This document shows positions 1 through 64,000 of a stretch of DNA of 64,000 nt, in pieces. Location of the stretch: the NCBI RefSeq assembly GCF_013912375.1, contig NZ_JACETV010000001.1, positions 124,001 through 188,000 of the forward strand, in the 5' to 3' direction. Numbering within the stretch: position 1 is the first letter of the stretch; every line of letters begins with the position of its first letter. The translations under genes were made by a program, and so were the position numbers. The stretch comes from Emticicia sp. BO119. Lineage in GTDB: Bacteria > Bacteroidota > Bacteroidia > Cytophagales > Spirosomataceae. The notes beneath the pieces are model-generated. The model was not told the origin of the DNA, made no database searches, and was given only the letters and a program-made list of their open reading frames with translations.

Positions 1-1247
1 ATATCCATGAATTTATTGCCGATGACATTGCGGCCCAAAACGAAAGCTCAAAGGCCGATTACGCCATGTTGCTCTTTACACAGGAATTCGGGTTACAGCC
101 CGACCAGCTAACCAATCGGTTTTTTACACATTCAACCCTTAAACGCCGTATCCAGATGCTAAGTAAACCACGCTCTCGTAATATTATGTTAATGAAATAT
201 GGTTTAGCAGTACCCTTGTTTGTATTAATGCTGGTGCTTTCCTCGGCTACAGTTGTGACCAATCAGGTACTTGATCTGGTAGAGGTGAAACTCTCTGGAC
301 TCAAAGAAAGTAGCGTAGGTTTTGAAACTCCTGCTAATGCGAGTGCTAAAAAAGATATCCTATTGGAAGAGGCTAACGATAAAGTTATTACAGGCAAGGT
401 AATTTCTGCTGATGATGGTAAGCCTTTACCGGGCGTGAATGTTGAAGTAGTAAACAAAAACAGAGGTACAACAACCAATACCGACGGAGATTTTAAAATT
501 AATGTTTCGGATACTGACAAATTACGCTTTAGTTTTAATGGTTTTGAAACTACAGATATAACAGTAGGTGATAAAACGGCAATGATTGTGTCGCTCAAAT
601 TAAAGCAACCGACTGAGTCTTCACTAGAGCAAGTAGAGATAAAAGTCGGCAAAAAGACTGTAGAGAACGATAGTGAGGTTTTTGATTCGGTAGAGGAGAA
701 TCCTGAATACCCGGGTGGTGTAAAGCAACTATATACTTTTATCAACAATAATTTAAGGTACCCGATTGAAGCAGCACAGAATAATATTACCGGAAAAGTA
801 TTCGTAAAATTCGTTGTCAGAAAAGATGGGAGTATCAGCGATTTAAAGATTCTGAAAGGTATCGGTTATGGTTGTGATGAAGAAGCCGTAAGAGTGATTT
901 CGCAACTACCCCGTTGGAAGCCCGGCAAACAAAATGGCAAACTTGTAAATGTCATGTTTACGATGCCGATTAATTTCGTAATAGATGCGGATAAGAGTAC
1001 TATGGAAATTGTTACACCGGACACTGATACAGCTATTAGAATTAGGGGTATGAATGATAAGAATCCTCTTTTTATTCTTGATGGAAAGGAGATAAAAGAA
1101 GAAGAACTAAAGAAATTAGATACCAAGAATATTCAAACTATTACCGTTCTTAGAGACGAAGCATCAACTAAAGTCTATGGCGCAAAAGGAAAAGATGGAG
1201 TGATAATTCTGAGTACAAAAGCAGAAGGTACAGAAACAAAGAAATAG
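1..1247 (+). CDS. BlaR1-like M56 peptidase with TonB C-terminal domain (5' end outside window)
   Basis: C-terminal part of a membrane sensor/signalling protein; the reading frame is open from base 3 and its start lies left of the window. The first residues read HEFIADD, the segment that carries the third zinc ligand (Glu) of M56 peptidases; the HExxH helix would be just upstream. A transmembrane helix follows at about 186-255 (MKYGLAVPLFVLMLVLSS). After it come a carboxypeptidase-regulatory-like beta domain (about 384-605, ITGKV...GDF), a TonB C-terminal domain (about 708-983, YPIEAAQ, GKVFVKFVV, W-K-P-G) and a TonB-receptor plug-like segment (about 1032-1223, LFILDGKEI, ITVLRDEAS, GKDGVIIL). 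M56 proteins usually pair with a BlaI-type repressor, which would be off the left edge. Substrate and signal are unknown. The family call is firm, the function is inferred. Confidence 0.85.
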   Translation, partial: IHEFIADDIAAQNESSKADYAMLLFTQEFGLQPDQLTNRFFTHSTLKRRIQMLSKPRSRNIMLMKYGLAVPLFVLMLVLSSATVVTNQVLDLVEVKLSGLKESSVGFETPANASAKKDILLEEANDKVITGKVISADDGKPLPGVNVEVVNKNRGTTTNTDGDFKINVSDTDKLRFSFNGFETTDITVGDKTAMIVSLKLKQPTESSLEQVEIKVGKKTVENDSEVFDSVEENPEYPGGVKQLYTFINNNLRYPIEAAQNNITGKVFVKFVVRKDGSISDLKILKGIGYGCDEEAVRVISQLPRWKPGKQNGKLVNVMFTMPINFVIDADKSTMEIVTPDTDTAIRIRGMNDKNPLFILDGKEIKEEELKKLDTKNIQTITVLRDEASTKVYGAKGKDGVIILSTKAEGTETKK

Positions 1248-1248
1248 T

Positions 1249-3033
1249 TTACACTTTGTCTTCTTTAGCTTGCAAATGCTCCTGATGCTTCCATAGTTCC
1301 TGAAATACGGCACTATATTCTTTCAAATGCTTGAATGTGCCTTCATCTACAAGCCGGCCGTCTTGCAGAATATACACATAGTCAAATTTGGTCAATAGGT
1401 GCAAGCGGTGTAATGAGGAAAGTACAGCCTTGTCTTTAAATTCCTTGAATAGTTTGTTATAAATCTGCACTTCTGTTTTGGGGTCGACGCTACTGGTTGG
1501 CTCGTCGAGTAAGACGATTTCGCTCATGCGGGCTGCCAGTACACCTCTTGCCAGTGCCAGCCTTTGTTTTTGTCCACCAGAAAGATTAACCCCTTTCTCC
1601 TGGATATTTGACTCTAACCCTTTTGGTAAATGGTGAATTACTTCTTTAAAATGAGCGGTTTCACTTACATTCATGATGTCTTCTTCTTCAAAAGGCAAAC
1701 CTAAGGTTATGTTATAAGCAATCGTATTCTCAAAGATTTCAGGCTCCTGCGGGAAAAGTGTGATTGTTTCAGAAATAATATCTAATGAATCATACATTAT
1801 GCCATCAATCGAAACTTTTACTTCTGGTTGGGCATCATACAATCCTCTTAATAGTGCTAATAATGTACTTTTACCACTGCCACTTTCGCCAATAAAAGCG
1901 ATCTTTTTACCCTTTTCAATCAGAATGCTCAGGTTATGCAGGCTATGAGCCGTTTTGTCTTCTTCATAAGTATCATTATGTGAAAAATTAAGTCCTGAAA
2001 TAGCAATCTTCTTCCAGTCTTTGGGTAATTCCTGAACAGTATCAGGGCGGTGGTGCTGTGCATAAGATTCTCCAATATTTCTTACGGTCTGCACATCCGT
2101 ATTGTATTGCACAATATTGGTATATTGCCAGGCCACATCATGAAACACACTTGTAAACTGGATTACATAACCCAGAAGTGTCACCAGACCACCGATATAA
2201 AAGGGTTTGCCTGGTTCCCAGTGTTGATAAACATAACCAATAGCAATAACACAATAAATAAGTGTAACCAATGTATCTGCCACAAACCATTTCCATTCAT
2301 TCAAATGCACATTTCTCCGGAATGGGGGTAGCACTTCTTTCACCTTCTGCATCAGGCTTGATTCCATTCTTTTCTCCAACCGCAAAGTTATAACGGTTAT
2401 GATATTCGAGAGACTATCAAAAAGAGTAGAAGAGACAACGTGTTCTTTTTCGTTGGTTTCATCTAAAGCTTTAATAAACGGCTTATCGAACCTGAAAATC
2501 ACCCAGATTGTAAGCATACCCATCAGAATACCGATACCACCAAATAAAGGAGAAAAATAAAGCATTGCTCCAAAAGAAAATATAAATTTGAAGATTGCAT
2601 GTAAAAACATGAAACCATCCTGAAAGAAGTGCTTCAAGGCTTCGTAAGCCTTACGGATACGGTTGATAGTTGAACCACTATGATTATCCTGATGCCAGCG
2701 AATGGGTAAATGAAGGGTCTGATGATATAATTCATCGAGGAAGTTACGGCTAAGATTAAAGGCCAGGTTGCGTTCCATCACGCGGGCAGGGCCATGAAAA
2801 CTCCACTCCATGAGCTTCAGGAACAAAAACAAGCCTGCATACAGTAAAGTATTATCCCATATTTTAGAACTATCCCTCTGGATACTATCTACAAACCAGC
2901 CATATAAAAGCGGATTAAGTGCGGCTACAATGTTAGCCATAATAAAAAGTCCATAGATAAATACATACTTGTTTTTCTCTTGGCGGGCGTATTTCCAGGC
3001 TGTGCGGAGTAGAGAAATATAGGGGTTATTCAT
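1249..3033 (-). CDS. ABC transporter, fused permease and ATP-binding domains
   Basis: Half-transporter of the exporter type (594 residues): an N-terminal six-helix membrane domain (about 1-310) followed by a nucleotide-binding domain (about 345-585). Visible motifs are Walker A GESGSGKST near residue 381, the signature LSGGQKQRLALARG near 481, Walker B IVLLDEPTSS near 508 and the switch His in SSLHRLHLL. It should work as a homodimer in the inner membrane and export a lipid, drug or peptide; the sequence does not reveal which. The stop codon lies one base past the stop of the convergent M56 gene, so the two genes meet tail to tail with no room for a terminator. The ATG start at 3033 fits the family N-terminus. 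Confidence 0.9.
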   Translation of the reverse strand: MNNPYISLLRTAWKYARQEKNKYVFIYGLFIMANIVAALNPLLYGWFVDSIQRDSSKIWDNTLLYAGLFLFLKLMEWSFHGPARVMERNLAFNLSRNFLDELYHQTLHLPIRWHQDNHSGSTINRIRKAYEALKHFFQDGFMFLHAIFKFIFSFGAMLYFSPLFGGIGILMGMLTIWVIFRFDKPFIKALDETNEKEHVVSSTLFDSLSNIITVITLRLEKRMESSLMQKVKEVLPPFRRNVHLNEWKWFVADTLVTLIYCVIAIGYVYQHWEPGKPFYIGGLVTLLGYVIQFTSVFHDVAWQYTNIVQYNTDVQTVRNIGESYAQHHRPDTVQELPKDWKKIAISGLNFSHNDTYEEDKTAHSLHNLSILIEKGKKIAFIGESGSGKSTLLALLRGLYDAQPEVKVSIDGIMYDSLDIISETITLFPQEPEIFENTIAYNITLGLPFEEEDIMNVSETAHFKEVIHHLPKGLESNIQEKGVNLSGGQKQRLALARGVLAARMSEIVLLDEPTSSVDPKTEVQIYNKLFKEFKDKAVLSSLHRLHLLTKFDYVYILQDGRLVDEGTFKHLKEYSAVFQELWKHQEHLQAKEDKV

Positions 3034-3185
3034 GGGTTACTACGTAAATGGTTACAAAGGACGATATTTTTTGGCATATTTTATTGAGAATAACTTCATT
3101 ATTATTGTATTGAATGCGGCTGGTAAATCTTAAATAATAATTTAGTGCTATCATTGCATTTTAATTGACAAATCCCTGATATACT

Positions 3186-3812
3186 ATGCATAAGGTCATC
3201 AATATTGATAATTATATCCTGCTTGATTTTACAGCCAATAATCATGAGTTAGCAGAGGTAGATTTAGTAGATACAGCAAAATTCTCAAACTATGTATTTG
3301 ATAAAATTTACACTGCAGGAGCGAAGATGGGAATAGGTGGATATATGGAACCCCGTGTGATTTATAGAAGAAGCGAACATTTTTCAACTGAAGACGAAAT
3401 ACAAAGGAATATCCATTTAGGTATTGATTTATGGGCAGAGGCAGGTACGACAATCTTTTCTCCACTTATGGGTAAAGTACATAGTTTTAAAAATAATGCC
3501 AATTTTGGCGATTATGGCCCAACTATTATTTTAGAGCATACCTATGCAGGCAAGCCTCTTTATACACTTTACGGGCATTTGTCTTTAGCATCATTAGATG
3601 GGCTTTTTGAAGGCAAATCCATACAGACAGGAGAGAAAATAGCAGAAATAGGCAATTACCCTGTTAATGGCGACTGGCCTCCACATCTGCATTTTCAGGT
3701 GATGACTGATTTATTGGGTATGTATGGAGATTTTCCGGGAGTATGTACCGAAGGAGATAAAGAGCAATTTGAGAAGATATGTCTGAACCCTGACTTTTTA
3801 TTGGGTTTATAG
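3186..3812 (+). CDS. M23 family metallopeptidase (LytM-like), no signal peptide
   Basis: Zinc peptidase fold of the M23/LytM family (208 residues), which normally cleaves peptide cross-links in peptidoglycan. The metal ligands are recognisable: HLGID (His77, Asp81) and HLHF (His169 as third ligand, His167 catalytic), with a further conserved His131 in LYGHLS. The N-terminus (MHKVINIDNYILLDF) is not a signal peptide or a membrane anchor, which is unusual for a cell-wall hydrolase; the enzyme may be cytoplasmic, or may act on a non-murein substrate. It stands alone between divergent and convergent ABC genes and ends at a strong terminator. Family assignment is firm, substrate is open. Confidence 0.85.
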   Translation: MHKVINIDNYILLDFTANNHELAEVDLVDTAKFSNYVFDKIYTAGAKMGIGGYMEPRVIYRRSEHFSTEDEIQRNIHLGIDLWAEAGTTIFSPLMGKVHSFKNNANFGDYGPTIILEHTYAGKPLYTLYGHLSLASLDGLFEGKSIQTGEKIAEIGNYPVNGDWPPHLHFQVMTDLLGMYGDFPGVCTEGDKEQFEKICLNPDFLLGL

Positions 3813-3871
3813 AATCAATCTGTGGCGCAAATCAAGCAAAGACAGCTTCTGATTTGCGCCACAGATTGATT
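3813..3871. terminator. bidirectional terminator, 22-bp perfect inverted repeat
   Basis: Bases 3813-3834 are the exact reverse complement of 3850-3871 (arms of 22 bases, loop of 15). The right arm ends against the stop codon of the convergent ABC permease gene and the left arm begins just after the stop of the M23 gene. T-rich flanks follow, so it can end transcription from both sides. Confidence 0.85.
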
Positions 3872-5209
3872 TTATCCTTTATAGAAAATCCACTTACCTA
3901 TTTCTTTAAAAGTTGGTTTTTTACCGAACATCAGGATACCTACACGGTATATACGGGCAGCTAACCAGGTTGTGCCGATAAAACCTCCGGTAAGAAGCAC
4001 CATTGACAGAATGATTTGCCAGGCTGGCACACCAAATGGAATACGAACCATCATAATTATAGGAGAGGTAAACGGAATCATCGAAGTCCAGAAAGCCAGA
4101 TTACCATCAGGTTCCCTGATTACAAACTGGGCAATAGCAATTGCAAAAATAATAGGCATTGTAATCGGCAGCATAAATTGTTGAACATCAGTTTCACTAT
4201 CTACTGCCGAGCCTACCGCACCAAATAAGGCACTATATAGTAGATAACCCCCCAGGAAATAGAAAATAAAACAAACCAGTATAGTTACCCAAGGTAAGGT
4301 TTGCACAGCTTTCATCGCTTTACCATAAATGCCTCCTCCTCCTTTTGCCTCTTTCTTTACTTGTTTTTCTATTTCTTGCGCCTGTGGCATATTTTTTACC
4401 TGCTCCATGCGTTGTTCAGGAGAGCCTGCAAATTTTTCGCCGAACATCGAAGTGGCAGCCGTAGTAACGGCAAGAGACAGTAAAATCCAGAGCGTAAACT
4501 GAGTTAGACCTACCAAAGCTACACCAATAATTTTACCCATCATCAATTCAAATGGTTTAATAGAAGAAATAATAACTTCTACTATACGGCTTGTTTTTTC
4601 TTCCATCACGCTTCTCATTACCTGTACCCCAAAAATGAATACAGTAATGTAAATAAGAAATGCACAAACATAACCTATAATAGTAGCAGCTACCGAGCTA
4701 TTGCTTTTCTCTCCTTCTTCGCTCAGGCTGATTGTTTCGCTGTTTATATTCATTTTGGCATCTTCCAATACCTTCTGAGTGATGCCTGCTTCTGTAAGTT
4801 TAATAGTCTCAATCTCGTTTTCTATGGTTTTTTCTATGCCATTTTGTAATTCAATAGAAAGGCTTTTCTCTGAAAAAATCTTGACACCTTTAGGATTATC
4901 CATGATGTCTTTTGGAATAAACACCAGGGCATCATAATTACTTTTGGCAAAGTCTTTCTTGGCATTATCTAAGGATTGTGACGAATAGCTGTAATCCAGC
5001 TCTTCAGTATTTTTGAATTTCCCTTTAAATAAATTACTTTCGTCTATTACTTCTACTTTTTTAAGACTGATAGACGACATGGCTGTCCAGCCAATAAAAC
5101 CGTAAAAAGCACCAATCAGTAGTGGGCCGAGGATCGTCATTACAATAAATGACTTTTTGCGCACTCTTGTAAGGTATTCTCTTTTTAGAACAAGGAATAT
5201 GTTTTTCAT
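3872..5209 (-). CDS. ABC-2 type transporter permease (NatB-like)
   Basis: Membrane subunit of an ABC-2 type transporter, partner of the ATPase gene just upstream. The start is taken at 5209 (MKNIFLVLKREYLTRVRKKS), giving 445 residues; the open frame runs back to 5290 but would then overlap the ATPase gene. One N-terminal helix (FIVMTILGPLLIGAFYGFI) is followed by a large extracytoplasmic region of about 150 residues and then five or six helices, the usual layout of the NatB/YhaP group. The basic segment KREYLTRVRKKSF before helix 1 is typical of the family. NatAB systems of this type export sodium or other compounds; the substrate here is not known. The gap to the ATPase gene is 40 bases, so one operon is likely. 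Confidence 0.88.
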   Translation of the reverse strand: MKNIFLVLKREYLTRVRKKSFIVMTILGPLLIGAFYGFIGWTAMSSISLKKVEVIDESNLFKGKFKNTEELDYSYSSQSLDNAKKDFAKSNYDALVFIPKDIMDNPKGVKIFSEKSLSIELQNGIEKTIENEIETIKLTEAGITQKVLEDAKMNINSETISLSEEGEKSNSSVAATIIGYVCAFLIYITVFIFGVQVMRSVMEEKTSRIVEVIISSIKPFELMMGKIIGVALVGLTQFTLWILLSLAVTTAATSMFGEKFAGSPEQRMEQVKNMPQAQEIEKQVKKEAKGGGGIYGKAMKAVQTLPWVTILVCFIFYFLGGYLLYSALFGAVGSAVDSETDVQQFMLPITMPIIFAIAIAQFVIREPDGNLAFWTSMIPFTSPIIMMVRIPFGVPAWQIILSMVLLTGGFIGTTWLAARIYRVGILMFGKKPTFKEIGKWIFYKG

Positions 5210-5249
5210 GATAATATAAGCTTTTTTGAAGAATGAGTCAATTGCTGTT

Positions 5250-6164
5250 TTATTGAGGTATTTCATTGACTGCTGCAATGAATATATCATTCATACTCGG
5301 AATATTCTCTCCAAAAGTACGGATCTCTACCTTATCAATTAACTGTCGCACCAATCGGTTTACAGGCACTTCAGGTTTTAACTTTATAGTCGATTTTTTA
5401 TAATTGTCTTCTATAGCATTGGTACTTATTATATCAAAATCTTCAAATTCATTACTTAAATCTCCGAGATACTCTACACTATAGGTATGCGTTTTAAACT
5501 GCTCTTTAATCTGTTTTTTTGGGCCATCTAATATTTTATGAGATTTATTAATAAGTGCTACGTGATCGCACAATTCTTCTACCGATTCCATACGGTGGGT
5601 CGAAAAAATGATCGTCGTTCCCTTTTTCTTTAACTCTAAAATCTCATCTTTAATCAGGTTGGCATTAATAGGGTCGAAACCAGAGAAGGGTTCGTCTAAG
5701 ATAATCAACTGGGGTTCGTGCAGAACAGTAGCCACAAACTGGATCTTCTGTTGCATACCCTTCGACAAATCTTCTACGTTTTTAGTCCACCAGGTTTTAA
5801 TATCAAACTTGATAAACCACGCTTTCAGTTTTTCCATTGCCTGTTTTTCAGACAAACCTTTCAATTGTGCCAGATAAAGCAATTGCTCGCCGACTTTCAT
5901 TTTTTTATAAAGCCCGCGTTCTTCTGGCAGATACCCTATCTCCTTAATGTGTTCAGGATGTAATTTTTGTCCATCAAATAAAATATGGCCTTCGTCTGGA
6001 CCAGTAATCTGGTTAATAATACGAATGAGAGATGTTTTTCCTGCGCCGTTTGGCCCTAATAGACCAAAGATCAGGCCCTTTGGAACATTGATACTTACAT
6101 TGTTGAGAGCCGTATGTTGGGCATAGCGTTTCACAACATTGTGCACTTCTAAAATGTTATTCAC
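5250..6164 (-). CDS. ABC transporter ATP-binding protein (NatA-like)
   Basis: Soluble ATPase subunit (304 residues) that drives the downstream ABC-2 permease. Walker A GPNGAGKT is at 37-44, the signature is LSKGMQQ at 133-139 (the LSKGM variant is common in this branch) and Walker B is LIILDEP with Asp157. The C-terminal 80 residues match the DUF4162 extension found on NatA-type ATPases. It is the first gene of a two-gene operon and has a Bacteroidota -7 box about 30 bases upstream. Confidence 0.9.
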   Translation of the reverse strand: MNNILEVHNVVKRYAQHTALNNVSINVPKGLIFGLLGPNGAGKTSLIRIINQITGPDEGHILFDGQKLHPEHIKEIGYLPEERGLYKKMKVGEQLLYLAQLKGLSEKQAMEKLKAWFIKFDIKTWWTKNVEDLSKGMQQKIQFVATVLHEPQLIILDEPFSGFDPINANLIKDEILELKKKGTTIIFSTHRMESVEELCDHVALINKSHKILDGPKKQIKEQFKTHTYSVEYLGDLSNEFEDFDIISTNAIEDNYKKSTIKLKPEVPVNRLVRQLIDKVEIRTFGENIPSMNDIFIAAVNEIPQ

Positions 6165-6190
6165 AGTAGTTCTTATTTGGTTTAGTGGCT

Positions 6191-6198
6191 CAAATATA
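6191..6198 (-). promoter_or_regulatory. probable -7 box of the NatAB operon
   Basis: The minus strand reads TATATTTG, an exact match to the Bacteroidota -7 consensus TAnnTTTG, 27-34 bases before the ATG at 6164. No TTG -33 element is found at the usual 17-23 base spacing, so the promoter may be weak or activator dependent. Confidence 0.5.
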
Positions 6199-6340
6199 AA
6201 GCTCTTATCAAATGTAGTAAAGAAATCTGTATAAAAGGCTTTATTCTTTCATGAAAGGCTTAAAAATCAAAACTCATATTCTCATAATTAGATTTGTTGA
6301 GGCCGTTTACAGACAATTGATTCTAAATTTGTGGCAACCA

Positions 6341-6372
6341 TAAAAAGAAAGAGACGGTCAGAAACCGTCTCT
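6341..6372 (-). terminator. rho-independent terminator after susD
   Basis: A 9-bp stem (6350-6358 with 6364-6372, core GAGACGGT/ACCGTCTC) with a 5-base loop. On the minus strand it is followed by TTTCTTTTTA. It lies 46 bases beyond the susD stop. Confidence 0.85.
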
Positions 6373-6417
6373 CTTATCCCTACTCTTGAAACAAAGCGTA
6401 CTTTGATTTTTAATACG

Positions 6418-8136
6418 TTAATACCCGTTATTTTGTTTTAAACCTTGCTTGCCGTCTGATGTCTTGCTTTGGTTGATGGCAAATTCTGGAATCGGTAGAT
6501 ATTCATCCTTACCTTTTTTGAACACTACACCAGCCAGACTCGTTCTGATAGGTGATTCTCTTTTAATAAAATCGTTGATAACCACATCAGCAACTCCCCA
6601 TCTTACCAAATCATAAAAACGATGGCCTTCCATTGCTAATTCAATGAAACGCTCAAATCTAACAGCATCTCTTGCTGCATTTTTATCTGTCCACGGAGCC
6701 GAATATACAGAAACCTGATAGTTTGCGGCAGGCTTGTCCCCGTCCATCACCTGAGTCGACTTCACGGCACGGTCACGAATCATATTTACATATTCCTGTG
6801 CTTTGGTAAGGCTTCCTACTTCAACTTCACATTCGGCGGCCATCAATAAAAGATCAGCATAACGAAGTAATAAAACATTTTTTCCTAATTGAGTTTGTCC
6901 CCAGGAGCCTGGTACATAATATTTGCCCACTTCATCTTGCCATTGAATATGTTTGTTTGGTAACCATGGACCACCATTTGCCAACTGTCGGATCCAGGTA
7001 GCTTTGGCCGGTCCAAAATCCTTGTAAGGAACTCCAATACGGCCTACTGTATAGTCAAGACGTGTATCTAATTGCCCTCTGTCAGGGTAATCGTTCGGGT
7101 CCGATTCCTGGCTTTTCACAGGAACATTATTAAATGTGCCAATTAAAGGCAAACCTCCTTGTGTTCTGAAAGCATTAACCAATGTCTGTGATGGTTGATG
7201 GAAACCACAGCAACCGCCGGGGCCATCGTTATGAGGGTTTGTCAGTTCGCCTTCTTTATCACTATTTGCGCCACCAGTACCGTCACCTACAGTATATTGA
7301 ATCCCAAATATTACTTCTTTACCATTTTCATAATCTCCTCTGAACACATCTTTGAAATCCCCTTGTAGCCCATATTTCTCGCCTTTAGTTGTTACACCAT
7401 TGGCAATGATGGCATCAAATACAGCTTTGGCGTCGGCGTATTTGCTTTGATAAAGCAATGCTTTCGCATAATAAGCTCCGGCAGCCCATTTGTTTGCACG
7501 GCCAATCTGTGGCTGGGTAACAGGAAGGTTATCATAAGCAAATTTCAGGTCAGCCTCAATCTGAGGCCAGATGCTGGCCTCATTGGTAAGGGCCTTGTAC
7601 TGGTCAGTAGAGGTAATTTTTTCATCCACGTAAGGCACATTATTGAAGTTTCTCTTTGCCTCAAAGTGATTGAATCCTCTCAGGAAACGGGCTTCAGCAA
7701 TGATATTCTTTTTATTGGTTTCAGTAAGCCCGGGCACTTTTTCTACAATGCGTAATACAATGTTTGCCATACCAATACCATCATAAATAGCTTTCCATTT
7801 GTTGGTTACAGATGGATTACTTGGCAATACCTCAAAACGTTCGGTAGGGTTAATTTCGGTAGCCTGGTCAAGAGACTCAGACCCTTTGTAAGAATCTTCA
7901 GAGCGGATACTTCCCCACAGCCAGTTGCTGGCGCTTACATACCAGGCCGCAATCTGATTTCCCGTAAGTGCCCGATAAGCTACAATAAGAGCCCCGTTCA
8001 CCCCATTTTCGTTGGTAATAGCTTCTTCAGAAATAGCTCCAAGTGGTGGGCGGTCAAGGAACTCGTCTTTACACGAGACCACCACCATCAGCGAGAGCAT
8101 AATTGAAGTTGAGAAAATTAAAATATATTTTTTCAT
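6418..8136 (-). CDS. SusD/RagB family nutrient-binding outer-membrane lipoprotein
   Basis: Surface lipoprotein that closes the SusC channel and binds a glycan or peptide before uptake. The N-terminus is a lipoprotein signal peptide with the acylated Cys at residue 22 (MVVVSCKDEFLDRPPLG). The C-terminal half holds the usual family segments LRYADLLLMAAE and RFYDLVRWG. At 572 residues it is of normal length. It sits 33 bases downstream of the susC partner in the same operon and ends in a terminator. The substrate cannot be read from the sequence; no carbohydrate enzyme is adjacent. Confidence 0.93.
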   Translation of the reverse strand: MKKYILIFSTSIMLSLMVVVSCKDEFLDRPPLGAISEEAITNENGVNGALIVAYRALTGNQIAAWYVSASNWLWGSIRSEDSYKGSESLDQATEINPTERFEVLPSNPSVTNKWKAIYDGIGMANIVLRIVEKVPGLTETNKKNIIAEARFLRGFNHFEAKRNFNNVPYVDEKITSTDQYKALTNEASIWPQIEADLKFAYDNLPVTQPQIGRANKWAAGAYYAKALLYQSKYADAKAVFDAIIANGVTTKGEKYGLQGDFKDVFRGDYENGKEVIFGIQYTVGDGTGGANSDKEGELTNPHNDGPGGCCGFHQPSQTLVNAFRTQGGLPLIGTFNNVPVKSQESDPNDYPDRGQLDTRLDYTVGRIGVPYKDFGPAKATWIRQLANGGPWLPNKHIQWQDEVGKYYVPGSWGQTQLGKNVLLLRYADLLLMAAECEVEVGSLTKAQEYVNMIRDRAVKSTQVMDGDKPAANYQVSVYSAPWTDKNAARDAVRFERFIELAMEGHRFYDLVRWGVADVVINDFIKRESPIRTSLAGVVFKKGKDEYLPIPEFAINQSKTSDGKQGLKQNNGY

Positions 8137-8169
8137 CTTTTTAAAGAGTTTTTAAATGAATGTCAAGAA

Positions 8170-11100
8170 TTATAGTCCGATGTTCACACCTAAAAGCACC
8201 GTTCTTGGTGCAGGAGTTCTGAACTGGTCAACTCCCATTTGTAATTCACTATTACCTAATATTCCGATGTCAGGGTCTGAGCCAGAGTATTTGGTAATGG
8301 TGAATAAATTCTGAACCTGTACATAAATTCTTGCTCTGCTCATACCTGCTTTGCTGATCCATTTGTTTGGCATTGTAAAGCCCAACTGTGCCTGACGCGC
8401 ACGTAAGAAAGAACCACTTTCTACATAATAAGAGGTTGAAATTGATCCTGAATAAGTATCATTGGCATTCAGAATTGGTAATCTGCCATTCGGATTCTGT
8501 GGTGTCCATGAGTCAGTCAATACCTCTGTATTATATCCACCCACAAAACCCCTCAGGTGAGTCGCCCATTTGGTGTAGTTATAAATATCATTACCGTAGT
8601 TCCAGAAAAGAAATGTCTGGAAGTCGAAATTTTTATAGGTAAGAGAAATATCTGTACCAATCTGAAATTTAGGAATCGGATTACCAATATAAGTCTGGTC
8701 GTTACCGTCAATTACATTGTCACCGTTAATATCCTTGATTTTCCATGAACCAACTCTTTTATAAGGCATAGCTGCATGGGCATCAACTTCTGCCTGATTC
8801 TGGAAATTGCCTTCTACAACCCATCCCCAGAAAGATGCCAGCGGGCGACCTCCCTCTACACGCTGGATATTGCCTAAACGACCTGCACCAAACAAAAGGG
8901 CAGAACTTCCTTCAGCATCAATCTTCACAGCTTCGTTTTTATAGTGTGTAAACGTTGCTCCAATGCTGTAACCGAGATCAGGAGTGAACTTGCCTTTAGT
9001 GCTGACCGCAATATCAATACCTTTGTTCACCATCGTTCCGACATTTATTTTAGGCTGGCCAACTGTTGGTTCAAGTCCGTTTGGTTGTCTGTCAACCAAA
9101 AGGTCCTTGGTAGTATTATTAAAATATTCAATACTGAAATCTAACTTACCATTCCAGAGTGTACCGTCAAGACCTACGTTCGTCATTTCGGCTGCTTCCC
9201 ATTTGGTAGCAGGGTTACCTACAACGTTCGGACGATAGCCTATAACAGGTAATCCATTTCCTCCCGTAATATCATAAGCAGTATTGTTCAAACCTGCTGA
9301 GAAGAACGAATAAGCATTGGCTGATCCTACGTTACGTTGGCTACCCATCTGTCCCCAACCTGCTCTGAGCTTCAGGTCTGTTACAAACGGAATTGATTTC
9401 ATGAATGCTTCTTCCGAAAGCCTCCAACCAACACCAAAGGCTGGAAAAACACCTACGCGGCTTTCAGGACCGAATACTGACGAGGCATCACGGCGAACAG
9501 TCGCACTGAATAAGTATCTGTCCATCAACTGGTATTCAGCTTTACCCATTAATGAATAGAGGGTACGTGGTGTTCCGGGTGAACCACTATTTTGTGGCAG
9601 GTTTTTACCTGTATTCAACGACCAGAAATCAGGATCATTGAAATCGTAGTCAGTTCTGCTACCAGAAATACCTCTGAACTGGCTGAAGATAGATTCTGTA
9701 GCAGCAAAAAGTTTTAGTGAATGATCTTTATTGAAGTCTTTTTTGTATTGGATACTGTTTGTCCAGGTCCATGAGATACCTCGGCCAAAATACTCGTTAA
9801 AAGCATTGTTACGGGTCGGTTCGGCTTTTTCAGGAGTAATAAATACGAAATTATAGCCATTGGTCATGCTCTGATCAATACCGAATGAAGATGAAAGAAT
9901 GATATCTTTGTAGACTTCAATCTGGGCATACAGGTTTCCGAATAAGTTAATACCTGAAAATCTGTTGTCTTTGTTGCGGTCGAGCGTAACAGATGGCACC
10001 GGTGTACTACCCGCTTCTCCTAAGGATGTACCAGCATAATTGCCTTTGATGTCATAAACAGGTAAGAATGGTACTGTACGTAATGCGAGATACCAAGGGC
10101 TAGCTTCATTATTAAAATCCAGGCCATCACCTGAATTGAATGGGTTACCACTGGCACCTTTTTGATTAGTAAAGGCCACTTGAAGGTTTTCGCCTATGGT
10201 CAACCATTTAGTAGGTTTAAAACGGGTATTGGCACGAACAGTAACACGATTCAGTGCTGTATGTTTGAATATCCCCTCCGTACCAAAATAGTTTACCCCC
10301 AATGAGTAAGTACCTTTATCTGTACCCCCTGTGGCAGTAATCTGATGGCTCTGTACAGGGGCACTTTGTGTAGCTTCTTTTAGCCAGTTAGTGCCCATGC
10401 TTGTTTCAGCAATCTGATAGGTGCGGTCATAGCTATATGGGTCATAGTTATATTTGCTTAAATCAGGGTTAGTGGCGTCAGTCGGATTTGCATTCACGTT
10501 TGTATTTGTAACCAGATATTTAGGAATACCATTCTGGAATACATTGCTTTTGAATGGAATACCGGCTCCAGCTGCTGCAGCTTGCAGATATTCGTAATAT
10601 TGCTGGGTATTCATCATGCTCGGGAAAACCCTGTTTGGCAATGATTGAACCCCATAATAGCCATCATACGAAATGGTAGTTTTACCTGATGTTCCCTGTT
10701 TGGTTGTCACAACTATTACTCCATTTGCTGCACGAGAACCATAAATTGAAGCTGATACAGGATCTTTCAATACCTGTACCGATTCAATATCCTGTGGGTT
10801 AAGGGAGTTTGAATTGTCTGTTGGTACACCATCAATGATATACAGCGGATCGTTATTGCCAAATGAAGTAAAACCCCTTATACGTACTTTGGCAGGTGCT
10901 CCTGGTGCTCCTGTACCACTTACGGTTACACCTGGTGCTCTACCTTGTAGCATACTACCAAGGTTAGAAGAGGGTTGCTGTAAGGTGGTTTTGGTATTAA
11001 CCACTGCTACCGAGCCAATAATGTCTTTCTTTTTTTCAGAGGTATAACCCGTTACAACAATTTCGTCAAGTGAGTTCACATCTTCTTCAAGGGTTACATC

Positions 11101-11388
11101 AATAACCGTTTTAGAACCAATCTCTACTGTTTTCAGAATAAAACCAATAGACGAAAAAGTCAGACTTTTAGCTCCGGCTTTGGCAGCTATCTGATAGTTT
11201 CCGTTAGCGTCTGTAACAGAACCAGTGGTCGTTCCCTGAACTACAACACTTACACCCGGTATCCCCGAACCGGTCTTGTCGGTTACTTTTCCGCTGATAT
11301 TTGTTTGCGCATAAGTAAGAATTGTTGAAAAACAGAGTAACAGGCAGAGTTTGATACCCCGCGTGTAGGTAGAGTAAATGTGTTTCAT
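8170..11388 (-). CDS. SusC/RagA family TonB-linked outer-membrane transporter
   Basis: TonB-dependent channel of 1072 residues that imports the ligand held by the SusD lipoprotein. Order of parts: signal peptide ending TYAQ (about 1-28), carboxypeptidase-regulatory-like domain (ISGKVTDKTGSGIPGVSVVV, about 30-105), plug domain (EIVVTGY, IRGFTSFGNNDPLYIIDGVP, VLKDPVSASIYGSRAANGVI, about 110-230), then the 22-strand barrel ending in VLLGVNIGL. There is no FecR/sigma partner; a NarL-type response regulator lies upstream and the promoter carries a palindromic operator at activator distance. Confidence 0.95.
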   Translation of the reverse strand: MKHIYSTYTRGIKLCLLLCFSTILTYAQTNISGKVTDKTGSGIPGVSVVVQGTTTGSVTDANGNYQIAAKAGAKSLTFSSIGFILKTVEIGSKTVIDVTLEEDVNSLDEIVVTGYTSEKKKDIIGSVAVVNTKTTLQQPSSNLGSMLQGRAPGVTVSGTGAPGAPAKVRIRGFTSFGNNDPLYIIDGVPTDNSNSLNPQDIESVQVLKDPVSASIYGSRAANGVIVVTTKQGTSGKTTISYDGYYGVQSLPNRVFPSMMNTQQYYEYLQAAAAGAGIPFKSNVFQNGIPKYLVTNTNVNANPTDATNPDLSKYNYDPYSYDRTYQIAETSMGTNWLKEATQSAPVQSHQITATGGTDKGTYSLGVNYFGTEGIFKHTALNRVTVRANTRFKPTKWLTIGENLQVAFTNQKGASGNPFNSGDGLDFNNEASPWYLALRTVPFLPVYDIKGNYAGTSLGEAGSTPVPSVTLDRNKDNRFSGINLFGNLYAQIEVYKDIILSSSFGIDQSMTNGYNFVFITPEKAEPTRNNAFNEYFGRGISWTWTNSIQYKKDFNKDHSLKLFAATESIFSQFRGISGSRTDYDFNDPDFWSLNTGKNLPQNSGSPGTPRTLYSLMGKAEYQLMDRYLFSATVRRDASSVFGPESRVGVFPAFGVGWRLSEEAFMKSIPFVTDLKLRAGWGQMGSQRNVGSANAYSFFSAGLNNTAYDITGGNGLPVIGYRPNVVGNPATKWEAAEMTNVGLDGTLWNGKLDFSIEYFNNTTKDLLVDRQPNGLEPTVGQPKINVGTMVNKGIDIAVSTKGKFTPDLGYSIGATFTHYKNEAVKIDAEGSSALLFGAGRLGNIQRVEGGRPLASFWGWVVEGNFQNQAEVDAHAAMPYKRVGSWKIKDINGDNVIDGNDQTYIGNPIPKFQIGTDISLTYKNFDFQTFLFWNYGNDIYNYTKWATHLRGFVGGYNTEVLTDSWTPQNPNGRLPILNANDTYSGSISTSYYVESGSFLRARQAQLGFTMPNKWISKAGMSRARIYVQVQNLFTITKYSGSDPDIGILGNSELQMGVDQFRTPAPRTVLLGVNIGL

Positions 11389-11469
11389 TAATGAGTAGAA
11401 TGTTTGTTTTAGTTATTTGATTTTACTGGAAAAGTGGTTTAGCACTATTCCAATAAAAAATGTCATTTA

Positions 11470-11515
11470 CAAAAGTAAGTTGATTGTGATAACATTTTAT
11501 TAGGGAAAACCCTAT
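11470..11515 (-). promoter_or_regulatory. susC promoter with TAGGG-N4-CCCTA operator
   Basis: On the minus strand a -7 box TACTTTTG occupies 11477-11470. Upstream is the palindrome TAGGG (11501-11505), N4, CCCTA (11510-11514), centre 11507.5, that is 30.5 bases before the -7 box. No TTG is found at the -33 position. This is the geometry of a class II activator promoter (operator near -41). The leader to the susC ATG is about 75 bases. The same layout recurs at 12685-12730. The NarL-type regulator encoded at 11737 is the likely ligand; this is inferred. Confidence 0.7.
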
Positions 11516-11736
11516 ATTTAGCTTGGGTATGAAGGATTTTAATTCAGAGCAGATAAGGCTTATTAGGAGATGAAACGCTGCCCCAATCAGAGTTGGTCAG
11601 GTAAGGGTATTGCAGAGATAAATTGTCTCTACCCAGACCTTTTACGTATTTGCAGGATATAAAATCAAGCTATTTCTTGGCAGATTTTCCTGTTCTTTTA
11701 AAGAAGAAAAATTAAAGTAGCAGAATCAAGGAATAC
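11516..11736. other. intergenic stretch between susC promoter and response regulator
   Basis: About 220 bases without a coding frame I can support. Only weak self-complementary sequences are seen (for example TTCTTT/AAAGAA near 11693), none convincing as a terminator for the response-regulator gene that ends at 11737. Confidence 0.5.
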
Positions 11737-12381
11737 TCACAGATAATTCATCTCCAATGCAGTTTTTATTAGCAATGCCGTGTTGGGAACATCAAACTTG
11801 ACTAATAAACTGCTGCGGTGAAATTCAATGGCTTTGAGTGTAACAAAAAGCTTAGTTGCCATTTGTTGTGTAGTGTAACCCTCTGAAATCAGGAAAAGCA
11901 CTTCTTTTTCACGTGGAGATAAACGGATTTCATCAATAGGAATGAATGCAGATTTGCGGGCTTTTTTATCATGAGTTTCCATCAGTTTTCTGATAAAAGC
12001 ATTGATGTATTTTTTACCATCATAAACAGCCTGAATTGCCTGAACTAATTCGGCTTTTGAAGTATTTTTTAGTAAGTATCCCTGTCCTCCCTTTCTCATC
12101 ACGCGCTTAACAATACTTAGCTCATCGTGCATAGTCAGAAAAATAACTTTTAGTGATTGATGTTGATGCAAAATATAATCATACAACAACAAGCCATCTT
12201 CTACTCTCGGAAACGAAATATCAAGCAGGATAATATCTGCAGGAAATTGCAGCAGGCAATCTTTAACTGCCTCAACAGTATAACATCTCCCAACCACTTT
12301 TAAATCATCGTTACGGGATAATAACGATTCAATACCTTCCACAAATACATTGTGGTCGTCGGCGATTATCAGATTAATCAT
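11737..12381 (-). CDS. NarL/FixJ-type response regulator
   Basis: DNA-binding response regulator of 214 residues. Receiver domain about 1-120 with the acidic pair Asp8/Asp9, phospho-acceptor Asp54 in IILLDISFP and Lys105 in GYLLKNTS. LuxR-type helix-turn-helix about 150-210 (LSPREKEVLFLISEGYTTQQ). It is placed between the SusCD operon and a HisKA_3 histidine kinase that reads in the same direction, and is the probable partner of that kinase. Proteins of this type bind inverted repeats as dimers, which fits the TAGGG-N4-CCCTA palindromes nearby. Regulation of susCD and possible autoregulation are inferred from context. Confidence 0.92.
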   Translation of the reverse strand: MINLIIADDHNVFVEGIESLLSRNDDLKVVGRCYTVEAVKDCLLQFPADIILLDISFPRVEDGLLLYDYILHQHQSLKVIFLTMHDELSIVKRVMRKGGQGYLLKNTSKAELVQAIQAVYDGKKYINAFIRKLMETHDKKARKSAFIPIDEIRLSPREKEVLFLISEGYTTQQMATKLFVTLKAIEFHRSSLLVKFDVPNTALLIKTALEMNYL

Positions 12382-12466
12382 GGCCAGTTAGTATAAGCAA
12401 AAACAGCATAAGTTATAAAAATGCTTAATAAATAATAGGTGTATATTTAAAATAATAAAGATTTGC

Positions 12467-12474
12467 CAAATATA
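12467..12474 (-). promoter_or_regulatory. possible -7 box of the response-regulator gene
   Basis: Minus strand TATATTTG matches TAnnTTTG exactly, 86-93 bases before the ATG at 12381 and directly after a terminator-like hairpin. No -33 TTG is seen. It could give the response regulator its own promoter, independent of the operator promoter at 12685. Confidence 0.4.
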
Positions 12475-12501
12475 AAAGATGAGATGGCTAAAAACCATCT
12501 C
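12475..12501 (-). terminator. terminator-like hairpin upstream of the response regulator
   Basis: GAGATGG (12481-12487) pairs with CCATCTC (12495-12501) around a 7-base loop; on the minus strand the hairpin is followed by ATCTTTTATA. It resembles the terminator after susD in stem composition. It would stop transcripts that begin at the 12685 promoter before they reach the response-regulator gene. Confidence 0.6.
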
Positions 12502-12680
12502 TCTAACAATTTAGTTTTTACTTTTTTATAAATAAAATCTTTGTCGTTTAGGTTAAGGTAATAGCAGTATGCTATAATACATAAAATGTATATACTCAAC
12601 TGTATAGAGAAACAGTGAGTATTGAGTTAAGGCTAATCAGCATTAATTATTTTGGGGATCTGTCGGATAATTTTATTGGA
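12479..12680 (-). ncRNA. putative ~200-nt small RNA or attenuated leader
   Basis: Candidate non-coding transcript, predicted only from its ends: an operator-controlled promoter (TACTTTTG at 12692-12685) and a terminator-like hairpin at 12481-12501. The longest frame I found inside has 15 codons. The predicted 5' end contains TCCAATAAAA, which is the exact complement of TTTTATTGGA in the susC leader (about 11449-11458). Internal inverted repeats such as ATACAT/ATGTAT are present. Alternatively it is just the long 5' leader of the response-regulator mRNA. No expression evidence is available. Confidence 0.35.
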
Positions 12681-12684
12681 TGTA

Positions 12685-12730
12685 CAAAAGTAATATGCCT
12701 TAACTGTTAATCTATTAGGGGAAACCCTAT
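12685..12730 (-). promoter_or_regulatory. second TAGGG-N4-CCCTA operator promoter
   Basis: Minus-strand -7 box TACTTTTG at 12692-12685; palindrome TAGGG (12716-12720), N4, CCCTA (12725-12729), centre 12722.5. The distance from centre to -7 box is 30.5 bases, identical to the susC promoter, and again there is no -33 TTG. It begins 23 bases after the histidine-kinase stop codon and points at the gene-free stretch before the response regulator. Confidence 0.65.
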
Positions 12731-12752
12731 TTTTCAACGGTAAGTATAGAAT

Positions 12753-14501
12753 TTAGCTGGCTATTTTTACCATAGGTATTGAGATCATTACTGAGGTTCC
12801 GGTACTTGCCGGCATATGATTTTGCCATAAGACCTGGCCGCTCAGATATTCTATTCGTGAAGTAACATTAGAAATACCGCTTCCCCGGGGTTGTAGATCT
12901 ATATTAAAACCAATCCCATCATCTTCTACACTAATAAGCAGATTTTCCTGATTTGCCAATAACTGAACACTGATTTTGCAGGCGTTGGCATGTTTCATAG
13001 CATTGTTGATTAGCTCCTGTATGACCCTGTATATCAAAGCAATAGCTTCTTGACTTAATCGGGGTAGTGACCCATATTTTTCAAGACATATTTTTATTTT
13101 TTTAGTGCTGGGTAACTTATTTATCAGGTCTTCAAGGGCAATTTCAAGCCCATATTTTGAAAGCGCAGTCGGGTGTAAATTATGTGAAATAAGCCGGATT
13201 TCCTTACAGGCATCATCAATAATCTGATTCAGAGTAGCTCTCTCTTTGGTTGTAAAAGGTTTATGACGGGATTCAACAAAGAACTTGATTTGTGTTAGCT
13301 GGATCCCTAAACTATCGTGCAGATCACGTGCAATACGTGCGCGTTCGTTTTCTTGTCCCTGAATCAAGGCTTCTAAAGATTTCAGTTCAAGGTTTTTAAT
13401 TTTCTGAGTAAGAATAATGTCTTTTTGCCGGGTAATAGTATTCTGCTGTTTTCGACCAATATAAAGAGCTATGACAGCCAGAATCAGGAAGATAATAAAC
13501 ACTATTAATAATATATTCTGTAAACGTGCCTGGCGGTTTTCCTGTTCGGTCAGCTGATTTTGTAATTGAAGATTTTTATACTGACTATTAAGTTCTTCTA
13601 ATCGTATAGTCATAGTCTGCTCTGACTCATAATATTGATTCGAATACAAAAGTGTCTGCTGATAAAACTCGTTGGCTTTCTGATAGTCTCCGGTTTTAGT
13701 GTAGGCTATCGAAAGATGATTGCAGATGTCTTTGGCATAAGCAACATCTTTGGCTTTCCCGCTACTTTCATAAGCATTAAGATAATACTCAATAGCAGTC
13801 TCATAATTGTCTGAAAGTGCCTCTATCCGTCCCAGGAAGAAATTATTGACAGAAATCATCCAGTTAATGTTTGCCTTTATTGCATATTTCTGGCTCAAAT
13901 CAAGATATTTTCTGGCAAGAATCAGATGTTTATGATTTATATAACAAATAGCAAGCAAATTATGGGCATAGCCAAGGTCGAAGAAAAAATTATTGGCCTT
14001 GCATCGCTTTTCAATAATTAATAATTGCCTGATAAGCGAGTAGTCGAACGGTGGTTGGTGTTTTTTAGCATCAATAATCGCTAATTCTGTATGAATTTCT
14101 TTTTGTAACTGGTGGGTTCTTTTATAATAGCCTAAAGCTGATTCATAGTTTTCAATGGCATATTTCCGGGTGTAATTATCAAAATAATACATCCAGCCAA
14201 CATCCATTTTGGCACTGTAATAATTAGCAGAATCGCCAGCCTCTTTAAAATAGCCCAGACTCGTCTGATAAGCCTCCAGGCTATAGATATTAAAACCATA
14301 AAGACTCTGATAAGTATCTCCCAGACGTTTGTACAATAGCCCTAACTGAGCAGGACTTTTAATATTTTCTTCAATTGCTTTTTTTATACTGACAATGTCT
14401 TTATGCTCTTTTTCATCAGTAGGTTGCCCATAGCCGTAAAAACAGAAAAAAGATAAAACCAGGCTCAAAGCAATTGCTTTAAGGTAATAAAGGCTGTTCA
14501 T
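12753..14501 (-). CDS. TPR sensor histidine kinase (HisKA_3 type)
   Basis: Membrane-bound sensor kinase of 582 residues. Signal peptide 1-25 (ending GYGQ); an extracytoplasmic TPR-like helical region about 35-300; coiled coil 300-328; one transmembrane helix 330-349; cytoplasmic dimerisation and phospho-acceptor domain with His395 in ARDLHDSLG; ATPase domain with N-box VIQELINNAMKHA and G-box DDGIGF and GSGISNV. The DLHDSLG phosphorylation motif belongs to kinases that pair with NarL-type regulators, which matches the response regulator 370 bases downstream. The ligand sensed by the TPR region is unknown; in this family it is often linked to uptake of the SusCD substrate. Confidence 0.9.
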   Translation of the reverse strand: MNSLYYLKAIALSLVLSFFCFYGYGQPTDEKEHKDIVSIKKAIEENIKSPAQLGLLYKRLGDTYQSLYGFNIYSLEAYQTSLGYFKEAGDSANYYSAKMDVGWMYYFDNYTRKYAIENYESALGYYKRTHQLQKEIHTELAIIDAKKHQPPFDYSLIRQLLIIEKRCKANNFFFDLGYAHNLLAICYINHKHLILARKYLDLSQKYAIKANINWMISVNNFFLGRIEALSDNYETAIEYYLNAYESSGKAKDVAYAKDICNHLSIAYTKTGDYQKANEFYQQTLLYSNQYYESEQTMTIRLEELNSQYKNLQLQNQLTEQENRQARLQNILLIVFIIFLILAVIALYIGRKQQNTITRQKDIILTQKIKNLELKSLEALIQGQENERARIARDLHDSLGIQLTQIKFFVESRHKPFTTKERATLNQIIDDACKEIRLISHNLHPTALSKYGLEIALEDLINKLPSTKKIKICLEKYGSLPRLSQEAIALIYRVIQELINNAMKHANACKISVQLLANQENLLISVEDDGIGFNIDLQPRGSGISNVTSRIEYLSGQVLWQNHMPASTGTSVMISIPMVKIAS

Positions 14502-14723
14502 ACGTTAAGAAGTTGAATAGAGTGTTTCTAAGGAATTTCCTGCCGATAAGCCATAATTCTATAGAATCATTGACTAAGTTACCGAAAATTCAGTAAAAAA
14601 TAAAAGTCTGATTGTCCGGATATTGGGGTTTAATGAAATATTTTTCTTAAAACCAGTATTAGATAGAAACAGGAAGTATGATTTTGGCAGAAATGATTTA
14701 TAAGTAGTTGAAATCAGAGTAAA
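14502..14723. other. intergenic region upstream of the histidine kinase
   Basis: AT-rich stretch of about 220 bases that should hold the kinase promoter. I see no exact TAnnTTTG box and no further gene. Confidence 0.4.
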
Positions 14724-14771
14724 TTAATTTCAAGAAGGAGGTTGAAATTTTAACCCCCTTCTTGAAATTAA
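14724..14771 (-). terminator. long inverted repeat, probable terminator
   Basis: Bases 14724-14738 pair perfectly with 14757-14771 (15 bp), then one mismatch and four more pairs (GGTT/AACC) around an 8-base loop. It lies 30 bases past the stop of the membrane-protein gene on the minus strand. The T-tract on that side is short (ATTTAC), so termination may be moderate. Confidence 0.65.
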
Positions 14772-14801
14772 GAGATGCATCCTTAAAAGCATGTATTTCG
14801 G

Positions 14802-15230
14802 TTATTTATAATATTCTCTGATCTGGAAAAGAAAATAGCCGGATATAAGAAAGGTGATGATTGCGTCAATGAATCTTAAGTAAAGAATATCGCTTAATAA
14901 AAAAAGCAAAAAGGCATAATATGCCCATACCCAACCTTCTCGTTTGCGGTCGAACAAGCCTTTGATAGAAAGTAAACTACAAATTAAGCCTGCGGCAGAA
15001 ACAAGCATACCAACTGACCACAACGGGTGGTCAAAAAAAGCGGTAAAAAGACTGGCAAATGCAGAAAGACCTATGACAAAAATATGCAGAGGCACTAACA
15101 AAACCATAACCCAGGGAGTTACTTTAACAATAAATTCTTTCCATTCAACAGGTAGCTGGAAAGGGATAGTTTTAGTAAATAGAGGAAGTATCTCTTTTTC
15201 TAAGGGTTTGTCGGCAGGTATAAAATCCAT
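14802..15230 (-). CDS. small integral membrane protein of unknown function
   Basis: 142 residues with four predicted membrane helices (about 38-65, 70-90, 98-118 and 118-138) after a 35-residue soluble N-terminus (MDFIPADKPLEKEI). I do not recognise a family with confidence. Helix charges (KGLFDRKREGW between helices 2 and 3) suggest a loop on the cytoplasmic side. It reads away from the penicillin-binding protein gene and is followed by a hairpin terminator, so it is probably a single-gene unit. Confidence 0.7.
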   Translation of the reverse strand: MDFIPADKPLEKEILPLFTKTIPFQLPVEWKEFIVKVTPWVMVLLVPLHIFVIGLSAFASLFTAFFDHPLWSVGMLVSAAGLICSLLSIKGLFDRKREGWVWAYYAFLLFLLSDILYLRFIDAIITFLISGYFLFQIREYYK

Positions 15231-15429
15231 AATTAAAGTACAGAGTTTGGGAACGTGAGTAAAAGTTTTAACTTAAAGATACTACTTCACTGCAAATTTT
15301 TGAAGTTTTATTTAATATTTGGGCTAAGTTTTTTAGCAAATGGTTGATGCGCTAAAAAACCTTTCAACTTTTTTGATTATTTGGCTTAGAATCAAGTTAT
15401 TTGTTGGGTTTTCGGCGAAATCTTTATTT

Positions 15430-18009
15430 ATGGAAGAAAATAACAGAACAGGTTCTATCAAGCAAATTTTAAAAAACGCTACTAATAAGATAAGCGAATC
15501 ATGGGGGTGGTTTTTAGACCGGATATACCTGATTTTAACAAAGTTATTCGGAGTAAAAAGGGTAGAACTCATATTTATATCTTTCTACAAGATCATCGAT
15601 AAAATAACCAGTACCTTTCGCTCTAAATTTGATACAGACGGACATTATTTCCCTTTTATCAGGGGCATTTACAGGGTTGCGATAAGGGTTTTTATTTTTA
15701 TTTTCTTTTATTGGTTCTGTATCGAAACCAATTTTTTATGGCTTTGCGGTGGTATGCCCAGCATCGAGCAGTTAACCAATCCTAAAATTGCGCAATCTTC
15801 TACAATCTATTCCAATGACGGAGTAGAGTTAGGTAAGTTCTTCACCGAAAACCGACAAACGATTGATAGTGCCCAAATGTCTCCCTGGTTATTTAAGGCA
15901 CTTATTTCTACTGAAGACAAACGTTTTTTTGAACATTCGGGTATAGATCTGCGGTCGATGGCAGGTGTAGCTGTCGGCATCTTTACCGGTGGAGACCGTG
16001 GTGGTGGAAGCACCATTTCTCAGCAATTAGCTAAAAACCTGTATAATACACGGCGCAGCGAAATGCGCGGTTTACTGTATTATATACCAGTAATAAGTAC
16101 GATTGTTTATAAAACCAAAGAATGGCTTACCGCCATCCGTCTGGAGCAACGTTTCACAAAAGGAGAGATTCTGACGATGTATCTCAATACAGTAGATTAT
16201 GGCAATAATGCTTATGGTATCCGAACGGCTTCTCAAACGTATTTCAGCAAAGAGCCAGATAAACTGACCGCTGAAGAAGCTGCTGTATTGGTAGGCTTGC
16301 AAAAAGGAACAACCTTGTATAACCCCATCAGAAACCCTAAGAATGCTCTTAAACGCCGTAATACGGTTTTACAACTGATGGCTAATAATGGAGACCTTTC
16401 ACAACAACAAGCAGATGAATTAAGTAAAACTGAAATAAAACTGGATGTCAATACAGAAGTTGACGAAGATAATAAAGGCACTTATTTCAAAACCGCTTTG
16501 GCTCGTTTTATTGAAAAATGGGCAGAAACCAATGAGGTAGATATAGACCTTTATAAAGATGGATTAAAAATCTATACTACAATCGACTACAAAATGCAGG
16601 ATTATGCCGATAAGGCTGTATCGAGCCATATGCGGCGCCTGCAAAAGATTTTTGACCAGGAATGGAAAGGCAGAAACCCATGGATATATGAGAACGGACA
16701 GGAAATAATAGGCTACATTGATACGGTAGCTAAACGGACATCTGTCTATAAGCGATTGGTTCAGAAGTTTAAGAATAACACCGATTCTATACATTATTAT
16801 ATGTATGAGAAAAAGAAAATGACCAGAGTATTCGTATGGGGTAAAGATGGGGCTTCATCGCAGGAAATGCTGATGAGCCCGATTGATTCCATTATCCATT
16901 ACAAAAAAATTCTGCAAACAGGCATGATGGCTATGGATCCTTACAACGGATATATCAAAGCCTGGGTAGGAGGGATAGATCATGAATATTTTAAATATGA
17001 CCACGTGCGGCAGGGACGCCGTCAGCCGGGGTCAACTTTTAAGCCCATTTTATATTGTGCTGCTATTGATGGACCATTGAATCTCTCGCCTTGCGATAGA
17101 CGCACCGATGAACCATTTAAGAAAGAATGGATGGAAAACGGTCAGGCCAAAGTATGGGAACCCAAAAATGCCGATGGGGTTTTTACCTATGCAAGCATGA
17201 CACTCCGTCGGGCTATGGCTCGTTCTATCAATTCTATCGCGGCACAATTGTCTGATGAGGTAAAACCACGAGTCACGGTTGAATATGCCCGTAAATTAGG
17301 AATTACCACACCTCTTGACCCGGTATTATCAATAGGGTTGGGGTCGTCTGATGTATCTCTTTATGAATTAATAGGAGCATATGCTGTATTTGCCAATGGT
17401 GGAGAGCACGTAGAACCGGTGTTGGTATCAAAGATCGAAGATGTGCAGGGAAAAATTATCTATGAAGCCGAAACTAAAAAGAGACAGGCTATTAGCCCGG
17501 AATCTGCCTTTTTGATGCAGTATATGTTGCGTGGAGGGGTAGAAGAGGCTGGAGGTACTTCGCAGGGTCTGTGGGAATATGCTAGTGCCTTATTTGGCAA
17601 TGGTGGGCAAGCAGGAGGGAAAACAGGTACCACCTCCAATTATTCAGATGCCTGGTATATGGGTTTTACTAAAGATTTAGTCTGTGGTGTATGGGTCGGG
17701 GGCGACGACCGAAGTATTCACTTCCGCACCAGAATGGGAGAGGGGTCTCGTTCAGCTTTACCGATTTTTGGCAAGTTTATGCAAAGTGTATATACAGATA
17801 AAACATTGGGGTATAAATCAGGACCATTTCCTAAACCGGGTGTACCTATCAGGAAAACGTATCAGGGGTGTGGTGGAGACATCGGAGGAATTATGGCTGC
17901 GGATACAACGGCAATATCCTTAGATTCGTCTAATACTGTTCAACAAGAGGTAATTACCTTCCCTCCAAGAGAGCAACCAGCAAGAGATACCACAAAAAAT
18001 AACCGCTAA
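15430..18009 (+). CDS. class A penicillin-binding protein (bifunctional transglycosylase/transpeptidase)
   Basis: Builds peptidoglycan: the GT51 domain polymerises lipid II and the transpeptidase domain cross-links it. Start chosen at 15430 (MEENNRTGS), giving 859 residues; the frame is open from 15340, but those 30 residues look like translated AT-rich leader. A cytoplasmic segment and one membrane helix (about 80-105) come first. GT51 motifs: STEDKRFFEHSG (catalytic Glu near 162), GGSTISQQLAKNLY and RFTKGEILTMYLN. Transpeptidase motifs: STFK (near 534), SIN and KTGTT (near 730). The domain order and motifs fit PBP1A. It stands alone, divergent from the small membrane-protein gene. Confidence 0.93.
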   Translation: MEENNRTGSIKQILKNATNKISESWGWFLDRIYLILTKLFGVKRVELIFISFYKIIDKITSTFRSKFDTDGHYFPFIRGIYRVAIRVFIFIFFYWFCIETNFLWLCGGMPSIEQLTNPKIAQSSTIYSNDGVELGKFFTENRQTIDSAQMSPWLFKALISTEDKRFFEHSGIDLRSMAGVAVGIFTGGDRGGGSTISQQLAKNLYNTRRSEMRGLLYYIPVISTIVYKTKEWLTAIRLEQRFTKGEILTMYLNTVDYGNNAYGIRTASQTYFSKEPDKLTAEEAAVLVGLQKGTTLYNPIRNPKNALKRRNTVLQLMANNGDLSQQQADELSKTEIKLDVNTEVDEDNKGTYFKTALARFIEKWAETNEVDIDLYKDGLKIYTTIDYKMQDYADKAVSSHMRRLQKIFDQEWKGRNPWIYENGQEIIGYIDTVAKRTSVYKRLVQKFKNNTDSIHYYMYEKKKMTRVFVWGKDGASSQEMLMSPIDSIIHYKKILQTGMMAMDPYNGYIKAWVGGIDHEYFKYDHVRQGRRQPGSTFKPILYCAAIDGPLNLSPCDRRTDEPFKKEWMENGQAKVWEPKNADGVFTYASMTLRRAMARSINSIAAQLSDEVKPRVTVEYARKLGITTPLDPVLSIGLGSSDVSLYELIGAYAVFANGGEHVEPVLVSKIEDVQGKIIYEAETKKRQAISPESAFLMQYMLRGGVEEAGGTSQGLWEYASALFGNGGQAGGKTGTTSNYSDAWYMGFTKDLVCGVWVGGDDRSIHFRTRMGEGSRSALPIFGKFMQSVYTDKTLGYKSGPFPKPGVPIRKTYQGCGGDIGGIMAADTTAISLDSSNTVQQEVITFPPREQPARDTTKNNR

Positions 18010-18063
18010 ATATATCTGCAAAAATTTTATTAAAAAATAGTTAATCATTACAACTATTATTGA

Positions 18064-18106
18064 TGAATGGGAGTCAATGCTTTTGAAGAACGTAAACTCC
18101 CATTCA
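18064..18106 (+). promoter_or_regulatory. 11-bp inverted repeat ending at the LytTR start codon
   Basis: TGAATGGGAGT (18064-18074) is the exact reverse complement of ACTCCCATTCA (18096-18106), with 21 bases between. The right arm ends one base before the ATG at 18108. It could be an operator across the promoter or an mRNA hairpin that hides the ribosome-binding region. No T-tract follows, so it is unlikely to be a terminator for the PBP gene. Confidence 0.6.
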
Positions 18107-18107
18107 A

Positions 18108-18458
18108 ATGGACACAAAACTATACATAACCGGAACAATTAAATTAGCAGGGAAAAAGAAGGTAAATCCTGCGGAAGTACTTTTTTTGAAAGCAGATGTA
18201 AATTACACAGAAATTTTTCTTCAAGATGGCGAAAGATTCATCGTTTCAAAAACACTGAAAGAATTGGAAAAGCGATTCATTAATTACAACTTCTTTCGTA
18301 CACATAAATCATATATGGTTAATCTGAAATATGTAACAGGGTATCAGATTCATGAAGGATTATTGGTAAAAGTACAGGATGCACACCATCTGAGTCTTTC
18401 ACGCCGCAGGAAAGAGGTTTTTTTAGATACTATGTCTAAATACTTGAGAGCAAGCTAA
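18108..18458 (+). CDS. LytTR DNA-binding domain protein without receiver domain
   Basis: Transcription regulator of 116 residues that consists almost only of a LytTR domain (about 20-115). Typical features are EVLFLKADVNYTEIFLQDG, the motif FFRTHKSYMVNL and the final SLSRRRKEVFLD. No phospho-receiver is present, so activity must be controlled by level, by a partner, or by the inverted repeat at its start. The gene converges on the DUF4440 gene with no space between the two stop codons. Target genes unknown. Confidence 0.88.
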   Translation: MDTKLYITGTIKLAGKKKVNPAEVLFLKADVNYTEIFLQDGERFIVSKTLKELEKRFINYNFFRTHKSYMVNLKYVTGYQIHEGLLVKVQDAHHLSLSRRRKEVFLDTMSKYLRAS

Positions 18459-18890
18459 TCAGCTTGTGTGGTCAGAGACTATGAGCCATTTGCCACCAAT
18501 CTTTTTTAATACAAGTGTAAAGAATCCTCCAGCATCTCCTATTTCAGGACGAGTTAAGTGCCATTTTCCTAATACCCAACAAGTGGAAGGGGAATGAAAA
18601 TCGGTTTTCTGAATATCAAATTTAAGCGTACCCATAGTAGCAACATCAGGGTATGTTTTCAGATACCTCTCTAAAGTGGCTTTCCAACCGTAAATCACTC
18701 CGGTTTTGCCTATAAACATCAGCGAATCAGATTTCCAGTAATCCTCCATAAATGCCTTGATATCTCCTTTGTTCCAGTTTTCATTCTGGCGGTTCAGAAC
18801 TTTTAATACCTCCTGACGGTCTTTAGAATTCTGGGCAAAAACCTGAGTAAAAAATGAAAGGCAAAATAGAGTAATGACTACGGTTCTCAT
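18459..18890 (-). CDS. exported SnoaL/DUF4440-like (NTF2 fold) protein
   Basis: 143 residues with an N-terminal signal peptide (MRTVVITLFCLSFFTQVFAQ, about 1-20) and an NTF2-like cone fold of the DUF4440 type: EVLKVLNRQNENWNKGD, YWKSDSLMFIG, then TCWVLGKWHL and GGKWLIVSDHTS at the end. Members of this group are small ligand-binding or enzyme-like proteins; no specific activity can be assigned. A single gene, convergent with LytTR. Confidence 0.82.
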   Translation of the reverse strand: MRTVVITLFCLSFFTQVFAQNSKDRQEVLKVLNRQNENWNKGDIKAFMEDYWKSDSLMFIGKTGVIYGWKATLERYLKTYPDVATMGTLKFDIQKTDFHSPSTCWVLGKWHLTRPEIGDAGGFFTLVLKKIGGKWLIVSDHTS

Positions 18891-19064
18891 ATTATTGTTT
18901 AATGAAAGTGTATCAATTCTGATTTGTGGTATCTTTGATTTTGTAATTTTGGATTGAACTTATTTTCTGATAATAAATGTATGGTAATTTTCGGGTTTTA
19001 GAAATTTCTTTTGTCAGTTTTAACCAAATATCAGAAAAGAATCACATTTTTAAAAGATACAAAC

Positions 19065-19520
19065 ATGAAGAGAGTTGTTTCCTTCTTATTCTGCCTGGTA
19101 TTGATTTCGTGTGAAAAGCCCTATTATGGACGAAATGCACCTCTGGTCGTTACTTCATTCGGCGTATGGAAACTGGAAAAAATTTTGAGCCCTTCCCGAA
19201 TTACCCTTGCTGATGAACTTGGGTACGAACAACTGGTTCAGATAGAACCTAATGGAAGTACTAATTATTTCCATGTTTTTAAGGATAAAAAACTGGAAAA
19301 TACCTATTCTTTTGGCCGGACCAGCAATGAAATTGACAAAAAAGGTAAAATCTATTTTGAAGTAAATATGGGTATTAAGTTAGTAAAAATAGAAATAATC
19401 CCTGGTCAGGATGGCAGTCTTACTGGCCTTGTTATGAGCGATTTTTTATATAATACCCCTGCCCAGGCTGATACACTCAGGTTTCACTATTCCCGTTTTG
19501 ATCCTTCAAGAACCTGGTAA
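19065..19520 (+). CDS. putative lipoprotein of unknown function
   Basis: Start chosen at 19065 (MKRVVSFLFCLVLISCEKPYYG), since this gives a clean lipoprotein signal with the acylated Cys at residue 16; the frame is open from 19011. The mature part of about 135 residues has alternating beta-type segments (FGVWKLEKIL, GKIYFEVNMGIKLVKIEII) that suggest a lipocalin-like or beta-sandwich fold, but I do not recognise a named family. It has no evident operon partner; the lipid-kinase gene begins 115 bases later. Confidence 0.7.
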   Translation: MKRVVSFLFCLVLISCEKPYYGRNAPLVVTSFGVWKLEKILSPSRITLADELGYEQLVQIEPNGSTNYFHVFKDKKLENTYSFGRTSNEIDKKGKIYFEVNMGIKLVKIEIIPGQDGSLTGLVMSDFLYNTPAQADTLRFHYSRFDPSRTW

Positions 19521-19635
19521 TCAAGCCTTATCTTCTCAATAAAATAGTCTGTTATTTTCCTGCCTTGTATTCAGAAAGTTTATTTCAATCAACTATTTTT
19601 GGAGAATTATTCAGTTGTAGTTTATTTCAATATTT

Positions 19636-20505
19636 GTGAACAAGCAAGAAATCTGGTTTGTAGTTAATCCTTTTTCAGGTAGAAAGAAAAACCATCAGGC
19701 AATTATCAGTCTCATTGAGAATCAATTAGATAAGAAAAAATATCAGGCCAAAATTATTCCAACCAAAGCTGCCGGACATGCCACCGAACTGGCGTATGAA
19801 GCTTCTGAAAAACAAGTGCCTTATATTGTAGCAATGGGGGGCGATGGTACGGTGAATGAAACAGCCAAGGCATTGATTGGCAGTAAAACTGCTTTAGGTA
19901 TCATGCCTTTGGGCTCTGGCAATGGTCTGGCAAGGGAATTGGGGATTCCGATGAAACCTGAAAAAGTAATTGAGAGATTGAACAAAGCAATCATAAAGCC
20001 TATTGATGCTTGTTTTGTAAACGATATTCCTTTTTTCTGTACTGCAGGCGTAGGTTTTGATGCCCATTGTGCCGATGTTTTTTCAAGAATGAAAGGGCGT
20101 GGTTTGCTGAACTACGTAAAAGCCGGTTTTCAGGAGTTCTGGGCTTATCAACCCTTGCCATGCAATTTCGGAGGAATTGATTATAAAGTATTCAGTATTA
20201 CTTTTGGTAATGCCCGGCAATTCGGTAATAATGCTTACATTACACCGATAGCAAAAATAGATGATGGCTTTATTGATTGTACCTTGCTGAATCCTTTGCC
20301 TGTGTGGGTGATTCCGGGCATTGTTACTAAATTATTCAATAAAACCATTCATGAGTCATCTTACGCGGAAGCATATCGTGGAGCAAAATTTAAGATAAAA
20401 GGTCAGGAAAATCTGTTGATTCATTATGATGGAGAACCATTAAGATTAGATACTGATGAATTGACCATAAGTATTAAAGAAAAAAGCTTGCATATAATAA
20501 TATGA
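19636..20505 (+). CDS. diacylglycerol/sphingosine-type lipid kinase (YegS/DagK family)
   Basis: Cytoplasmic kinase of 289 residues that phosphorylates a membrane lipid. The nucleotide-binding signature GGDGTVNETAKAL is at about 72-84, followed by GIMPLGSGNGLARELGI, both hallmarks of the DAGK catalytic domain; the N-terminus WFVVNPFSGRKK is the first beta strand of the domain, which supports the GTG start at 19636. The conserved C-terminal beta-sandwich domain with HYDGEPLRL is present. Its stop codon overlaps the start of the SUI1 gene (ATGA), which implies translational coupling. Confidence 0.9.
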   Translation: MNKQEIWFVVNPFSGRKKNHQAIISLIENQLDKKKYQAKIIPTKAAGHATELAYEASEKQVPYIVAMGGDGTVNETAKALIGSKTALGIMPLGSGNGLARELGIPMKPEKVIERLNKAIIKPIDACFVNDIPFFCTAGVGFDAHCADVFSRMKGRGLLNYVKAGFQEFWAYQPLPCNFGGIDYKVFSITFGNARQFGNNAYITPIAKIDDGFIDCTLLNPLPVWVIPGIVTKLFNKTIHESSYAEAYRGAKFKIKGQENLLIHYDGEPLRLDTDELTISIKEKSLHIII

Positions 20506-20840
20506 AAAATAAGAAACACCGGGAGGGAGTGGTATATTCGACCAACCCAGATTTTGAATTTAACTTTGGCGAAGAAGAAGAGATTGAAACGCTGACGCCA
20601 CAGCAGCAAAGCCTGAAAATATGGCTCGATAGAAAAGGGGGCAATAAAGTTGTGAGTAGGATAGATGGCATGATTGCAAAAGATGAGGATTTACAGAATC
20701 TAAGAAAAAAACTTCAGAACCTTTGTGGAAGTGGCGGCACAGCCAAAGACGGCGAAATACTGATACAGGGAGATCATCGCGATAAAATACTGGTCTTTTT
20801 ATTGAAAGAAGGTTATAAAACTAAGAAAGCCGGAGGATAA
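20502..20840 (+). CDS. SUI1/YciH-type translation factor
   Basis: 112 residues; the second half (about 35-108) is the SUI1/eIF1 domain, with LKIWLDRKGGNKVVSRIDG, LRKKLQNLCGSGGTAKDG and ILIQGDHRDKILVFL as clear family segments. Bacterial SUI1 proteins (YciH) act on 30S initiation fidelity or stress translation. The first 30 residues are an acidic tail (FGEEEEIETL). It overlaps the lipid-kinase gene by 4 bases and converges on the MOSC gene. Confidence 0.92.
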   Translation: MKNKKHREGVVYSTNPDFEFNFGEEEEIETLTPQQQSLKIWLDRKGGNKVVSRIDGMIAKDEDLQNLRKKLQNLCGSGGTAKDGEILIQGDHRDKILVFLLKEGYKTKKAGG

Positions 20841-20844
20841 ACCT

Positions 20845-21324
20845 TTAAACTGAAGATACTTCATCGCCAATTCTTATTTTACCACCTTTCATTACCATGC
20901 ACGTGATACCTCCGTGTCCGCGCATGGCATTGTATCCGCCAGAACCTAAGTTTTCTTCCATACGGCTACACGGGTGGCAATAGCCGGTTCCTTTCAATAC
21001 TACTTCACCAATCTGAAAAATAGTATCATGAAAAGCCAATAAATTGATGCCGGAAACTACAATATTGCGCCGCAACAAAGCAGGGTCAATACTTTCTTGA
21101 TGAAGCATTTTAGCCATAGCTTCAATATGCTCGGCCTGAATAAGGGTTACTTGTCTGTTGCGTGCAGTACCTCTGTAACGATCCCCAACTATACCTTTTT
21201 GCTCGGTCACGTCAATAATATCCACAATCTTTATTGACCCTCTTGAAGTAGGGCCTGGTCTATAGCTCAACCACTCTACCTTACCATTAAAGGCAAAGTT
21301 TTTCATTAATTGTTTAATCTCCAT
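20845..21324 (-). CDS. MOSC domain protein
   Basis: Soluble MOSC-domain protein of 159 residues from the chosen start at 21324 (MEIKQLMKNFAF). The frame is open to 21393, but that would run 40 bases into the nth gene. MOSC domains transfer or bind sulfur for molybdenum-cofactor chemistry; the conserved Cys lies in YCHPCSRME and the segments GDRYRGTARNRQVTLIQ and LRRNIVVSGINL are typical. Molybdoenzyme genes are not seen in the window, so the substrate is unknown. Likely cotranscribed with nth. Confidence 0.85.
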   Translation of the reverse strand: MEIKQLMKNFAFNGKVEWLSYRPGPTSRGSIKIVDIIDVTEQKGIVGDRYRGTARNRQVTLIQAEHIEAMAKMLHQESIDPALLRRNIVVSGINLLAFHDTIFQIGEVVLKGTGYCHPCSRMEENLGSGGYNAMRGHGGITCMVMKGGKIRIGDEVSSV

Positions 21325-21352
21325 TAATTCAACTTTTTCATTAATAACTATT

Positions 21353-22012
21353 TCAGAGGGAAGGTGTTTTAAAATCTTTGGTTTCGTAGGCAAGGCAGAA
21401 ACTTTTTAGTTCACACTCAGGGCATTTGGGCGTACGGGCGGTGCAAATATATCTGCCGTGCAGAATGAGCCAATGGTGTGCCACTGAAATTTTATCTTTA
21501 GGCAGATACTTTATTAATTCTTTTTCTACCAGAAATGGATTTTTAGCTGTTTTAGGAACTAAGCCTAAACGATGCGAAACACGGAACACGTGCGTATCAA
21601 CAGCCATTGCAGGTTGGTTATAAATAACTGATACAATCACATTGGCGGTTTTTCGACCCACACCAGGCATTTTTTGCAGTTCTTCTATAGTGTTTGGTAC
21701 TTCTGATTGAAAATCACTCACTAAAATACGAGCCATGCCCACCAGATGTTTGCTTTTGTTGTTAGGGTAACTTACACTCCTTATATATTCAAATACTTCA
21801 TCGGCTGTCGAGTCGGCCAGACTTTCAGCAGTGGGATAACGCTCAAATAATTTAGGTGTTATAAGATTTACCCGTTTATCTGTGCATTGGGCTGAAAGTA
21901 TCACAGCCACTAATAATTCATAGGGATTAGTATAATGAAGTTCGGTTTCGGCTTGAGGATAATGTTCGGTAAAATAAGTAACTAAAGCTTTATAGCGATC
22001 TTTTTTATTCAT
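21353..22012 (-). CDS. nth: endonuclease III
   Basis: Base-excision repair DNA glycosylase/AP lyase of 219 residues that removes oxidised pyrimidines. The helix-hairpin-helix is MPGVGRKTANVIV with catalytic Lys121; the catalytic Asp139 is in AMAVDTHVFRV. The [4Fe-4S] cluster ligands are Cys190, Cys197, Cys200 and Cys206 (spacing C-x6-C-x2-C-x5-C). Length and motif order match Nth throughout. It heads a probable two-gene unit with the MOSC gene. Confidence 0.96.
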   Translation of the reverse strand: MNKKDRYKALVTYFTEHYPQAETELHYTNPYELLVAVILSAQCTDKRVNLITPKLFERYPTAESLADSTADEVFEYIRSVSYPNNKSKHLVGMARILVSDFQSEVPNTIEELQKMPGVGRKTANVIVSVIYNQPAMAVDTHVFRVSHRLGLVPKTAKNPFLVEKELIKYLPKDKISVAHHWLILHGRYICTARTPKCPECELKSFCLAYETKDFKTPSL

Positions 22013-22091
22013 TGTCTGTGGTAAATTTTAAAGCATCTCCCAAATTAGCAAAAACTAATGGTTGAAAGCAAAACTGTACTTCAGGAGTCAC

Positions 22092-23195
22092 CTACTTGAT
22101 ATTCTTACGTCTGTTACGTTGGAAATCTTCCAGCACAAATCCCCCTAAACCATTAAGATTACTATAATAAGCACGCCCATTATTTACCTGCGTAAACTGC
22201 TGCACAAATTGTTTCAGATAAGGGTCTGAGGCAATCATGAAGGTTGTAATCGGAATCTCTAAGCGGCGCGCCTGTGCAGCAATCGTCAGGGTTTTATTTA
22301 CAATTTTGCGGTCGAGACCAAAGCTGTTTTTATAATATTTGATACCCTCTTTCAAACAGGTTGGCTTACCATCAGTAATCATAAACACTTGCTTGTTTTT
22401 AGTTTTCCTACGGCGCAATAAGTCCATTGCCAGTTCTAATCCGGCCACCGTATTGGTATGGTAAGGCCCAACTTCCAGATAAGGTATATCTTTGAGTTGA
22501 ATTTGCCAGGCATCGTTACCAAAAACCAGAATATCAAGCGTATCTTTCGGATATTTGGTACGTATTAATTCTGCCAGAGCTAAAGCCACTTTTTTGGCAG
22601 GAGTAATACGGTCTTCACCATATAGAATCATGGAGTGAGAAATATCAATCATCAATACGGTTGAAGTCTGTATTTTTGATTCACGATCAACTACCTCCAA
22701 ATCACTTTCTAATAGCATAAAATCATCAATCCCACTATTAATCTGAGCATTTTTCAATGATTCTGTCATAGAAATCTGTTCTAAAGAATCACCAAACTGA
22801 AAGGCACGTACATCACTGCTTAATTCATCACCAACCCCGGTATAAGGTGTATGATGGCTACCGCTCGACTTTGTACGTTTCAGTTTACCAAAGATTTCCT
22901 CTAAAGATTGTTTTCTGATGCTCTGCTCACTTTTAGCCGTGATGCGATATTGCTGCCCTTCCTGATTTTCTTCGGTTATATAACCCTTTCTTTTCAAATC
23001 TTCTATAAAGTCAGCCATACCATAATTATCGTCAGTGAGCTGATACTGGCGATCAAGGTCGCTCATATAGCTTAGTGCCTGACCTACGTCTCCGGCTGTA
23101 ATCAACAATAATTGCTGAAAAATATTGAGCAATTGCTCAAATCGGGTGTTGCCCTTCATTTCGGGCTTAAATTCTGAAAAACGAAAACCAAACAT
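22092..23195 (-). CDS. von Willebrand factor A domain protein
   Basis: Cytoplasmic protein of 367 residues with start chosen at 23195 ([15 protein letters not shown]); the frame is open to 23276. The N-terminal 165 residues are helical ([18 protein letters not shown]) and the C-terminal half is a VWA domain with the MIDAS motif DISHS (in [14 protein letters not shown]), followed by a Thr and an Asp ([10 protein letters not shown]). Such proteins often pair with a MoxR-type AAA ATPase as a metal-dependent co-chaperone, but no MoxR gene is in the window. Divergent from the porin gene. Confidence 0.85.
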
Positions 23196-23367
23196 GACAA
23201 TCAGTGATTTAGCATTTATTATCTCTCTGTTAATATTAACGCTTTTTGTTCGCTTAAAGTTTGGTCTTATAAACAATACATACTTTTTAAGAACTATTAA
23301 GAGCTGGCTTGTCTAAAATCCGAAGATTTGCCGTAAATTGCAACGTTTTTATAGTAATTGGCGGATC

Positions 23368-25254
23368 ATGAGCATAAAAAAAATATTTTTCACTCTTTTA
23401 TTGTCTTTTCTTTTCGGTTTATGCCACGCTCAAATTCTTGATGATTCTACCAAACAAGTTTACGGACTCAAAACTACCCGTTATATTCTTGAAGACGACA
23501 TTCTGAATAACCGCAAAACTTACTATAACCCTGATTCTACCTTAGATGGGTTTCACCTGTTCGACAGAAATCTTAAAAGTGGCTGGTTGTATCAGGACTT
23601 AGGTTTGATAGGCACCGCTGTAAAACCCCTGTTTTTTCAGCCAAACGAAGAAGTAAGTAAGCAATTAGGTTTCACAACTTATGGGTTTTATGCTTTTGAT
23701 GCCAGAAAATCCAAATATTATAATACTAAATCGCCTTATACCAATATGTACTATGTGCAGTCTGGTGGAGGAATGTTATACCTTGATTTTACCCATTCGC
23801 AGAATATTAAACCCCGCTGGAATATCACTTTTGACGTAAGAAGATTAACCTCGGCTAAACAATATGGTGCTCCGCAAACCAGAGAAGAAAGATTGGTGGA
23901 TAGCTGGGCATTAATAACATCCTCTAATTATGAATCCAAAGATGGGAAGTACACTATTTTAGGTACTTACAATCACTTCAACCATGCACCTGTTGAGCAG
24001 GGGGGGATAAAACCTTTAGATGATGGGGCTAAGTTTGTAGAAACAACTGATCTTGGTAATTATAAGAATTTCCTGTCAAGATTAAGTAATGCTTCTTCGC
24101 GGGACTGGCGCAACGAATTTCATATTTACCAGCAGTATCAGTTATCGAATGGCTTTCAGGTCTATCATATTCTTGATTATCAAAGACGTATTGACTACTA
24201 CCATGACAATCGTTTTAAGGCTGATACTACCGCAGAAGGTATAAATTATTATGGCATACAAACACCAAAAGATACCGCTCTCCTGAATCTCATTCCCGAC
24301 TCACTTTCTTTAGCTCTAAGGTATCGGTTGATTGAAAATAAATTCGGTATAAAAGGTATTTACAGAGGTTTTGCCTACAGGCTTCATCTGCGTCATCGCT
24401 TTTATAATCTGACATCTGATTTCGGTGACGATTTCAGACTAAGATTTCAGAATGAAGTTCTGGCCGGGGCATGGGCTAATTATTATTTTCCCGATAGCCT
24501 CAAAAGGGCCTATGCAGAGTTTGAAATAGGTACTAATCTGAATTATAAACTTAAGGCAGAGTATATAAGTCCTTGGCTAAACGCAGGTTTTACCCAACTT
24601 TCTACACCAGCATATATATTAGATGAACATTTTATGAGTGATGCTTATAACTGGAATAGCAGCCTTAAAAATCAGTTTTCCAATAATATATATGCCTCTA
24701 CCACCATTCAGTCAGGCAGGTTCAGGTTTTTACCGGAAGCACATTATTCGCTCATTGATAATTATATTTATTACGACACAAAGGCACAGGTACAGCAATC
24801 GTCTGTTCCGATAAGTATTTTCCGGGCTGGTTTAGGGATTGAGTACCGCTGGAAAAAATTTCTTTTAGCCAATCAGGTGTATATTGCCGGAAATTCCGAG
24901 AAAGATATTATCAGAATGCCAGCTATTACAAACAACACTACAATTGCTTACGAATTTACCTATGCTAAGAGATTGCACATTAATGCAGGAGCCGAAATCT
25001 ACTATCGTTCTGCCTATTATGCAGATAATTATATGCCGCTTACCAGACAATTTTATTTGCAGAACGATAAAAAGGCCTGGGGGTACCCCGTAGTAGATGT
25101 ATTTACTAATATGAAAATCAGTAAAGTGAGGTTTTTTCTGAAATTTGCCCATATTAATCAGGGCTTTCCAGCCAGTGGATATTTTGTGAGTTCGGTATAT
25201 CCTGGTTTGCGTCGTACATTCTTCCTGGGAGCCAACTGGCCATTGTTTGATTAA
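23368..25254 (+). CDS. putative outer-membrane porin (Porin_10 family)
   Basis: Outer-membrane beta-barrel of about 628 residues from the start at 23368 (MSIKKIFFTLLLSFLFGLCHAQ), which gives a standard signal peptide; the frame opens at 23338. The rest is rich in alternating aromatic strands (LYLDFTHSQNI, FDVRRLTSAKQYG, FRLHRF-like segments) and ends near FFLGANWPLFD with aromatic C-terminal residues, as in barrels. Layout and the starting segment YGLKTTRYILEDDI fit the Bacteroidota 'putative porin' group. The solute is unknown. Confidence 0.82.
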   Translation: MSIKKIFFTLLLSFLFGLCHAQILDDSTKQVYGLKTTRYILEDDILNNRKTYYNPDSTLDGFHLFDRNLKSGWLYQDLGLIGTAVKPLFFQPNEEVSKQLGFTTYGFYAFDARKSKYYNTKSPYTNMYYVQSGGGMLYLDFTHSQNIKPRWNITFDVRRLTSAKQYGAPQTREERLVDSWALITSSNYESKDGKYTILGTYNHFNHAPVEQGGIKPLDDGAKFVETTDLGNYKNFLSRLSNASSRDWRNEFHIYQQYQLSNGFQVYHILDYQRRIDYYHDNRFKADTTAEGINYYGIQTPKDTALLNLIPDSLSLALRYRLIENKFGIKGIYRGFAYRLHLRHRFYNLTSDFGDDFRLRFQNEVLAGAWANYYFPDSLKRAYAEFEIGTNLNYKLKAEYISPWLNAGFTQLSTPAYILDEHFMSDAYNWNSSLKNQFSNNIYASTTIQSGRFRFLPEAHYSLIDNYIYYDTKAQVQQSSVPISIFRAGLGIEYRWKKFLLANQVYIAGNSEKDIIRMPAITNNTTIAYEFTYAKRLHINAGAEIYYRSAYYADNYMPLTRQFYLQNDKKAWGYPVVDVFTNMKISKVRFFLKFAHINQGFPASGYFVSSVYPGLRRTFFLGANWPLFD

Positions 25255-25337
25255 AAAATAATAAAATTTTCATTAAAATAATGGCAAAATATCTCCTAAC
25301 GTAATTTTATCAATTTAATTATTTAGGTTTGTAGAAA

Positions 25338-25365
25338 TTGTTCAAATAAAGAATTTGTATCTTTG
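25338..25365 (+). promoter_or_regulatory. promoter of the glycosyltransferase gene
   Basis: TTG at 25338-25340 and TATCTTTG at 25358-25365 are separated by 17 bases, a full match to the Bacteroidota sigma consensus (TTG, 17-23 bases, TAnnTTTG). The start codon is 28 bases further on. Confidence 0.75.
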
Positions 25366-25393
25366 CACACTTTTAAACCTAAACTCTTGATAC

Positions 25394-26608
25394 ATGGTGT
25401 TTTGGCACTATTTACTACCGATTCTTTTTTTTACTGCTGTCTTTGTTCAACTCATTTTCATTTTGGGTATTTTTCCAGGGTTATTATCGCATCAGGATGC
25501 CGAACGTGATACCATTTCGAGTCAGAAGCCCGGAGTTTCGGTTGTTATTGCAGCCTGGAACGAACTTGAAAATCTGAAAGAATTGTTGCCTGTTTTAGAG
25601 GCACAACAATATCCTGACTTTGAGATAGTTGTCGCAGACGATCGCTCACATGATGGTACTTACGATTATCTCTTATTTAATGAGGGAGGTTATTCAAAAG
25701 TTAATTTTGTCAGAATTGAGTCATTACCCGCCCACTTTACAGCCAAGAAATTTGCTGTAACGATGGGTATCAAAAAAGCTACTAAAGACATTATTTTGTT
25801 GACCGATGCCGATTGTCGCCCAACCAGCGAATACTGGATTGATACGATGGTGGCTCAGCTTGATAAAGATAAAGACATTGTTCTGGGTTTTTCGCCTTAT
25901 AGTTTTGAGGATTCACGTCTTAATTCCCTGATTCGTTACGAAACTTTTCAGACCGCATTACAATATATGTCTTTTGCAAAAGCCAATATTCCATACATGG
26001 GTGTTGGCCGCAATCTGATGTATCGCCGGGATTTATTCTGGGTAAGCAATGGTTTTTCGAGCCATCATGGATTATTAGGAGGTGACGACGATTTATTTGT
26101 GAATGAAGTCTCCAACAAAAGCAATGTGGCCATTTGTATCGGTGAAGAAGCACATATGGTATCCGAGCCTAAGAAAACCTGGGGTGAATGGATTACCCAG
26201 AAGCGTCGCCACCTTTCAGTGGGCAAGCGGTATAAGTTCCGAGATAAGTTTTTGTTAGGTAGTCTTGCAACAAGCCAGCTATTATGCTGGTTTATATTAT
26301 TACCAACGTTCTTTATTAAACCTGATTGGTTTGAAGCTCCTGAATGGTCAAGAATTCCGACAGAATGGCTTGACGATAATAATTTACAGGATTTTTATCC
26401 TTATAATGACTGGATGCGGTTAGTTACAGGTGTATTTCTTGGTTGGTTGTTTATCAGATGGATAATACTGGCAAATGCCAATAAGAAATTAAATTATACC
26501 ATACGCTCATTCAGAATCCCTTATTACGATTTTCTGTATGCTTGCTATTATTTAATTTTTGGTTTGATTACCATTTTCTCAAACCCTAAAAAAATTAAGT
26601 GGAGATAA
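25394..26608 (+). CDS. membrane-bound GT2 family glycosyltransferase
   Basis: 404 residues: one N-terminal membrane helix (about 5-28), a GT-A catalytic domain (about 46-290) and two or three C-terminal helices. The GT2 features are PGVSVVIAAWNE (nucleotide-sugar site), EIVVADDRSHDGT, the metal-binding DADCRP (DxD) and GGDDDLFVNEV, then QKRRHLSVG in place of the QxxRW motif. It should transfer a sugar to a lipid or polysaccharide carrier at the inner membrane. Product unknown. It is followed by rsmG within 30 bases, probably in the same transcript. Confidence 0.88.
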   Translation: MVFWHYLLPILFFTAVFVQLIFILGIFPGLLSHQDAERDTISSQKPGVSVVIAAWNELENLKELLPVLEAQQYPDFEIVVADDRSHDGTYDYLLFNEGGYSKVNFVRIESLPAHFTAKKFAVTMGIKKATKDIILLTDADCRPTSEYWIDTMVAQLDKDKDIVLGFSPYSFEDSRLNSLIRYETFQTALQYMSFAKANIPYMGVGRNLMYRRDLFWVSNGFSSHHGLLGGDDDLFVNEVSNKSNVAICIGEEAHMVSEPKKTWGEWITQKRRHLSVGKRYKFRDKFLLGSLATSQLLCWFILLPTFFIKPDWFEAPEWSRIPTEWLDDNNLQDFYPYNDWMRLVTGVFLGWLFIRWIILANANKKLNYTIRSFRIPYYDFLYACYYLIFGLITIFSNPKKIKWR

Positions 26609-26637
26609 GATAAATTTTACTCTTTTGTGTGCTGATT

Positions 26638-27270
26638 ATGTCCGCTAATATAGATATACTGACAAAATATTTTCCGAAACTCACCGATAAGCAACGTGAG
26701 CAATTTGAACAATTGCAGGAACTTTACAGTTTCTGGAATAACCAGATTAATGTCATTTCAAGGCAGGATATTGAGAATCTCTACGAAAAACACGTGCTGC
26801 ACTCTTTAGGTATAGCTAAAGTGCTTAACTTTAAACATGGTACAGAGATTTTAGATGTGGGTACTGGTGGAGGTTTTCCGGGTATTCCATTAGCAGTCAT
26901 GTTTCCTGAGTGTCATTTTCATCTGGTAGATTCAATTGGCAAGAAAATTAAAGTAGTAACAGAAGTAGCTCAGGCAATAGGTTTAAAAAACCTGACGGCT
27001 CAGCATGAAAGAGCAGAAAATGTAGCAAGCGATTTTGATTTTATAGTGAGTAGAGCCGTAACCAGACTTAAACCGTTTTATGGTTGGGTGCAACATAAAG
27101 TTACACGAAATCAGTTTAATGAGCTGAGAAATGGAATCCTGTATCTGAAAGGTGGAGATCTGGATGAAGAATTGCAGGAGTTTGGCAAAAAGTATAAGCT
27201 CTACAATCTTTCAGGTTACTTTGAAGAGGAGTTTTTTGAAACTAAAAAGGTAGTGTATGTGCCGTTCTGA
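26638..27270 (+). CDS. rsmG: 16S rRNA (guanine527-N7)-methyltransferase
   Basis: SAM-dependent methyltransferase (RsmG/GidB) that modifies G527 of 16S rRNA; 210 residues from the ATG at 26638. The N-terminal helix pair with LYSFWNNQINVISRQD and the HVLHSLG segment is diagnostic of the family. The SAM loop is ILDVGTGGGFPGIPLA, followed by HLVDSIGKKIKV and FIVSRAV. The C-terminus ends in FETKKVVYVPF, typical for Bacteroidota members. Confidence 0.95.
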   Translation: MSANIDILTKYFPKLTDKQREQFEQLQELYSFWNNQINVISRQDIENLYEKHVLHSLGIAKVLNFKHGTEILDVGTGGGFPGIPLAVMFPECHFHLVDSIGKKIKVVTEVAQAIGLKNLTAQHERAENVASDFDFIVSRAVTRLKPFYGWVQHKVTRNQFNELRNGILYLKGGDLDEELQEFGKKYKLYNLSGYFEEEFFETKKVVYVPF

Positions 27271-27310
27271 TGCACATAGATGTTTGACTAACCCATAAAT
27301 AACCAATACA

Positions 27311-27595
27311 ATGAACGAACGATTTTCAGCAAGTACACTTAAAAATCCTGTTATGCCGGATGAAGTCATTTTCAGCGAAAAAGGCGTTACCTTCAGGGCA
27401 AGAAAAATTTTTAGTAGCTCTGAAAACTTTGTTTTTTATAACGACATTGCGGGTGTAGAAATTGATTCAGGTATATTTTTCTCAACCATACGCATCAAAG
27501 CCAGGGCAAGAGAGCATGAAATTGTGATTAAGAATTTTACAAAAGGAGATGCCCGGAAAGTAAAAGAACTGATACTTGAGCGCGCTTTTCATTAA
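27311..27595 (+). CDS. small protein, possible PH-like domain
   Basis: 94 residues without signal peptide or membrane helix. The pattern of short beta strands and one C-terminal helix (DEVIFSEKGVTFRARKIF, FYNDIAGVEID, ARKVKELILERAF) looks like a bacterial pleckstrin-homology-like fold, as used for protein or ligand binding. This is a fold impression, not a firm family call. The stop codon is 3 bases before the start of the metalloprotease gene, so the two are probably translated together and may function together. Confidence 0.65.
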   Translation: MNERFSASTLKNPVMPDEVIFSEKGVTFRARKIFSSSENFVFYNDIAGVEIDSGIFFSTIRIKARAREHEIVIKNFTKGDARKVKELILERAFH

Positions 27596-27598
27596 GAT

Positions 27599-28294
27599 AT
27601 GTCTGCTGTAGCCTTCATCAGATCCGACCTTAATGAGGTGGTTGTTTCAGCAAAACTCTGGTTTTATGGAAGTTTTGCAACACCAGATCTGGCAGGTAAA
27701 ATTGTGGATGAAATCAATAACCAGTACAATGAAGCACAAGGCAGAATCCTGATAAGGGAAGCTAATGGTAATCAATCTCCCTATTCTGTCAGATTTGACA
27801 TAGAGTCTGCTACAGTATCGGTAGATGAAGTATTTAATCTGGTACAGAGCAATACCGATTACCGGAATAATTATATCAGAATCGAGCAGGATAATTTCCT
27901 GAAACGCTCATTTATGGGTAATACATTGGGCGGTAATGTAGGCCACTGGCTTATTAGTGATAATTTAGGTGAATCCACCACTGCTGCACACGAATTTGGT
28001 CATTCATTAGGGCTTGACCACCCCGCTGATGTTGATTTAAGAGACAGAGAATTGCCGCCACCTATAATGGCTCCCAGAGGAACATTGGTCAGATCCAGAT
28101 TCCAATGGAACCCTGCAGTAATTGCGGGAGAATTTGGTGGAACAATGAAACCGATTTACAGAAAAGTATGCGCTGAAGAGATAGAGATGATATTTGCCGG
28201 CCAGGTTTTTTCTGAAGAGGGGACACTCAATTTGGGCATACTCAGCAATCTGGTATATGATGAAGTCGGAAATCCGTACTACTTCATTGTGTAA
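27599..28294 (+). CDS. matrixin-like (M10) zinc metalloprotease, no signal peptide
   Basis: 231 residues. The zinc signature HEFGHSLGLDH (HExxHxxGxxH) near residues 131-141 and a following Met-turn candidate (PPIMAPRG) place it among metzincins of the matrixin/M10 type. The upstream 120 residues form the first half of the catalytic domain. No signal peptide, prodomain with cysteine switch or sorting domain is visible, which is unusual since matrixins are normally secreted. The gene directly follows the small PH-like protein gene (3-base gap). It might act in the cytoplasm, or export may depend on a partner. Confidence 0.82.
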   Translation: MSAVAFIRSDLNEVVVSAKLWFYGSFATPDLAGKIVDEINNQYNEAQGRILIREANGNQSPYSVRFDIESATVSVDEVFNLVQSNTDYRNNYIRIEQDNFLKRSFMGNTLGGNVGHWLISDNLGESTTAAHEFGHSLGLDHPADVDLRDRELPPPIMAPRGTLVRSRFQWNPAVIAGEFGGTMKPIYRKVCAEEIEMIFAGQVFSEEGTLNLGILSNLVYDEVGNPYYFIV

Positions 28295-28461
28295 TATAGT
28301 CCTGAACTTCTATTTGCCTGATTTGGGTGATAATACTGATTCTATATGACTGAAAGACAAAACCCTATTAAGGTAGCTTATTTATATGGGTAGTTTCTTT
28401 AAAAAATTATTAACTCATCAGCGAAATCAATAATTACATTCCAGGATAATCAAAAAAACTA

Positions 28462-29289
28462 ATGGATTTAGGTGTTAAAAATATTTTAAGGGTACTTCGT
28501 GGAACAAGCGTAGGAATGTACTTAGGCGATAAGGAAGGTAATGATGTTTTGCTCCCTAAGAAGTACATCCCCGATGATTTAATAGTTGGCAATGATATTG
28601 AAGTGTTTATTTACAGAGATTCAGAAGATCGTATTATTGCTACAACTCTTGAGCCTAAAGTTGAACTCAATCAGTTTGCCTACTTACAGGTAATGGCCGT
28701 TACGGGCGTTGGGGCTTTTTTGGATTGGGGGCTGGAAAAAGACCTGTTTGTGCCATTTAAAGAACAGAATAAAAAATTGGCAACTGGCGATTGGTGTGCG
28801 GTATATGTGTATCTTGATGAAGAAACTGACCGGCTTGTGGGCTCATGCAAAGTGAACAGGTTTTTTGAAAAAGAAAATATTGATCTCAAAGAGGGCGATG
28901 AGGTAGATCTGTTGATTTTCGAAGAAACAAATTTAGGACTCAATGTAGTTATTAATAATAAGTTTAAGGGCTTGATTTATGAAAACGAGATTTTTCAACG
29001 CATAAAGTTAGGTAGCCGGACAAAGGGGTATATTAAGCTTATCAGAGAAGATAACCGGATTGATGTGAGCCTGCAAAAGCAGGGGTATGCCAATATTGAG
29101 CCCAATGCACATAAAATATTAGAGAAGCTTAAAGCTAACGAGGGCTTTCTGGATATTACAGATAAAAGTGATGCCAATTATGTGATGTACCAGTTAGAAA
29201 TGAGTAAAAAAACCTTTAAAAAGGCCATCGGAGGCTTATATAAACAGCGTTTGATTCGAATTGAAGATGACGGTATTTATTTAATCTGA
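28462..29289 (+). CDS. S1-like RNA-binding protein (CvfB/YitL family)
   Basis: 275 residues: three or four S1/OB-like RNA-binding modules (about 3-60, 70-135, 140-210) and a C-terminal winged-helix (about 220-275, KKTFKKAIGGLYKQRLIRIEDDGI). This is the CvfB architecture. The family binds RNA and affects expression of virulence or stress genes in other bacteria. A soluble cytoplasmic protein; it is followed after 17 bases by ridA, probably in one operon. Confidence 0.88.
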   Translation: MDLGVKNILRVLRGTSVGMYLGDKEGNDVLLPKKYIPDDLIVGNDIEVFIYRDSEDRIIATTLEPKVELNQFAYLQVMAVTGVGAFLDWGLEKDLFVPFKEQNKKLATGDWCAVYVYLDEETDRLVGSCKVNRFFEKENIDLKEGDEVDLLIFEETNLGLNVVINNKFKGLIYENEIFQRIKLGSRTKGYIKLIREDNRIDVSLQKQGYANIEPNAHKILEKLKANEGFLDITDKSDANYVMYQLEMSKKTFKKAIGGLYKQRLIRIEDDGIYLI

Positions 29290-29306
29290 CAACAAAAAAA
29301 GCAAAT

Positions 29307-29672
29307 ATGAAACAAATTATCTTTACAGAAAAAGCACCTGCTGCCATAGGTCCATATAGCCAGGCAGTGCTGGCAGGAAACACACTCTATGTATCGGGGC
29401 AGATAGCCTTGGAACTGGCTGCTTCTGGTGATATAAAGGCTGAGGCAAAGAAAATTATGGAGAACATCGGGCATATATTAGCAGAGGCTGGAATGGATTA
29501 TCCAAACATTGTGAAATCAAGTATTTTTCTAAAAAATATGGATGATTTTGCCCTTATAAACGAAGTGTACGGGAGCTATTTTCCCTCAGACCCCCCGGCA
29601 AGAGAAACAGTTCAGGTAGCGCGGCTACCTAAAGATGTAAACGTTGAAATTTCAGTAATTGCCGTTAACTAA
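29307..29672 (+). CDS. ridA: RidA family enamine/imine deaminase
   Basis: 121 residues, the full length of a RidA/YjgF subunit. RidA hydrolyses reactive enamine/imine intermediates released by PLP enzymes such as threonine dehydratase and thereby protects metabolism. Diagnostic segments are IGPYSQAVLAGNTLYVSGQIA, the catalytic Arg in PARETVQVARLP, and the C-terminal VEISVIAV. The protein forms cytosolic trimers. Confidence 0.94.
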   Translation: MKQIIFTEKAPAAIGPYSQAVLAGNTLYVSGQIALELAASGDIKAEAKKIMENIGHILAEAGMDYPNIVKSSIFLKNMDDFALINEVYGSYFPSDPPARETVQVARLPKDVNVEISVIAVN

Positions 29673-29879
29673 ATTTTAATCTCATACCAGAAAATTTAAT
29701 ATGAAAGTCTTGAACTTGATTATCAGGTGTTTGCAAAAAGGATTATTCTTCCAAATAAAATAAATCCTTACCGTAAAATAATTTTCATTGTTAAGAATGT
29801 ATCTTTAATAAAGAAAATCTTATATATTTACAAAAAAAGAAATTCCTCCCATTTGTAACTAAAACTAAATAGTTTAGCT

Positions 29880-32102
29880 ATGAGAAAAAATTATTTTCTA
29901 TCTCTATTATTGTTGATGAGTGCTTTTTGGAATGTTGAGGCTAAAGAGAGAGAAATCTCAAAAGAAACCGCGCCTACTTCCACCGCAATGGTTGCACCAT
30001 TACCAAAACCAACGGGTCTTGACGGACAATCTATAGGCGGAGTTGGAACCCAGATCAATTTGTTTTGGAATGATAATTCTTCTGGTGTTTCTCAGGAAAC
30101 AGGATTCCAGATTGCCGTTTCAAGTGATGGCGGTGCAACTTATAGTGTTAATAACGCAGGGCCTAATTTAAGTGCAATTGCAAGTGGAACACTTCCAGGT
30201 TTAACACCAGGTACAACCTATAAGATTGCGGTTAGAGCCGTAAAAACCAGTGCAGGGCCAACAACATTTTCTGGCTGTACTGTTAGTATTACAGGCCCGA
30301 CTGATAACATTGCTGACCTGTATTCATGCTGGAGCGATATCGTCACTATATCAACTAATCCAACTGTTCCTACTGCCCCTTCAAATGTTGTTATTCTTGA
30401 CAACGAAACAACACAGACAACAGCAAAATTGTATTTTAATGACAATTCAACCAACGAGCAAGGGTTCTATATTTCACGTTCTACCAACGGAGGCCCCTGG
30501 GTGCCTGTTGTAACTTTGCCGGCGATGCCTGGTACTGGTCAGCGTACCTATATTGATAATACTTTACCTGACGCTTCCTATCATGTATATCAAATAGCTG
30601 CATATAATGTGAGCGGTCTTTCAACTGTGGTTGCATCAAGACAGTTTGAAACATTGCCTTATCGCCCACAGGCACCTTCAGAATTGATATCTCCCTGGAC
30701 TACCCTGAATAAAATTCGTCTTGAATGGACAATCAATTCAACCAATCAGACTGCTTTTGTTATTCAACGCTCATCTGACGGTAATGGTTGGTATGACCTG
30801 ACAGATAGCTGGTTTCCGTATATCAATTTCTTTGAAGATGAAAACGTGAGTGAAGGACAGACATTTTATTACAGAGTTCTTGCAGTAAATAAAGGAGGCC
30901 GTAGCGAACCTTCAAATGTGCTTAAGGCTTCTACAAAGAAAAGAGTACCACCGCCTGCACCTTATGATTTAGCAGCCAAAACCATTTCACCTTATAGAAT
31001 TGACCTGAACTGGTCGAATCAGATTTTTGGTGAATACGATGTGCCATTGTCTACAGAAATCTATCGTTCATCAGTAAGTGCAACCGACGGTTTTGTGCAG
31101 ATAGCTATTCTTTCTCCTGAACAATATACTTACAGTGATACCACTGGTAAACCTAAAACAAAATACTGGTACAAATTATTGTCGGCTAATACTTTCGGGC
31201 AATCAGCCTATTCAAATATAGCATCGGCTACTACTTTAGGTCCACCAAGCACACCAACTGATTTGCAGGTTGTATCAACAAAAGACAGCTTGGGTAATGA
31301 TATTTTAGTAGTACACTGGACAGATGCATCTGATGATGAAGATTACTTTGTATTAGACCGTGCAACAGACGTAAACTTCACTCAGAATCTGCTTACGGCT
31401 AACTTATTAAAAAATTATACATCGGCTACCAGCATTCCGTTTGATGAAGGTGTTACTTACTTCTTCCGTATCAGAGCCGTCAACGTACACGGGTCTTCTC
31501 CTTACACAGACTGGACAAGTGTTACTTCATTCTATACTGCTGTTCCGAACAAACCTTATGCTTTAAAAGCTACTGCCACCACAAGTGCTGTAACTTTGAC
31601 ATGGGGTGATGATTCAAACAAAGAAGCAGGATTTGAAATTGAACGCTCTACTGATGGTACAAACTGGGGTAAAGTAACAACTACTGCTATGAATGTTATC
31701 TCTTATGTTGATAATACGGTAGCTGCCAATACTAAATACTGGTATCGTGTAAGAGCTGTCAATCCAAAAGGTAGTTCAGACTATTCTAATGTAGTAGTAG
31801 TATCTACACCTGCTGCTGCAAATGGTCTTGTAGGCGGCGCTGACCATATTACAAATGATGCCTGGGTGGTTTATCCAAACCCTACTGCTGATGCAGTACG
31901 CGTTACACTACCTGAAAGCATGCAGAATCAGGCAGGTGTTGTAACAATTATTGATAGAATGAACAGAGAAGTTATCAAATCCAAATTGAACTCAAATCAG
32001 ACAGAATACCGCTTTGATCTGAGCAACTTCTCAGAAGGAACTTATACCATCAGCATCCGTACAGGTTCTCAGCAAATCTCGAAGAGAGTATATAAGTATT
32101 AA
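29880..32102 (+). CDS. secreted fibronectin type III repeat protein with type IX sorting domain
   Basis: 740 residues: signal peptide (about 1-21, MRKNYFLSLLLLMSAFWNVEA), then about six fibronectin type III modules (from about 40 to 640; recurring TxxxLxW-N/D, ERSTDGxxW and YxYRVxAVN segments) and a C-terminal domain of about 80 residues (VYPNPTADAVRVTLP ... GTYTISI ... KRVYKY) of the Por secretion-system sorting type. It should be exported by the T9SS and attached to the cell surface or released. No catalytic domain is visible, so a role in adhesion or binding is inferred. A bidirectional terminator follows. Confidence 0.9.
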   Translation: MRKNYFLSLLLLMSAFWNVEAKEREISKETAPTSTAMVAPLPKPTGLDGQSIGGVGTQINLFWNDNSSGVSQETGFQIAVSSDGGATYSVNNAGPNLSAIASGTLPGLTPGTTYKIAVRAVKTSAGPTTFSGCTVSITGPTDNIADLYSCWSDIVTISTNPTVPTAPSNVVILDNETTQTTAKLYFNDNSTNEQGFYISRSTNGGPWVPVVTLPAMPGTGQRTYIDNTLPDASYHVYQIAAYNVSGLSTVVASRQFETLPYRPQAPSELISPWTTLNKIRLEWTINSTNQTAFVIQRSSDGNGWYDLTDSWFPYINFFEDENVSEGQTFYYRVLAVNKGGRSEPSNVLKASTKKRVPPPAPYDLAAKTISPYRIDLNWSNQIFGEYDVPLSTEIYRSSVSATDGFVQIAILSPEQYTYSDTTGKPKTKYWYKLLSANTFGQSAYSNIASATTLGPPSTPTDLQVVSTKDSLGNDILVVHWTDASDDEDYFVLDRATDVNFTQNLLTANLLKNYTSATSIPFDEGVTYFFRIRAVNVHGSSPYTDWTSVTSFYTAVPNKPYALKATATTSAVTLTWGDDSNKEAGFEIERSTDGTNWGKVTTTAMNVISYVDNTVAANTKYWYRVRAVNPKGSSDYSNVVVVSTPAAANGLVGGADHITNDAWVVYPNPTADAVRVTLPESMQNQAGVVTIIDRMNREVIKSKLNSNQTEYRFDLSNFSEGTYTISIRTGSQQISKRVYKY

Positions 32103-32128
32103 TTGAAACAATGAATACATAAATAATA

Positions 32129-32160
32129 AAGAAGCGTCTCAAAGAGACGCTTCTTTTATT
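32129..32160. terminator. bidirectional terminator between FN3 gene and hemN
   Basis: AAGAAGCGTCTC (32129-32140) pairs perfectly with GAGACGCTTCTT (32144-32155) around a 3-base loop, followed by TTATTTT on the plus strand and TTATTATTT on the minus strand. It serves the two converging genes. Confidence 0.9.
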
Positions 32161-32190
32161 TTCACAACTTTTGCTAAATTAAAATACTTA

Positions 32191-33540
32191 TCAAATAGCC
32201 TTTGAAAAAGTATTTTGTATCACACTGCCTGTCTGGCGAATGTACTTGTCGAAAACAATACATACGTTTCTGATAAATGCACGTCCATCTGCTGTAACCT
32301 TTACCATATTATCTTTGAACTGAATAATGCCATCTTCCTGTAGGGCCAGCAATTGCTTTATTTGTTGCTGACTGAGGTCATTCAACGAGAAATCAGTCTC
32401 AAATCGGCACATCAGATTCTGTATATAGTTTCTCCATATCATATCTTCTTCTGATTGTATATGCCCTCGCAGAATAGGGAAGATATGATTTTTGGTAAGG
32501 TCTATGTATTCATCTAAACTCTTTGTATTCTGAGATAAAGCCGTCCAGGAATCACTAATAGCCGATACCCCTAACCCAAGCATACACTTAGACTGCGAGT
32601 TGGTATAGCCCATAAAATTTCGGTTGAGTGTACCATTCTGGCTTGCTTTGAAGAGTGTATCCGAAGGAATGGCAAAGTGATCCATACCTATTTCTGTATA
32701 GCCGTTTTCCTCGAATATCGTTCTGCCTAACTCATATAATTGTCTTTTGGCTTCAGCACTGGGTAAGTTATTCTCATCAAAGCCGCGCTGTCCGTTTCCT
32801 TTTAGCCAGGGTACATGCGCATAAGAATAAAGAGAAAGCCTGTCAGGAGACAATTCTATAGTCTTTCTGATGGTTTTTTCAAATTGTTCTGTATTCTGAA
32901 ATGGCAATCCGAAAACTAAATCATGGCTGATAGAAGTATAGCCAATCTCACGTGCCAGTTCAGTTACTTTTTTTACGTTTTCAAAGGGCTGAAGCCTGTT
33001 GATAGCTACCTGTACTGTGTGGTCATAGTCCTGAACACCGAAACTTACCCTGCGAAATCCTAAATTGTAGAGTGTCCTTAAATGCGCCTCTGTGGTGTTA
33101 TTAGGATGACCTTCAAAACTAAACTCATGAGTTGCGCTTACCTTTGAGCCAGACAAAATGCCCTCTATTAATTCTTTGAGGTTTTCGGGCGAGAAGAAAC
33201 TGGGTGTACCACCTCCTAAATGTATTTCTTCAATCACAGGGGCTTCTCTTAATAAATTTCTGTACATCTGCCATTCTCTGAGTACGGCTTCTATATAAGG
33301 TACTTCAAATTGATGGTTAACTGTGATACGTTTATGGCAGGCGCAGAATGTGCAAAGACTCTCGCAAAAGGGGAGATGAATATAAAGACTTAGTTTCTTT
33401 TGGTTTTTATAGGTCTTAATGAAACTTTCTTTCCATTGAGCTTCTGTAAAGTTATCATTATCCCAATACGGTACTGTTGGATAACTGGTATATCTTGGTG
33501 CAGAAGTATTATACTTCTCAATAAGTGCTGATTGTGTCAT
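32191..33540 (-). CDS. hemN: oxygen-independent coproporphyrinogen III dehydrogenase
   Basis: Radical-SAM enzyme of 449 residues that converts coproporphyrinogen III to protoporphyrinogen IX without oxygen, a late step of heme synthesis. The cluster motif is CESLCTFCAC (Cys59, Cys63, Cys66 as ligands and the extra Cys68 typical of true HemN). Further family segments are EIHLGGGTPSFFSPENL, RVSFGVQDYD and EIGMDHFAIP. It heads its own unit on the minus strand and carries a perfect Fnr/Crp-type operator upstream, which fits the need for this enzyme at low oxygen and its supply of heme to the cbb3 oxidase encoded 10 kb away. Confidence 0.95.
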   Translation of the reverse strand: MTQSALIEKYNTSAPRYTSYPTVPYWDNDNFTEAQWKESFIKTYKNQKKLSLYIHLPFCESLCTFCACHKRITVNHQFEVPYIEAVLREWQMYRNLLREAPVIEEIHLGGGTPSFFSPENLKELIEGILSGSKVSATHEFSFEGHPNNTTEAHLRTLYNLGFRRVSFGVQDYDHTVQVAINRLQPFENVKKVTELAREIGYTSISHDLVFGLPFQNTEQFEKTIRKTIELSPDRLSLYSYAHVPWLKGNGQRGFDENNLPSAEAKRQLYELGRTIFEENGYTEIGMDHFAIPSDTLFKASQNGTLNRNFMGYTNSQSKCMLGLGVSAISDSWTALSQNTKSLDEYIDLTKNHIFPILRGHIQSEEDMIWRNYIQNLMCRFETDFSLNDLSQQQIKQLLALQEDGIIQFKDNMVKVTADGRAFIRNVCIVFDKYIRQTGSVIQNTFSKAI

Positions 33541-33556
33541 CTCCTCTTTTTTTATT

Positions 33557-33604
33557 CAAAAGTAGTATTGAGATAAAAAAAGAAATATGATGAAAATCAT
33601 ATTT
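33557..33604 (-). promoter_or_regulatory. hemN promoter with perfect Fnr/Crp-type operator
   Basis: Minus-strand -7 box TACTTTTG at 33564-33557. The palindrome AAATATGAT, N4, ATCATATTT at 33583-33604 is perfect over 9+9 bases, centre 33593.5, 29.5 bases before the -7 box (about -41 from the start site). Class II activation by a Crp/Fnr-family protein is the natural reading. It is the best copy of the motif set in this window. Confidence 0.8.
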
Positions 33605-33605
33605 G

Positions 33606-34646
33606 CTAATTTCTTAGCCTTTTTAGTTTTTCAATATTTAAAATAGTAATTCTTCCCGACTCTACTTCTATTAATTTTTCATCTCTGAAATCTGATAATG
33701 TACGGATTGCTGTTTCGAGAGAAGTACCTGCGGCACTTGCTAAGTCTTCTCTGCTTATTTTCATGGAAGATAGATTGTCCTGATAGAAACGAAGTAATGC
33801 TTCAGATACCCTTTTTCTTACAGAGTTATAGGCCAATTTCAGCAGGTTCTCTTCATTGGCTTTGATATTTTTGGAAAGTAGCTGAATGAATTTCTGAGCC
33901 ACCTGTGGATTCTGATGCAGAAGTACGTAAAAATCTTTTTTAGGAATCAGACAGATTTCTGTTTCTTCTAATGTTTCGGTAGTGTCTGTAAAGTTAGTTT
34001 CCTGAATCAGGTCTACATACCCTACAAAATCTCCGGCGTTATAGAGATTAACTATAAATTCCTTCCCGTCATCATTAGTTTTAAATGCTTTTATTTTCCC
34101 TTTTTGTATATAATACAGATATAACGGAAAATCCCCCTCTCTATAAATCTCAGTTTTTTTCTTAAAATATCTGACCTCCCTGTTTTCTGTCAGTTTTTTT
34201 AGTTCCTGTTCACCATTGGCATCTGCAATTAACTGGTCAAGCCCGGCAATATCCTGCGAGTAGTGCTTTTTTGATACTTCTTTTTTGCGGAGGCGGCTTT
34301 CAATAGCACTTAATAATTCAACATCATCAAAGGGTTTTGTAATATAATCATCAGCTCCCATATCCATTCCTTTTCTGAGATCAGTACGTTCTGCTTTAGC
34401 AGATAAAAAAATAAATGGAATAGTCGCTGTTTTTTCCTGTTTTGAAAGAAGGTGCAAAACACCGTATCCATCTAATACTGGCATCATTATATCACAGATA
34501 ATCAGGTCAGGTATTTCTTTTAAAGCTAAATCTACGCCTACTTTTCCGTTTTCAGCTAACAGAACTTCATAACCGTCTAATTCTAAAATTTCAGAGGTAT
34601 TTTCTCTGATTTCTGCATTATCTTCAATCAAGAGGATTTTTTTCAT
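33606..34646 (-). CDS. receiver-Crp/Fnr fusion response regulator
   Basis: 346 residues with an unusual order: CheY-like receiver (1-120; acidic Glu8/Asp9, phospho-acceptor Asp52, Lys104), a linker, a cyclic-nucleotide-binding-like beta-roll (about 155-250; GDFPLYLYYIQKGKIKAF, GDFVGYVDLI), the dimerisation helix (250-280) and a Crp-type winged helix (about 285-340). The recognition helix SLETAIRTLSDF keeps the Glu (311) and Arg (315) that contact TGA half-sites in Crp and Fnr. Only two Cys are present (51, 232), so there is no Fnr-type iron-sulfur cluster. It forms an operon with the PAS kinase gene 15 bases upstream and probably reads out its phosphorylation. Candidate regulator of the TGA-N6-TCA sites around it (inferred). 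Confidence 0.9.
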   Translation of the reverse strand: MKKILLIEDNAEIRENTSEILELDGYEVLLAENGKVGVDLALKEIPDLIICDIMMPVLDGYGVLHLLSKQEKTATIPFIFLSAKAERTDLRKGMDMGADDYITKPFDDVELLSAIESRLRKKEVSKKHYSQDIAGLDQLIADANGEQELKKLTENREVRYFKKKTEIYREGDFPLYLYYIQKGKIKAFKTNDDGKEFIVNLYNAGDFVGYVDLIQETNFTDTTETLEETEICLIPKKDFYVLLHQNPQVAQKFIQLLSKNIKANEENLLKLAYNSVRKRVSEALLRFYQDNLSSMKISREDLASAAGTSLETAIRTLSDFRDEKLIEVESGRITILNIEKLKRLRN

Positions 34647-34661
34647 AATATGGTGCGCTAC

Positions 34662-35897
34662 TTATAAGTATCGTGGTAGTGTAATAATAAATTCTGTGCC
34701 TTTGTTTACCTCACTTGTAAAATCGATTTTACCTTTCAGAAGTAATACGTATTGATTCACAATACTTAGCCCTAAGCCTGTTCCCTGAATGGCCTCAGCA
34801 TTACTCATACGGTAAAATCTTTCGAAAACGTGTTTTTTTTCAGCCTCAGGTATGCCAATGCCTTCATCTTTTATACTGATAATTACTTGGCTGTCTGTCA
34901 ATAGCCCTTTTATCTGAATAGAGGAATTTTCCGGCGAAAACTTGATTGCATTAGAAATAAGATTAATGACAATGTTTTTAATAAGCTTGGCATCAAGTCT
35001 TACTTCATATGAGTCGTTCAGGGCTTCACAAATACAATCAATTCTTTGCCCTTTTTTAGCAATCCCCTGCATCTGCTGACCTATTTCGTCTACCAGTTCA
35101 TTAATGGCAAAAGACTCGGGAGTTACCACAACCTTCCCTTCTTCAAGTTTATTGAGCGATAAAAAATCGTTAAGTATTTCTGTCAGATTTCTTACTGATG
35201 ATTTGATCCGGTGAATATGCTTGTCCCGCTTTTCGTTTTCATCTAAATCTCCATATTTTTCAACCAGCGACAGGGAAGAAAGAACTGTTGCCAGAGGTGT
35301 ACGAAACTCATGTGAAGCAATGGTAATAAACCTTGATTTCATCAGATTTACTTCTTGTTCACGTTTCAAGGCTCTGTCTAATTCATCTTTGGTTTTCTCT
35401 AATTTCTGAATTGCCTCTTTCAGTACCAATGTGCGCTCTTCTACTTCAACTTCCAGTTCATTTTTATAACTTACCAGCTTGTTTTCAGCAATCTTCCTGA
35501 TCGAAATGTCAATCACAAAGGCAATTACATAGGCTCCTTTGCTGTTTTGATAAGGACTCAGGCTGATTTCTACCGGAAACTCAGAGCCATCTTTACGCTT
35601 GGCATATAAATCCATACCACTCCCCATAGACCTTGCATGCGGATGCTCATTGAAATTCATTCTGTGGGCAGTATGCATCTGACGAAAGCGATTCGGAATT
35701 AAATCTTCTATCATCAGATCAGCCAGTTCTTCAGGCTCATACCCAAACATCTCAGCACCGCTGGGGTTTACACGTACAATTTTGCCTTGTTTGTCTGCTA
35801 TCAAAATCCCTTCAGTAGCAAAGAGAAAAATCGCCTCTGATTGGTGTAATATATCCATTTCCTCTATTGTTGGCGGGCTGCCAGTTTTCTTTTTCAT
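34662..35897 (-). CDS. cytoplasmic PAS-domain sensor histidine kinase
   Basis: 411 residues from the ATG at 35897 (the frame opens with a TTG two codons earlier). PAS domain about 15-135, coiled coil about 137-185, HisKA with phospho-acceptor His196 in ASHEFRTPL, HATPase with NLISNAIKFSP, DEGIGIP and GTGLGLSIV. No membrane helix is present, so it senses an internal signal. The PAS segment NRFRQMHTAHRMNF ... KRKDGSEFPVEISL resembles FixL, with His75 where FixL has its heme ligand, but the same His occurs in PAS domains without heme, so oxygen sensing is only a possibility. The gene is followed by the receiver-Crp gene, its evident partner. Confidence 0.92.
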   Translation of the reverse strand: MKKKTGSPPTIEEMDILHQSEAIFLFATEGILIADKQGKIVRVNPSGAEMFGYEPEELADLMIEDLIPNRFRQMHTAHRMNFNEHPHARSMGSGMDLYAKRKDGSEFPVEISLSPYQNSKGAYVIAFVIDISIRKIAENKLVSYKNELEVEVEERTLVLKEAIQKLEKTKDELDRALKREQEVNLMKSRFITIASHEFRTPLATVLSSLSLVEKYGDLDENEKRDKHIHRIKSSVRNLTEILNDFLSLNKLEEGKVVVTPESFAINELVDEIGQQMQGIAKKGQRIDCICEALNDSYEVRLDAKLIKNIVINLISNAIKFSPENSSIQIKGLLTDSQVIISIKDEGIGIPEAEKKHVFERFYRMSNAEAIQGTGLGLSIVNQYVLLLKGKIDFTSEVNKGTEFIITLPRYL

Positions 35898-35963
35898 CAG
35901 CAAAGGAGAGAAGTTTTAGCACCTAAAAATATGACAAAAATCAGGTTTCTGAAATAGTATTGA

Positions 35964-36036
35964 CAAAATTAATTGAATTATCATATTCTAATATGATAAT
36001 GCTCATATTCATTAGGAGATGAAATTCTGAATTTTG
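35964..36036. promoter_or_regulatory. divergent promoters sharing one Fnr/Crp-type operator
   Basis: The operator is AATATGAT, N4, CTCATATT at 35990-36009 (centre 35999.5, one mismatch between arms). To the right an xAnnTTTG box GAATTTTG at 36029-36036 begins 29.5 bases from the centre (for the stress-protein gene). To the left, on the minus strand, TAATTTTG at 35971-35964 begins 28.5 bases from it (for the kinase/regulator operon). A single bound dimer could activate both. A longer perfect palindrome (ATTATCATAT, N4, ATATGATAAT, 35977-36000) overlaps the same place. Confidence 0.75.
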
Positions 36037-36057
36037 TTGTATTGAAAAACTATATAT

Positions 36058-36876
36058 ATGAAAACCATTTTATTAGCCACCGATTTTTCAAAAGCTGCCA
36101 ACAAGGCAATATATATCGCTACTCAAATCGCTATTAAACAACAAGCCCGTCTGATACTATTTCATTCGTATCGGTTTTTAAATACTTACGATGATAACTA
36201 TGGGTATCCGATTGATGAAGTAAAAAAGATTAGTACAAAGAAATTAAACTATCTGAAAAGACGGATTCTTGAAAAAAGTGAACAGCCTCTTGAAATTATC
36301 TTGTGTAATAGACATGGCTTTGTGATGGATACTATAAAGGAAGCAATAGCTGAATATAATGTGGATTTGATAATAATGAGTAGTGTAGGGGATGCTCCTT
36401 TGGGGGCAGGATATTTTGGAAGTATTGCTACTGAAATGTTAGGTAAACTGAAAGTTCCTATGCTAATACTACCACCCGGATATAAACTCACTTATATTGA
36501 AAACGCCGTAATGGCTATTGACCTGAAGAAGCCCATTGATGCGATCGTTTTTGAGAAAAGCATTTATTTCCTCAGGGATTTAGGTGCGATCGTAGATGTG
36601 CTATATGTAGCTAAAAACGAAGCAGAAGCTAATAGTGAAGAGACAAAAGATGCGGTTTTAGGGCTTAGAGAATTATTGAAAAATGTGCCTCATACTTTTC
36701 AGACAATAATTGGCACCAGGCAAGTGGATGAAATGAATGCTTTTGTGAAAAAAAGAAAAGCACAATTGCTGATCACATTTCCGCAGCATCATACTTTTTT
36801 TGAGAGAGTTTTCTTACAGGGTAACACCCGTCGCTTGGTGTTTGATGCAGAAGTACCTGTATTGGCTATTCATTAA
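36058..36876 (+). CDS. tandem universal stress protein (UspA family)
   Basis: 272 residues with two Usp domains in tandem (about 1-142 and 145-272). The first is complete: MKTILLATDFSKAANKAI, LIIMSSVGD and the nucleotide-loop-like segment GSIATEMLGKLKVPMLILP. The second is more divergent (VMAIDLKKPIDAIVFEKSI, LLITFPQHHTFFERVF, TRRLVFDAEVPVLAIH). Such proteins help cells through energy or oxygen stress. It is divergent from the PAS-kinase operon, shares its operator, and is followed after 18 bases by a small gene. A homologue with the same layout lies at 42160. Confidence 0.9.
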   Translation: MKTILLATDFSKAANKAIYIATQIAIKQQARLILFHSYRFLNTYDDNYGYPIDEVKKISTKKLNYLKRRILEKSEQPLEIILCNRHGFVMDTIKEAIAEYNVDLIIMSSVGDAPLGAGYFGSIATEMLGKLKVPMLILPPGYKLTYIENAVMAIDLKKPIDAIVFEKSIYFLRDLGAIVDVLYVAKNEAEANSEETKDAVLGLRELLKNVPHTFQTIIGTRQVDEMNAFVKKRKAQLLITFPQHHTFFERVFLQGNTRRLVFDAEVPVLAIH

Positions 36877-36894
36877 ATTAAAAAACTATTATTT

Positions 36895-37242
36895 ATGAAA
36901 ATTGTCGTTGATAAAGAAATGACCGTTAGTCAATTAGGAAGAGCGTTCAACGAAGTTTATCCTTTCCTTAAAATTGAGCTGTATTGTAAAGGCAATGAAG
37001 TAAGTAATGATAGTTTTAATACATTAGGGGAGATTGCAAATGTGAAAAAACCATCAATATTTATCATTTCACCTACGATGACTATTCATGAAATCGAAAC
37101 TTATTTCTGGGAAGAATTGGGTCTGCAGGTAGCAGTTTTCAGAAAAGTTGGTAATTCTTGGATACATACCTCTTTCACCAACGACTGGACGCTTGAGAGA
37201 CAGAACCGAACGGGGATGAATATCTTCGGGGCAATTGCATGA
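36895..37242 (+). CDS. conserved small protein of unknown function, coupled to Usp gene
   Basis: 115 residues, soluble, no signal peptide, helix or metal motif that I can name. Readable segments are MTVSQLGRAFNEVYPFLKIEL, then IFIISPTMTIHEIETYFWEELGLQVAVFRKVGN and WTLERQNRTG at the end. The mixed alpha/beta pattern suggests a small regulatory domain. It follows the stress-protein gene by 18 bases, shares its Fnr-type promoter and ends inside a terminator hairpin. Function unknown; a role in the microaerobic response is inferred from position only. Confidence 0.75.
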   Translation: MKIVVDKEMTVSQLGRAFNEVYPFLKIELYCKGNEVSNDSFNTLGEIANVKKPSIFIISPTMTIHEIETYFWEELGLQVAVFRKVGNSWIHTSFTNDWTLERQNRTGMNIFGAIA

Positions 37243-37278
37243 GTATTCTATTAAATAAATACTCATGCAACGCTTTTA
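37235..37278 (+). terminator. terminator overlapping the stop codon of the small Usp-linked gene
   Basis: TTGCATGAGTATT (37235-37247) pairs perfectly with AATACTCATGCAA (37258-37270) around 10 bases; the TGA stop codon (37240-37242) is inside the left arm. CGCTTTTAATTG follows. Confidence 0.8.
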
Positions 37279-37653
37279 ATTGATTAGCACGCCTCTAAGT
37301 TACTCTAAAGAACTTTTGTTGTGATAATTTTACCTTAAGCATCTACAGCTATAATTCAGGGTACAGCATATAAAACATAGTTTTTTTAATAATCCGGTCT
37401 GGTTGGTTAGAATAAAATTGATCTCGTTTTATTCAGGGTAGTCATAGTCGGTCTTTTTTTTGATTAATGCAAGTTTTAAGATTCATTTTTATGGGTTTCA
37501 GTGATTGGCTTTCCTGGTATTCAGAATCTTATACTATCCAGCGTGGATATATCTTAAAATAAGCCCGGATAGCCAGAGCTCTTAGGAATGAACTTGTTAG
37601 AATAACCGCAAGTGATTACTCCTTATAACCGTATCATTTACCAGTAATTCCTG
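37279..37653. other. long intergenic region before the desaturase operon
   Basis: About 375 bases with no gene that I can support. A 23-codon frame at 37491-37562 (MGFSDWLSWYSES) has no evident ribosome-binding site and is probably chance. The stretch ends at the Fnr-type operator of the next operon. An inverted repeat AAACCC/GGGTTT at 37711-37729 lies further on, in the leader of that operon. Confidence 0.45.
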
Positions 37654-37701
37654 AAATATGATAAATATCAGTTTTTCAGTTGGAGTTTAATCATAATTGA
37701 G
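37654..37701 (+). promoter_or_regulatory. Fnr/Crp-type operator and promoter of the desaturase-ccoI-ccoS operon
   Basis: AAATATGAT, N4, ATCAGTTTT at 37654-37675; the left arm is identical to the hemN site and the right arm keeps ATCA. Centre 37664.5. Exactly 29.5 bases downstream is TAATTGAG (37694-37701), a partial match to TAnnTTTG. The predicted start site is about 45 bases before the ATG at 37750. Confidence 0.65.
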
Positions 37702-37749
37702 CCTTTAGTTAAACCCTAATTTTGGGTTTTCAATTAACACACGTTCTTA

Positions 37750-38496
37750 ATGGCAATTTTAATCTTTTTTCTGGCTCACTGGTACTTATCCTTATTTTCA
37801 CAGACTTTCTTCCTGCACCGCTATGCGGCTCACCAGATGTTCACAATGTCGAAAGGATGGGAGAAATTTTTTTATGTTTTCACTTTCATCACACAAGGCT
37901 CATCATTTTTAAGCCCTAAAGCCTACGGTATCATGCACCGGTTACACCATGCGTATGCTGATACTGAAAAAGACCCACACTCACCGAGTTATTCTGATAA
38001 CCTCTTTCATATGATGTGGAAAACGAAGAATTATTATAATGATATACTGAACGATAAGGCCAATATAGAGCCGAAGTTTAAAAAGGGCGTACCCAACTGG
38101 ATGTTTATGGAACGCCTGGGTGATAAGTGGACAGTAAGGGTAGCATGGGGTGTGCTTTATACTTTGTTTTATATCTATTTTGCTACTAATGCGTGGGAAT
38201 ATCTCCTATTGCCGATTCATTACCTGATGGGACCAGTACATGGGGTGATCATCAACTGGTTTGCACATAAATATGGTTATACCAACTTTAAAGTAAACGA
38301 TACAGCAAAAAACCTGCTCCCGTTCGATTTCCTGATGATGGGAGAATCTTATCACAACAACCATCATAAATTGGGGGGTAGGGCAAATTTCGGCATTAAA
38401 TGGCATGAGTTTGACCCTACGTACCCAATCATTTTATTGCTCAATAAACTACACATTATAAAGCTCAAACTAAATAACGATTTGAACTATATGTAA
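37750..38496 (+). CDS. fatty acid desaturase (acyl-CoA/delta-9 type)
   Basis: Membrane di-iron desaturase of 248 residues that introduces a double bond in a fatty acyl chain using oxygen. The three His boxes are HRYAAH (near 24), HRLHHAYADT (near 61) and HNNHHKLGG (near 199); several hydrophobic segments lie between them. At 248 residues it is compact for the family. It is the first gene of an operon with ccoI and ccoS (20-base gap) and has an Fnr-type operator. An oxygen-using enzyme regulated with the high-affinity oxidase suggests membrane-fluidity adjustment or oxygen competition at low oxygen; this is inferred. Confidence 0.9.
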   Translation: MAILIFFLAHWYLSLFSQTFFLHRYAAHQMFTMSKGWEKFFYVFTFITQGSSFLSPKAYGIMHRLHHAYADTEKDPHSPSYSDNLFHMMWKTKNYYNDILNDKANIEPKFKKGVPNWMFMERLGDKWTVRVAWGVLYTLFYIYFATNAWEYLLLPIHYLMGPVHGVIINWFAHKYGYTNFKVNDTAKNLLPFDFLMMGESYHNNHHKLGGRANFGIKWHEFDPTYPIILLLNKLHIIKLKLNNDLNYM

Positions 38497-38515
38497 CCTC
38501 CTGAATACTACAGCT

Positions 38516-40921
38516 ATGACACTCAATGATACCAGAATAGCATGCTACCACTGCGGAGACGATTGTGCCGACAGCCCGATTGTGCTGGATGATAAACACT
38601 TTTGTTGTCATGGCTGTAAGACTGTTTATGAGATTCTGCAAGACAATAACCTCTGTTCATACTACGACCTGAACCAGAATGCAGGTATTAGCCTGAAAGC
38701 CGCCAGTTTTAATGGCAGGTTTGATTATCTGGCTGATGAAAAAATACAAACCCAGTTGCTCGACTTTCAGAGTGTAGGCATTAATAAAGTGACCTTGTTT
38801 ATTCCCGCAATTCACTGTAGTTCATGCGTGTGGTTGCTCGAAAACTTCAATAAGATTCAGACAGGCATCTTTACGGCAAGGCTTAATTTCCTCAGAAAAG
38901 AATTATCACTAAGTTATGACCCAAGCAAAGTAAATTTACAGATTATTGTAGAACTCTTGGCTACTTTAGGGTATGAACCGCTCATTAACCTGCAAAGTGT
39001 TGAGCATCAGCCTAAACAAAACAAAGTTCAAAGACGCCTCATACTTCAGATAGGCGTAGTAGGGTTTTGCATGGGTAATGTCATGCTCCTGAGTTTTCCT
39101 GAGTATTTTAAATTAGACCTCAATAATATAGTAGATGCCACCTATCAGCGGTTTTTCTTATATCTTAACTTTTTGCTGTCACTACCGGTCTTTTTTTTCG
39201 GAGCTTCTGATTACCTCAAAGGCGCTATCATTTCTATTAAAGAAAACCTGCGCAATAAGACTACGATACTTAGTGTAGATATTCCGATAGCTTTAGGCAT
39301 TACTGCTCTGTTTGTCAGAAGTAGCTTTGAAACTTTTGTGAATCATTCAGCAGGGTATTGGGATAGCCTCGCTGGATTGGTTTTCTTCTTATTAACAGGT
39401 AAATGGGTGCAGCAGGTTACTTACAATTATCTGTCTTTTGAGCGTAACTATAAATCGTATTTCCCTTTAGCCGTAAAAGTAAAAAATGCTTTCAAAAATG
39501 TTTCTGAATTACAAAAAGGTGACATCATAGACATACATCATCAGGAGCTGATTCCAGCTGATTCTTTGCTGCTATCAGATAGAGCCTATATTGATTACAG
39601 CTTCGTAACCGGCGAATCGGAACCAATCAAAAAAGAAAAGGGAGAGTTGATATATGCTGGAGGCAGGCTGATCGGCGAAAAAGTGCATCTCACAGTACAG
39701 AAACAAGTTTCACAGAGCTATCTGACAGAATTGTGGAACAACGATGCCTTCAAGAAAGAGAAAAAAACACCTGCCATAGATTTAGCCAATGCTTTCAGTA
39801 AATACTTTACTTATACCACCCTTCTGATTGCTTCAGTAACAGGTATATACTGGTATTTTCATCAACCTGACTTGGTCTGGACAAGCGTAACCGCTGTATT
39901 AATGGTAGCCTGCCCTTGTGCACTTACACTCTCTATGCCTTTTACCATGAACACGGCAATGGGTATTTTTGGTAGAAATAAATTTTTTGTGAAAAATCAG
40001 ATGGTAGTCCAGTTAATGACTGAGATAGATGAAGTTGTATTTGATAAAACCGGAACTCTCACCGAAAACAAAAACGGGCAGTTACATTTTGCAGACGGAT
40101 ATCTGAATGAACAGGAAAAAAGTTGGATAGGCCAGTTGGCGGCACAATCAATGCACCCCCTAAGCAAAATGATATACCAACACTTAGGAATAGGTAAAGG
40201 TAATATAAGCTATTTTAATGAAATAAAAGGAATGGGGATTGAAGGAGTAATAGATGGGAATTTCATCAGATTAGGAAATGCTGAGTTTATCGGACTACCT
40301 GCAACAGGTACGATTGCCAGTCAGGTAAATGTTGAAATAAACCGGGAATATAAAGGATATTTTACCATAAAATCAGAGTATCGCAAAAACTGGAAAGATG
40401 TTTTAGAACAATTGCAGGCCGGTTTTAAAATGGCTCTGTTATCAGGCGATAATGATGAAGAAAAGAATCGCCTGAATCGCTACTTTCATGAAAACAGATT
40501 ATTGTTTAATCAGAAACCACAGGATAAACTGAATTTCATTAAGAAAGAGCAGGAAGCGGGGCATCATGTACTGATGATTGGTGATGGGCTGAATGATGCA
40601 GGGGCTTTGCGCCAAAGCAATGTAGGTATTGCCCTGAGCGAAGACGTACAGGCATTCTCGCCTGCCTGTGATGCTATCCTGGATGCATCAAATTTCAGCC
40701 GCCTGACAGATTTCCTACGATTCAGTAAAACAGCCCTTAATATCGTAAAAGCGAGCTTCATATTATCTTTAGTCTATAATTTTATAGGTATAGGCTGGGC
40801 TGTATCGGGGCAGTTATCGCCTGTAATGGCCGCTATTTTTATGCCTTTGAGTTCGTTATCAGTGGTATTATTTGCAGTAGGTACAACTTACCTTTTTGCC
40901 AAACTTAAAAAATTGATTTAG
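38516..40921 (+). CDS. ccoI: CcoI/FixI-type copper-exporting P-type ATPase
   Basis: P1B ATPase of 801 residues that moves copper across the inner membrane for assembly of the cbb3 oxidase. N-terminal Cys-rich metal segment (CYHCGDDC, FCCHGC), a heavy-metal-associated domain with CSSC at 101-104, eight membrane helices, actuator VTGESEPI, the intramembrane CPC in MVACPCALT (near 465), the phosphorylation site DKTGTLTE (near 509), SMHPLSK and GDGLNDAGAL. The position before ccoS and near ccoNOQP supports CcoI rather than a copper-resistance pump. Confidence 0.94.
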   Translation: MTLNDTRIACYHCGDDCADSPIVLDDKHFCCHGCKTVYEILQDNNLCSYYDLNQNAGISLKAASFNGRFDYLADEKIQTQLLDFQSVGINKVTLFIPAIHCSSCVWLLENFNKIQTGIFTARLNFLRKELSLSYDPSKVNLQIIVELLATLGYEPLINLQSVEHQPKQNKVQRRLILQIGVVGFCMGNVMLLSFPEYFKLDLNNIVDATYQRFFLYLNFLLSLPVFFFGASDYLKGAIISIKENLRNKTTILSVDIPIALGITALFVRSSFETFVNHSAGYWDSLAGLVFFLLTGKWVQQVTYNYLSFERNYKSYFPLAVKVKNAFKNVSELQKGDIIDIHHQELIPADSLLLSDRAYIDYSFVTGESEPIKKEKGELIYAGGRLIGEKVHLTVQKQVSQSYLTELWNNDAFKKEKKTPAIDLANAFSKYFTYTTLLIASVTGIYWYFHQPDLVWTSVTAVLMVACPCALTLSMPFTMNTAMGIFGRNKFFVKNQMVVQLMTEIDEVVFDKTGTLTENKNGQLHFADGYLNEQEKSWIGQLAAQSMHPLSKMIYQHLGIGKGNISYFNEIKGMGIEGVIDGNFIRLGNAEFIGLPATGTIASQVNVEINREYKGYFTIKSEYRKNWKDVLEQLQAGFKMALLSGDNDEEKNRLNRYFHENRLLFNQKPQDKLNFIKKEQEAGHHVLMIGDGLNDAGALRQSNVGIALSEDVQAFSPACDAILDASNFSRLTDFLRFSKTALNIVKASFILSLVYNFIGIGWAVSGQLSPVMAAIFMPLSSLSVVLFAVGTTYLFAKLKKLI

Positions 40922-40923
40922 CT

Positions 40924-41091
40924 ATGGCAGTCATTATTCTTTTAGTAGTAGCGGCTCTTTTGGTAGCTGCAGGTTTCTTAGCTTCTTTCTTCTGGGCCAC
41001 TAATGACGGCCAGTTTGACGATACTTTTACCCCATCTGTAAGGATTTTGTTTGACGATGAAAAACCTGCCGAAAATCATAAGGTTTCATGA
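40924..41091 (+). CDS. ccoS: cbb3 oxidase assembly protein CcoS
   Basis: Small membrane protein of 55 residues. One helix (MAVIILLVVAALLVAAGFLASFFWA), then the family signature WATNDGQFDD(T)FTPSVRILFDDE, which is typical of CcoS (W-A-x-x-xGQFDD). CcoS is needed for insertion of heme and copper into CcoN. It starts 2 bases after the ccoI stop codon, so translation is coupled. Confidence 0.92.
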   Translation: MAVIILLVVAALLVAAGFLASFFWATNDGQFDDTFTPSVRILFDDEKPAENHKVS

Positions 41092-41123
41092 GTTGCAATA
41101 GATTTTAAATAGATAAAGTAGTA

Positions 41124-41131
41124 TAGCTTTG
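41124..41131 (+). promoter_or_regulatory. possible -7 box before the gene at 41154
   Basis: TAGCTTTG matches TAnnTTTG exactly and lies 23-30 bases before the ATG at 41154. No TTG at the usual -33 spacing is seen. Confidence 0.45.
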
Positions 41132-41153
41132 TACATTCAATCAATCGAATGCT

Positions 41154-41999
41154 ATGAAGTCAAAATTCCATAAGAACATCTATAACTATATTCAGAAATC
41201 TATCAGTTTTGTACTTGAAACCGGAGCTTTGGTAGGTCTTATTGTATTAGTAATCCTTTTTTTTGTGGCTCGTAACTGTCAGGCACAGGTTGATTTCTCT
41301 AAAATACCTGCGAATGAAAAGTTTATTAACAATAAAGCCTCAATAATGGTAAAGAATATAGGCTTAGTGCAGCGGGACGAAGAGTTAGATTGTACCTGGA
41401 AGACCTCTCATGCACAGATTAGCGGTATGTTAGATACCAAAACACAGGAGTTCCTGAATGACTGGCTGTCGGGTATGACCTACTTTGGCAATTGCGAGGG
41501 TGATAAAGAGTGTTATGATTTTCAATCGTATCATTATTACTACAAAGCTACAAGAGTAACTCATCTGCAAAACGATTTATTAGGGTTTTACTTACATGAA
41601 GGAAATTGTAAAGATGAAAAGACTTATTGCCTGGAGAACCAGGATTGGGAGATATATGATTTGAGAGGGAAACGATTTTTACAGGAGGGAGATATACTTT
41701 TGCAGGATAATAAATCTCAGGAGAAGTTTTTTACGCTGATTGAAAGCAAAGTGAAAAAACAAAAATGGAATTTAGTGAATGACTGGAAAATCTATACACG
41801 CCAGATCGGTTTAGATAATAATCAATTGATTGTTTATCTGAATAATGATATGCTGAATAATAGCAAGGGAGTTATAGTACGATTCAGAATAGATGAAGTT
41901 CAAAGCCTGCTTGTGCCATGTTTTGCCAATCGTTTGAAAAACAGAGCTTGCGAAGAGTTTAATCAACCCATTATCGGGCATCATTTATTAAAAAACTGA
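41154..41999 (+). CDS. membrane-anchored or exported protein of unknown function
   Basis: 281 residues. The N-terminus has a basic segment and one hydrophobic helix (about 24-43, ALVGLIVLVILFFVARNCQAQ), which may be a membrane anchor or a long signal peptide. The exported part has six Cys (LDCTWK, GNCEGDKECYDF, GNCKDEKTYC) that could form disulfides, and ends with GHHLLKN. I do not recognise the family; the mix of strands in the C-terminal half is reminiscent of DUF3298-like proteins, but weakly. It lies between ccoS and a stress-protein gene, with its own -7 box and terminator. Role unknown. Confidence 0.7.
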   Translation: MKSKFHKNIYNYIQKSISFVLETGALVGLIVLVILFFVARNCQAQVDFSKIPANEKFINNKASIMVKNIGLVQRDEELDCTWKTSHAQISGMLDTKTQEFLNDWLSGMTYFGNCEGDKECYDFQSYHYYYKATRVTHLQNDLLGFYLHEGNCKDEKTYCLENQDWEIYDLRGKRFLQEGDILLQDNKSQEKFFTLIESKVKKQKWNLVNDWKIYTRQIGLDNNQLIVYLNNDMLNNSKGVIVRFRIDEVQSLLVPCFANRLKNRACEEFNQPIIGHHLLKN

Positions 42000-42037
42000 C
42001 ATTTCTTAGGTAGAAATATTTAGGTTCGTAAAGTCGG

Positions 42038-42067
42038 AAAAAGACAGGTATTACCTGTCTTTTTTTT
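42038..42067 (+). terminator. rho-independent terminator
   Basis: A stem of 12 bp (42038-42049 with 42053-42064; core GACAGGT/ACCTGTC) with a 3-base loop followed by a run of T to 42067. Confidence 0.9.
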
Positions 42068-42133
42068 CTGATATATATCATGTTTTCATGTATGCCTTCT
42101 CATAAATTGCTTATGATGAGTAGCTTAATTTTG
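42064..42133 (+). promoter_or_regulatory. candidate promoter of the second Usp gene with a weaker Fnr-type half-site
   Basis: TAATTTTG at 42126-42133 matches the -7 consensus; TTG at 42107-42109 is 16 bases upstream. A TGA-N6-TCA core (TTTTCTGAT, N4, ATCATGTTT, 42064-42085) has a good right arm and a poor left arm; its centre (42074.5) is 51.5 bases before the -7 box, about two helical turns further than the other sites, as in class I activation. The left arm overlaps the T-tract of the preceding terminator, so the match may be accidental. Confidence 0.45.
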
Positions 42134-42159
42134 TATTGAAAATTAAACCACTCCTCAAT

Positions 42160-43023
42160 ATGAAAAAGGTACTCCTGACAACCGACTTCTCAAAGGCATC
42201 TGAAAATGCCATACAATATTCAATCAAATTATTGGGCGATACCCCATGCGAGTTTACACTCATGCATGCGTATGATACTTTCCCGGCAGGTGGGTCACCC
42301 GAAATAGCCTACGCTCTTATTGATGAAATGTTTAAAGTTGCTAAAAAAGAGATAGCAGAATATCTCATCGTAATAAAGAAACTGGATACCAGGCAAATCC
42401 ATACTTTCAAGGTCGAACTGGTTTCGGGTTCCCCTGCAAGTGCTATACAGATTCTTAATCAAAGTCATGATTATGATTTTGTAGTAGTTGGTGCCACAGG
42501 CAGGGGGAGTGACATCCTGTTTGGAAGTACCGCCACTGACGTAGTAAGAAATGTTGATGCTAATTCACTTATAGTTCCCGTAAAAGCTGAGGCTACACCT
42601 GTAAAGAATATTGTATTGGCAGTAGATTATCAACCCATTAATTCTTTCAAAGAGTTTGATGGGCTAAAGCAGCTCTTATTGCAAAAAAATGCGACTCTTA
42701 CTTTACTGACAGTCATTAAAGACGGGAAATCCCAAACCGAATTAGATGGTTTAATGAAATTTGAATACCACGATTATTTCAAAGGTATCAATATCGTCGA
42801 TTATCAGATTCATGCAGAAAATGTAGAAGAAGGAATTGTGGATTTTTTAAGCACGCATGAAGCTGATATGTTGGTAATGCTTACTCGCCACCATTCGTTT
42901 TTCGATGTATTGTTTAATCGCTCACTTACACGCACGTTTGCCTTCAATGCTACTATTCCTTTACTAAGTATTTATGATGAGGCAAATATTGAAGTACCTG
43001 AGCACGAAGTAGTTACTTTTTAA
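42160..43023 (+). CDS. tandem universal stress protein (UspA family)
   Basis: Two Usp domains in 287 residues, with start chosen at 42160 (MKKVLLTTDFSKASENAIQYS); the frame opens 8 codons earlier. The first domain has the nucleotide-loop motif VVVGATGRGSDILFGSTATDVVRN (G-x2-G-x9-G-S/T type), so it may bind ATP; the second is degenerate (NIVLAVDYQPI, MLVMLTRHHSFFDVLFNRSLTRTFAF). It resembles the protein at 36058 in layout and in the HHSFF/HHTFF segment, so the two are paralogues. It lies just upstream of the ccoNOQP genes and is followed by a coiled-coil protein gene. Confidence 0.9.
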   Translation: MKKVLLTTDFSKASENAIQYSIKLLGDTPCEFTLMHAYDTFPAGGSPEIAYALIDEMFKVAKKEIAEYLIVIKKLDTRQIHTFKVELVSGSPASAIQILNQSHDYDFVVVGATGRGSDILFGSTATDVVRNVDANSLIVPVKAEATPVKNIVLAVDYQPINSFKEFDGLKQLLLQKNATLTLLTVIKDGKSQTELDGLMKFEYHDYFKGINIVDYQIHAENVEEGIVDFLSTHEADMLVMLTRHHSFFDVLFNRSLTRTFAFNATIPLLSIYDEANIEVPEHEVVTF

Positions 43024-43052
43024 CTGATTTTGTCAATCTAAAATTATAAGCA

Positions 43053-43445
43053 ATGAACAAGTTTTCACAATTGAACCGTACACATTTTCAGTATAGGATA
43101 TGGCGAAATGAATTAGAGTTGATGCAGCAGGAAACTGATTTCTTTTTGAGTGTAATAGAGGAGATAGCCAGCCTGGAAGATAACGCCGCAAAAACTGAGC
43201 AAAACTGGTTTATCAATCAGTTTCATCATTTCCAGAGATTAATCAAGCAATTAAAAGGCGAATTAAGCAGCGTAGAGAAAGGCCTGGCAGAGGGTGTGCT
43301 ACATGATAGAATCTTAGACAAAGAGCAAAGGCTGGACCATCAGTATCTGAAAGAAGAGATGGATTATTTTGAGCAGGACTATCGATCTGTCAAGACGAAA
43401 TTCAGAACATTTATCGCTAATTCAGAAACTATCGGAATTGATTAA
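43053..43445 (+). CDS. small helical protein of unknown function
   Basis: 130 residues, nearly all helical with heptad-like patterns (FFLSVIEEIASLE, FQRLIKQLKGELSSVEKGL, YLKEEMDYFEQDYRSVKTKF), without signal peptide or membrane helix. Scattered His (THFQYRI, FHHFQRL, LDHQYL) recall four-helix bundles, but no complete hemerythrin or ferritin motif is visible. It follows the Usp gene by 29 bases and precedes ccoNO. Function unknown. Confidence 0.7.
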   Translation: MNKFSQLNRTHFQYRIWRNELELMQQETDFFLSVIEEIASLEDNAAKTEQNWFINQFHHFQRLIKQLKGELSSVEKGLAEGVLHDRILDKEQRLDHQYLKEEMDYFEQDYRSVKTKFRTFIANSETIGID

Positions 43446-43469
43446 TAATAGCATTACGTCTGCCTGAGA

Positions 43470-43515
43470 AATTATGACGAATGTCATATTTCCAGCAAAC
43501 TATGCTCATGTTTTG
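43470..43515 (+). promoter_or_regulatory. Fnr/Crp-type operator upstream of ccoNO
   Basis: AATTATGAC, N4, GTCATATTT at 43470-43491; the core TATGAC-N4-GTCATA is a perfect palindrome, centre 43480.5. The best -7-like sequence is ATGTTTTG at 43508-43515, 27.5 bases from the centre. The ATG of ccoNO is at 43571. Confidence 0.7.
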
Positions 43516-43570
43516 CGCAATTGACCGACAGTAATTTTACGCCATCAAAGTTTTTAAAACTCATTTTCTT

Positions 43571-45712
43571 ATGCAGTATATTACGCAGCCTGAATCAGTC
43601 GGGACATTAGAACGATTTGAATACGATAATAAAATCGTCAAAGCCTTTCTGATTGTAACAGTCATTTTTGGTTTAGTTGGTATGTTAGCCGGACTAACCC
43701 TCGCTGTCCAGCTTTTCTGGCCTGGAGCCAATTTTGAAAGCCCACATGTAACATTCGGGCGTTTAAGACCTTTACATACCAATGCCATTATTTTTGCTTT
43801 CGTGGGCAATGCCATGTTTGCAGGTATTTACTATTCCCTGCCGAGGCTCCTCAAAACTCCCATGTTTAATAAAACTCTCTCCTGGATTCACTTCTGGGGG
43901 TGGCAATTAATTATACTTGCTGCTGCAATTACCTTACCTTTAGGCATTACCACAAGTAAAGAATATGCCGAACTCGAATGGCCTATCGATATTGCCATTG
44001 CGTTGGTTTGGGTAGTATTTGCCATTAATATGTTTGGAACAATTATTAAACGCCGTGAACGCCATATGTATGTGGCAATCTGGTTTTATATCGGTACGGT
44101 GGTTACAGTAGCTTTGCTACATATTGTTAACTCTTTTGAATTACCCGTTTCCTTAACAAAAAGCTACTCCCTCTATGCAGGTGTGCAGGATGCTCTGGTG
44201 CAATGGTGGTATGGGCACAATGCCGTGGCCTTCTTTCTAACTACTCCTTATCTGGGGCTGATGTATTACTTTTTGCCAAAAGCAGCTAATCGACCCGTAT
44301 ATTCATATAAGTTATCAATTATACACTTCTGGTCGCTCATATTCATTTATATCTGGGCTGGGCCACACCATTTGCTTTACAGCTCATTACCCGACTGGGC
44401 GCAAAGTTTAGGTACAGTATTCTCTATTATGTTAATTGCACCCTCATGGGGAGGCATGCTGAATGGCCTTTTAACTTTGCGTGGTGCCTGGGACAAAGTA
44501 CGCGAAGACCCGGTGCTGAAATTCTTCGTAGTAGCTGTAACTGCTTACGGTATGGCAACCTTTGAAGGCCCGATGCTCTCTTTGAAAAACGTTAATGCCA
44601 TCTCACATTTTACAGACTGGACAATCGCTCACGTACACGTAGGGGCTTTAGGCTGGAACGGATTCATGATATTTGGTATCTTATACTACCTGATACCACG
44701 TATGTATCAGACCAGACTTTACTCTAAAGGTCTCACAAATACGCACTTCTGGTTGGGTACATTAGGGATTATCTTCTATGCTTTGCCAATGTACTGGGCT
44801 GGTTTTACGCAAAGTTTAATGTGGAAAGAGTTTACACAAGATGGTTTTCTGGCTTATCCGAACTTCCTTGAAACAGTTACGCAGATCGTACCTTTGTATA
44901 TGCTAAGAGCAGTGGGGGGTACAATGTACCTGATAGGCACCTTAATCATGATATATAACCTTATTAAAACGGCTAATCAGGGTTCATTTGTTCCTGCAGA
45001 GTATGCCGAAGCACCTGCACTTGAAAAACACGTAAAAGTAACAGGTGGAACATGGCACTCGGTTCTAGAACGTAAGCCTGTGATTTTTACAGGTTTGGCA
45101 CTCATAGCCGTGGTGATAGGCGGTGTAATAGAATTTGTACCTACTGCACTCATTGAATCTAATATTCCGACGATTGATGCTGTAAAACCTTACACCCCTC
45201 TTGAGCTGACCGGTCGTGATTTATATATAAAAGAGGGATGTGTAGGTTGCCACTCACAGATGATCCGTCCGTTCCGTTCTGAAACTGAACGTTATGGCGA
45301 ATACTCAAAAGCCGGAGAATTTGTCTATGACCACCCGTTTTTATGGGGTTCAAAACGAACAGGGCCTGATTTGCATCGGGTAGGTAAGAAGTATCCTGAT
45401 AGCTGGCATTACAACCACATGATGGATCCTACTACCATGTCTCCTGGCTCAATTATGCCTCCTTATCCCTGGTTATTAGAAAATAATTACGATAAAGAGT
45501 TACTCCCGGCCAAAATTAAAGCGATGCGTACATTGGGTGTACCATATCCTGAAGGCTACGAAGACATAGCAGTAGCAGAGGCAGAAAAACAGGCTCAGGA
45601 GATTACCAGAAGTCTGGCAGATGCAAAAATCAAGACAAGTAGCGATAAAGAAATCATAGCCTTGATTGCTTACTTGCAACGATTAGGAACTGATATTAAA
45701 ACTACAAAGTAG
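43571..45712 (+). CDS. ccoN: cbb3-type cytochrome c oxidase, fused subunits I and II (CcoNO)
   Basis: Catalytic core of the high-affinity terminal oxidase, 713 residues. The CcoN part (about 1-480) has 12 or more helices and the metal ligands: HTNAIIFAF (low-spin heme), YGHNAVAFFL and GPHHLLYSS (copper B), HVHVGALGW (hemes). The CcoO part (about 510-710) has the heme c site CVGCH followed by SQMIRPFRSETERYGEYS, typical of CcoO. In proteobacteria these are two proteins; here one reading frame encodes both, as in many Bacteroidota. It reduces oxygen to water at very low oxygen. The stop codon lies in a hairpin before ccoQ. Confidence 0.95.
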   Translation: MQYITQPESVGTLERFEYDNKIVKAFLIVTVIFGLVGMLAGLTLAVQLFWPGANFESPHVTFGRLRPLHTNAIIFAFVGNAMFAGIYYSLPRLLKTPMFNKTLSWIHFWGWQLIILAAAITLPLGITTSKEYAELEWPIDIAIALVWVVFAINMFGTIIKRRERHMYVAIWFYIGTVVTVALLHIVNSFELPVSLTKSYSLYAGVQDALVQWWYGHNAVAFFLTTPYLGLMYYFLPKAANRPVYSYKLSIIHFWSLIFIYIWAGPHHLLYSSLPDWAQSLGTVFSIMLIAPSWGGMLNGLLTLRGAWDKVREDPVLKFFVVAVTAYGMATFEGPMLSLKNVNAISHFTDWTIAHVHVGALGWNGFMIFGILYYLIPRMYQTRLYSKGLTNTHFWLGTLGIIFYALPMYWAGFTQSLMWKEFTQDGFLAYPNFLETVTQIVPLYMLRAVGGTMYLIGTLIMIYNLIKTANQGSFVPAEYAEAPALEKHVKVTGGTWHSVLERKPVIFTGLALIAVVIGGVIEFVPTALIESNIPTIDAVKPYTPLELTGRDLYIKEGCVGCHSQMIRPFRSETERYGEYSKAGEFVYDHPFLWGSKRTGPDLHRVGKKYPDSWHYNHMMDPTTMSPGSIMPPYPWLLENNYDKELLPAKIKAMRTLGVPYPEGYEDIAVAEAEKQAQEITRSLADAKIKTSSDKEIIALIAYLQRLGTDIKTTK

Positions 45713-45731
45713 GCCTGTAAAGGCCTACTTT
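45706..45731 (+). promoter_or_regulatory. intra-operon hairpin with GTAA loop across the ccoNO stop codon
   Basis: AAAGTAGGCCT (45706-45716) pairs perfectly with AGGCCTACTTT (45721-45731) around the tetraloop GTAA, a GNRA-type loop. The TAG stop of ccoNO (45710-45712) is in the left arm. Only TCAATAAAA follows, so it is a poor terminator and more likely an mRNA-processing or stability element that sets the level of ccoNO against ccoQP. Confidence 0.65.
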
Positions 45732-45748
45732 CAATAAAACTTACAACC

Positions 45749-45907
45749 ATGTTTAAACACTATTTCGAGCAAATGGACGGGGTAAGTATTTACCCGATTT
45801 TCTCACTCCTGGTTTTCTTTTTCTTCTTTTTAGGTTTGGGTTGGCATGTGTTCAGATTTGATAAAAAGAAACAACAACATATTGAGAACTTGCCATTAGA
45901 TGAGTAG
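45749..45907 (+). CDS. ccoQ: CcoQ-like small subunit of cbb3 oxidase
   Basis: 52 residues: a short N-terminus (MFKHYFEQMDGVSIYP), one helix (IFSLLVFFFFFLGLGWHVF) and a charged tail (DKKKQQHIENLPLDE). Size, single helix and place between ccoNO and ccoP identify it as CcoQ, which stabilises the oxidase complex. Sequence similarity in this family is low, so the call rests mainly on context. Confidence 0.8.
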   Translation: MFKHYFEQMDGVSIYPIFSLLVFFFFFLGLGWHVFRFDKKKQQHIENLPLDE

Positions 45908-45961
45908 AATCTTAGGGTCTGATAGAACGCTTTCAAGAAATTTTTAAAAACTTATTCATTT

Positions 45962-46774
45962 ATGGGAACATTTATCAAATCAGGCGATGAACTCATTCAG
46001 CTACTGATACTTATTATATTGATTTTAACAGCTATCATACTGCTATTTGTGGTGCTGAATATGTACAATGTCATTCATAAAATTATAGCTGAAAAAGAGG
46101 GTAGAACGGTAGAGGGTTTCAGCTTTAAAAAATGGTGGCAGAAAGAGGCCGGAACAACAATTCCGGTTGAGAAAGAGGAAACTATCTTGATGAACCATAA
46201 TTATGATGGTATTCAGGAATTAGACAACCACTTACCACCCTGGTGGGTAAAAATGTTTTACGCAACTATTGTGTTTTCAGTCATTTATCTGGGTTTATAC
46301 CATGTATGGAATATTACCCCTTTGCAGGAAGAAGAATACCAGATAGCAATGGAAGAGGGTAAAAAAGAAGTAGAATTGTATCAGTCAAAAATGGCTAATA
46401 CTATTGATGAAAAAACAGTGAAACTATTAGTGGACGACAATAAGACGCTGAGTAACGGGAAAGATATTTTTGTAGGTAAATGTGCTGCGTGTCACGGGCA
46501 AGCCGGAGAAGGCGGAGTAGGGCCTAACCTGACAGATGAGTACTGGCTTCATGGTGGAAGTATTAATGATATTTTCAAAACTGTGAAGTATGGTGTACCT
46601 GAAAAGGGCATGATTGCCTGGCAGGCAACACTGAAACCTAATGAAATTCAAAGTGTAAGCAATTATATTTTGTCAATCCAGGGGTCAAACCCTGCTAATG
46701 CCAAAGCTCCGCAAGGAGAAAAATCTACAGTAAGTGCAGACTCAACTGCTATCAAGCCTGTAGCAAAATTATAA
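45962..46774 (+). CDS. ccoP: cbb3 oxidase subunit CcoP with a single heme-c motif
   Basis: 270 residues. An N-terminal helix (about 12-35), a basic loop, a second helix (about 95-116, WWVKMFYATIVFSVIYLGLYHVW) of the CcoP N-terminal domain type (HNYDGIQELDNHLPPWW), then a cytochrome c domain with CAACH at 174-178 and a possible Met ligand in PEKGMIAWQ. Proteobacterial CcoP carries two CxxCH motifs; only one is present here and the protein is correspondingly short. It passes electrons from soluble cytochrome c or the bc complex to CcoO. Confidence 0.93.
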   Translation: MGTFIKSGDELIQLLILIILILTAIILLFVVLNMYNVIHKIIAEKEGRTVEGFSFKKWWQKEAGTTIPVEKEETILMNHNYDGIQELDNHLPPWWVKMFYATIVFSVIYLGLYHVWNITPLQEEEYQIAMEEGKKEVELYQSKMANTIDEKTVKLLVDDNKTLSNGKDIFVGKCAACHGQAGEGGVGPNLTDEYWLHGGSINDIFKTVKYGVPEKGMIAWQATLKPNEIQSVSNYILSIQGSNPANAKAPQGEKSTVSADSTAIKPVAKL

Positions 46775-46843
46775 AACCATCTCGTTGACTGCTGATCAGA
46801 GGCAAGTCAGATAGAAATAAGAAGAACCTAAAAGCAGAGCCAA

Positions 46844-48259
46844 GTGAGTAATTTAGATTTTATAGATGAAGCCTATCGTGACAGTATAGCCACGGTAGAC
46901 AGTGAAGGAAAGAGGATATGGGTGTACCCGAAAAAACCAGGTGGGCGCTATCATAATTATCGTATCATTGCTACCATCATTTTTTTAGGGTTATTCTTTT
47001 TAGGACCATTCATTAAAATTAACGGACACCCGCTCTTAATGATAAATATATTCGAACGAAAGTTCGTTTTATTTGGTCAGCTATTTTTACCACAAGACTC
47101 TGTTATTTTTAGTTTAGGGCTTATTACGTTCTTTATTTTCATTACGCTGTTTACAGTGGTGTATGGACGGTTCTGGTGTGGCTGGGCTTGTCCGCAAACA
47201 GTATTTATGGAAATGGTTTTCCGTAAGATTGAATACTGGATTGAAGGAGACCGCAAACAACAGATAGCACTCAATAATGCTCCCTGGACAGCCCGGAAAA
47301 TAGTAAAGAAAGGGGGTAAAAGGTTGGTGTTTCTTCTTATTTCTATTCTGATTGCCCATACTACTATGGCTTATCTCATAGGTATTGAGGCAACGAAAAA
47401 AATCATTACCCATTCACCTGCCGAACACCTGCCAGGCTTTATCGGATTAGTAGCTTTTACAGGTATTTTCTATTATGTTTTTACTGTGCTTCGTGAGCAG
47501 GTATGTACTTCTATCTGCCCGTATGGCCGCTTACAAGGTGTATTGATGGGCCGTAATACCATTAATATCATTTATGACTGGGTAAGGGGCGAACCACGAG
47601 GCAAAATAAATAAGCATGAACCCGCAGTCATTTCGGCACCCAAAGGAGATTGTATAGATTGTAAATTATGTGTACAGGTATGCCCCACAGGAATTGATAT
47701 ACGCAATGGCTCACAACTCGAATGCACCAATTGTACCGCCTGTATTGACGCCTGTGACGATGTTATGATTAAAATCAACAAGCCAACTGGTCTGATAAAA
47801 TTTGGTTCTGTAGAAAGCATAGAGAAACGTGTGCCGTTTAAACTTTCGCCAAGAGCCTATGCTTATTCTGTGGTTTTATTATTATTAATAGGCGTTGAGG
47901 CATTTTTATTGTTGAGCCGTTCTGCCATAGAAACAACTGTTATGCGTGTGCCAGGACAAATGTATCAGGAGCAGCCCAATAATCAGATCAGTAACCTGTA
48001 CAATGCCCAGATTGTAAACAAAAGCAATCAGGATATGGAGGTGTCTCTGAAAGTAGCTGATAATCACGGCATTATCCGCTTGATTGATGGAAAAAAGAAA
48101 ATAAAAGTTTTGAAAGGAGGAAAAGCTGATGTAGTATTTTTTCTGGAAATGGATAAAGCCGCCATTAAAAAAATAAAAACAAACCTCAAAATTGAAGTGT
48201 GGCAAGGTGAAGATAAACTGGAGACAATTAAGACAACCTTTTTAGGATTTAGGGAATGA
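46844..48259 (+). CDS. ccoG: CcoG/FixG-type polyferredoxin, cbb3 oxidase accessory protein
   Basis: Integral membrane ferredoxin of 471 residues (GTG start). Four or five helices bring Cys motifs FWCGWACPQTVF and CTSICPYGR into the N-terminal half; two [4Fe-4S] motifs follow (CIDCKLCVQVCP and CTNCTACIDACD) and a periplasmic Ig-like domain closes the C-terminus. CcoG is reported to act as a copper reductase for oxidase assembly. Order ccoP-ccoG-fixH is conserved in many bacteria. Confidence 0.94.
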   Translation: MSNLDFIDEAYRDSIATVDSEGKRIWVYPKKPGGRYHNYRIIATIIFLGLFFLGPFIKINGHPLLMINIFERKFVLFGQLFLPQDSVIFSLGLITFFIFITLFTVVYGRFWCGWACPQTVFMEMVFRKIEYWIEGDRKQQIALNNAPWTARKIVKKGGKRLVFLLISILIAHTTMAYLIGIEATKKIITHSPAEHLPGFIGLVAFTGIFYYVFTVLREQVCTSICPYGRLQGVLMGRNTINIIYDWVRGEPRGKINKHEPAVISAPKGDCIDCKLCVQVCPTGIDIRNGSQLECTNCTACIDACDDVMIKINKPTGLIKFGSVESIEKRVPFKLSPRAYAYSVVLLLLIGVEAFLLLSRSAIETTVMRVPGQMYQEQPNNQISNLYNAQIVNKSNQDMEVSLKVADNHGIIRLIDGKKKIKVLKGGKADVVFFLEMDKAAIKKIKTNLKIEVWQGEDKLETIKTTFLGFRE

Positions 48260-48403
48260 TTTTTTTACTGTGATTTAGCTGATTGCAGTCATTTAAACTC
48301 ATTAATTTATTGTGGCCTGAATCAGACGGTTCCAATCAGAAGAATGTTCATTTAAAGCATTTAATCAGTTAAATTACAGTTCAAGACATAAATATTTAAG
48401 AAC

Positions 48404-48841
48404 ATGAACTTCGGGCATAAAATCGGGATATTTTACGGGCTGTTTGTCATCTTTATGATTACACTCGTAACACTCTGCGTGAAACAAAAGGATATTTCTT
48501 TAGTTAGCAACGATTATTACAAAAAAGAAATAGCCTATCAGGCAGAAATTGAAAAGCAACAAAATGCAGCGCAATTAATTCAATCTGTAATAGTAACCTA
48601 TGCGGGCGAAAAACAACAAATAAGTGTGGTTTTCCCGGAAGACCAGAAGGACGCAAGAGGTAAGGTACAATTTTATCGGCCTTCTGATGCTAAAAAAGAT
48701 TTTACCATAGAGCTGGTCTTACAGCAAAACAGGACCCAGGAGATACCTGTAAACCAACTGACTAAAGGCTTATGGGTAATAAAAATTGAATGGGAAAATG
48801 CCGGAAAGGCTTATTTGAAAGAAGAAAAAATCGTGCTTTAA
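48404..48841 (+). CDS. fixH: FixH family protein
   Basis: 145 residues: one N-terminal helix (IGIFYGLFVIFMITLVTLCV) followed by the family segment SLVSNDYYKKEIAYQAEIEKQQNA and a periplasmic beta domain of about 80 residues. FixH (CcoH) is required for assembly of active cbb3 oxidase. It is placed between ccoG and the DsbD-like gene and its stop is one base before the next start. Confidence 0.9.
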   Translation: MNFGHKIGIFYGLFVIFMITLVTLCVKQKDISLVSNDYYKKEIAYQAEIEKQQNAAQLIQSVIVTYAGEKQQISVVFPEDQKDARGKVQFYRPSDAKKDFTIELVLQQNRTQEIPVNQLTKGLWVIKIEWENAGKAYLKEEKIVL

Positions 48842-48842
48842 G

Positions 48843-49538
48843 ATGTTATACTCAGCTTTTATGATAGGTTTGGCGGGTAGTTTGCACTGCATGGGTATGT
48901 GCGGGCCTGTTTCTATGCTCCTGCCGGCTGATAAAAGCAAAAGAGGGAGATATATTTTGGGCCGGATAATCTATAATCTTGGCCGGATTTTTACTTATAG
49001 TTTGTTAGGGCTTTTGATTGGGTTAGTAGGAGAGCAGATTGCCCTGTTTACTTCTCAGAAAGTGCTTTTTATTATTGTTGGAAGTTTAATATTACTGGCT
49101 TTCATTTTACCTGCCCGATGGCGACAATCGTTAGATGTATTGCCTTATACAAGCCGATTCACCAGTTTCATTAAATCGGCATTATCTGTTTTCTACAAAA
49201 AACATACGCTATTCGCGCAACTCGTTTTTGGCGTGCTGAATGGCCTTTTACCTTGTGGATTAGTTTATGCCGCATTAAGTGGCGCTTTTCTGATGAGTGA
49301 GGCATGGGAAAGTGCCTTATTCATGGCTTTATTCGGTTTGGGCACATTACCGATGATGTTAGGCTTTGCTTTTTTAGGCAATAGTATCCGCAAACTGATT
49401 AGATTTCAACCGAAAGTTGTTTATACCTTCTCTTATATTATTTTAGCTTTCTGGCTTATCTTTAAAGGGATTAATTTACCAGCCAATCAATTTTCTGAAC
49501 GTGATGTCAATGGTATAACAGTTTGTCACGGAAAGTGA
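48843..49538 (+). CDS. DsbD/TauE-like six-helix membrane protein of the cco cluster
   Basis: 231 residues with six membrane helices. The start MLYSAFMIGLAGSLHCMGMCGPVSML has the HCxGMCGP motif of the DsbD_2/UreH-like transmembrane family, and GVLNGLLPCGLVYAAL is the matching second half. Members next to ccoGHIS genes are thought to handle copper or reductant for oxidase biogenesis. The start codon is one base from fixH, so it is translationally coupled. Annotated in some genomes as a sulfite exporter, for which there is no support here. Confidence 0.88.
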   Translation: MLYSAFMIGLAGSLHCMGMCGPVSMLLPADKSKRGRYILGRIIYNLGRIFTYSLLGLLIGLVGEQIALFTSQKVLFIIVGSLILLAFILPARWRQSLDVLPYTSRFTSFIKSALSVFYKKHTLFAQLVFGVLNGLLPCGLVYAALSGAFLMSEAWESALFMALFGLGTLPMMLGFAFLGNSIRKLIRFQPKVVYTFSYIILAFWLIFKGINLPANQFSERDVNGITVCHGK

Positions 49539-49556
49539 AACGAATTTCACACTTTT
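49535..49556 (+). terminator. weak terminator at the end of the cco cluster
   Basis: GTGAAA (49535-49540) and TTTCAC (49545-49550) form a 6-bp stem with a CGAA loop over the stop codon, followed by ACTTTTAG. Confidence 0.45.
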
Positions 49557-49786
49557 AGACTTAGGTTCAAACTTCTCCCGATAGTTATTTCGACATACTC
49601 CCAAACTTCCCACAGGATTATAGATTCAATTGCCTTCAGTTTTAGCCGGAGGTAAATTAAATTTTTTTGCCTATCCGGCAATAGCCAGAGGATTATCCCC
49701 TAATTCTAAATCAATACATATACGTCTATACAATTTAATGAATATTTTGATGCATGGTTTTAGAAGTCTTAATTCAGATTTCCCCT

Positions 49787-50671
49787 TTAAGGGTTAGGAG
49801 TACTACTGGTCAAATACTGCCTCTTATACTCTAAAGGTGTTACCCCCTTCACATGCTTAAAATGTCGGTAAAAATTAGATAGATTATTAAAGCCGCTTTC
49901 AAAGCAGACAATTTCAATACTTAACTTATTTTCAACTAAGGCTCTGCACGCATGGCTCACCCGTATTTCGGTTAGAAAATCATTATAGGTTTTGTGAGTC
50001 ATTAATTTAAAATATCGGCAGAAAGAAGTCGTGCTTAGATTCGCAATAGCTGCAATGTCTTCTAACCTGATGTCTTTGGCATAATTGGCTAAAGTATAAC
50101 TGCAAACATTATTCAGTCGTACGGTCTCCATTTCGTTTGATTGATAGAAGGCATTAACATCAGTAATCATCTCCATTTCATCAGATTCAGTCAGTACATC
50201 CAGAATAGACAGCAGGATAATCAAACGTTGTAGTGGGCTTGCTATAAGTGCCGAATGCATAAGGTTTTTTAATTGTTGGGCTGTTTCGCCTTTAATAATT
50301 AAACCCTTTTTTGCTTTTTCATACAATTTTCTGATAGCGTAGGATTCATTGAGATTCAGAAACTCATTACCTAAACAATCAGTACGGAATTGCATCACTA
50401 TGGCCTCAATTTGCAAGTCTGAATTTCCCTGAAAGTACTCTTGATTACAACGCCAGGTATGAGGTAAATTCTCACCCAAAAGCAATACTTCTCCTGAAGT
50501 AAAATTGCTTACATTATCCCCTATAAAGCGTACGCCTTCGCCTTTCAGAACATAGTGTAATTCTAATTCGGGATGATAATGCCATATTGTACCAAAATTC
50601 GGTTTAATATCATGTCTGATACTAAACGACTGCCCTGTACTGCCTGGTACTTTATGAAAATGCGGTTTCAT
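49787..50671 (-). CDS. AraC family transcription regulator with cupin sensor domain
   Basis: 294 residues: an N-terminal cupin-like ligand domain (about 20-110; WHYHPELELHYVLKGEG, GEVLLLGENLPHTW) and two AraC helix-turn-helix motifs (about 190-290; IRLEDIAAIANLSTTSFCRYFK, SIEIVCFESGFNNLSNFYRHFK, KGVTPLEYKRQ). AraC proteins of this layout sense a small molecule, often a sugar, and activate nearby genes. It is divergent from the symporter-aldolase pair, which is its probable target. Confidence 0.9.
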   Translation of the reverse strand: MKPHFHKVPGSTGQSFSIRHDIKPNFGTIWHYHPELELHYVLKGEGVRFIGDNVSNFTSGEVLLLGENLPHTWRCNQEYFQGNSDLQIEAIVMQFRTDCLGNEFLNLNESYAIRKLYEKAKKGLIIKGETAQQLKNLMHSALIASPLQRLIILLSILDVLTESDEMEMITDVNAFYQSNEMETVRLNNVCSYTLANYAKDIRLEDIAAIANLSTTSFCRYFKLMTHKTYNDFLTEIRVSHACRALVENKLSIEIVCFESGFNNLSNFYRHFKHVKGVTPLEYKRQYLTSSTPNP

Positions 50672-50745
50672 GAATGAAAAATATTTATGATAATATCGTA
50701 CAATGATTGGAAAATTGTCTATAAAAAGCTTGCATTTTTATCCTC

Positions 50746-50753
50746 TATCTTTG
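50746..50753 (+). promoter_or_regulatory. possible -7 box of the symporter-aldolase operon
   Basis: TATCTTTG matches TAnnTTTG and lies about 125 bases before the ATG at 50879. No TTG at the usual distance is found, which would fit dependence on the AraC-type activator. Confidence 0.45.
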
Positions 50754-50878
50754 TAAAGTTAAATAAAATGTTTGCCGGATTATAAAAAATACACATTCTA
50801 CCGAAAAGTAATGTATGTTTTTAGCATAATACTCCCCAACAGCTTATTTGTCCTATTGAATCTTTTGAAACCTGACAC

Positions 50879-52432
50879 ATGAACTTAACGACACTCCCTG
50901 TTATTGATTTATCTATCATTTTTGCCTATCTGGCCGGAATGGTAATAATAGGAGTTTATTTTTCGAGAAAGAACAAAAACGCCGACCAGTTTACCACAGC
51001 TTCGGGTAAGATTCCAGGCTGGGCAATCGGGTTGTCTATTTATGCTACTTTCCTGAGCAGTAATACCTTTTTAGGAGTACCAGGTAAAGCATTTGGCAGC
51101 AACTGGAATTCGTTTGTGTTCAGTCTTTCAATGCCTCTGGCAGCTTGGGTGGCGTCTCGTTACTTTGTGCCTTTTTACCGGAACACCGGCGAGGTATCGG
51201 CCTATACACACCTTGAGCATCGCTTTGGAGCCTGGGCAAGAACCTATGCCGTAGTCTGCTTTCTGCTCACGCAATTGGCTCGTATGGGTTCCATTTTCTT
51301 CGGCATCGCCCTGAGCTTGCAAGCATTGACAGGCTATTCGATGGAAAGCATCATGATTGTTGTGGGTATATGTATCATTATATATACCGTATTGGGAGGC
51401 ATGGAGGCCGTCATCTGGACGGAAGTGGTACAGGGGGTAATAAAAACTCTCGGTGCTTTAATTATACTGATACTCGTTGTGCAGGGTATGCCCGGGGGCA
51501 TCAGTCGTATCATAGAAATCGGTCAGGCAGACGATAAATTCAGCCTGGGCAGCCTTATTCCCGACTTTACTCAATCCACATTCTGGGTAGTATTATTATA
51601 TGGTTTCTTTATGAACCTTAATAATTTCGGCATGGACCAGAATTACGTGCAGAGGTACCATACTACTACTTCTGTCAAAGAAGCTACCCGTTCAATCTGG
51701 CTTTGTGTCTACCTTTATTTGCCGGTTTCTTTGATATTTTTTGTAATTGGCTCATGCCTTTACGCCTATTATCAAACCAATCCCGAATTATTGAACGAAG
51801 TACGAATGCAGGTGGCTACTGAGCGATTACCCGGGGGCAGCCTTGATGCTATCAATCAGCTGGCATCAACACTCACCGCTGCCGATATTGGCGATAAGGT
51901 AATGCCGCATTTCATGGTCAATAAGATTCCGGCAGGTTTGGTTGGGCTTATTGTGGCCGCTATTATGTCTGCTGCCATGAGTACTATCAGTTCTGGCATG
52001 AATGCCTCCGCCACAGTTTTTTCGGTAGACATTTACCAACGTTATATCAAATCAGGACTAACCTCAAAGCAAACATTACGCCTCTTATACATTGCAACTA
52101 CCGTGTTTGGTTTACTGGGTATGTTTACAGGTGTAGCCATGATCGGGGTCAAGAGTGTCCTGGATATCTGGTGGATGCTCTCCGGAATCTTTGCAGGAGG
52201 TATGTTAGGCTTATTCCTCTTGGGTATGATTGCCAGAAAAGCAAAAAATGCAGAAGCCGTCATTGCAACAATAATTGGCATTCTCGTTATATGCTGGATG
52301 ACTTTCTCGAAGCAGATACCCGATGAATATGCCGCTTTGCGTAGCCCTTTCCATCAGAATATGATTATGGTAATAGGTACACTAAGTATTTTCCTGACAG
52401 GAGTGTTATTAACCAGATTAAAAACAAAATAA
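50879..52432 (+). CDS. sodium:solute symporter (SSS family)
   Basis: Inner-membrane secondary transporter of 517 residues with about 13 helices. The family signature region is seen in ISAMSAMST-like AAIMSAAMSTISSGMNASATV (sodium-site Ser/Ala pattern near 360-380) and in the N-terminus SIYATFLSSNTFLGVPGKAF. SSS members import sugars, sialic acid, amino acids or organic acids with sodium. The next gene, 30 bases on, encodes a DapA/NanA-type aldolase, so a keto-sugar acid such as a sialic acid or a related compound is a reasonable guess for the substrate. Confidence 0.9.
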   Translation: MNLTTLPVIDLSIIFAYLAGMVIIGVYFSRKNKNADQFTTASGKIPGWAIGLSIYATFLSSNTFLGVPGKAFGSNWNSFVFSLSMPLAAWVASRYFVPFYRNTGEVSAYTHLEHRFGAWARTYAVVCFLLTQLARMGSIFFGIALSLQALTGYSMESIMIVVGICIIIYTVLGGMEAVIWTEVVQGVIKTLGALIILILVVQGMPGGISRIIEIGQADDKFSLGSLIPDFTQSTFWVVLLYGFFMNLNNFGMDQNYVQRYHTTTSVKEATRSIWLCVYLYLPVSLIFFVIGSCLYAYYQTNPELLNEVRMQVATERLPGGSLDAINQLASTLTAADIGDKVMPHFMVNKIPAGLVGLIVAAIMSAAMSTISSGMNASATVFSVDIYQRYIKSGLTSKQTLRLLYIATTVFGLLGMFTGVAMIGVKSVLDIWWMLSGIFAGGMLGLFLLGMIARKAKNAEAVIATIIGILVICWMTFSKQIPDEYAALRSPFHQNMIMVIGTLSIFLTGVLLTRLKTK

Positions 52433-52462
52433 GAATCCTCAGAACCTATAAAATATAAAATT

Positions 52463-53422
52463 ATGGCTTCCACCAATTCATTACCACAGGGTTTTATACC
52501 TGTTATGCTCACACCCTTTACAGACAATGGGGCTATTGATTACGCAGGGCTATCTGTTTTAACAGATTACTATATGCAGGCGGGTTCGGCCGGATTGTTT
52601 GCCAACTGTCTGTCGAGCGAAATGTATGAATTAAGCAATGAAGAGCGTGTGGCTATCACCAGACAGGTAGTTGACCGGGCAGCAGGGCAAATTCCGGTAG
52701 TATCCACTGGTACATTAGGTGGAACAATAGCCGAACAGGCAGATTTTGTGAAACGAATTTATGATACAGGTGTCCAGGCAGTCATTGTAATCTCAAGCCA
52801 GATTGCTCAGGCTGATGAATCTGATGCTGTGTTTATTGAGCGAATGGAAGAACTCATGCACCTGACACCCGGTATTCCATTAGGATTTTATGAATGCCCC
52901 GTTCCTTATAAAAGATTGATTAATGCCGATGTATTAGCAAAACTATTACCGTCTAAAAGATTGATCTATCATAAAGATACCTGTCTGGATTCGGCAGAGG
53001 TGGAACGTAGGCTTGCAGTAGCACAAGGTTATAACTTTGGTTTGTATGATGCTTATATGGTTAATGCCACTTCATCATTAAAAGCAGGTGCATCAGGGTT
53101 ATCATGTATTCAGGGAAATATTTACCCTGAATTAATCGTCTGGATTTGTGAGCATTTTAATGATAATTCTGCCGAATCGCAAAAAGTGCAACAGTTTTTC
53201 AATGATTCAATGGAGATTGTACATTCAGCCTACCCGACTATTGCCAAATATAGTTTAATGAAAAGAGGTTTCCCCATTTCGACATATACACGTAGAAAAG
53301 TTGAACCATTAACAGATGACCTGAAAACCAGAATGGATGAACTGATGGTTACAATAGACAATTTACATGATGAATTAGGAGTTAAACCTGTTTATCGGCA
53401 TTCACCAGTTTTGGTTTCATAG
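52463..53422 (+). CDS. dihydrodipicolinate synthase/N-acetylneuraminate lyase family protein
   Basis: Class I aldolase TIM barrel of 319 residues. The Schiff-base Lys171 is in LIYHKDTCLD and the catalytic Tyr143 in GFYECPVPY. The usual G-T/S-T-G-E loop is replaced by NCLSSE (49-53), so substrate choice probably differs from true DapA, and biosynthetic DapA is normally encoded elsewhere. With the symporter it likely forms a catabolic pair that cleaves an imported 2-keto acid sugar to pyruvate and an aldehyde. The exact substrate is unknown. Confidence 0.88.
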   Translation: MASTNSLPQGFIPVMLTPFTDNGAIDYAGLSVLTDYYMQAGSAGLFANCLSSEMYELSNEERVAITRQVVDRAAGQIPVVSTGTLGGTIAEQADFVKRIYDTGVQAVIVISSQIAQADESDAVFIERMEELMHLTPGIPLGFYECPVPYKRLINADVLAKLLPSKRLIYHKDTCLDSAEVERRLAVAQGYNFGLYDAYMVNATSSLKAGASGLSCIQGNIYPELIVWICEHFNDNSAESQKVQQFFNDSMEIVHSAYPTIAKYSLMKRGFPISTYTRRKVEPLTDDLKTRMDELMVTIDNLHDELGVKPVYRHSPVLVS

Positions 53423-53467
53423 TTTTGTATCACCTTCCTCTTTTATATAAGTTTTGTTTCTTAGTCG

Positions 53468-53500
53468 AATCTCCGGTAGATACCTTCCGGAGATTTTTTA
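53468..53500 (+). terminator. rho-independent terminator after the aldolase gene
   Basis: AATCTCCGG (53468-53476) pairs perfectly with CCGGAGATT (53487-53495) around 10 bases, followed by TTTTTATT. Confidence 0.9.
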
Positions 53501-53579
53501 TTACTATATTTTAGTATAGTACTGAACAGGTAACTAATTAAGCCGGATTTGTGTTACTAAGCAAAATACAGAACGTAAA

Positions 53580-54590
53580 ATGAGTAAACTGAAATTAGGC
53601 ATACTTGACCAATCTATAGTAACCCACGGAAAAACAGCAATTCAAGCTGTAGAAGAAACAATTGCTACTGTAAAATTAGCTGAAAAATTAGGATACAGTC
53701 GTTTTTGGGTATCCGAGCATCATAATTCTTCTTTTATTGCTGGCTCTACACCAGAGGTACTGATGGTGAAATTAGCCGATGAAACCAAACGTATCAGAAT
53801 AGGGTCTGGGGGTATTATGCTACCCAACCATAGTGCTTTGAAAGTAGCCGAAAATTTCAGAATGTTAGAAACGCTTTTTCCCGGACGAATTGATTTAGGA
53901 ATTGGCAGAGCACCGGGTGGAGACAGAATTACAGCCGCTTTGTTGAATCCATCCAATGATTTCAGCGAAGAAAGTTATCTTCAGCAATTAGAATACCTGC
54001 AACATTTTTTCAGAGATACAGCCGCCACTAAATATGGGCCTATTCTGGCTATTCCGCAATCTCCTACCATTCCTACCCAGTGGATACTGAGCTCGAGCGG
54101 AGGTAGTAGTAAGATTGCAGCAAAGTTTGGTATGGGCTTAGCCATTGCCCGATTTATCAATGGATTTGCCCAACCTGATATCGTAGAAACTTATAGAAAG
54201 AATTTTGAAGCTTCAACGCAATTCTTAAAGCCTCATGCGCTTATGTCAATTTCTGTATTATGTGCCGAAACTGAAGAAGAAGCCCGGAAAATGCGCAAGT
54301 TTTTAGACTATGTATTGGTACAGTTTGAACAAGGGAGGTTCGATAATTTTGGCGACGAAGCATTTATTCAGAAATACCAGTTTTCACTGGCTGAGCAGGA
54401 GCGGATTCATCGGAATAGGGGTAGGGTAATATCGGGTACAAAAGAGGAGGTAAAAGAAAAATTAATAGCTCTTACCAACGATTTTGACGTAGACGAAGTC
54501 ATTGTAGCAACGATGGCAAATAATTCGCTGAACCGTAAACGTTCTTTCGAATTACTGGCTGAAGCCTTTGAGTTAAAACCACTGGCATAG
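53580..54590 (+). CDS. luciferase-like (LLM class) flavin-dependent oxidoreductase
   Basis: 336 residues of the bacterial luciferase-like monooxygenase fold. Family segments are LGILDQSIVTHGKTA, YSRFWVSEHHN, GSGGIMLPNHSALKVAENF and LFPGRIDLGIGRAPGGD. Such enzymes use FMNH2 and oxygen to oxidise diverse organic compounds; the natural substrate is usually unknown, as here. The gene follows a terminator and has its own transcript; no link to neighbours is visible. Confidence 0.9.
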   Translation: MSKLKLGILDQSIVTHGKTAIQAVEETIATVKLAEKLGYSRFWVSEHHNSSFIAGSTPEVLMVKLADETKRIRIGSGGIMLPNHSALKVAENFRMLETLFPGRIDLGIGRAPGGDRITAALLNPSNDFSEESYLQQLEYLQHFFRDTAATKYGPILAIPQSPTIPTQWILSSSGGSSKIAAKFGMGLAIARFINGFAQPDIVETYRKNFEASTQFLKPHALMSISVLCAETEEEARKMRKFLDYVLVQFEQGRFDNFGDEAFIQKYQFSLAEQERIHRNRGRVISGTKEEVKEKLIALTNDFDVDEVIVATMANNSLNRKRSFELLAEAFELKPLA

Positions 54591-54818
54591 TTTTTTTCGT
54601 GTATTGGGTAGGGGTTGCAATGGGTTTGGCTGTCTTAAAATAAAGGCAGGTAAAAAGCGTTATAAGTGTTCGTTTAATGAATACTTGATTTTAAATTAGT
54701 TTTTAATTAAAAATGATAAATGGTAATAATCAAACCAAAATTCGTAGTTAAATTCAATTAATAAACGTGCTTTTGCCTGTGAATTACCCAGATTCACACA
54801 TTCGTTAAATTTCCTGTT

Positions 54819-57281
54819 ATGAATTCTAAATTCTTCAGAGTAGCATTAATTATTTCTGGTAGTTTTCTTTTGCTCCTGGCAGGGGTAGGATTCTGGATAT
54901 ATTATAATCAGGGAAGCCTTTTTACACGATTAAAAGAATTAGTGAACGAAAGAATTGATGGAAATTTAGAAGTTAAGGATTTTAAGTTTACACCTTTTCA
55001 GAATGGGGTGGGTTTTACTTTTTCATTAATGGGGGTAAAGCTCAAGGATAAATACTTCAGTCAGCATCAGACTTATCTGGTTGATGCCGCTTCAATCAAT
55101 GTTACATTAGAAACACAGGCTTTGTTTACAGGCAAAGTGTTGATACATAGCCTGAAATTTGCTAATGGCAAACTGAATATCTTCAAACGTAAAGACGGTT
55201 TTACTAATCTTTCTATTTTTAATTCTCGCGGAAAAGACTCAACAGTAACTTCAAAAAAAGCAGATACTGGTGTATTGAAAAATCTTGAAGATGTTTCTTT
55301 TACAGATTTTCAGGTTCAGTATGCCGATTCATTGAAAGAGAAATTCTATGCAGCAGATTTTCATCAGTTAAACAATAAAGTTAGTTATGCAGATGCTTTA
55401 TGGCAGGTTAAAGCCAAAGGTGATGTGTTTTTTAAAGGATTAATTTTTAACCCTGATAAAGGAGGCTTTTTAACCAACCAGGAAACCAATCTGAATATTG
55501 CTGTTGCTTATAACGAAAAGGAAAAAATGCTCATAGTCAAACCGTCTGAACTGATTGTAGCAACCCAGGATAAAATACAATTATCAGGAGCGTTTGATTT
55601 TAATGAAGATGTAAAAAGTATCAAACTGGATTTTATCGTTAAAGAAATTCGGTTGGCCAGTGCCCGGAAACTGCTAACCCAACATTTATCAGACGTGCTG
55701 ACCAGGGTAAAGATTGATCCGGTTGTAACGGCACAGGTGCATCTGAATGGAAAGTTTGGAGAGCGCATACCCAAAGTGGATATTAACTTTGATGCCCGGG
55801 CATTTCAGTATAGACTCAGAGTTGGGTTATTGAAAGACCTGAGTACTCAGGGTACTTTTACTAACCATGTAGATAGTACACAACTGACGGGCGATAAAAA
55901 TACCCGTATTGTAGGCAATAATATACAGGGATTGTTTGAAACTATTCCGATTCATGGAAAAATAGTGGTAAACGATTTGGACAATGCCTTGGCCGATATT
56001 GATTGTACCTTAGATGCCAGCCCTGCTTCTCTGAACGATTTGTTGGACCCTGAACGCTACAAGGTTAATAAGGGCAAGGCCATTATGAAACTTACCTACA
56101 AAGGTAATATCAAATCGTTTTTTAATTCTGAAACCAGAAAACTCAACGGCTTGTTGTATGGCAATGTTTCCTTGCAGGATATCGCTGTTACGTATCTGCC
56201 ACAAAATGTTAAGATTGAGCAGATAAGAGCAGATATGGCTTTTACAGGCGAGGAGGTTCGGATACCCAGTATTCAGCTATTTGATGGTATCAATAGGCTT
56301 TACATCAATGGCCATATTGCCGGCCTTATTCCCTATCTTTATACTGATAATAGTCCTCTGAAGGCAACTGTAAATATAAAAATTCCTGATTGGGAATTAA
56401 ACTGGCTGAAAGTACTACTGAATCTTGACCATGCAAGGCCTAAAAGAAGCGGAAATTCAAAATTTACACTTTCTGCTTTGCTCGACAAAGCAATTGATAA
56501 TATTAAAGTAGACGCCACATTGGAAGCCGAAAGATTCAGGTATAACCGGTTAACAGCACAGAATCTTAAAGGACGCATGACCCTCAGTACAGACAAGATA
56601 CATTTACATAATTTTTCAATGAATGCTTTTGGCGGTACATTTCAGATTGCAGGAGATGTAAATCAGTTGCGTTCGGGAAGACCAATCCAGTTAAATGTTA
56701 ATGCCAGGTTGATGAATACCGATGTGAAATCTGTTTTTTCGTCCTTTAATAATTTCGGCCAATATACCATTACTGACAGAAATCTTCAGGGAAAACTCAA
56801 TAGTACATTTAGATTCAGCGCAGAGTTAAAAAATGATGTATCGCTGGTACAGAACTCAGTTGATGGCATATTGAAAGTCGATTTAAGAGACGCCGAGATT
56901 ATAGACTTTGATCCTTTTCTGAAAATGAAAAAACTGATATTCAGAAAACGGCCGTTAGAACACGTACAGTTTGCGCCTATTGTGCATGAATTTGTGATTA
57001 AAGGTAAAGAGGTAGAAGTAAAAAAAATGCAGATAGAAAGCAATGTCATGACCTTCTTTTTAGATGGTATTTACAGTCTGGGCGATAAAACCGACCTTAA
57101 TATTCAGATTCCTTTGAGTAATCTTCGTAAAAGAGATTCAACGTATCAATTCAGAGATTATGATCCTGATAGTATCGGTTCAAATATTTTTTTGCGGGCA
57201 GTAGATGAAAACGGCAAAGTAAATATCAAATATGTAATGAAAAAGAAAGCCCGAAAGATACCTTTCAGAGCTTTCCGATAA
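54819..57281 (+). CDS. AsmA-like family protein
   Basis: 820 residues: one N-terminal membrane helix (about 8-28, ALIISGSFLLLLAGVGFWIYY), then a long periplasmic beta-rich region with the N-terminal AsmA pattern (LVNERIDGNLEVKDFKF, VHSLKFANGKLNIFKRKDG) and a C-terminal AsmA_2-like part (FRYNRLTAQNLKGRMTL, FGGTFQIAGDV, VDGILKVDLRDAEI). Proteins of this group bridge inner and outer membranes and are linked to lipid transport or outer-membrane assembly. The last 17 bases overlap the tail of the convergent DUF3748 gene. Confidence 0.88.
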   Translation: MNSKFFRVALIISGSFLLLLAGVGFWIYYNQGSLFTRLKELVNERIDGNLEVKDFKFTPFQNGVGFTFSLMGVKLKDKYFSQHQTYLVDAASINVTLETQALFTGKVLIHSLKFANGKLNIFKRKDGFTNLSIFNSRGKDSTVTSKKADTGVLKNLEDVSFTDFQVQYADSLKEKFYAADFHQLNNKVSYADALWQVKAKGDVFFKGLIFNPDKGGFLTNQETNLNIAVAYNEKEKMLIVKPSELIVATQDKIQLSGAFDFNEDVKSIKLDFIVKEIRLASARKLLTQHLSDVLTRVKIDPVVTAQVHLNGKFGERIPKVDINFDARAFQYRLRVGLLKDLSTQGTFTNHVDSTQLTGDKNTRIVGNNIQGLFETIPIHGKIVVNDLDNALADIDCTLDASPASLNDLLDPERYKVNKGKAIMKLTYKGNIKSFFNSETRKLNGLLYGNVSLQDIAVTYLPQNVKIEQIRADMAFTGEEVRIPSIQLFDGINRLYINGHIAGLIPYLYTDNSPLKATVNIKIPDWELNWLKVLLNLDHARPKRSGNSKFTLSALLDKAIDNIKVDATLEAERFRYNRLTAQNLKGRMTLSTDKIHLHNFSMNAFGGTFQIAGDVNQLRSGRPIQLNVNARLMNTDVKSVFSSFNNFGQYTITDRNLQGKLNSTFRFSAELKNDVSLVQNSVDGILKVDLRDAEIIDFDPFLKMKKLIFRKRPLEHVQFAPIVHEFVIKGKEVEVKKMQIESNVMTFFLDGIYSLGDKTDLNIQIPLSNLRKRDSTYQFRDYDPDSIGSNIFLRAVDENGKVNIKYVMKKKARKIPFRAFR

Positions 57282-58617
57282 AAATCTGCTTTACTTCACC
57301 AATCAGCCTGTTAAAGGCAATGGTTTTGCCATCATGCGAAATTACAAGGTTTGATGGTGACGGCACAGTAGGTCGGGTTAATATTCTGAAGCGTTTTTCA
57401 AATGCCTCATGGCTAGTCTCACAACTCATAATGCTTCCATTCCAGACATAATAAATTGTTCTTCCTGATGGATGCCAACGAAAAAATCCTTCTAACTTGC
57501 TTGTATGATAAGTAACTTGTGTCAGGTTTTTGCCTTCCGGGTTAATCGTAAAGATTTGCAAAATACCTTTATTATCTTTTGCTAAAAAAGCTAAAGATTG
57601 TCCATCAGGTGAGCTTCGTACTATCCCCACGCATCCAGGCTGACCACCGTCAGCTGTATATGTAAGCCTGCGCTGAACAGTACCTTTAGGCGGCATTGGC
57701 ATTGTAGTAGCAGTACCTTCTAATGGCCCTGATTCACCTGCTACATCAATCTCCTCAGGAATATCTACAATAAAAACTTCATCTACATTTTTACCGTTTT
57801 TATCTTTTATTGTTCCTATAAAAGCCCGTGCCATTTGTCTGGTGCCGTCAGGTTTAGTATATCCTTTTGTTCCTACCCAACTATCACCTGCCGCATGGCT
57901 GATTTCATCTGAGCCGGCTGTGGGTGTTGGGGTTACTCTCACCACTAACACGCTATACCATTCGCCCGATATGTTTTCTCCATTAGCATCTTTTTCTAAT
58001 ACTACAGGATTGATTTTTTTGGAAACGCCTATGGTGCGCAGATTATGTTTCTCTCCTGTTGAGTCTTCAAGGGCTTTCATCTCGGCATCGTTATAAGTAT
58101 AGCCGATCCACTGGCCGTCTCCGCTCCATTCGTGGCGGTGTGTGCCTCCGCGTAACGCACCTTTGGTATAGGGTGGGGTAATGTCGCGGGCATCCATAAA
58201 GATACGTTTGCCAGCCAGATTTTCATTAATAATTACGCCCGTGCGCCGCCATTGCTGGTAAGGATTGGCTTCTGTAACACTTGGTAAGCCATGAATAAAA
58301 ACGACTGCATTTTCAATGGGAGAGTAACTTACTGCCCCCGCACCCGGCCCCCACGCCTGATTGTTCGGAATTTCGTAAACAACTTTCTTTTCACCCGTTG
58401 AAATATTTACTTTTTCAATACGGCCAGATGCCGCAATGCCTCCTTCATCAGTCCGGGTATCATAGACCAGCCACTCATTATCAGGTGAGAAATTATCATT
58501 ATTATCTAAATCATGATGGTAGGTTGTGTCGTTGGTAATCTGCTTCTCTGTCATATAATCCTGTTTTGTGCTGCAAGCCGGTAATGAAAAAATAAGGCTT
58601 AAAAGTAAATATTTCAT
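57265..58617 (-). CDS. DUF3748/YidR-like beta-propeller lipoprotein
   Basis: 450 residues from the ATG at 58617 (MKYLLLSLIFSLPACSTKQ), a lipoprotein signal with Cys15; the frame opens with a TTG five codons earlier. The rest has TolB/WD40-like propeller blades (DNNDNFSPDNEWLVYDTR, YSPIENAVVFIHGLP, RSSPDGQSLAFLAKD, RWHPSGRTIYYVWNG). The segment ARDITPPYTKGALRGGTHRHEWSGDG is the hallmark of the DUF3748 family, whose function is not known. It is the last gene of a five-gene operon of glycan-related proteins, so a role in sugar sensing or processing is likely. Confidence 0.85.
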   Translation of the reverse strand: MKYLLLSLIFSLPACSTKQDYMTEKQITNDTTYHHDLDNNDNFSPDNEWLVYDTRTDEGGIAASGRIEKVNISTGEKKVVYEIPNNQAWGPGAGAVSYSPIENAVVFIHGLPSVTEANPYQQWRRTGVIINENLAGKRIFMDARDITPPYTKGALRGGTHRHEWSGDGQWIGYTYNDAEMKALEDSTGEKHNLRTIGVSKKINPVVLEKDANGENISGEWYSVLVVRVTPTPTAGSDEISHAAGDSWVGTKGYTKPDGTRQMARAFIGTIKDKNGKNVDEVFIVDIPEEIDVAGESGPLEGTATTMPMPPKGTVQRRLTYTADGGQPGCVGIVRSSPDGQSLAFLAKDNKGILQIFTINPEGKNLTQVTYHTSKLEGFFRWHPSGRTIYYVWNGSIMSCETSHEAFEKRFRILTRPTVPSPSNLVISHDGKTIAFNRLIGEVKQIFIGKL

Positions 58618-58643
58618 GGGTGTATTCTTCAAATTTCATTGAA

Positions 58644-60866
58644 TTACTTCTCCGGTGCACTAATCACGCCTAAGTACCTGCCCAACCAGTAAGGTAAAAT
58701 CCAGATGTCTCCGGCACTGTGTTCAGATGTGCCATTGCCACCTTTGCGGTCAAGATTAAACGTATTGCCATTATGGCGTTGAATCGGACTCTCATCAGGC
58801 GGTAAAACCTCTTTAATAGTCTGATTGCGGAAATTAGGGGCTATTTTCTCAATATCTTTGCGGTTGCTATTGATGATAACCCAATCTACTAAATCTAATG
58901 GATATTCTCTCAGATACCAGGCGGCTTCGTTCAGATCAAAATCTTTTGTGCCTGTCAATGCCGTAAAGATATTCCATGCACCTTCTTTTTCAGGTCGTTC
59001 GGCCTGCCAGTGGTCTATAATGGCTCTTTTATAAGCCGCTTTCAGAGTATCATTAAAGGCATAACGATACAAACCCCAGTAACCAACAAAATACATTTCA
59101 TCATCAGAGTGATTCCAACCATCTGACATATGCTTGCTATGGTCGTCGGCATCTTCTGCTGCTCTGCCAATGATACTCATCGGGCGCATCAGATTTTCGT
59201 AGTAGCCATGTTTTTTCATCAATTCAAACGCCTTTTGTTTGTATTTCTCCTTTTTGGTGAAATGGTAGGCCGTTTGAAGCATGGCCACAATATTCGATGA
59301 ATTGAGTTTTCTATCACCCACATTAATCGGGAAAGCATTTACATATTCAGGGTTCCAACGACCCCATTGCGTAGGTTTGCCGTTGTAATCAATCATATAC
59401 ATATTGTTTTTGATGATATGACTCATTAAAGTATCTATCAGAAAAACCGCACGTTTTTTAATAGTTGGTTCCTGTATTAATTCAGCCATGGCACCAAAAG
59501 CAAAAATATGCCCGATTACTTCATCGCTACTGGTTGTTGCTTTCCAGTCCCATTCAGGGTCGGGAGAGTGTTGCCAGCGATCCGGGTCAGACAATTGGTT
59601 GATATATCCTTTTCTTTCAAAAGAGCGTGACGGGAAACCAGGAATGGGATTAATCGTATATAATCGCTCCATTGCGTCTAAAGACTCAGCGCAATTTTGC
59701 AATGCCTCAGGATTCTTAGTAACAGCATATCTGAATATCTCACCCCCTAAATACATTGATGTCCACAAACCATCATTGTCAGAGTCAGACAAATAACCCG
59801 TAGCAAGATTCCCCTTTTCCATACGGCTAAGAGAAGCATTGAAACCATTACGGATATGGCGGCTACGAACTTGTTTATCGTAGAACATAGCTTTATCATG
59901 TAGGGTCATTTTCTTGAAGCAAATCTGTCCTAAACCCTCCGAAGTAAGTATCAATACCGAGTTTTCAGGCCCTTCTGATATGTTAGTTACCACATTGCCC
60001 GGTAGCCAGCGCTCGCCATTATAGTAATCAAATTTTCCATCGGCTCGTAGTGCAAATGCCCCATTGACTGACCCGAACCAGAATTTATCACCAATGGCTT
60101 TTACGGCTGTGATTTCTGTTGCAGGCAATTTCTGATTTTTGCTGCCAATTTGTTTTTTAGTAGCGGCATCGAGCGTAATAATACCATCGTTTGAACCGAT
60201 AATAAGTTTTTTGTCGTCGGTATCAAATGCCGTAAAGCCTGTACCCTCAAAAACTTTGGTGAGTTTTGAACCCGATAGGGTAGACAAAGATTTTTTTCCT
60301 AAAATCCAGAAAATATCAGACCCGGCCTGGTAGCGAATGCTGATTACTTCATCATTCTCTAAAGACCCTTTCCAAAGCGTATTGGCATCTTTAATCAATT
60401 GTAAAGCTTTACCATCTGATACCAGAAATGCAAAGTCTTTGCCACCTGTAAAGATTTTAGCCCCCGATAAATCGTGCTTGCTGAATAGTTTACCAGCCCA
60501 GGCATTGCTTAAAACGGTTTTATCATCAAGTAATACAAACTGATTCTGATAACTTCCAAGACCCTGTATTTTTTTATCGCCGATGGTGCGGTAGGTCTTG
60601 TCTGGAACAATGGCACCAGGGTATAAGAATTGGCCGTCGTGGGGTTGCAGAAGCCCTTCAGATGAAAAGATTTTGATAGCACCATTTCTGTCACTGGCCG
60701 CTTCAATTAATCGGGTATTATTCGATTTAACATAATACTTTATGCTATAATCCTGTAAGAAGGGTTTATCATGATACACGGGTTGTGTTTTGAGTGTCGG
60801 CTTTTGTGCATGGGAGGCAACTCCAATCAACGATAATCCAACGAAAATGTAAGAAGATAACTTCAT
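58644..60866 (-). CDS. exported beta-propeller plus alpha/alpha-toroid protein
   Basis: 740 residues with start chosen at 60866 (MKLSSYIFVGLSLIGVASHAQ), a clean signal peptide; the frame opens further upstream inside the preceding gene. N-terminal half: repeated propeller-like strands (ITAVKAIGDKFWFGSVNGAFAL). C-terminal half: a helical alpha/alpha-barrel with sugar-enzyme features (SDNDGLWTSMYLGGEIFRYAV, DEVIGHIFAFGAMAEL, WNHSDDEMYFVGYWGLYRYAF). The last 260 residues match the truncated gene at 63178 (shared segments ...GKPTQWGRWNP/GKPTRWSVWSP and LPYWLGRYLG/LPYWMGRYLH). No named family is recognised; a glycoside hydrolase or lyase is likely. Confidence 0.78.
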   Translation of the reverse strand: MKLSSYIFVGLSLIGVASHAQKPTLKTQPVYHDKPFLQDYSIKYYVKSNNTRLIEAASDRNGAIKIFSSEGLLQPHDGQFLYPGAIVPDKTYRTIGDKKIQGLGSYQNQFVLLDDKTVLSNAWAGKLFSKHDLSGAKIFTGGKDFAFLVSDGKALQLIKDANTLWKGSLENDEVISIRYQAGSDIFWILGKKSLSTLSGSKLTKVFEGTGFTAFDTDDKKLIIGSNDGIITLDAATKKQIGSKNQKLPATEITAVKAIGDKFWFGSVNGAFALRADGKFDYYNGERWLPGNVVTNISEGPENSVLILTSEGLGQICFKKMTLHDKAMFYDKQVRSRHIRNGFNASLSRMEKGNLATGYLSDSDNDGLWTSMYLGGEIFRYAVTKNPEALQNCAESLDAMERLYTINPIPGFPSRSFERKGYINQLSDPDRWQHSPDPEWDWKATTSSDEVIGHIFAFGAMAELIQEPTIKKRAVFLIDTLMSHIIKNNMYMIDYNGKPTQWGRWNPEYVNAFPINVGDRKLNSSNIVAMLQTAYHFTKKEKYKQKAFELMKKHGYYENLMRPMSIIGRAAEDADDHSKHMSDGWNHSDDEMYFVGYWGLYRYAFNDTLKAAYKRAIIDHWQAERPEKEGAWNIFTALTGTKDFDLNEAAWYLREYPLDLVDWVIINSNRKDIEKIAPNFRNQTIKEVLPPDESPIQRHNGNTFNLDRKGGNGTSEHSAGDIWILPYWLGRYLGVISAPEK

Positions 60867-60906
60867 AAGTATGTAAAGTAATTGATTAATGTGTGCGTTA
60901 ACAGGA

Positions 60907-62085
60907 CTATCTGATTTTCTGTGGGTCAACCACAGCATATTTAATCGATTTTTTGTCTTTTTCTAAATGATACGAATAGGTCATGTGTAAAAGTCCATCT
61001 TTAGTCTGAATCAGAGATGGATACGAAAACCCACCTTTCTTCGGGTCATGGTCTTCCAACCTGATTTTCCATTTCCATGTTTTACCCTCATCGTCTGACA
61101 AATACAAACTTAACTGGTATCGGCCATCGTAAATATCATTGCCTAAGAATGCCCATCGGCCATCATTCATCACCAATAGCTCTACACTGGCTGTATTAGG
61201 AATATCCATTTTAACAGAGGCTGACCAGCTTTCACCCTTATCAGTCGATTCGCTATAATGAACCCGTGGAGGACTATCACCACTGTCACGCATATAAGCT
61301 ACCAGATTTCCGTTTTTCTTTTGTACTACCGTAGGTTGTATGGGTCCTCGGCCTACCAAAGGTAGACCTGGCCGCCAGGTTGTACCATTATCCTCAGAAA
61401 TAGCCATCATTGATAGATTAAAGCCATCTGAATATAAAGGGAGGACAATACGGCCGTTGGGCATCAATAATGGTTTAATTCTCGTCATCCATCCAATACT
61501 GCGTTTGGTGGCATCATTACTGGCATTAATAATCATTTCATCATATTCTGGGGCATAACCTGCCCAGCCATGATGAGTGTCGGGCAGGCTTCTGAGCTTT
61601 GTAGAAACTTCTTTGGCAAAAGCATCACCCGGTTTTAATAAAATATTGTCCTGCCAGTTCCAGATTGGTGCACCACTTTGCGTATAATCAACCGATGTTT
61701 TAAAGCGCAGAATTGACTGCTCCCATTTATTGGCTTGCACGGCAATCCAGACTAAAAAGAGTTTATTTTCCTGATTAAGAAACAGAACAGGGTTACAGTC
61801 GGGAATATTGGGTGTATCAGCCATCAGGAACGGTTCACTCCATACTTTTTCTCCTTTCTTTAATCTTGCCCCCATGATTCTTACATCGTCGGCAGTACGT
61901 TCACCACTTCCCTGAAACCAGACCGTAAGAAAATCTCCATTTGGTAAATTAACAATACTGCTCCCATGCACGTGCTTTTCCTGTGTCGGGAAAATCAGTG
62001 TGGAATTGATAATGGCAGGGCTTTGTGCCCATAGTTGCTGAGCTGTAAGGAATATAAATAGAATAAATGAGATTGGTTTTTTCAT
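60907..62085 (-). CDS. BNR-repeat sialidase-like exo-glycosidase
   Basis: 392 residues with signal peptide (MKKPISFILFIFLTAQQLWAQ). Six-bladed propeller with three Asp-boxes (SEDNGTTW, STDKGESW, SDDEGKTW) and a catalytic-type layout, including SSIVNLPNGDFLTVWFQGSGE and YAPEYDEMIINASND. Related proteins are annotated exo-alpha-sialidase, but the BNR propeller is shared by other glycosidases and binding proteins, so the sugar is uncertain. It lies in the glycan operon, 18 bases after the deacetylase gene and 40 before the propeller-toroid gene. Confidence 0.82.
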   Translation of the reverse strand: MKKPISFILFIFLTAQQLWAQSPAIINSTLIFPTQEKHVHGSSIVNLPNGDFLTVWFQGSGERTADDVRIMGARLKKGEKVWSEPFLMADTPNIPDCNPVLFLNQENKLFLVWIAVQANKWEQSILRFKTSVDYTQSGAPIWNWQDNILLKPGDAFAKEVSTKLRSLPDTHHGWAGYAPEYDEMIINASNDATKRSIGWMTRIKPLLMPNGRIVLPLYSDGFNLSMMAISEDNGTTWRPGLPLVGRGPIQPTVVQKKNGNLVAYMRDSGDSPPRVHYSESTDKGESWSASVKMDIPNTASVELLVMNDGRWAFLGNDIYDGRYQLSLYLSDDEGKTWKWKIRLEDHDPKKGGFSYPSLIQTKDGLLHMTYSYHLEKDKKSIKYAVVDPQKIR

Positions 62086-62103
62086 TAAAATTTATGGAAA
62101 AAA

Positions 62104-63162
62104 TTATTTCACATTCTTACGTCTCTCCATCAATTCACGGAAAGTAGTCAGAATAATACCTTCAGAGTCAATATAGGCCTTTAATTCAGGGTTAGTCATT
62201 GCCAGCATATCGGCAAGTCTTGAGCCTCCTGATGCACTGATGTGTTTAAATTCATCGGTTATATCACTACTATGCACAATCATCATGGCTACGCCAGGCT
62301 GCATATTTTTAAGGGTTTCAATAAATTTCTGTGCTTTGTATTTACCCCATTCATAAGGCGCAACTTCACCTTCAGGTTTCCAGTCACCACTAATAGTATG
62401 CAGGTCATCTAATACTGGCAAGCCTGCCTTCCAGATCATTTCACCAACCGATTTGGTTTGTTTAAGCATCGGTGGTACAGGTAGCTGCATACCTTCTTTC
62501 CATTGACCTTTAGCTTTCAGACTTTTGATTAGTGGCGCATTCTGGCATTCAATCAACAATTTATTATTACCCCCCGGAAACATTACCGGAATCCCATATT
62601 CAACACCTACTTTGATGTACCTTTCTAAAAAAGCCTGACTGGCAAAGAGCGTACCCATATGGGAATCAAGATGTGTAGGTTTCAGACCGATTTTCAAAGC
62701 TCTTTCTACCTGGGCTCTGATTTCTTTTTCTACTTCATCGGCAGAGGCATGTTTTATCACCTGTTCTACTGTGTGCCACATACAGGCTTCTTCATCTACC
62801 AGACCGGGTGCTTGCTGAAAGCCGGCTACCGGAGCCCAGCGATAATCTTTCCATTCTGAGGTAAGTGTGAGATGAAGCCCCGCATCTAAATTAGGGTTAC
62901 TTTTCTGAATATAATTTTTAATAAAACTGGGCGCCCAGCCACAAGGCATCATAATACTACATGAAGTAGCTACTCCTTTTTCGATTGATTTAATAGCTCC
63001 CTGATTGGATGAGTAAGACATACCGCAATCATCAACATGAAATATAACTACTTTCTTGCCTTTCGGAAAACCTAACTTCTCGGCGTAGGTTTGCTGCCCT
63101 TGGGCAACTATGCCCGATGCAAACAGAAAACAGCATAATAATTGTAAGCTAAACTTTAACAT
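62104..63162 (-). CDS. ChbG/YdjC-type carbohydrate deacetylase
   Basis: 352 residues with a signal peptide (LLCCFLFASGIVAQG). YdjC/ChbG fold: metal-binding HVDDCGMSYSSNQGA (Asp-Asp), GLHLTLTSEWKDYRW and THLDSHMGTLF. Characterised members remove N-acetyl groups from chito-oligosaccharides. This one is exported to the periplasm, whereas ChbG is cytoplasmic, so it may deacetylate a different amino-sugar glycan. Member of the minus-strand glycan operon. Confidence 0.87.
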   Translation of the reverse strand: MLKFSLQLLCCFLFASGIVAQGQQTYAEKLGFPKGKKVVIFHVDDCGMSYSSNQGAIKSIEKGVATSCSIMMPCGWAPSFIKNYIQKSNPNLDAGLHLTLTSEWKDYRWAPVAGFQQAPGLVDEEACMWHTVEQVIKHASADEVEKEIRAQVERALKIGLKPTHLDSHMGTLFASQAFLERYIKVGVEYGIPVMFPGGNNKLLIECQNAPLIKSLKAKGQWKEGMQLPVPPMLKQTKSVGEMIWKAGLPVLDDLHTISGDWKPEGEVAPYEWGKYKAQKFIETLKNMQPGVAMMIVHSSDITDEFKHISASGGSRLADMLAMTNPELKAYIDSEGIILTTFRELMERRKNVK

Positions 63163-63177
63163 AATTATAAGGTTTGT

Positions 63178-64000
63178 TTATTGAATCATATGTAAATACC
63201 TTCCCATCCAGTAGGGCAATAGCCAGAAAACCGGCTCTCTTTCAACCTGCGGGTCTCCTCCTTTCGCATCCCAAGGGTTTTTATCCCACCGAACGGTTTT
63301 CCTGATGCTGGCAGGAGGAAGTTTTGATACCTGCAATTCATCTAAGACGATACTGTGTACAAGTTGTATATCTTCCCGTTTGGTATGGTCTATATGCCAG
63401 TCTACCAGATCAAGAGGGGTATCTTTTAGAAAATCGACAGAGTTGGCAACTTCGGTTTGTTTATTACGTGAATAACAATAGATAAAATTAATGAGTGGAT
63501 TATGGTCGGCTTTACGTCTTTCAAACCACTCGTCCATATGTTTTTTGTAGAAAGCCAAACGTTCAGGGTCTGTTTCGCTTTTCAGCAGAATAGGGTAGAG
63601 GTAAGCCTGTAGAATGGTATCGAAATATATAAACCAGGCCCTGTTCTGGTTGGGTACTTCTGCCATATTCTCCAGATAATGCGCTTCATTAATTAACTTC
63701 AGGTAGTACTGCTGATATTTTTCATCTTGAGTGATGTAATGAGCAAATTTCAGAAAAGCCAGCATTTCCATTGAGTTCTGTGCTTTGTCTGGGGCCCATT
63801 CAGGGTCGCGGTTCAACTGATCAGGCGACCACACCGACCAACGGGTTGGCTTGCCATCAATATCGATAAAATTGAAATTATGTTTAATTAAGTAGTCAAC
63901 GATTCGAGCTACGTGCCTTCTGATAATAACCTTTTCGGCCTCATCGGCTACGAGCTCATAATAAAAGAAATAGCCAAACATATGCCCGCACATTTCGTCA
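63178..64000 (-). CDS. alpha/alpha-toroid protein, 5' end outside window
   Basis: Only the C-terminal 273 codons are inside the window; the reading frame continues without a stop past base 64000 (codons for Asp-Glu precede the first Met), so the start lies to the right. The helical repeats (IVDYLIKHNFNFIDIDGKPTRW, MEMLAFLKFAHYITQDEKY, TPLDLVDWHIDHTKRED) and the end (FWLLPYWMGRYLHMIQ) are homologous to the last part of the protein at 58644. It is the most upstream visible gene of the glycan operon, 15 bases before the deacetylase gene. Confidence 0.8.
   Translation of the reverse strand, partial: DEMCGHMFGYFFYYELVADEAEKVIIRRHVARIVDYLIKHNFNFIDIDGKPTRWSVWSPDQLNRDPEWAPDKAQNSMEMLAFLKFAHYITQDEKYQQYYLKLINEAHYLENMAEVPNQNRAWFIYFDTILQAYLYPILLKSETDPERLAFYKKHMDEWFERRKADHNPLINFIYCYSRNKQTEVANSVDFLKDTPLDLVDWHIDHTKREDIQLVHSIVLDELQVSKLPPASIRKTVRWDKNPWDAKGGDPQVEREPVFWLLPYWMGRYLHMIQ

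Follow-up and report, generated by a model that had tools for sequence, protein, structure and literature searches.

High-affinity oxidase control in Bacteroidota seems little described, and one locus of Emticicia sp. BO119 raises the question of which protein reads a TGA-N6-TCA operator repeated before its respiratory genes, and at what distance from the promoters. We analyzed a window of 64,000 nt (GCF_013912375.1, contig NZ_JACETV010000001.1, positions 124,001-188,000 of the forward strand) in which an earlier, sequence-only reading had found four such operators and proposed an Fnr-like protein as their reader. We think it likely, from the sequence, that the unit works as a two-component switch for low oxygen, a shortened FixL-FixJ-FixK chain, in which a sensor kinase and its DNA-binding partner probably switch on low-oxygen respiratory genes through spaced, often doubled sites.

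Operators and promoter boxes in the window

Operators were scored as matches out of 18 to AAATATGAT-N4-ATCATATTT, which has a TGA-N6-TCA core, and promoter boxes as TAnnTTT(G/A) (Table 1). Class A is a single operator centered 29.5 bp before the box; class B is a tandem of abutting operators at about -63.5 and about -41.5, the box of which lies 22-23 bp farther downstream of the distal operator than in class A. In Flavobacterium psychrophilum, TAnnTTTG occupies -12 to -5 according to PMC9723704, and a center 29.5 bp from the T at -12 thus corresponds to -41.5. By this numbering, the operators have the predicted class II Crp/Fnr position, and the activator geometry proposed earlier stands.

All four palindromes named earlier are real (centers 33593.5, 35999.5, 37664.5, and 43480.5, with 18, 16, 15, and 15 of 18 matches), although two had been missed, at 35937.5 before the kinase and at 42074.5 before Usp2. 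The 29.5-bp box spacing claimed in three places holds for hemN and Usp1 but not for the desaturase, where TAATTGAG was dropped and the conserved box is TAATTTTG, 22-23 bp further down. At ccoNO the box behind the claimed 27.5-bp spacing, TTTTG, had been misassigned: relatives do not support it, and the conserved TAATTTTA again lies 22-23 bp further down.

Table 1. Genes, operators, and boxes of the unit, in order of position within the window
Feature	Position (strand)	Operator center	Description
hemN	32191..33540 (-)		Oxygen-independent coproporphyrinogen III oxidase; NCBIfam TIGR00538 over cut-off
hemN operator	33583..33604 (-)	33593.5	Perfect 9+9 palindrome, 18/18; box TACTTTTG 33557-33564; class A, -41.5
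Response regulator	33606..34646 (-)		Receiver with Asp52 (codon 34491-34493), then a cNMP-like domain and a Crp HTH with Glu311...Arg315 in its helix
PAS histidine kinase	34662..35897 (-)		His75 (codon 35673-35675) at heme-ligand position of FixL/DosP
Kinase-regulator operon operator	35927..35948 (-)	35937.5	15/18; degenerate box CTCCTTTG 35901-35908, 29.5 register
Usp1 operator	35989..36010 (+)	35999.5	16/18; box GAATTTTG 36029-36036; class A; relatives compared
Usp1	36058..36876 (+)		Universal stress protein; Pfam Usp
115-aa protein	36895..37242 (+)		Uncharacterized; recurs near regulator across phylum
Desaturase-ccoI-ccoS distal operator	37654..37675 (+)	37664.5	15/18
Desaturase-ccoI-ccoS proximal position	37677..37698 (+)		Only the right half, ATCAT; class B box TAATTTTG at 37717-37724, spacing 23 bp
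Fatty acid desaturase	37750..38496 (+)		Pfam
CcoI-type heavy-metal P-type ATPase	38516..40921 (+)		Three best NCBIfam models under cut-offs
ccoS-like small membrane protein	40924..41091 (+)		Translation; conserved beside cco in relatives
Usp2 distal operator	42064..42085 (+)	42074.5	13/18
Usp2 proximal position	42086..42107 (+)		Right half CTCAT; box TAATTTTG 42126-42133; class B
Usp2	42160..43023 (+)		Universal stress protein; ATG 42160 taken as start; Pfam Usp on longer frame from 42136
ccoNO distal operator	43470..43491 (+)	43480.5	15/18; relatives compared
ccoNO proximal position	43492..43513 (+)		Right half CTCAT; box TAATTTTA 43532-43539; class B
ccoNO	43571..45712 (+)		Fused cbb3 oxidase subunits I/II; NCBIfam NF011053 over cut-off

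The tandem layout occurs at three of the six window promoters (desaturase-ccoI-ccoS, Usp2, and ccoNO), and the proximal operators there are half sites only, which we count against the switch. The hemN register is repeated in relatives L061, L062, and L063, the operator before the kinase is conserved in relatives, and the Usp2 distal operator is conserved in L062, L143, and L144. The predicted +1 of the kinase-regulator operon falls on the ATG, and its transcript may be leaderless. Two other candidates were set aside, a segment around the start of a RidA-like gene (29303-29324; gene named by eye) that is conserved but lacks the TGA-N6-TCA core, and a site at 22636 that matches class A but scores poorly as an operator.

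We take the name CcoI from the position of that gene beside cco, and ccoS is presumably the right name for its small neighbor. The 115-aa protein has no Pfam match up to E 1, and a fold search with its model (pLDDT 88) gave ubiquitin-like proteins as best matches, which were not significant (E 0.09).

Chance was gauged with Markov simulations for the window, a reversed operator pattern for genome scans, and shifted registers for hold-out loci. The window contains 28 TGA-N6-TCA sites, seven of them within 33.5-43.6 kb, as are all six best-scoring sites (P about 2e-5, computed after the fact). How specific the motif is across the genome depends on what is scanned: a tandem operator with its box is specific, occurring three times in the window versus none in each of 200 simulations and four times in the 6.57-Mb genome versus none in the control, three of the four being the window promoters; a single operator with a box is moderately so (20 versus 5); and the operator alone is poor, with 41 sites at up to three mismatches versus 17 for the reversed control (~2.4-fold), and 1.3 to 4 times control in seven further Emticicia genomes. 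Eight of the 23 own-genome sites examined outside the window fall inside open reading frames, and with these coding sites and the weak enrichment we rejected the plain operator as a genome-wide regulon mark.

A receiver-Crp/Fnr fusion and its PAS kinase

The protein proposed as an Fnr-like reader is of Crp/Fnr type and likely does read the operators, but it is a fusion with a receiver rather than a classical Fnr. Pfam places a receiver (PF00072, 1.3e-26), a cNMP-binding domain (PF00027, 1.2e-19), and HTH_Crp (PF13545, 1.3e-15) in one protein; the cNMP-binding fold followed by a Crp-type HTH is that of the Crp/Fnr superfamily. Asp52 and Lys104 of the receiver are invariant in all 15 aligned sequences, as are Glu311 and Arg315 of the recognition helix, which aligns to V-E-T-I-S-R of FNR (solved structures, 5cvr and kin) and whose Glu and Arg we take to be the contacts that read TGA. 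The cysteine cluster of the FNR 4Fe-4S center is absent, the only cysteines being Cys51 (receiver) and Cys232 (cNMP domain), and the curated models score under cut-off (Fnr, 78.5 of 228 bits; CRP, 82.6 of 266 bits). A receiver fusion without the FNR cysteines most likely takes its input from the adjacent PAS kinase; a kinase gene lies directly upstream of the regulator in 73 of 78 hold-out loci (80 less L147 and L148, duplicates of earlier loci).

Thirteen of the 14 solved sequences matching the kinase PAS domain are FixL or DosP (two under older names), and the best solved match is an unnamed multi-sensor kinase. The proximal heme-ligand His is present in 67 of 74 kinases in one alignment and in 37 of 41 in another, which includes some mispicked kinases such as L080. 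The distal heme Arg of FixL (G-x-G-R) is replaced by Met in the window kinase; this column holds Arg in 23 and Met in 20 of the 74 aligned kinases, and G-[IVL]-G-R occurs in nine of 73 partner kinases and also in L085. Both this column and the presence of a His at the heme-ligand place in PAS domains with no known heme binding count against the switch. Low oxygen, or a signal related to it, is nevertheless the likely input of the kinase, probably by way of heme.

The spacing code in relatives and across the phylum

The spacing code, with either a single operator centered at -41.5 or a pair centered near -63.5 and -41.5, is a recurrent sequence feature of many Bacteroidota relatives, and the motif is conserved upstream of the orthologous genes, a check that the sequence-only reading had proposed. 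In the 78 hold-out loci, Dyadobacter and Chitinophaga among them, boxes number 46 in the class A register and 57 in the class B register, whereas 70 other positions average 0.86 (maximum 5); 98 promoters are in register, and each of the eight shifted registers has 2-7. These 98 comprise 34 tandems of two full operators, 26 of a full and a half operator, 19 single operators, and 19 with the distal operator only. Repression by these sites, or tandem half sites that are mere conserved promoter sequence, seems improbable: the proximal sites do overlap the region expected for the -33 element, but a center at -41.5 is the classical activator position, and the proximal operator is a full palindrome in 34 of the 60 hold-out tandem promoters.

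Composite hold-out sites number 106 (full tandems may count twice), of which 58 precede a gene similar to one in the window, chiefly ccoNO (18), Usp (13), and kinase (10), with hemN also among them; the other 48 precede another gene or none. The earlier reading was right about low-oxygen targets. Among the 55 hold-out loci that span 15 kb or more, just 22 have ccoNO nearby, which counts against the switch. Heme PAS domains are able to bind NO and CO as well, and the fusion could bind the operators while its kinase reports a signal other than oxygen, such as nitric oxide, redox state, or membrane stress. Consistent with this, targets elsewhere include a group III truncated hemoglobin and, by eye, hold-out targets resembling iron-sulfur repair (RIC) proteins. 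We nevertheless regard such a signal as unlikely, with cbb3 oxidase genes the commonest labeled hold-out targets and hemN among the others, and with cbb3 and heme synthesis increasing in oxygen-limited F. psychrophilum according to PMC9723704.

The sites also follow the regulator from genome to genome. Among 58 relatives, own genome included, the tandem pattern occurs in 38 of the 42 with the regulator (111 matches, control 8) and in three of the 16 without it (4 matches, control 2). At least two tandem matches are present in 28 of 56 fusion-bearing genomes of a 395-genome phylum panel versus 13 of 339 without the fusion (p 8e-18, kinship ignored). No tandem site is found in 19 of 57 matched phylum genomes, a further count against the switch; once the box is relaxed, 10 of 14 loci fetched from genomes without a tandem site do show a class A site. 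Genomes with neither regulator type have 62 tandem matches versus 24 in the control, which also counts against the switch, and other readers or coding repeats thus exist.

Another Crp/Fnr protein of Emticicia, for instance the 211-aa protein at C12:605765, might share or own the operators. Its recognition helix is E-VVSR, and an operator-like site lies 104.5 bp after its gene, before a metallo-beta-lactamase/rhodanese-like gene (by eye) whose paralogue at C12:801428 (both Pfam domains) also has an operator-like site. We find this quite improbable, as the tandem pattern tracks the fusion, the fusion gene sits among its own targets, and neither metallo-beta-lactamase site appears among the class A or class B matches of the genome.

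Anatomy, spacing, conservation, and the association of regulator with sites are all read directly, and on them we build the two-component switch that we favor. The PAS kinase would detect reduced oxygen, or a signal linked to it, with a predicted heme as the probable sensor, and would phosphorylate the receiver of the adjacent regulator, a phosphotransfer we infer. The Crp/Fnr half would then bind TGA-N6-TCA operators, presumably activating rather than repressing. At hemN, Usp1, and the kinase-regulator operon, one dimer at about -41.5 would give class II-like activation. At desaturase-ccoI-ccoS, Usp2, and ccoNO, the strong distal operator at about -63.5 would recruit a first dimer, which by putative cooperativity would help a second to occupy the weak proximal site directly next to it at -41.5, and the tandem dimers would steepen the response of the oxidase genes to what is presumably oxygen.

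Stand-alone Fnr and known systems

Six of eight examined genomes with tandem matches but no fusion encode a stand-alone Fnr with an N-terminal C-x2-C and a Cys near 112, and in G205 its gene is directly beside ccoI-ccoS-ccoNO. A classical oxygen-sensing 4Fe-4S Fnr could read the operators directly, and the operator and class II geometry are themselves Fnr-like. For Emticicia we consider this very improbable: the window regulator, with its two cysteines, has no cluster; a search of its genome with the alignment of stand-alone Fnr proteins yields the fusion alone at E up to 1e-50; and the two other own-genome HTH_Crp_2 proteins over cut-off, which rank above three weaker matches, have no C-x2-C at the N terminus, their first Cys being residue 80 in one and 28 in the other.

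Since some non-fusion genomes combine the tandem operator with an Fnr carrying a like DNA-reading helix, the cis-code may serve two sensors; some genomes with a cysteine-type Fnr have no tandem site, which lowers the odds of a shared code. In a tree of 39 of the 114 fusion halves (every third plus the window's), the fusion proteins form one clade apart from stand-alone Fnr. Root and outgroup rows are unsure owing to long branches, and we therefore claim a single fusion clade and not a direction of change. The tree omits five of the 20 fetched stand-alone Fnr genes (L255-L258 and L260), four of which have C-x2-C near the N terminus and an E-S-C-I-R helix; L258, read from an inner Met, has neither. 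We see the chances as evenly balanced that Bacteroidota have one operator code and two readers, an oxygen-sensing Fe-S Fnr and a single-origin receiver-Crp fusion under a heme-PAS kinase, the sensor having been exchanged and the code kept.

We found no account of the regulator or operator in the literature searched, in which subscription journals are thinly covered, and passages of PMC8510549 and PMC9239204 have nothing on the regulator. With the spacing rule, low-oxygen promoters can readily be predicted in many Bacteroidota; with two sensor types on possibly one operator code, the evolution of oxygen sensing becomes testable by regulator swaps.

The rhizobial FixL-FixJ-FixK chain joins a heme-PAS kinase, a receiver protein, and Crp/Fnr-type binding to a cbb3 oxidase target. 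The Emticicia unit likewise has a PAS kinase with the heme-ligand His, a receiver, Crp/Fnr DNA binding, and a cbb3 target, but it joins the FixJ and FixK functions in one protein, its kinase has Met in the distal heme Arg column, and its operator flanks and tandem spacing are different. FNR binds a TGA-N6-TCA core with TTGAT flanks at -41.5; fold, recognition-helix Glu and Arg, core, and position are alike, whereas the Emticicia regulator lacks the Fe-S cysteines, has an added receiver, and would read AAATATGAT flanks. The stand-alone Fnr of Bacteroidota shares the helix signature E..IR, the tandem operator in some genomes, and, in G205, the place beside cco, but has cysteines instead of a receiver and lies outside the separate clade of the fusions. 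DosS-DosR of Mycobacterium is also a hypoxia two-component system with Usp targets, although the output domain of DosR is not Crp/Fnr.

Operators, spacing and two promoter classes

The sequence-only reading placed four TGA-N6-TCA palindromes before genes of the window, and all four are confirmed there (Table). Its count was incomplete, however: when all 28 TGA-N6-TCA sites of the window are scored against AAATATGAT-N4-ATCATATTT, two additional operators also rank among the top six. These six all lie within 33.5–43.6 kb, and the chance of the best six all falling among that stretch's seven sites is ~2e-5. A genome-wide scan for the operator alone (≤3 mismatches) gave more matches in the 6.57 Mb own genome than the reversed pattern, but at 41 versus 17 the operator by itself is weak evidence; 8 of the 23 sites inspected outside the window are inside reading frames.

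Operators of the window and further candidate targets in Emticicia
Feature	Position	Strand	Promoter	Context	Emticicia genomes
Operator	centre 33593.5			before hemN
Operator	centre 35999.5			before Usp1
Operator	centre 37664.5			before desaturase-ccoI-ccoS
Operator	centre 43480.5			before ccoNO
Additional operator	centre 35937.5	minus		before kinase
Additional operator	centre 42074.5			before second Usp
Candidate: another Usp	C1:259969		tandem	near Hsp20 gene
Candidate: group III truncated haemoglobin			class A		3 of 4
Candidate: acetyl-CoA hydrolase/transferase			class A	weak flanks	4 of 4

Orthologous promoters, compared in 40 stretches of relatives' DNA surrounding the regulator, fall into two classes. 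In class A, with one operator, the first T of the -7 box (TAnnTTTG-like) is 29.5 bp from the operator centre at hemN, the kinase and Usp1. In class B the -7 box is 22–23 bp further down, at the desaturase, Usp2 and ccoNO, and the 29.5 register holds a further operator, either complete or as the right half (A/G/C)TCAT. The spacings given in the sequence-only reading stand for hemN and Usp1 (29.5 bp), but not for the desaturase (29.5 bp) and ccoNO (27.5 bp). At the window's desaturase promoter the spacing is 23 instead of 22, and the proximal half and the box shift together. Because TAnnTTTG is placed at -12 to -5 in Flavobacterium psychrophilum (PMC9723704), the operator centres would lie at -41.5 in class A and at about -63.5 plus -41.5 in class B. 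The kinase box and ATG almost coincide (window 35897–35908), so its messenger may be leaderless.

The spacing was evaluated in hold-out loci, obtained by scanning named genomes with 15 aligned regulators. Of at least 575 loci the 80 highest-ranking were taken; removal of two that repeated earlier loci left 78 (1.35 Mb), one per species, yet with kinship remaining among them. Relative to 1559 oriented TGA-N6-TCA sites, the end of a TAnnTTTG box falls on the class A position in 46 cases and on the class B position in 57; once both peaks and the positions adjoining them are set aside, the other 70 positions average 0.86, with a maximum of 5. TCA is found at the proximal position in 60 of 88 sites with a class B box. 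Because full tandems enter both peaks, promoters were also counted once each, giving 34 with two full operators, 26 full plus half, 19 single and 19 distal only; eight shifted registers gave totals of 2 to 7 each. The proximal palindrome is complete in the hold-out consensus, which suggests that the window's proximal half sites have decayed from an arrangement for two dimers. The composite sites (n = 106) precede a gene similar to a window protein in 58 cases and another or no gene in 48. Among the 55 loci ≥15 kb, 22 have ccoNO in the vicinity of the regulator.

The fusion regulator and the adjacent kinase

The protein at 33606–34646 (minus strand) is a fusion of three parts: receiver, cNMP-like domain and Crp HTH (Pfam). 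The receiver residues and the recognition-helix Glu and Arg are invariant in 15/15 aligned regulators; the window regulator has two cysteines, 51 and 232, and scores far under the curated Fnr and CRP model cut-offs. At E ≤1e-60 the fusion is present in 42 of the 58 relatives (counting the own genome). A sample of 395 genomes from the phylum has it in 57, in G325 through the Crp half only. The tandem pattern follows the fusion, occurring in 38 of the 42 relatives with it (111 matches; reversed-pattern control, 8) and in 3 of the 16 without (4 matches; control, 2). The phylum sample yielded 98 tandem matches over 34 genomes with the fusion only (control, 3), 27 over 22 with fusion and cysteine-type Fnr (control, 1), 34 over 47 with cysteine-type Fnr only (control, 7) and 62 over 292 with neither (control, 24). 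Speaking against a simple reading, tandem sites are absent from 19 of the 57 phylum genomes with the regulator. Sixteen regulator loci were examined, two of them from genomes with tandem matches; with a slightly relaxed box, such a site is near the regulator in 10 of the 14 from tandem-less genomes.

The kinase gene (34662–35897, minus strand) immediately precedes the regulator gene, an order kept in 73 of 78 hold-outs. Its PAS domain has 14 matches among solved sequences (E ≤1e-3). FixL and DosP account for 13, including two entries named heme PAS sensor and YddU; the top match is a multi-sensor kinase whose title lacks a specific name. In FixL and DosP a His ligates the heme, and the distal residue of FixL is an Arg. 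A His in the ligand position is present in 67/74 and 37/41 aligned kinases (two alignments); in the distal Arg column the window kinase has Met, and Arg and Met occur in 23 and 20 of 74, respectively. These matches and column counts make heme sensing by the kinase plausible. G-[IVL]-G-R occurs in 9 of 73 partner kinases and is seen in L085 and L275 too.

Stand-alone cysteine-type Fnr proteins

Six of eight examined genomes with tandem matches and without a full fusion code for a stand-alone Crp/Fnr protein of 234–244 aa with an N-terminal C-x2-C; G436 has a match of this kind (by alignment search), and G163 has no cysteine-type Fnr match at E ≤1e-50. Seven aligned proteins (those six and L089) all share the N-terminal Cys pair and a Cys near 112, with a helix reading E..IR. 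In G205 the gene adjoins ccoI, ccoS and ccoNO (named by eye), with a tandem operator before ccoS. A stretch of G052 (L233, contig C13) resembles it, with a tandem operator between the Fnr gene and an adjoining ccoI-like gene (by eye). At least two tandem matches occur in 7 of 47 genomes with cysteine-type Fnr only versus 6 of 292 with neither regulator (p 6e-4), and tandem matches are absent from 33 of the 47. Fusion and stand-alone Fnr are not simply alternatives, since G011 (the source of L089) and 22 of 56 phylum-sample genomes with the fusion carry both. A tree built from 39 fusion halves, 21 stand-alone proteins and two outgroups sets the fusions apart on one side of a branch with 100/100 support. 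A stand-alone Fnr search of the own genome (E ≤1e-50) found the fusion alone. The two regulator kinds possibly use a common operator code.

Candidate regulon and relation to known systems

Conservation before orthologous genes, one of the checks that the sequence-only reading proposed, is borne out: all six promoters of the window are shared by four Emticicia genomes (own, G001, G002 and G008). The own genome has a second stress island (L107, C1:252–268 kb). It comprises Hsp20, a Usp whose promoter is tandem and, downstream of a class A site, a 134-aa protein that by eye is related to the one at 43053–43445 of the window. Three Emticicia genomes (L110:4893, L132, L133) carry an identical 43-bp class A match, flanked by a deoxynucleoside-kinase-like gene (by eye) on one side and a UPF0176/rhodanese gene on the other, and class A sites precede a peroxiredoxin-like/thioredoxin-like gene pair (by eye) in two (L137:2668, L140:2512).

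A 115-aa protein (36895–37242) has no Pfam match and a confident predicted fold (pLDDT 88), for which a fold search returned no significant match; of the 55 hold-out loci ≥15 kb, 12 have homologues close to the regulator, in some cases downstream of a class A or B site. The gene for a 211-aa Crp/Fnr protein whose cysteines cluster internally adjoins a metallo-beta-lactamase/rhodanese-like gene, and an operator-like palindrome precedes the latter and a paralogue elsewhere (L103:1042–1677, L114:7046, L115:4439; own genome C12:605–606 kb and C12:801 kb); these may form a distinct regulon, related to sulphur, that uses a similar site. RIC-like proteins (iron-sulphur repair, by eye) are within a cluster of five hold-out target entries (e.g., L218, L225; a gene can enter under both classes) and hint that the regulon extends to nitric oxide stress.

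No description of the fusion, operator or spacing was found in the open-licence literature searched, a coverage that makes this weak evidence of novelty. Overall, the original observation is real and larger than first reported. In Flavobacterium psychrophilum, cbb3 oxidase and heme synthesis are reported to increase upon oxygen limitation (PMC9723704). We interpret the window system as a new form of Crp/Fnr low-oxygen control, with a predicted phosphorelay input, possibly an operator code in common with a cysteine-type Fnr, and two promoter classes with a tandem-operator rule.
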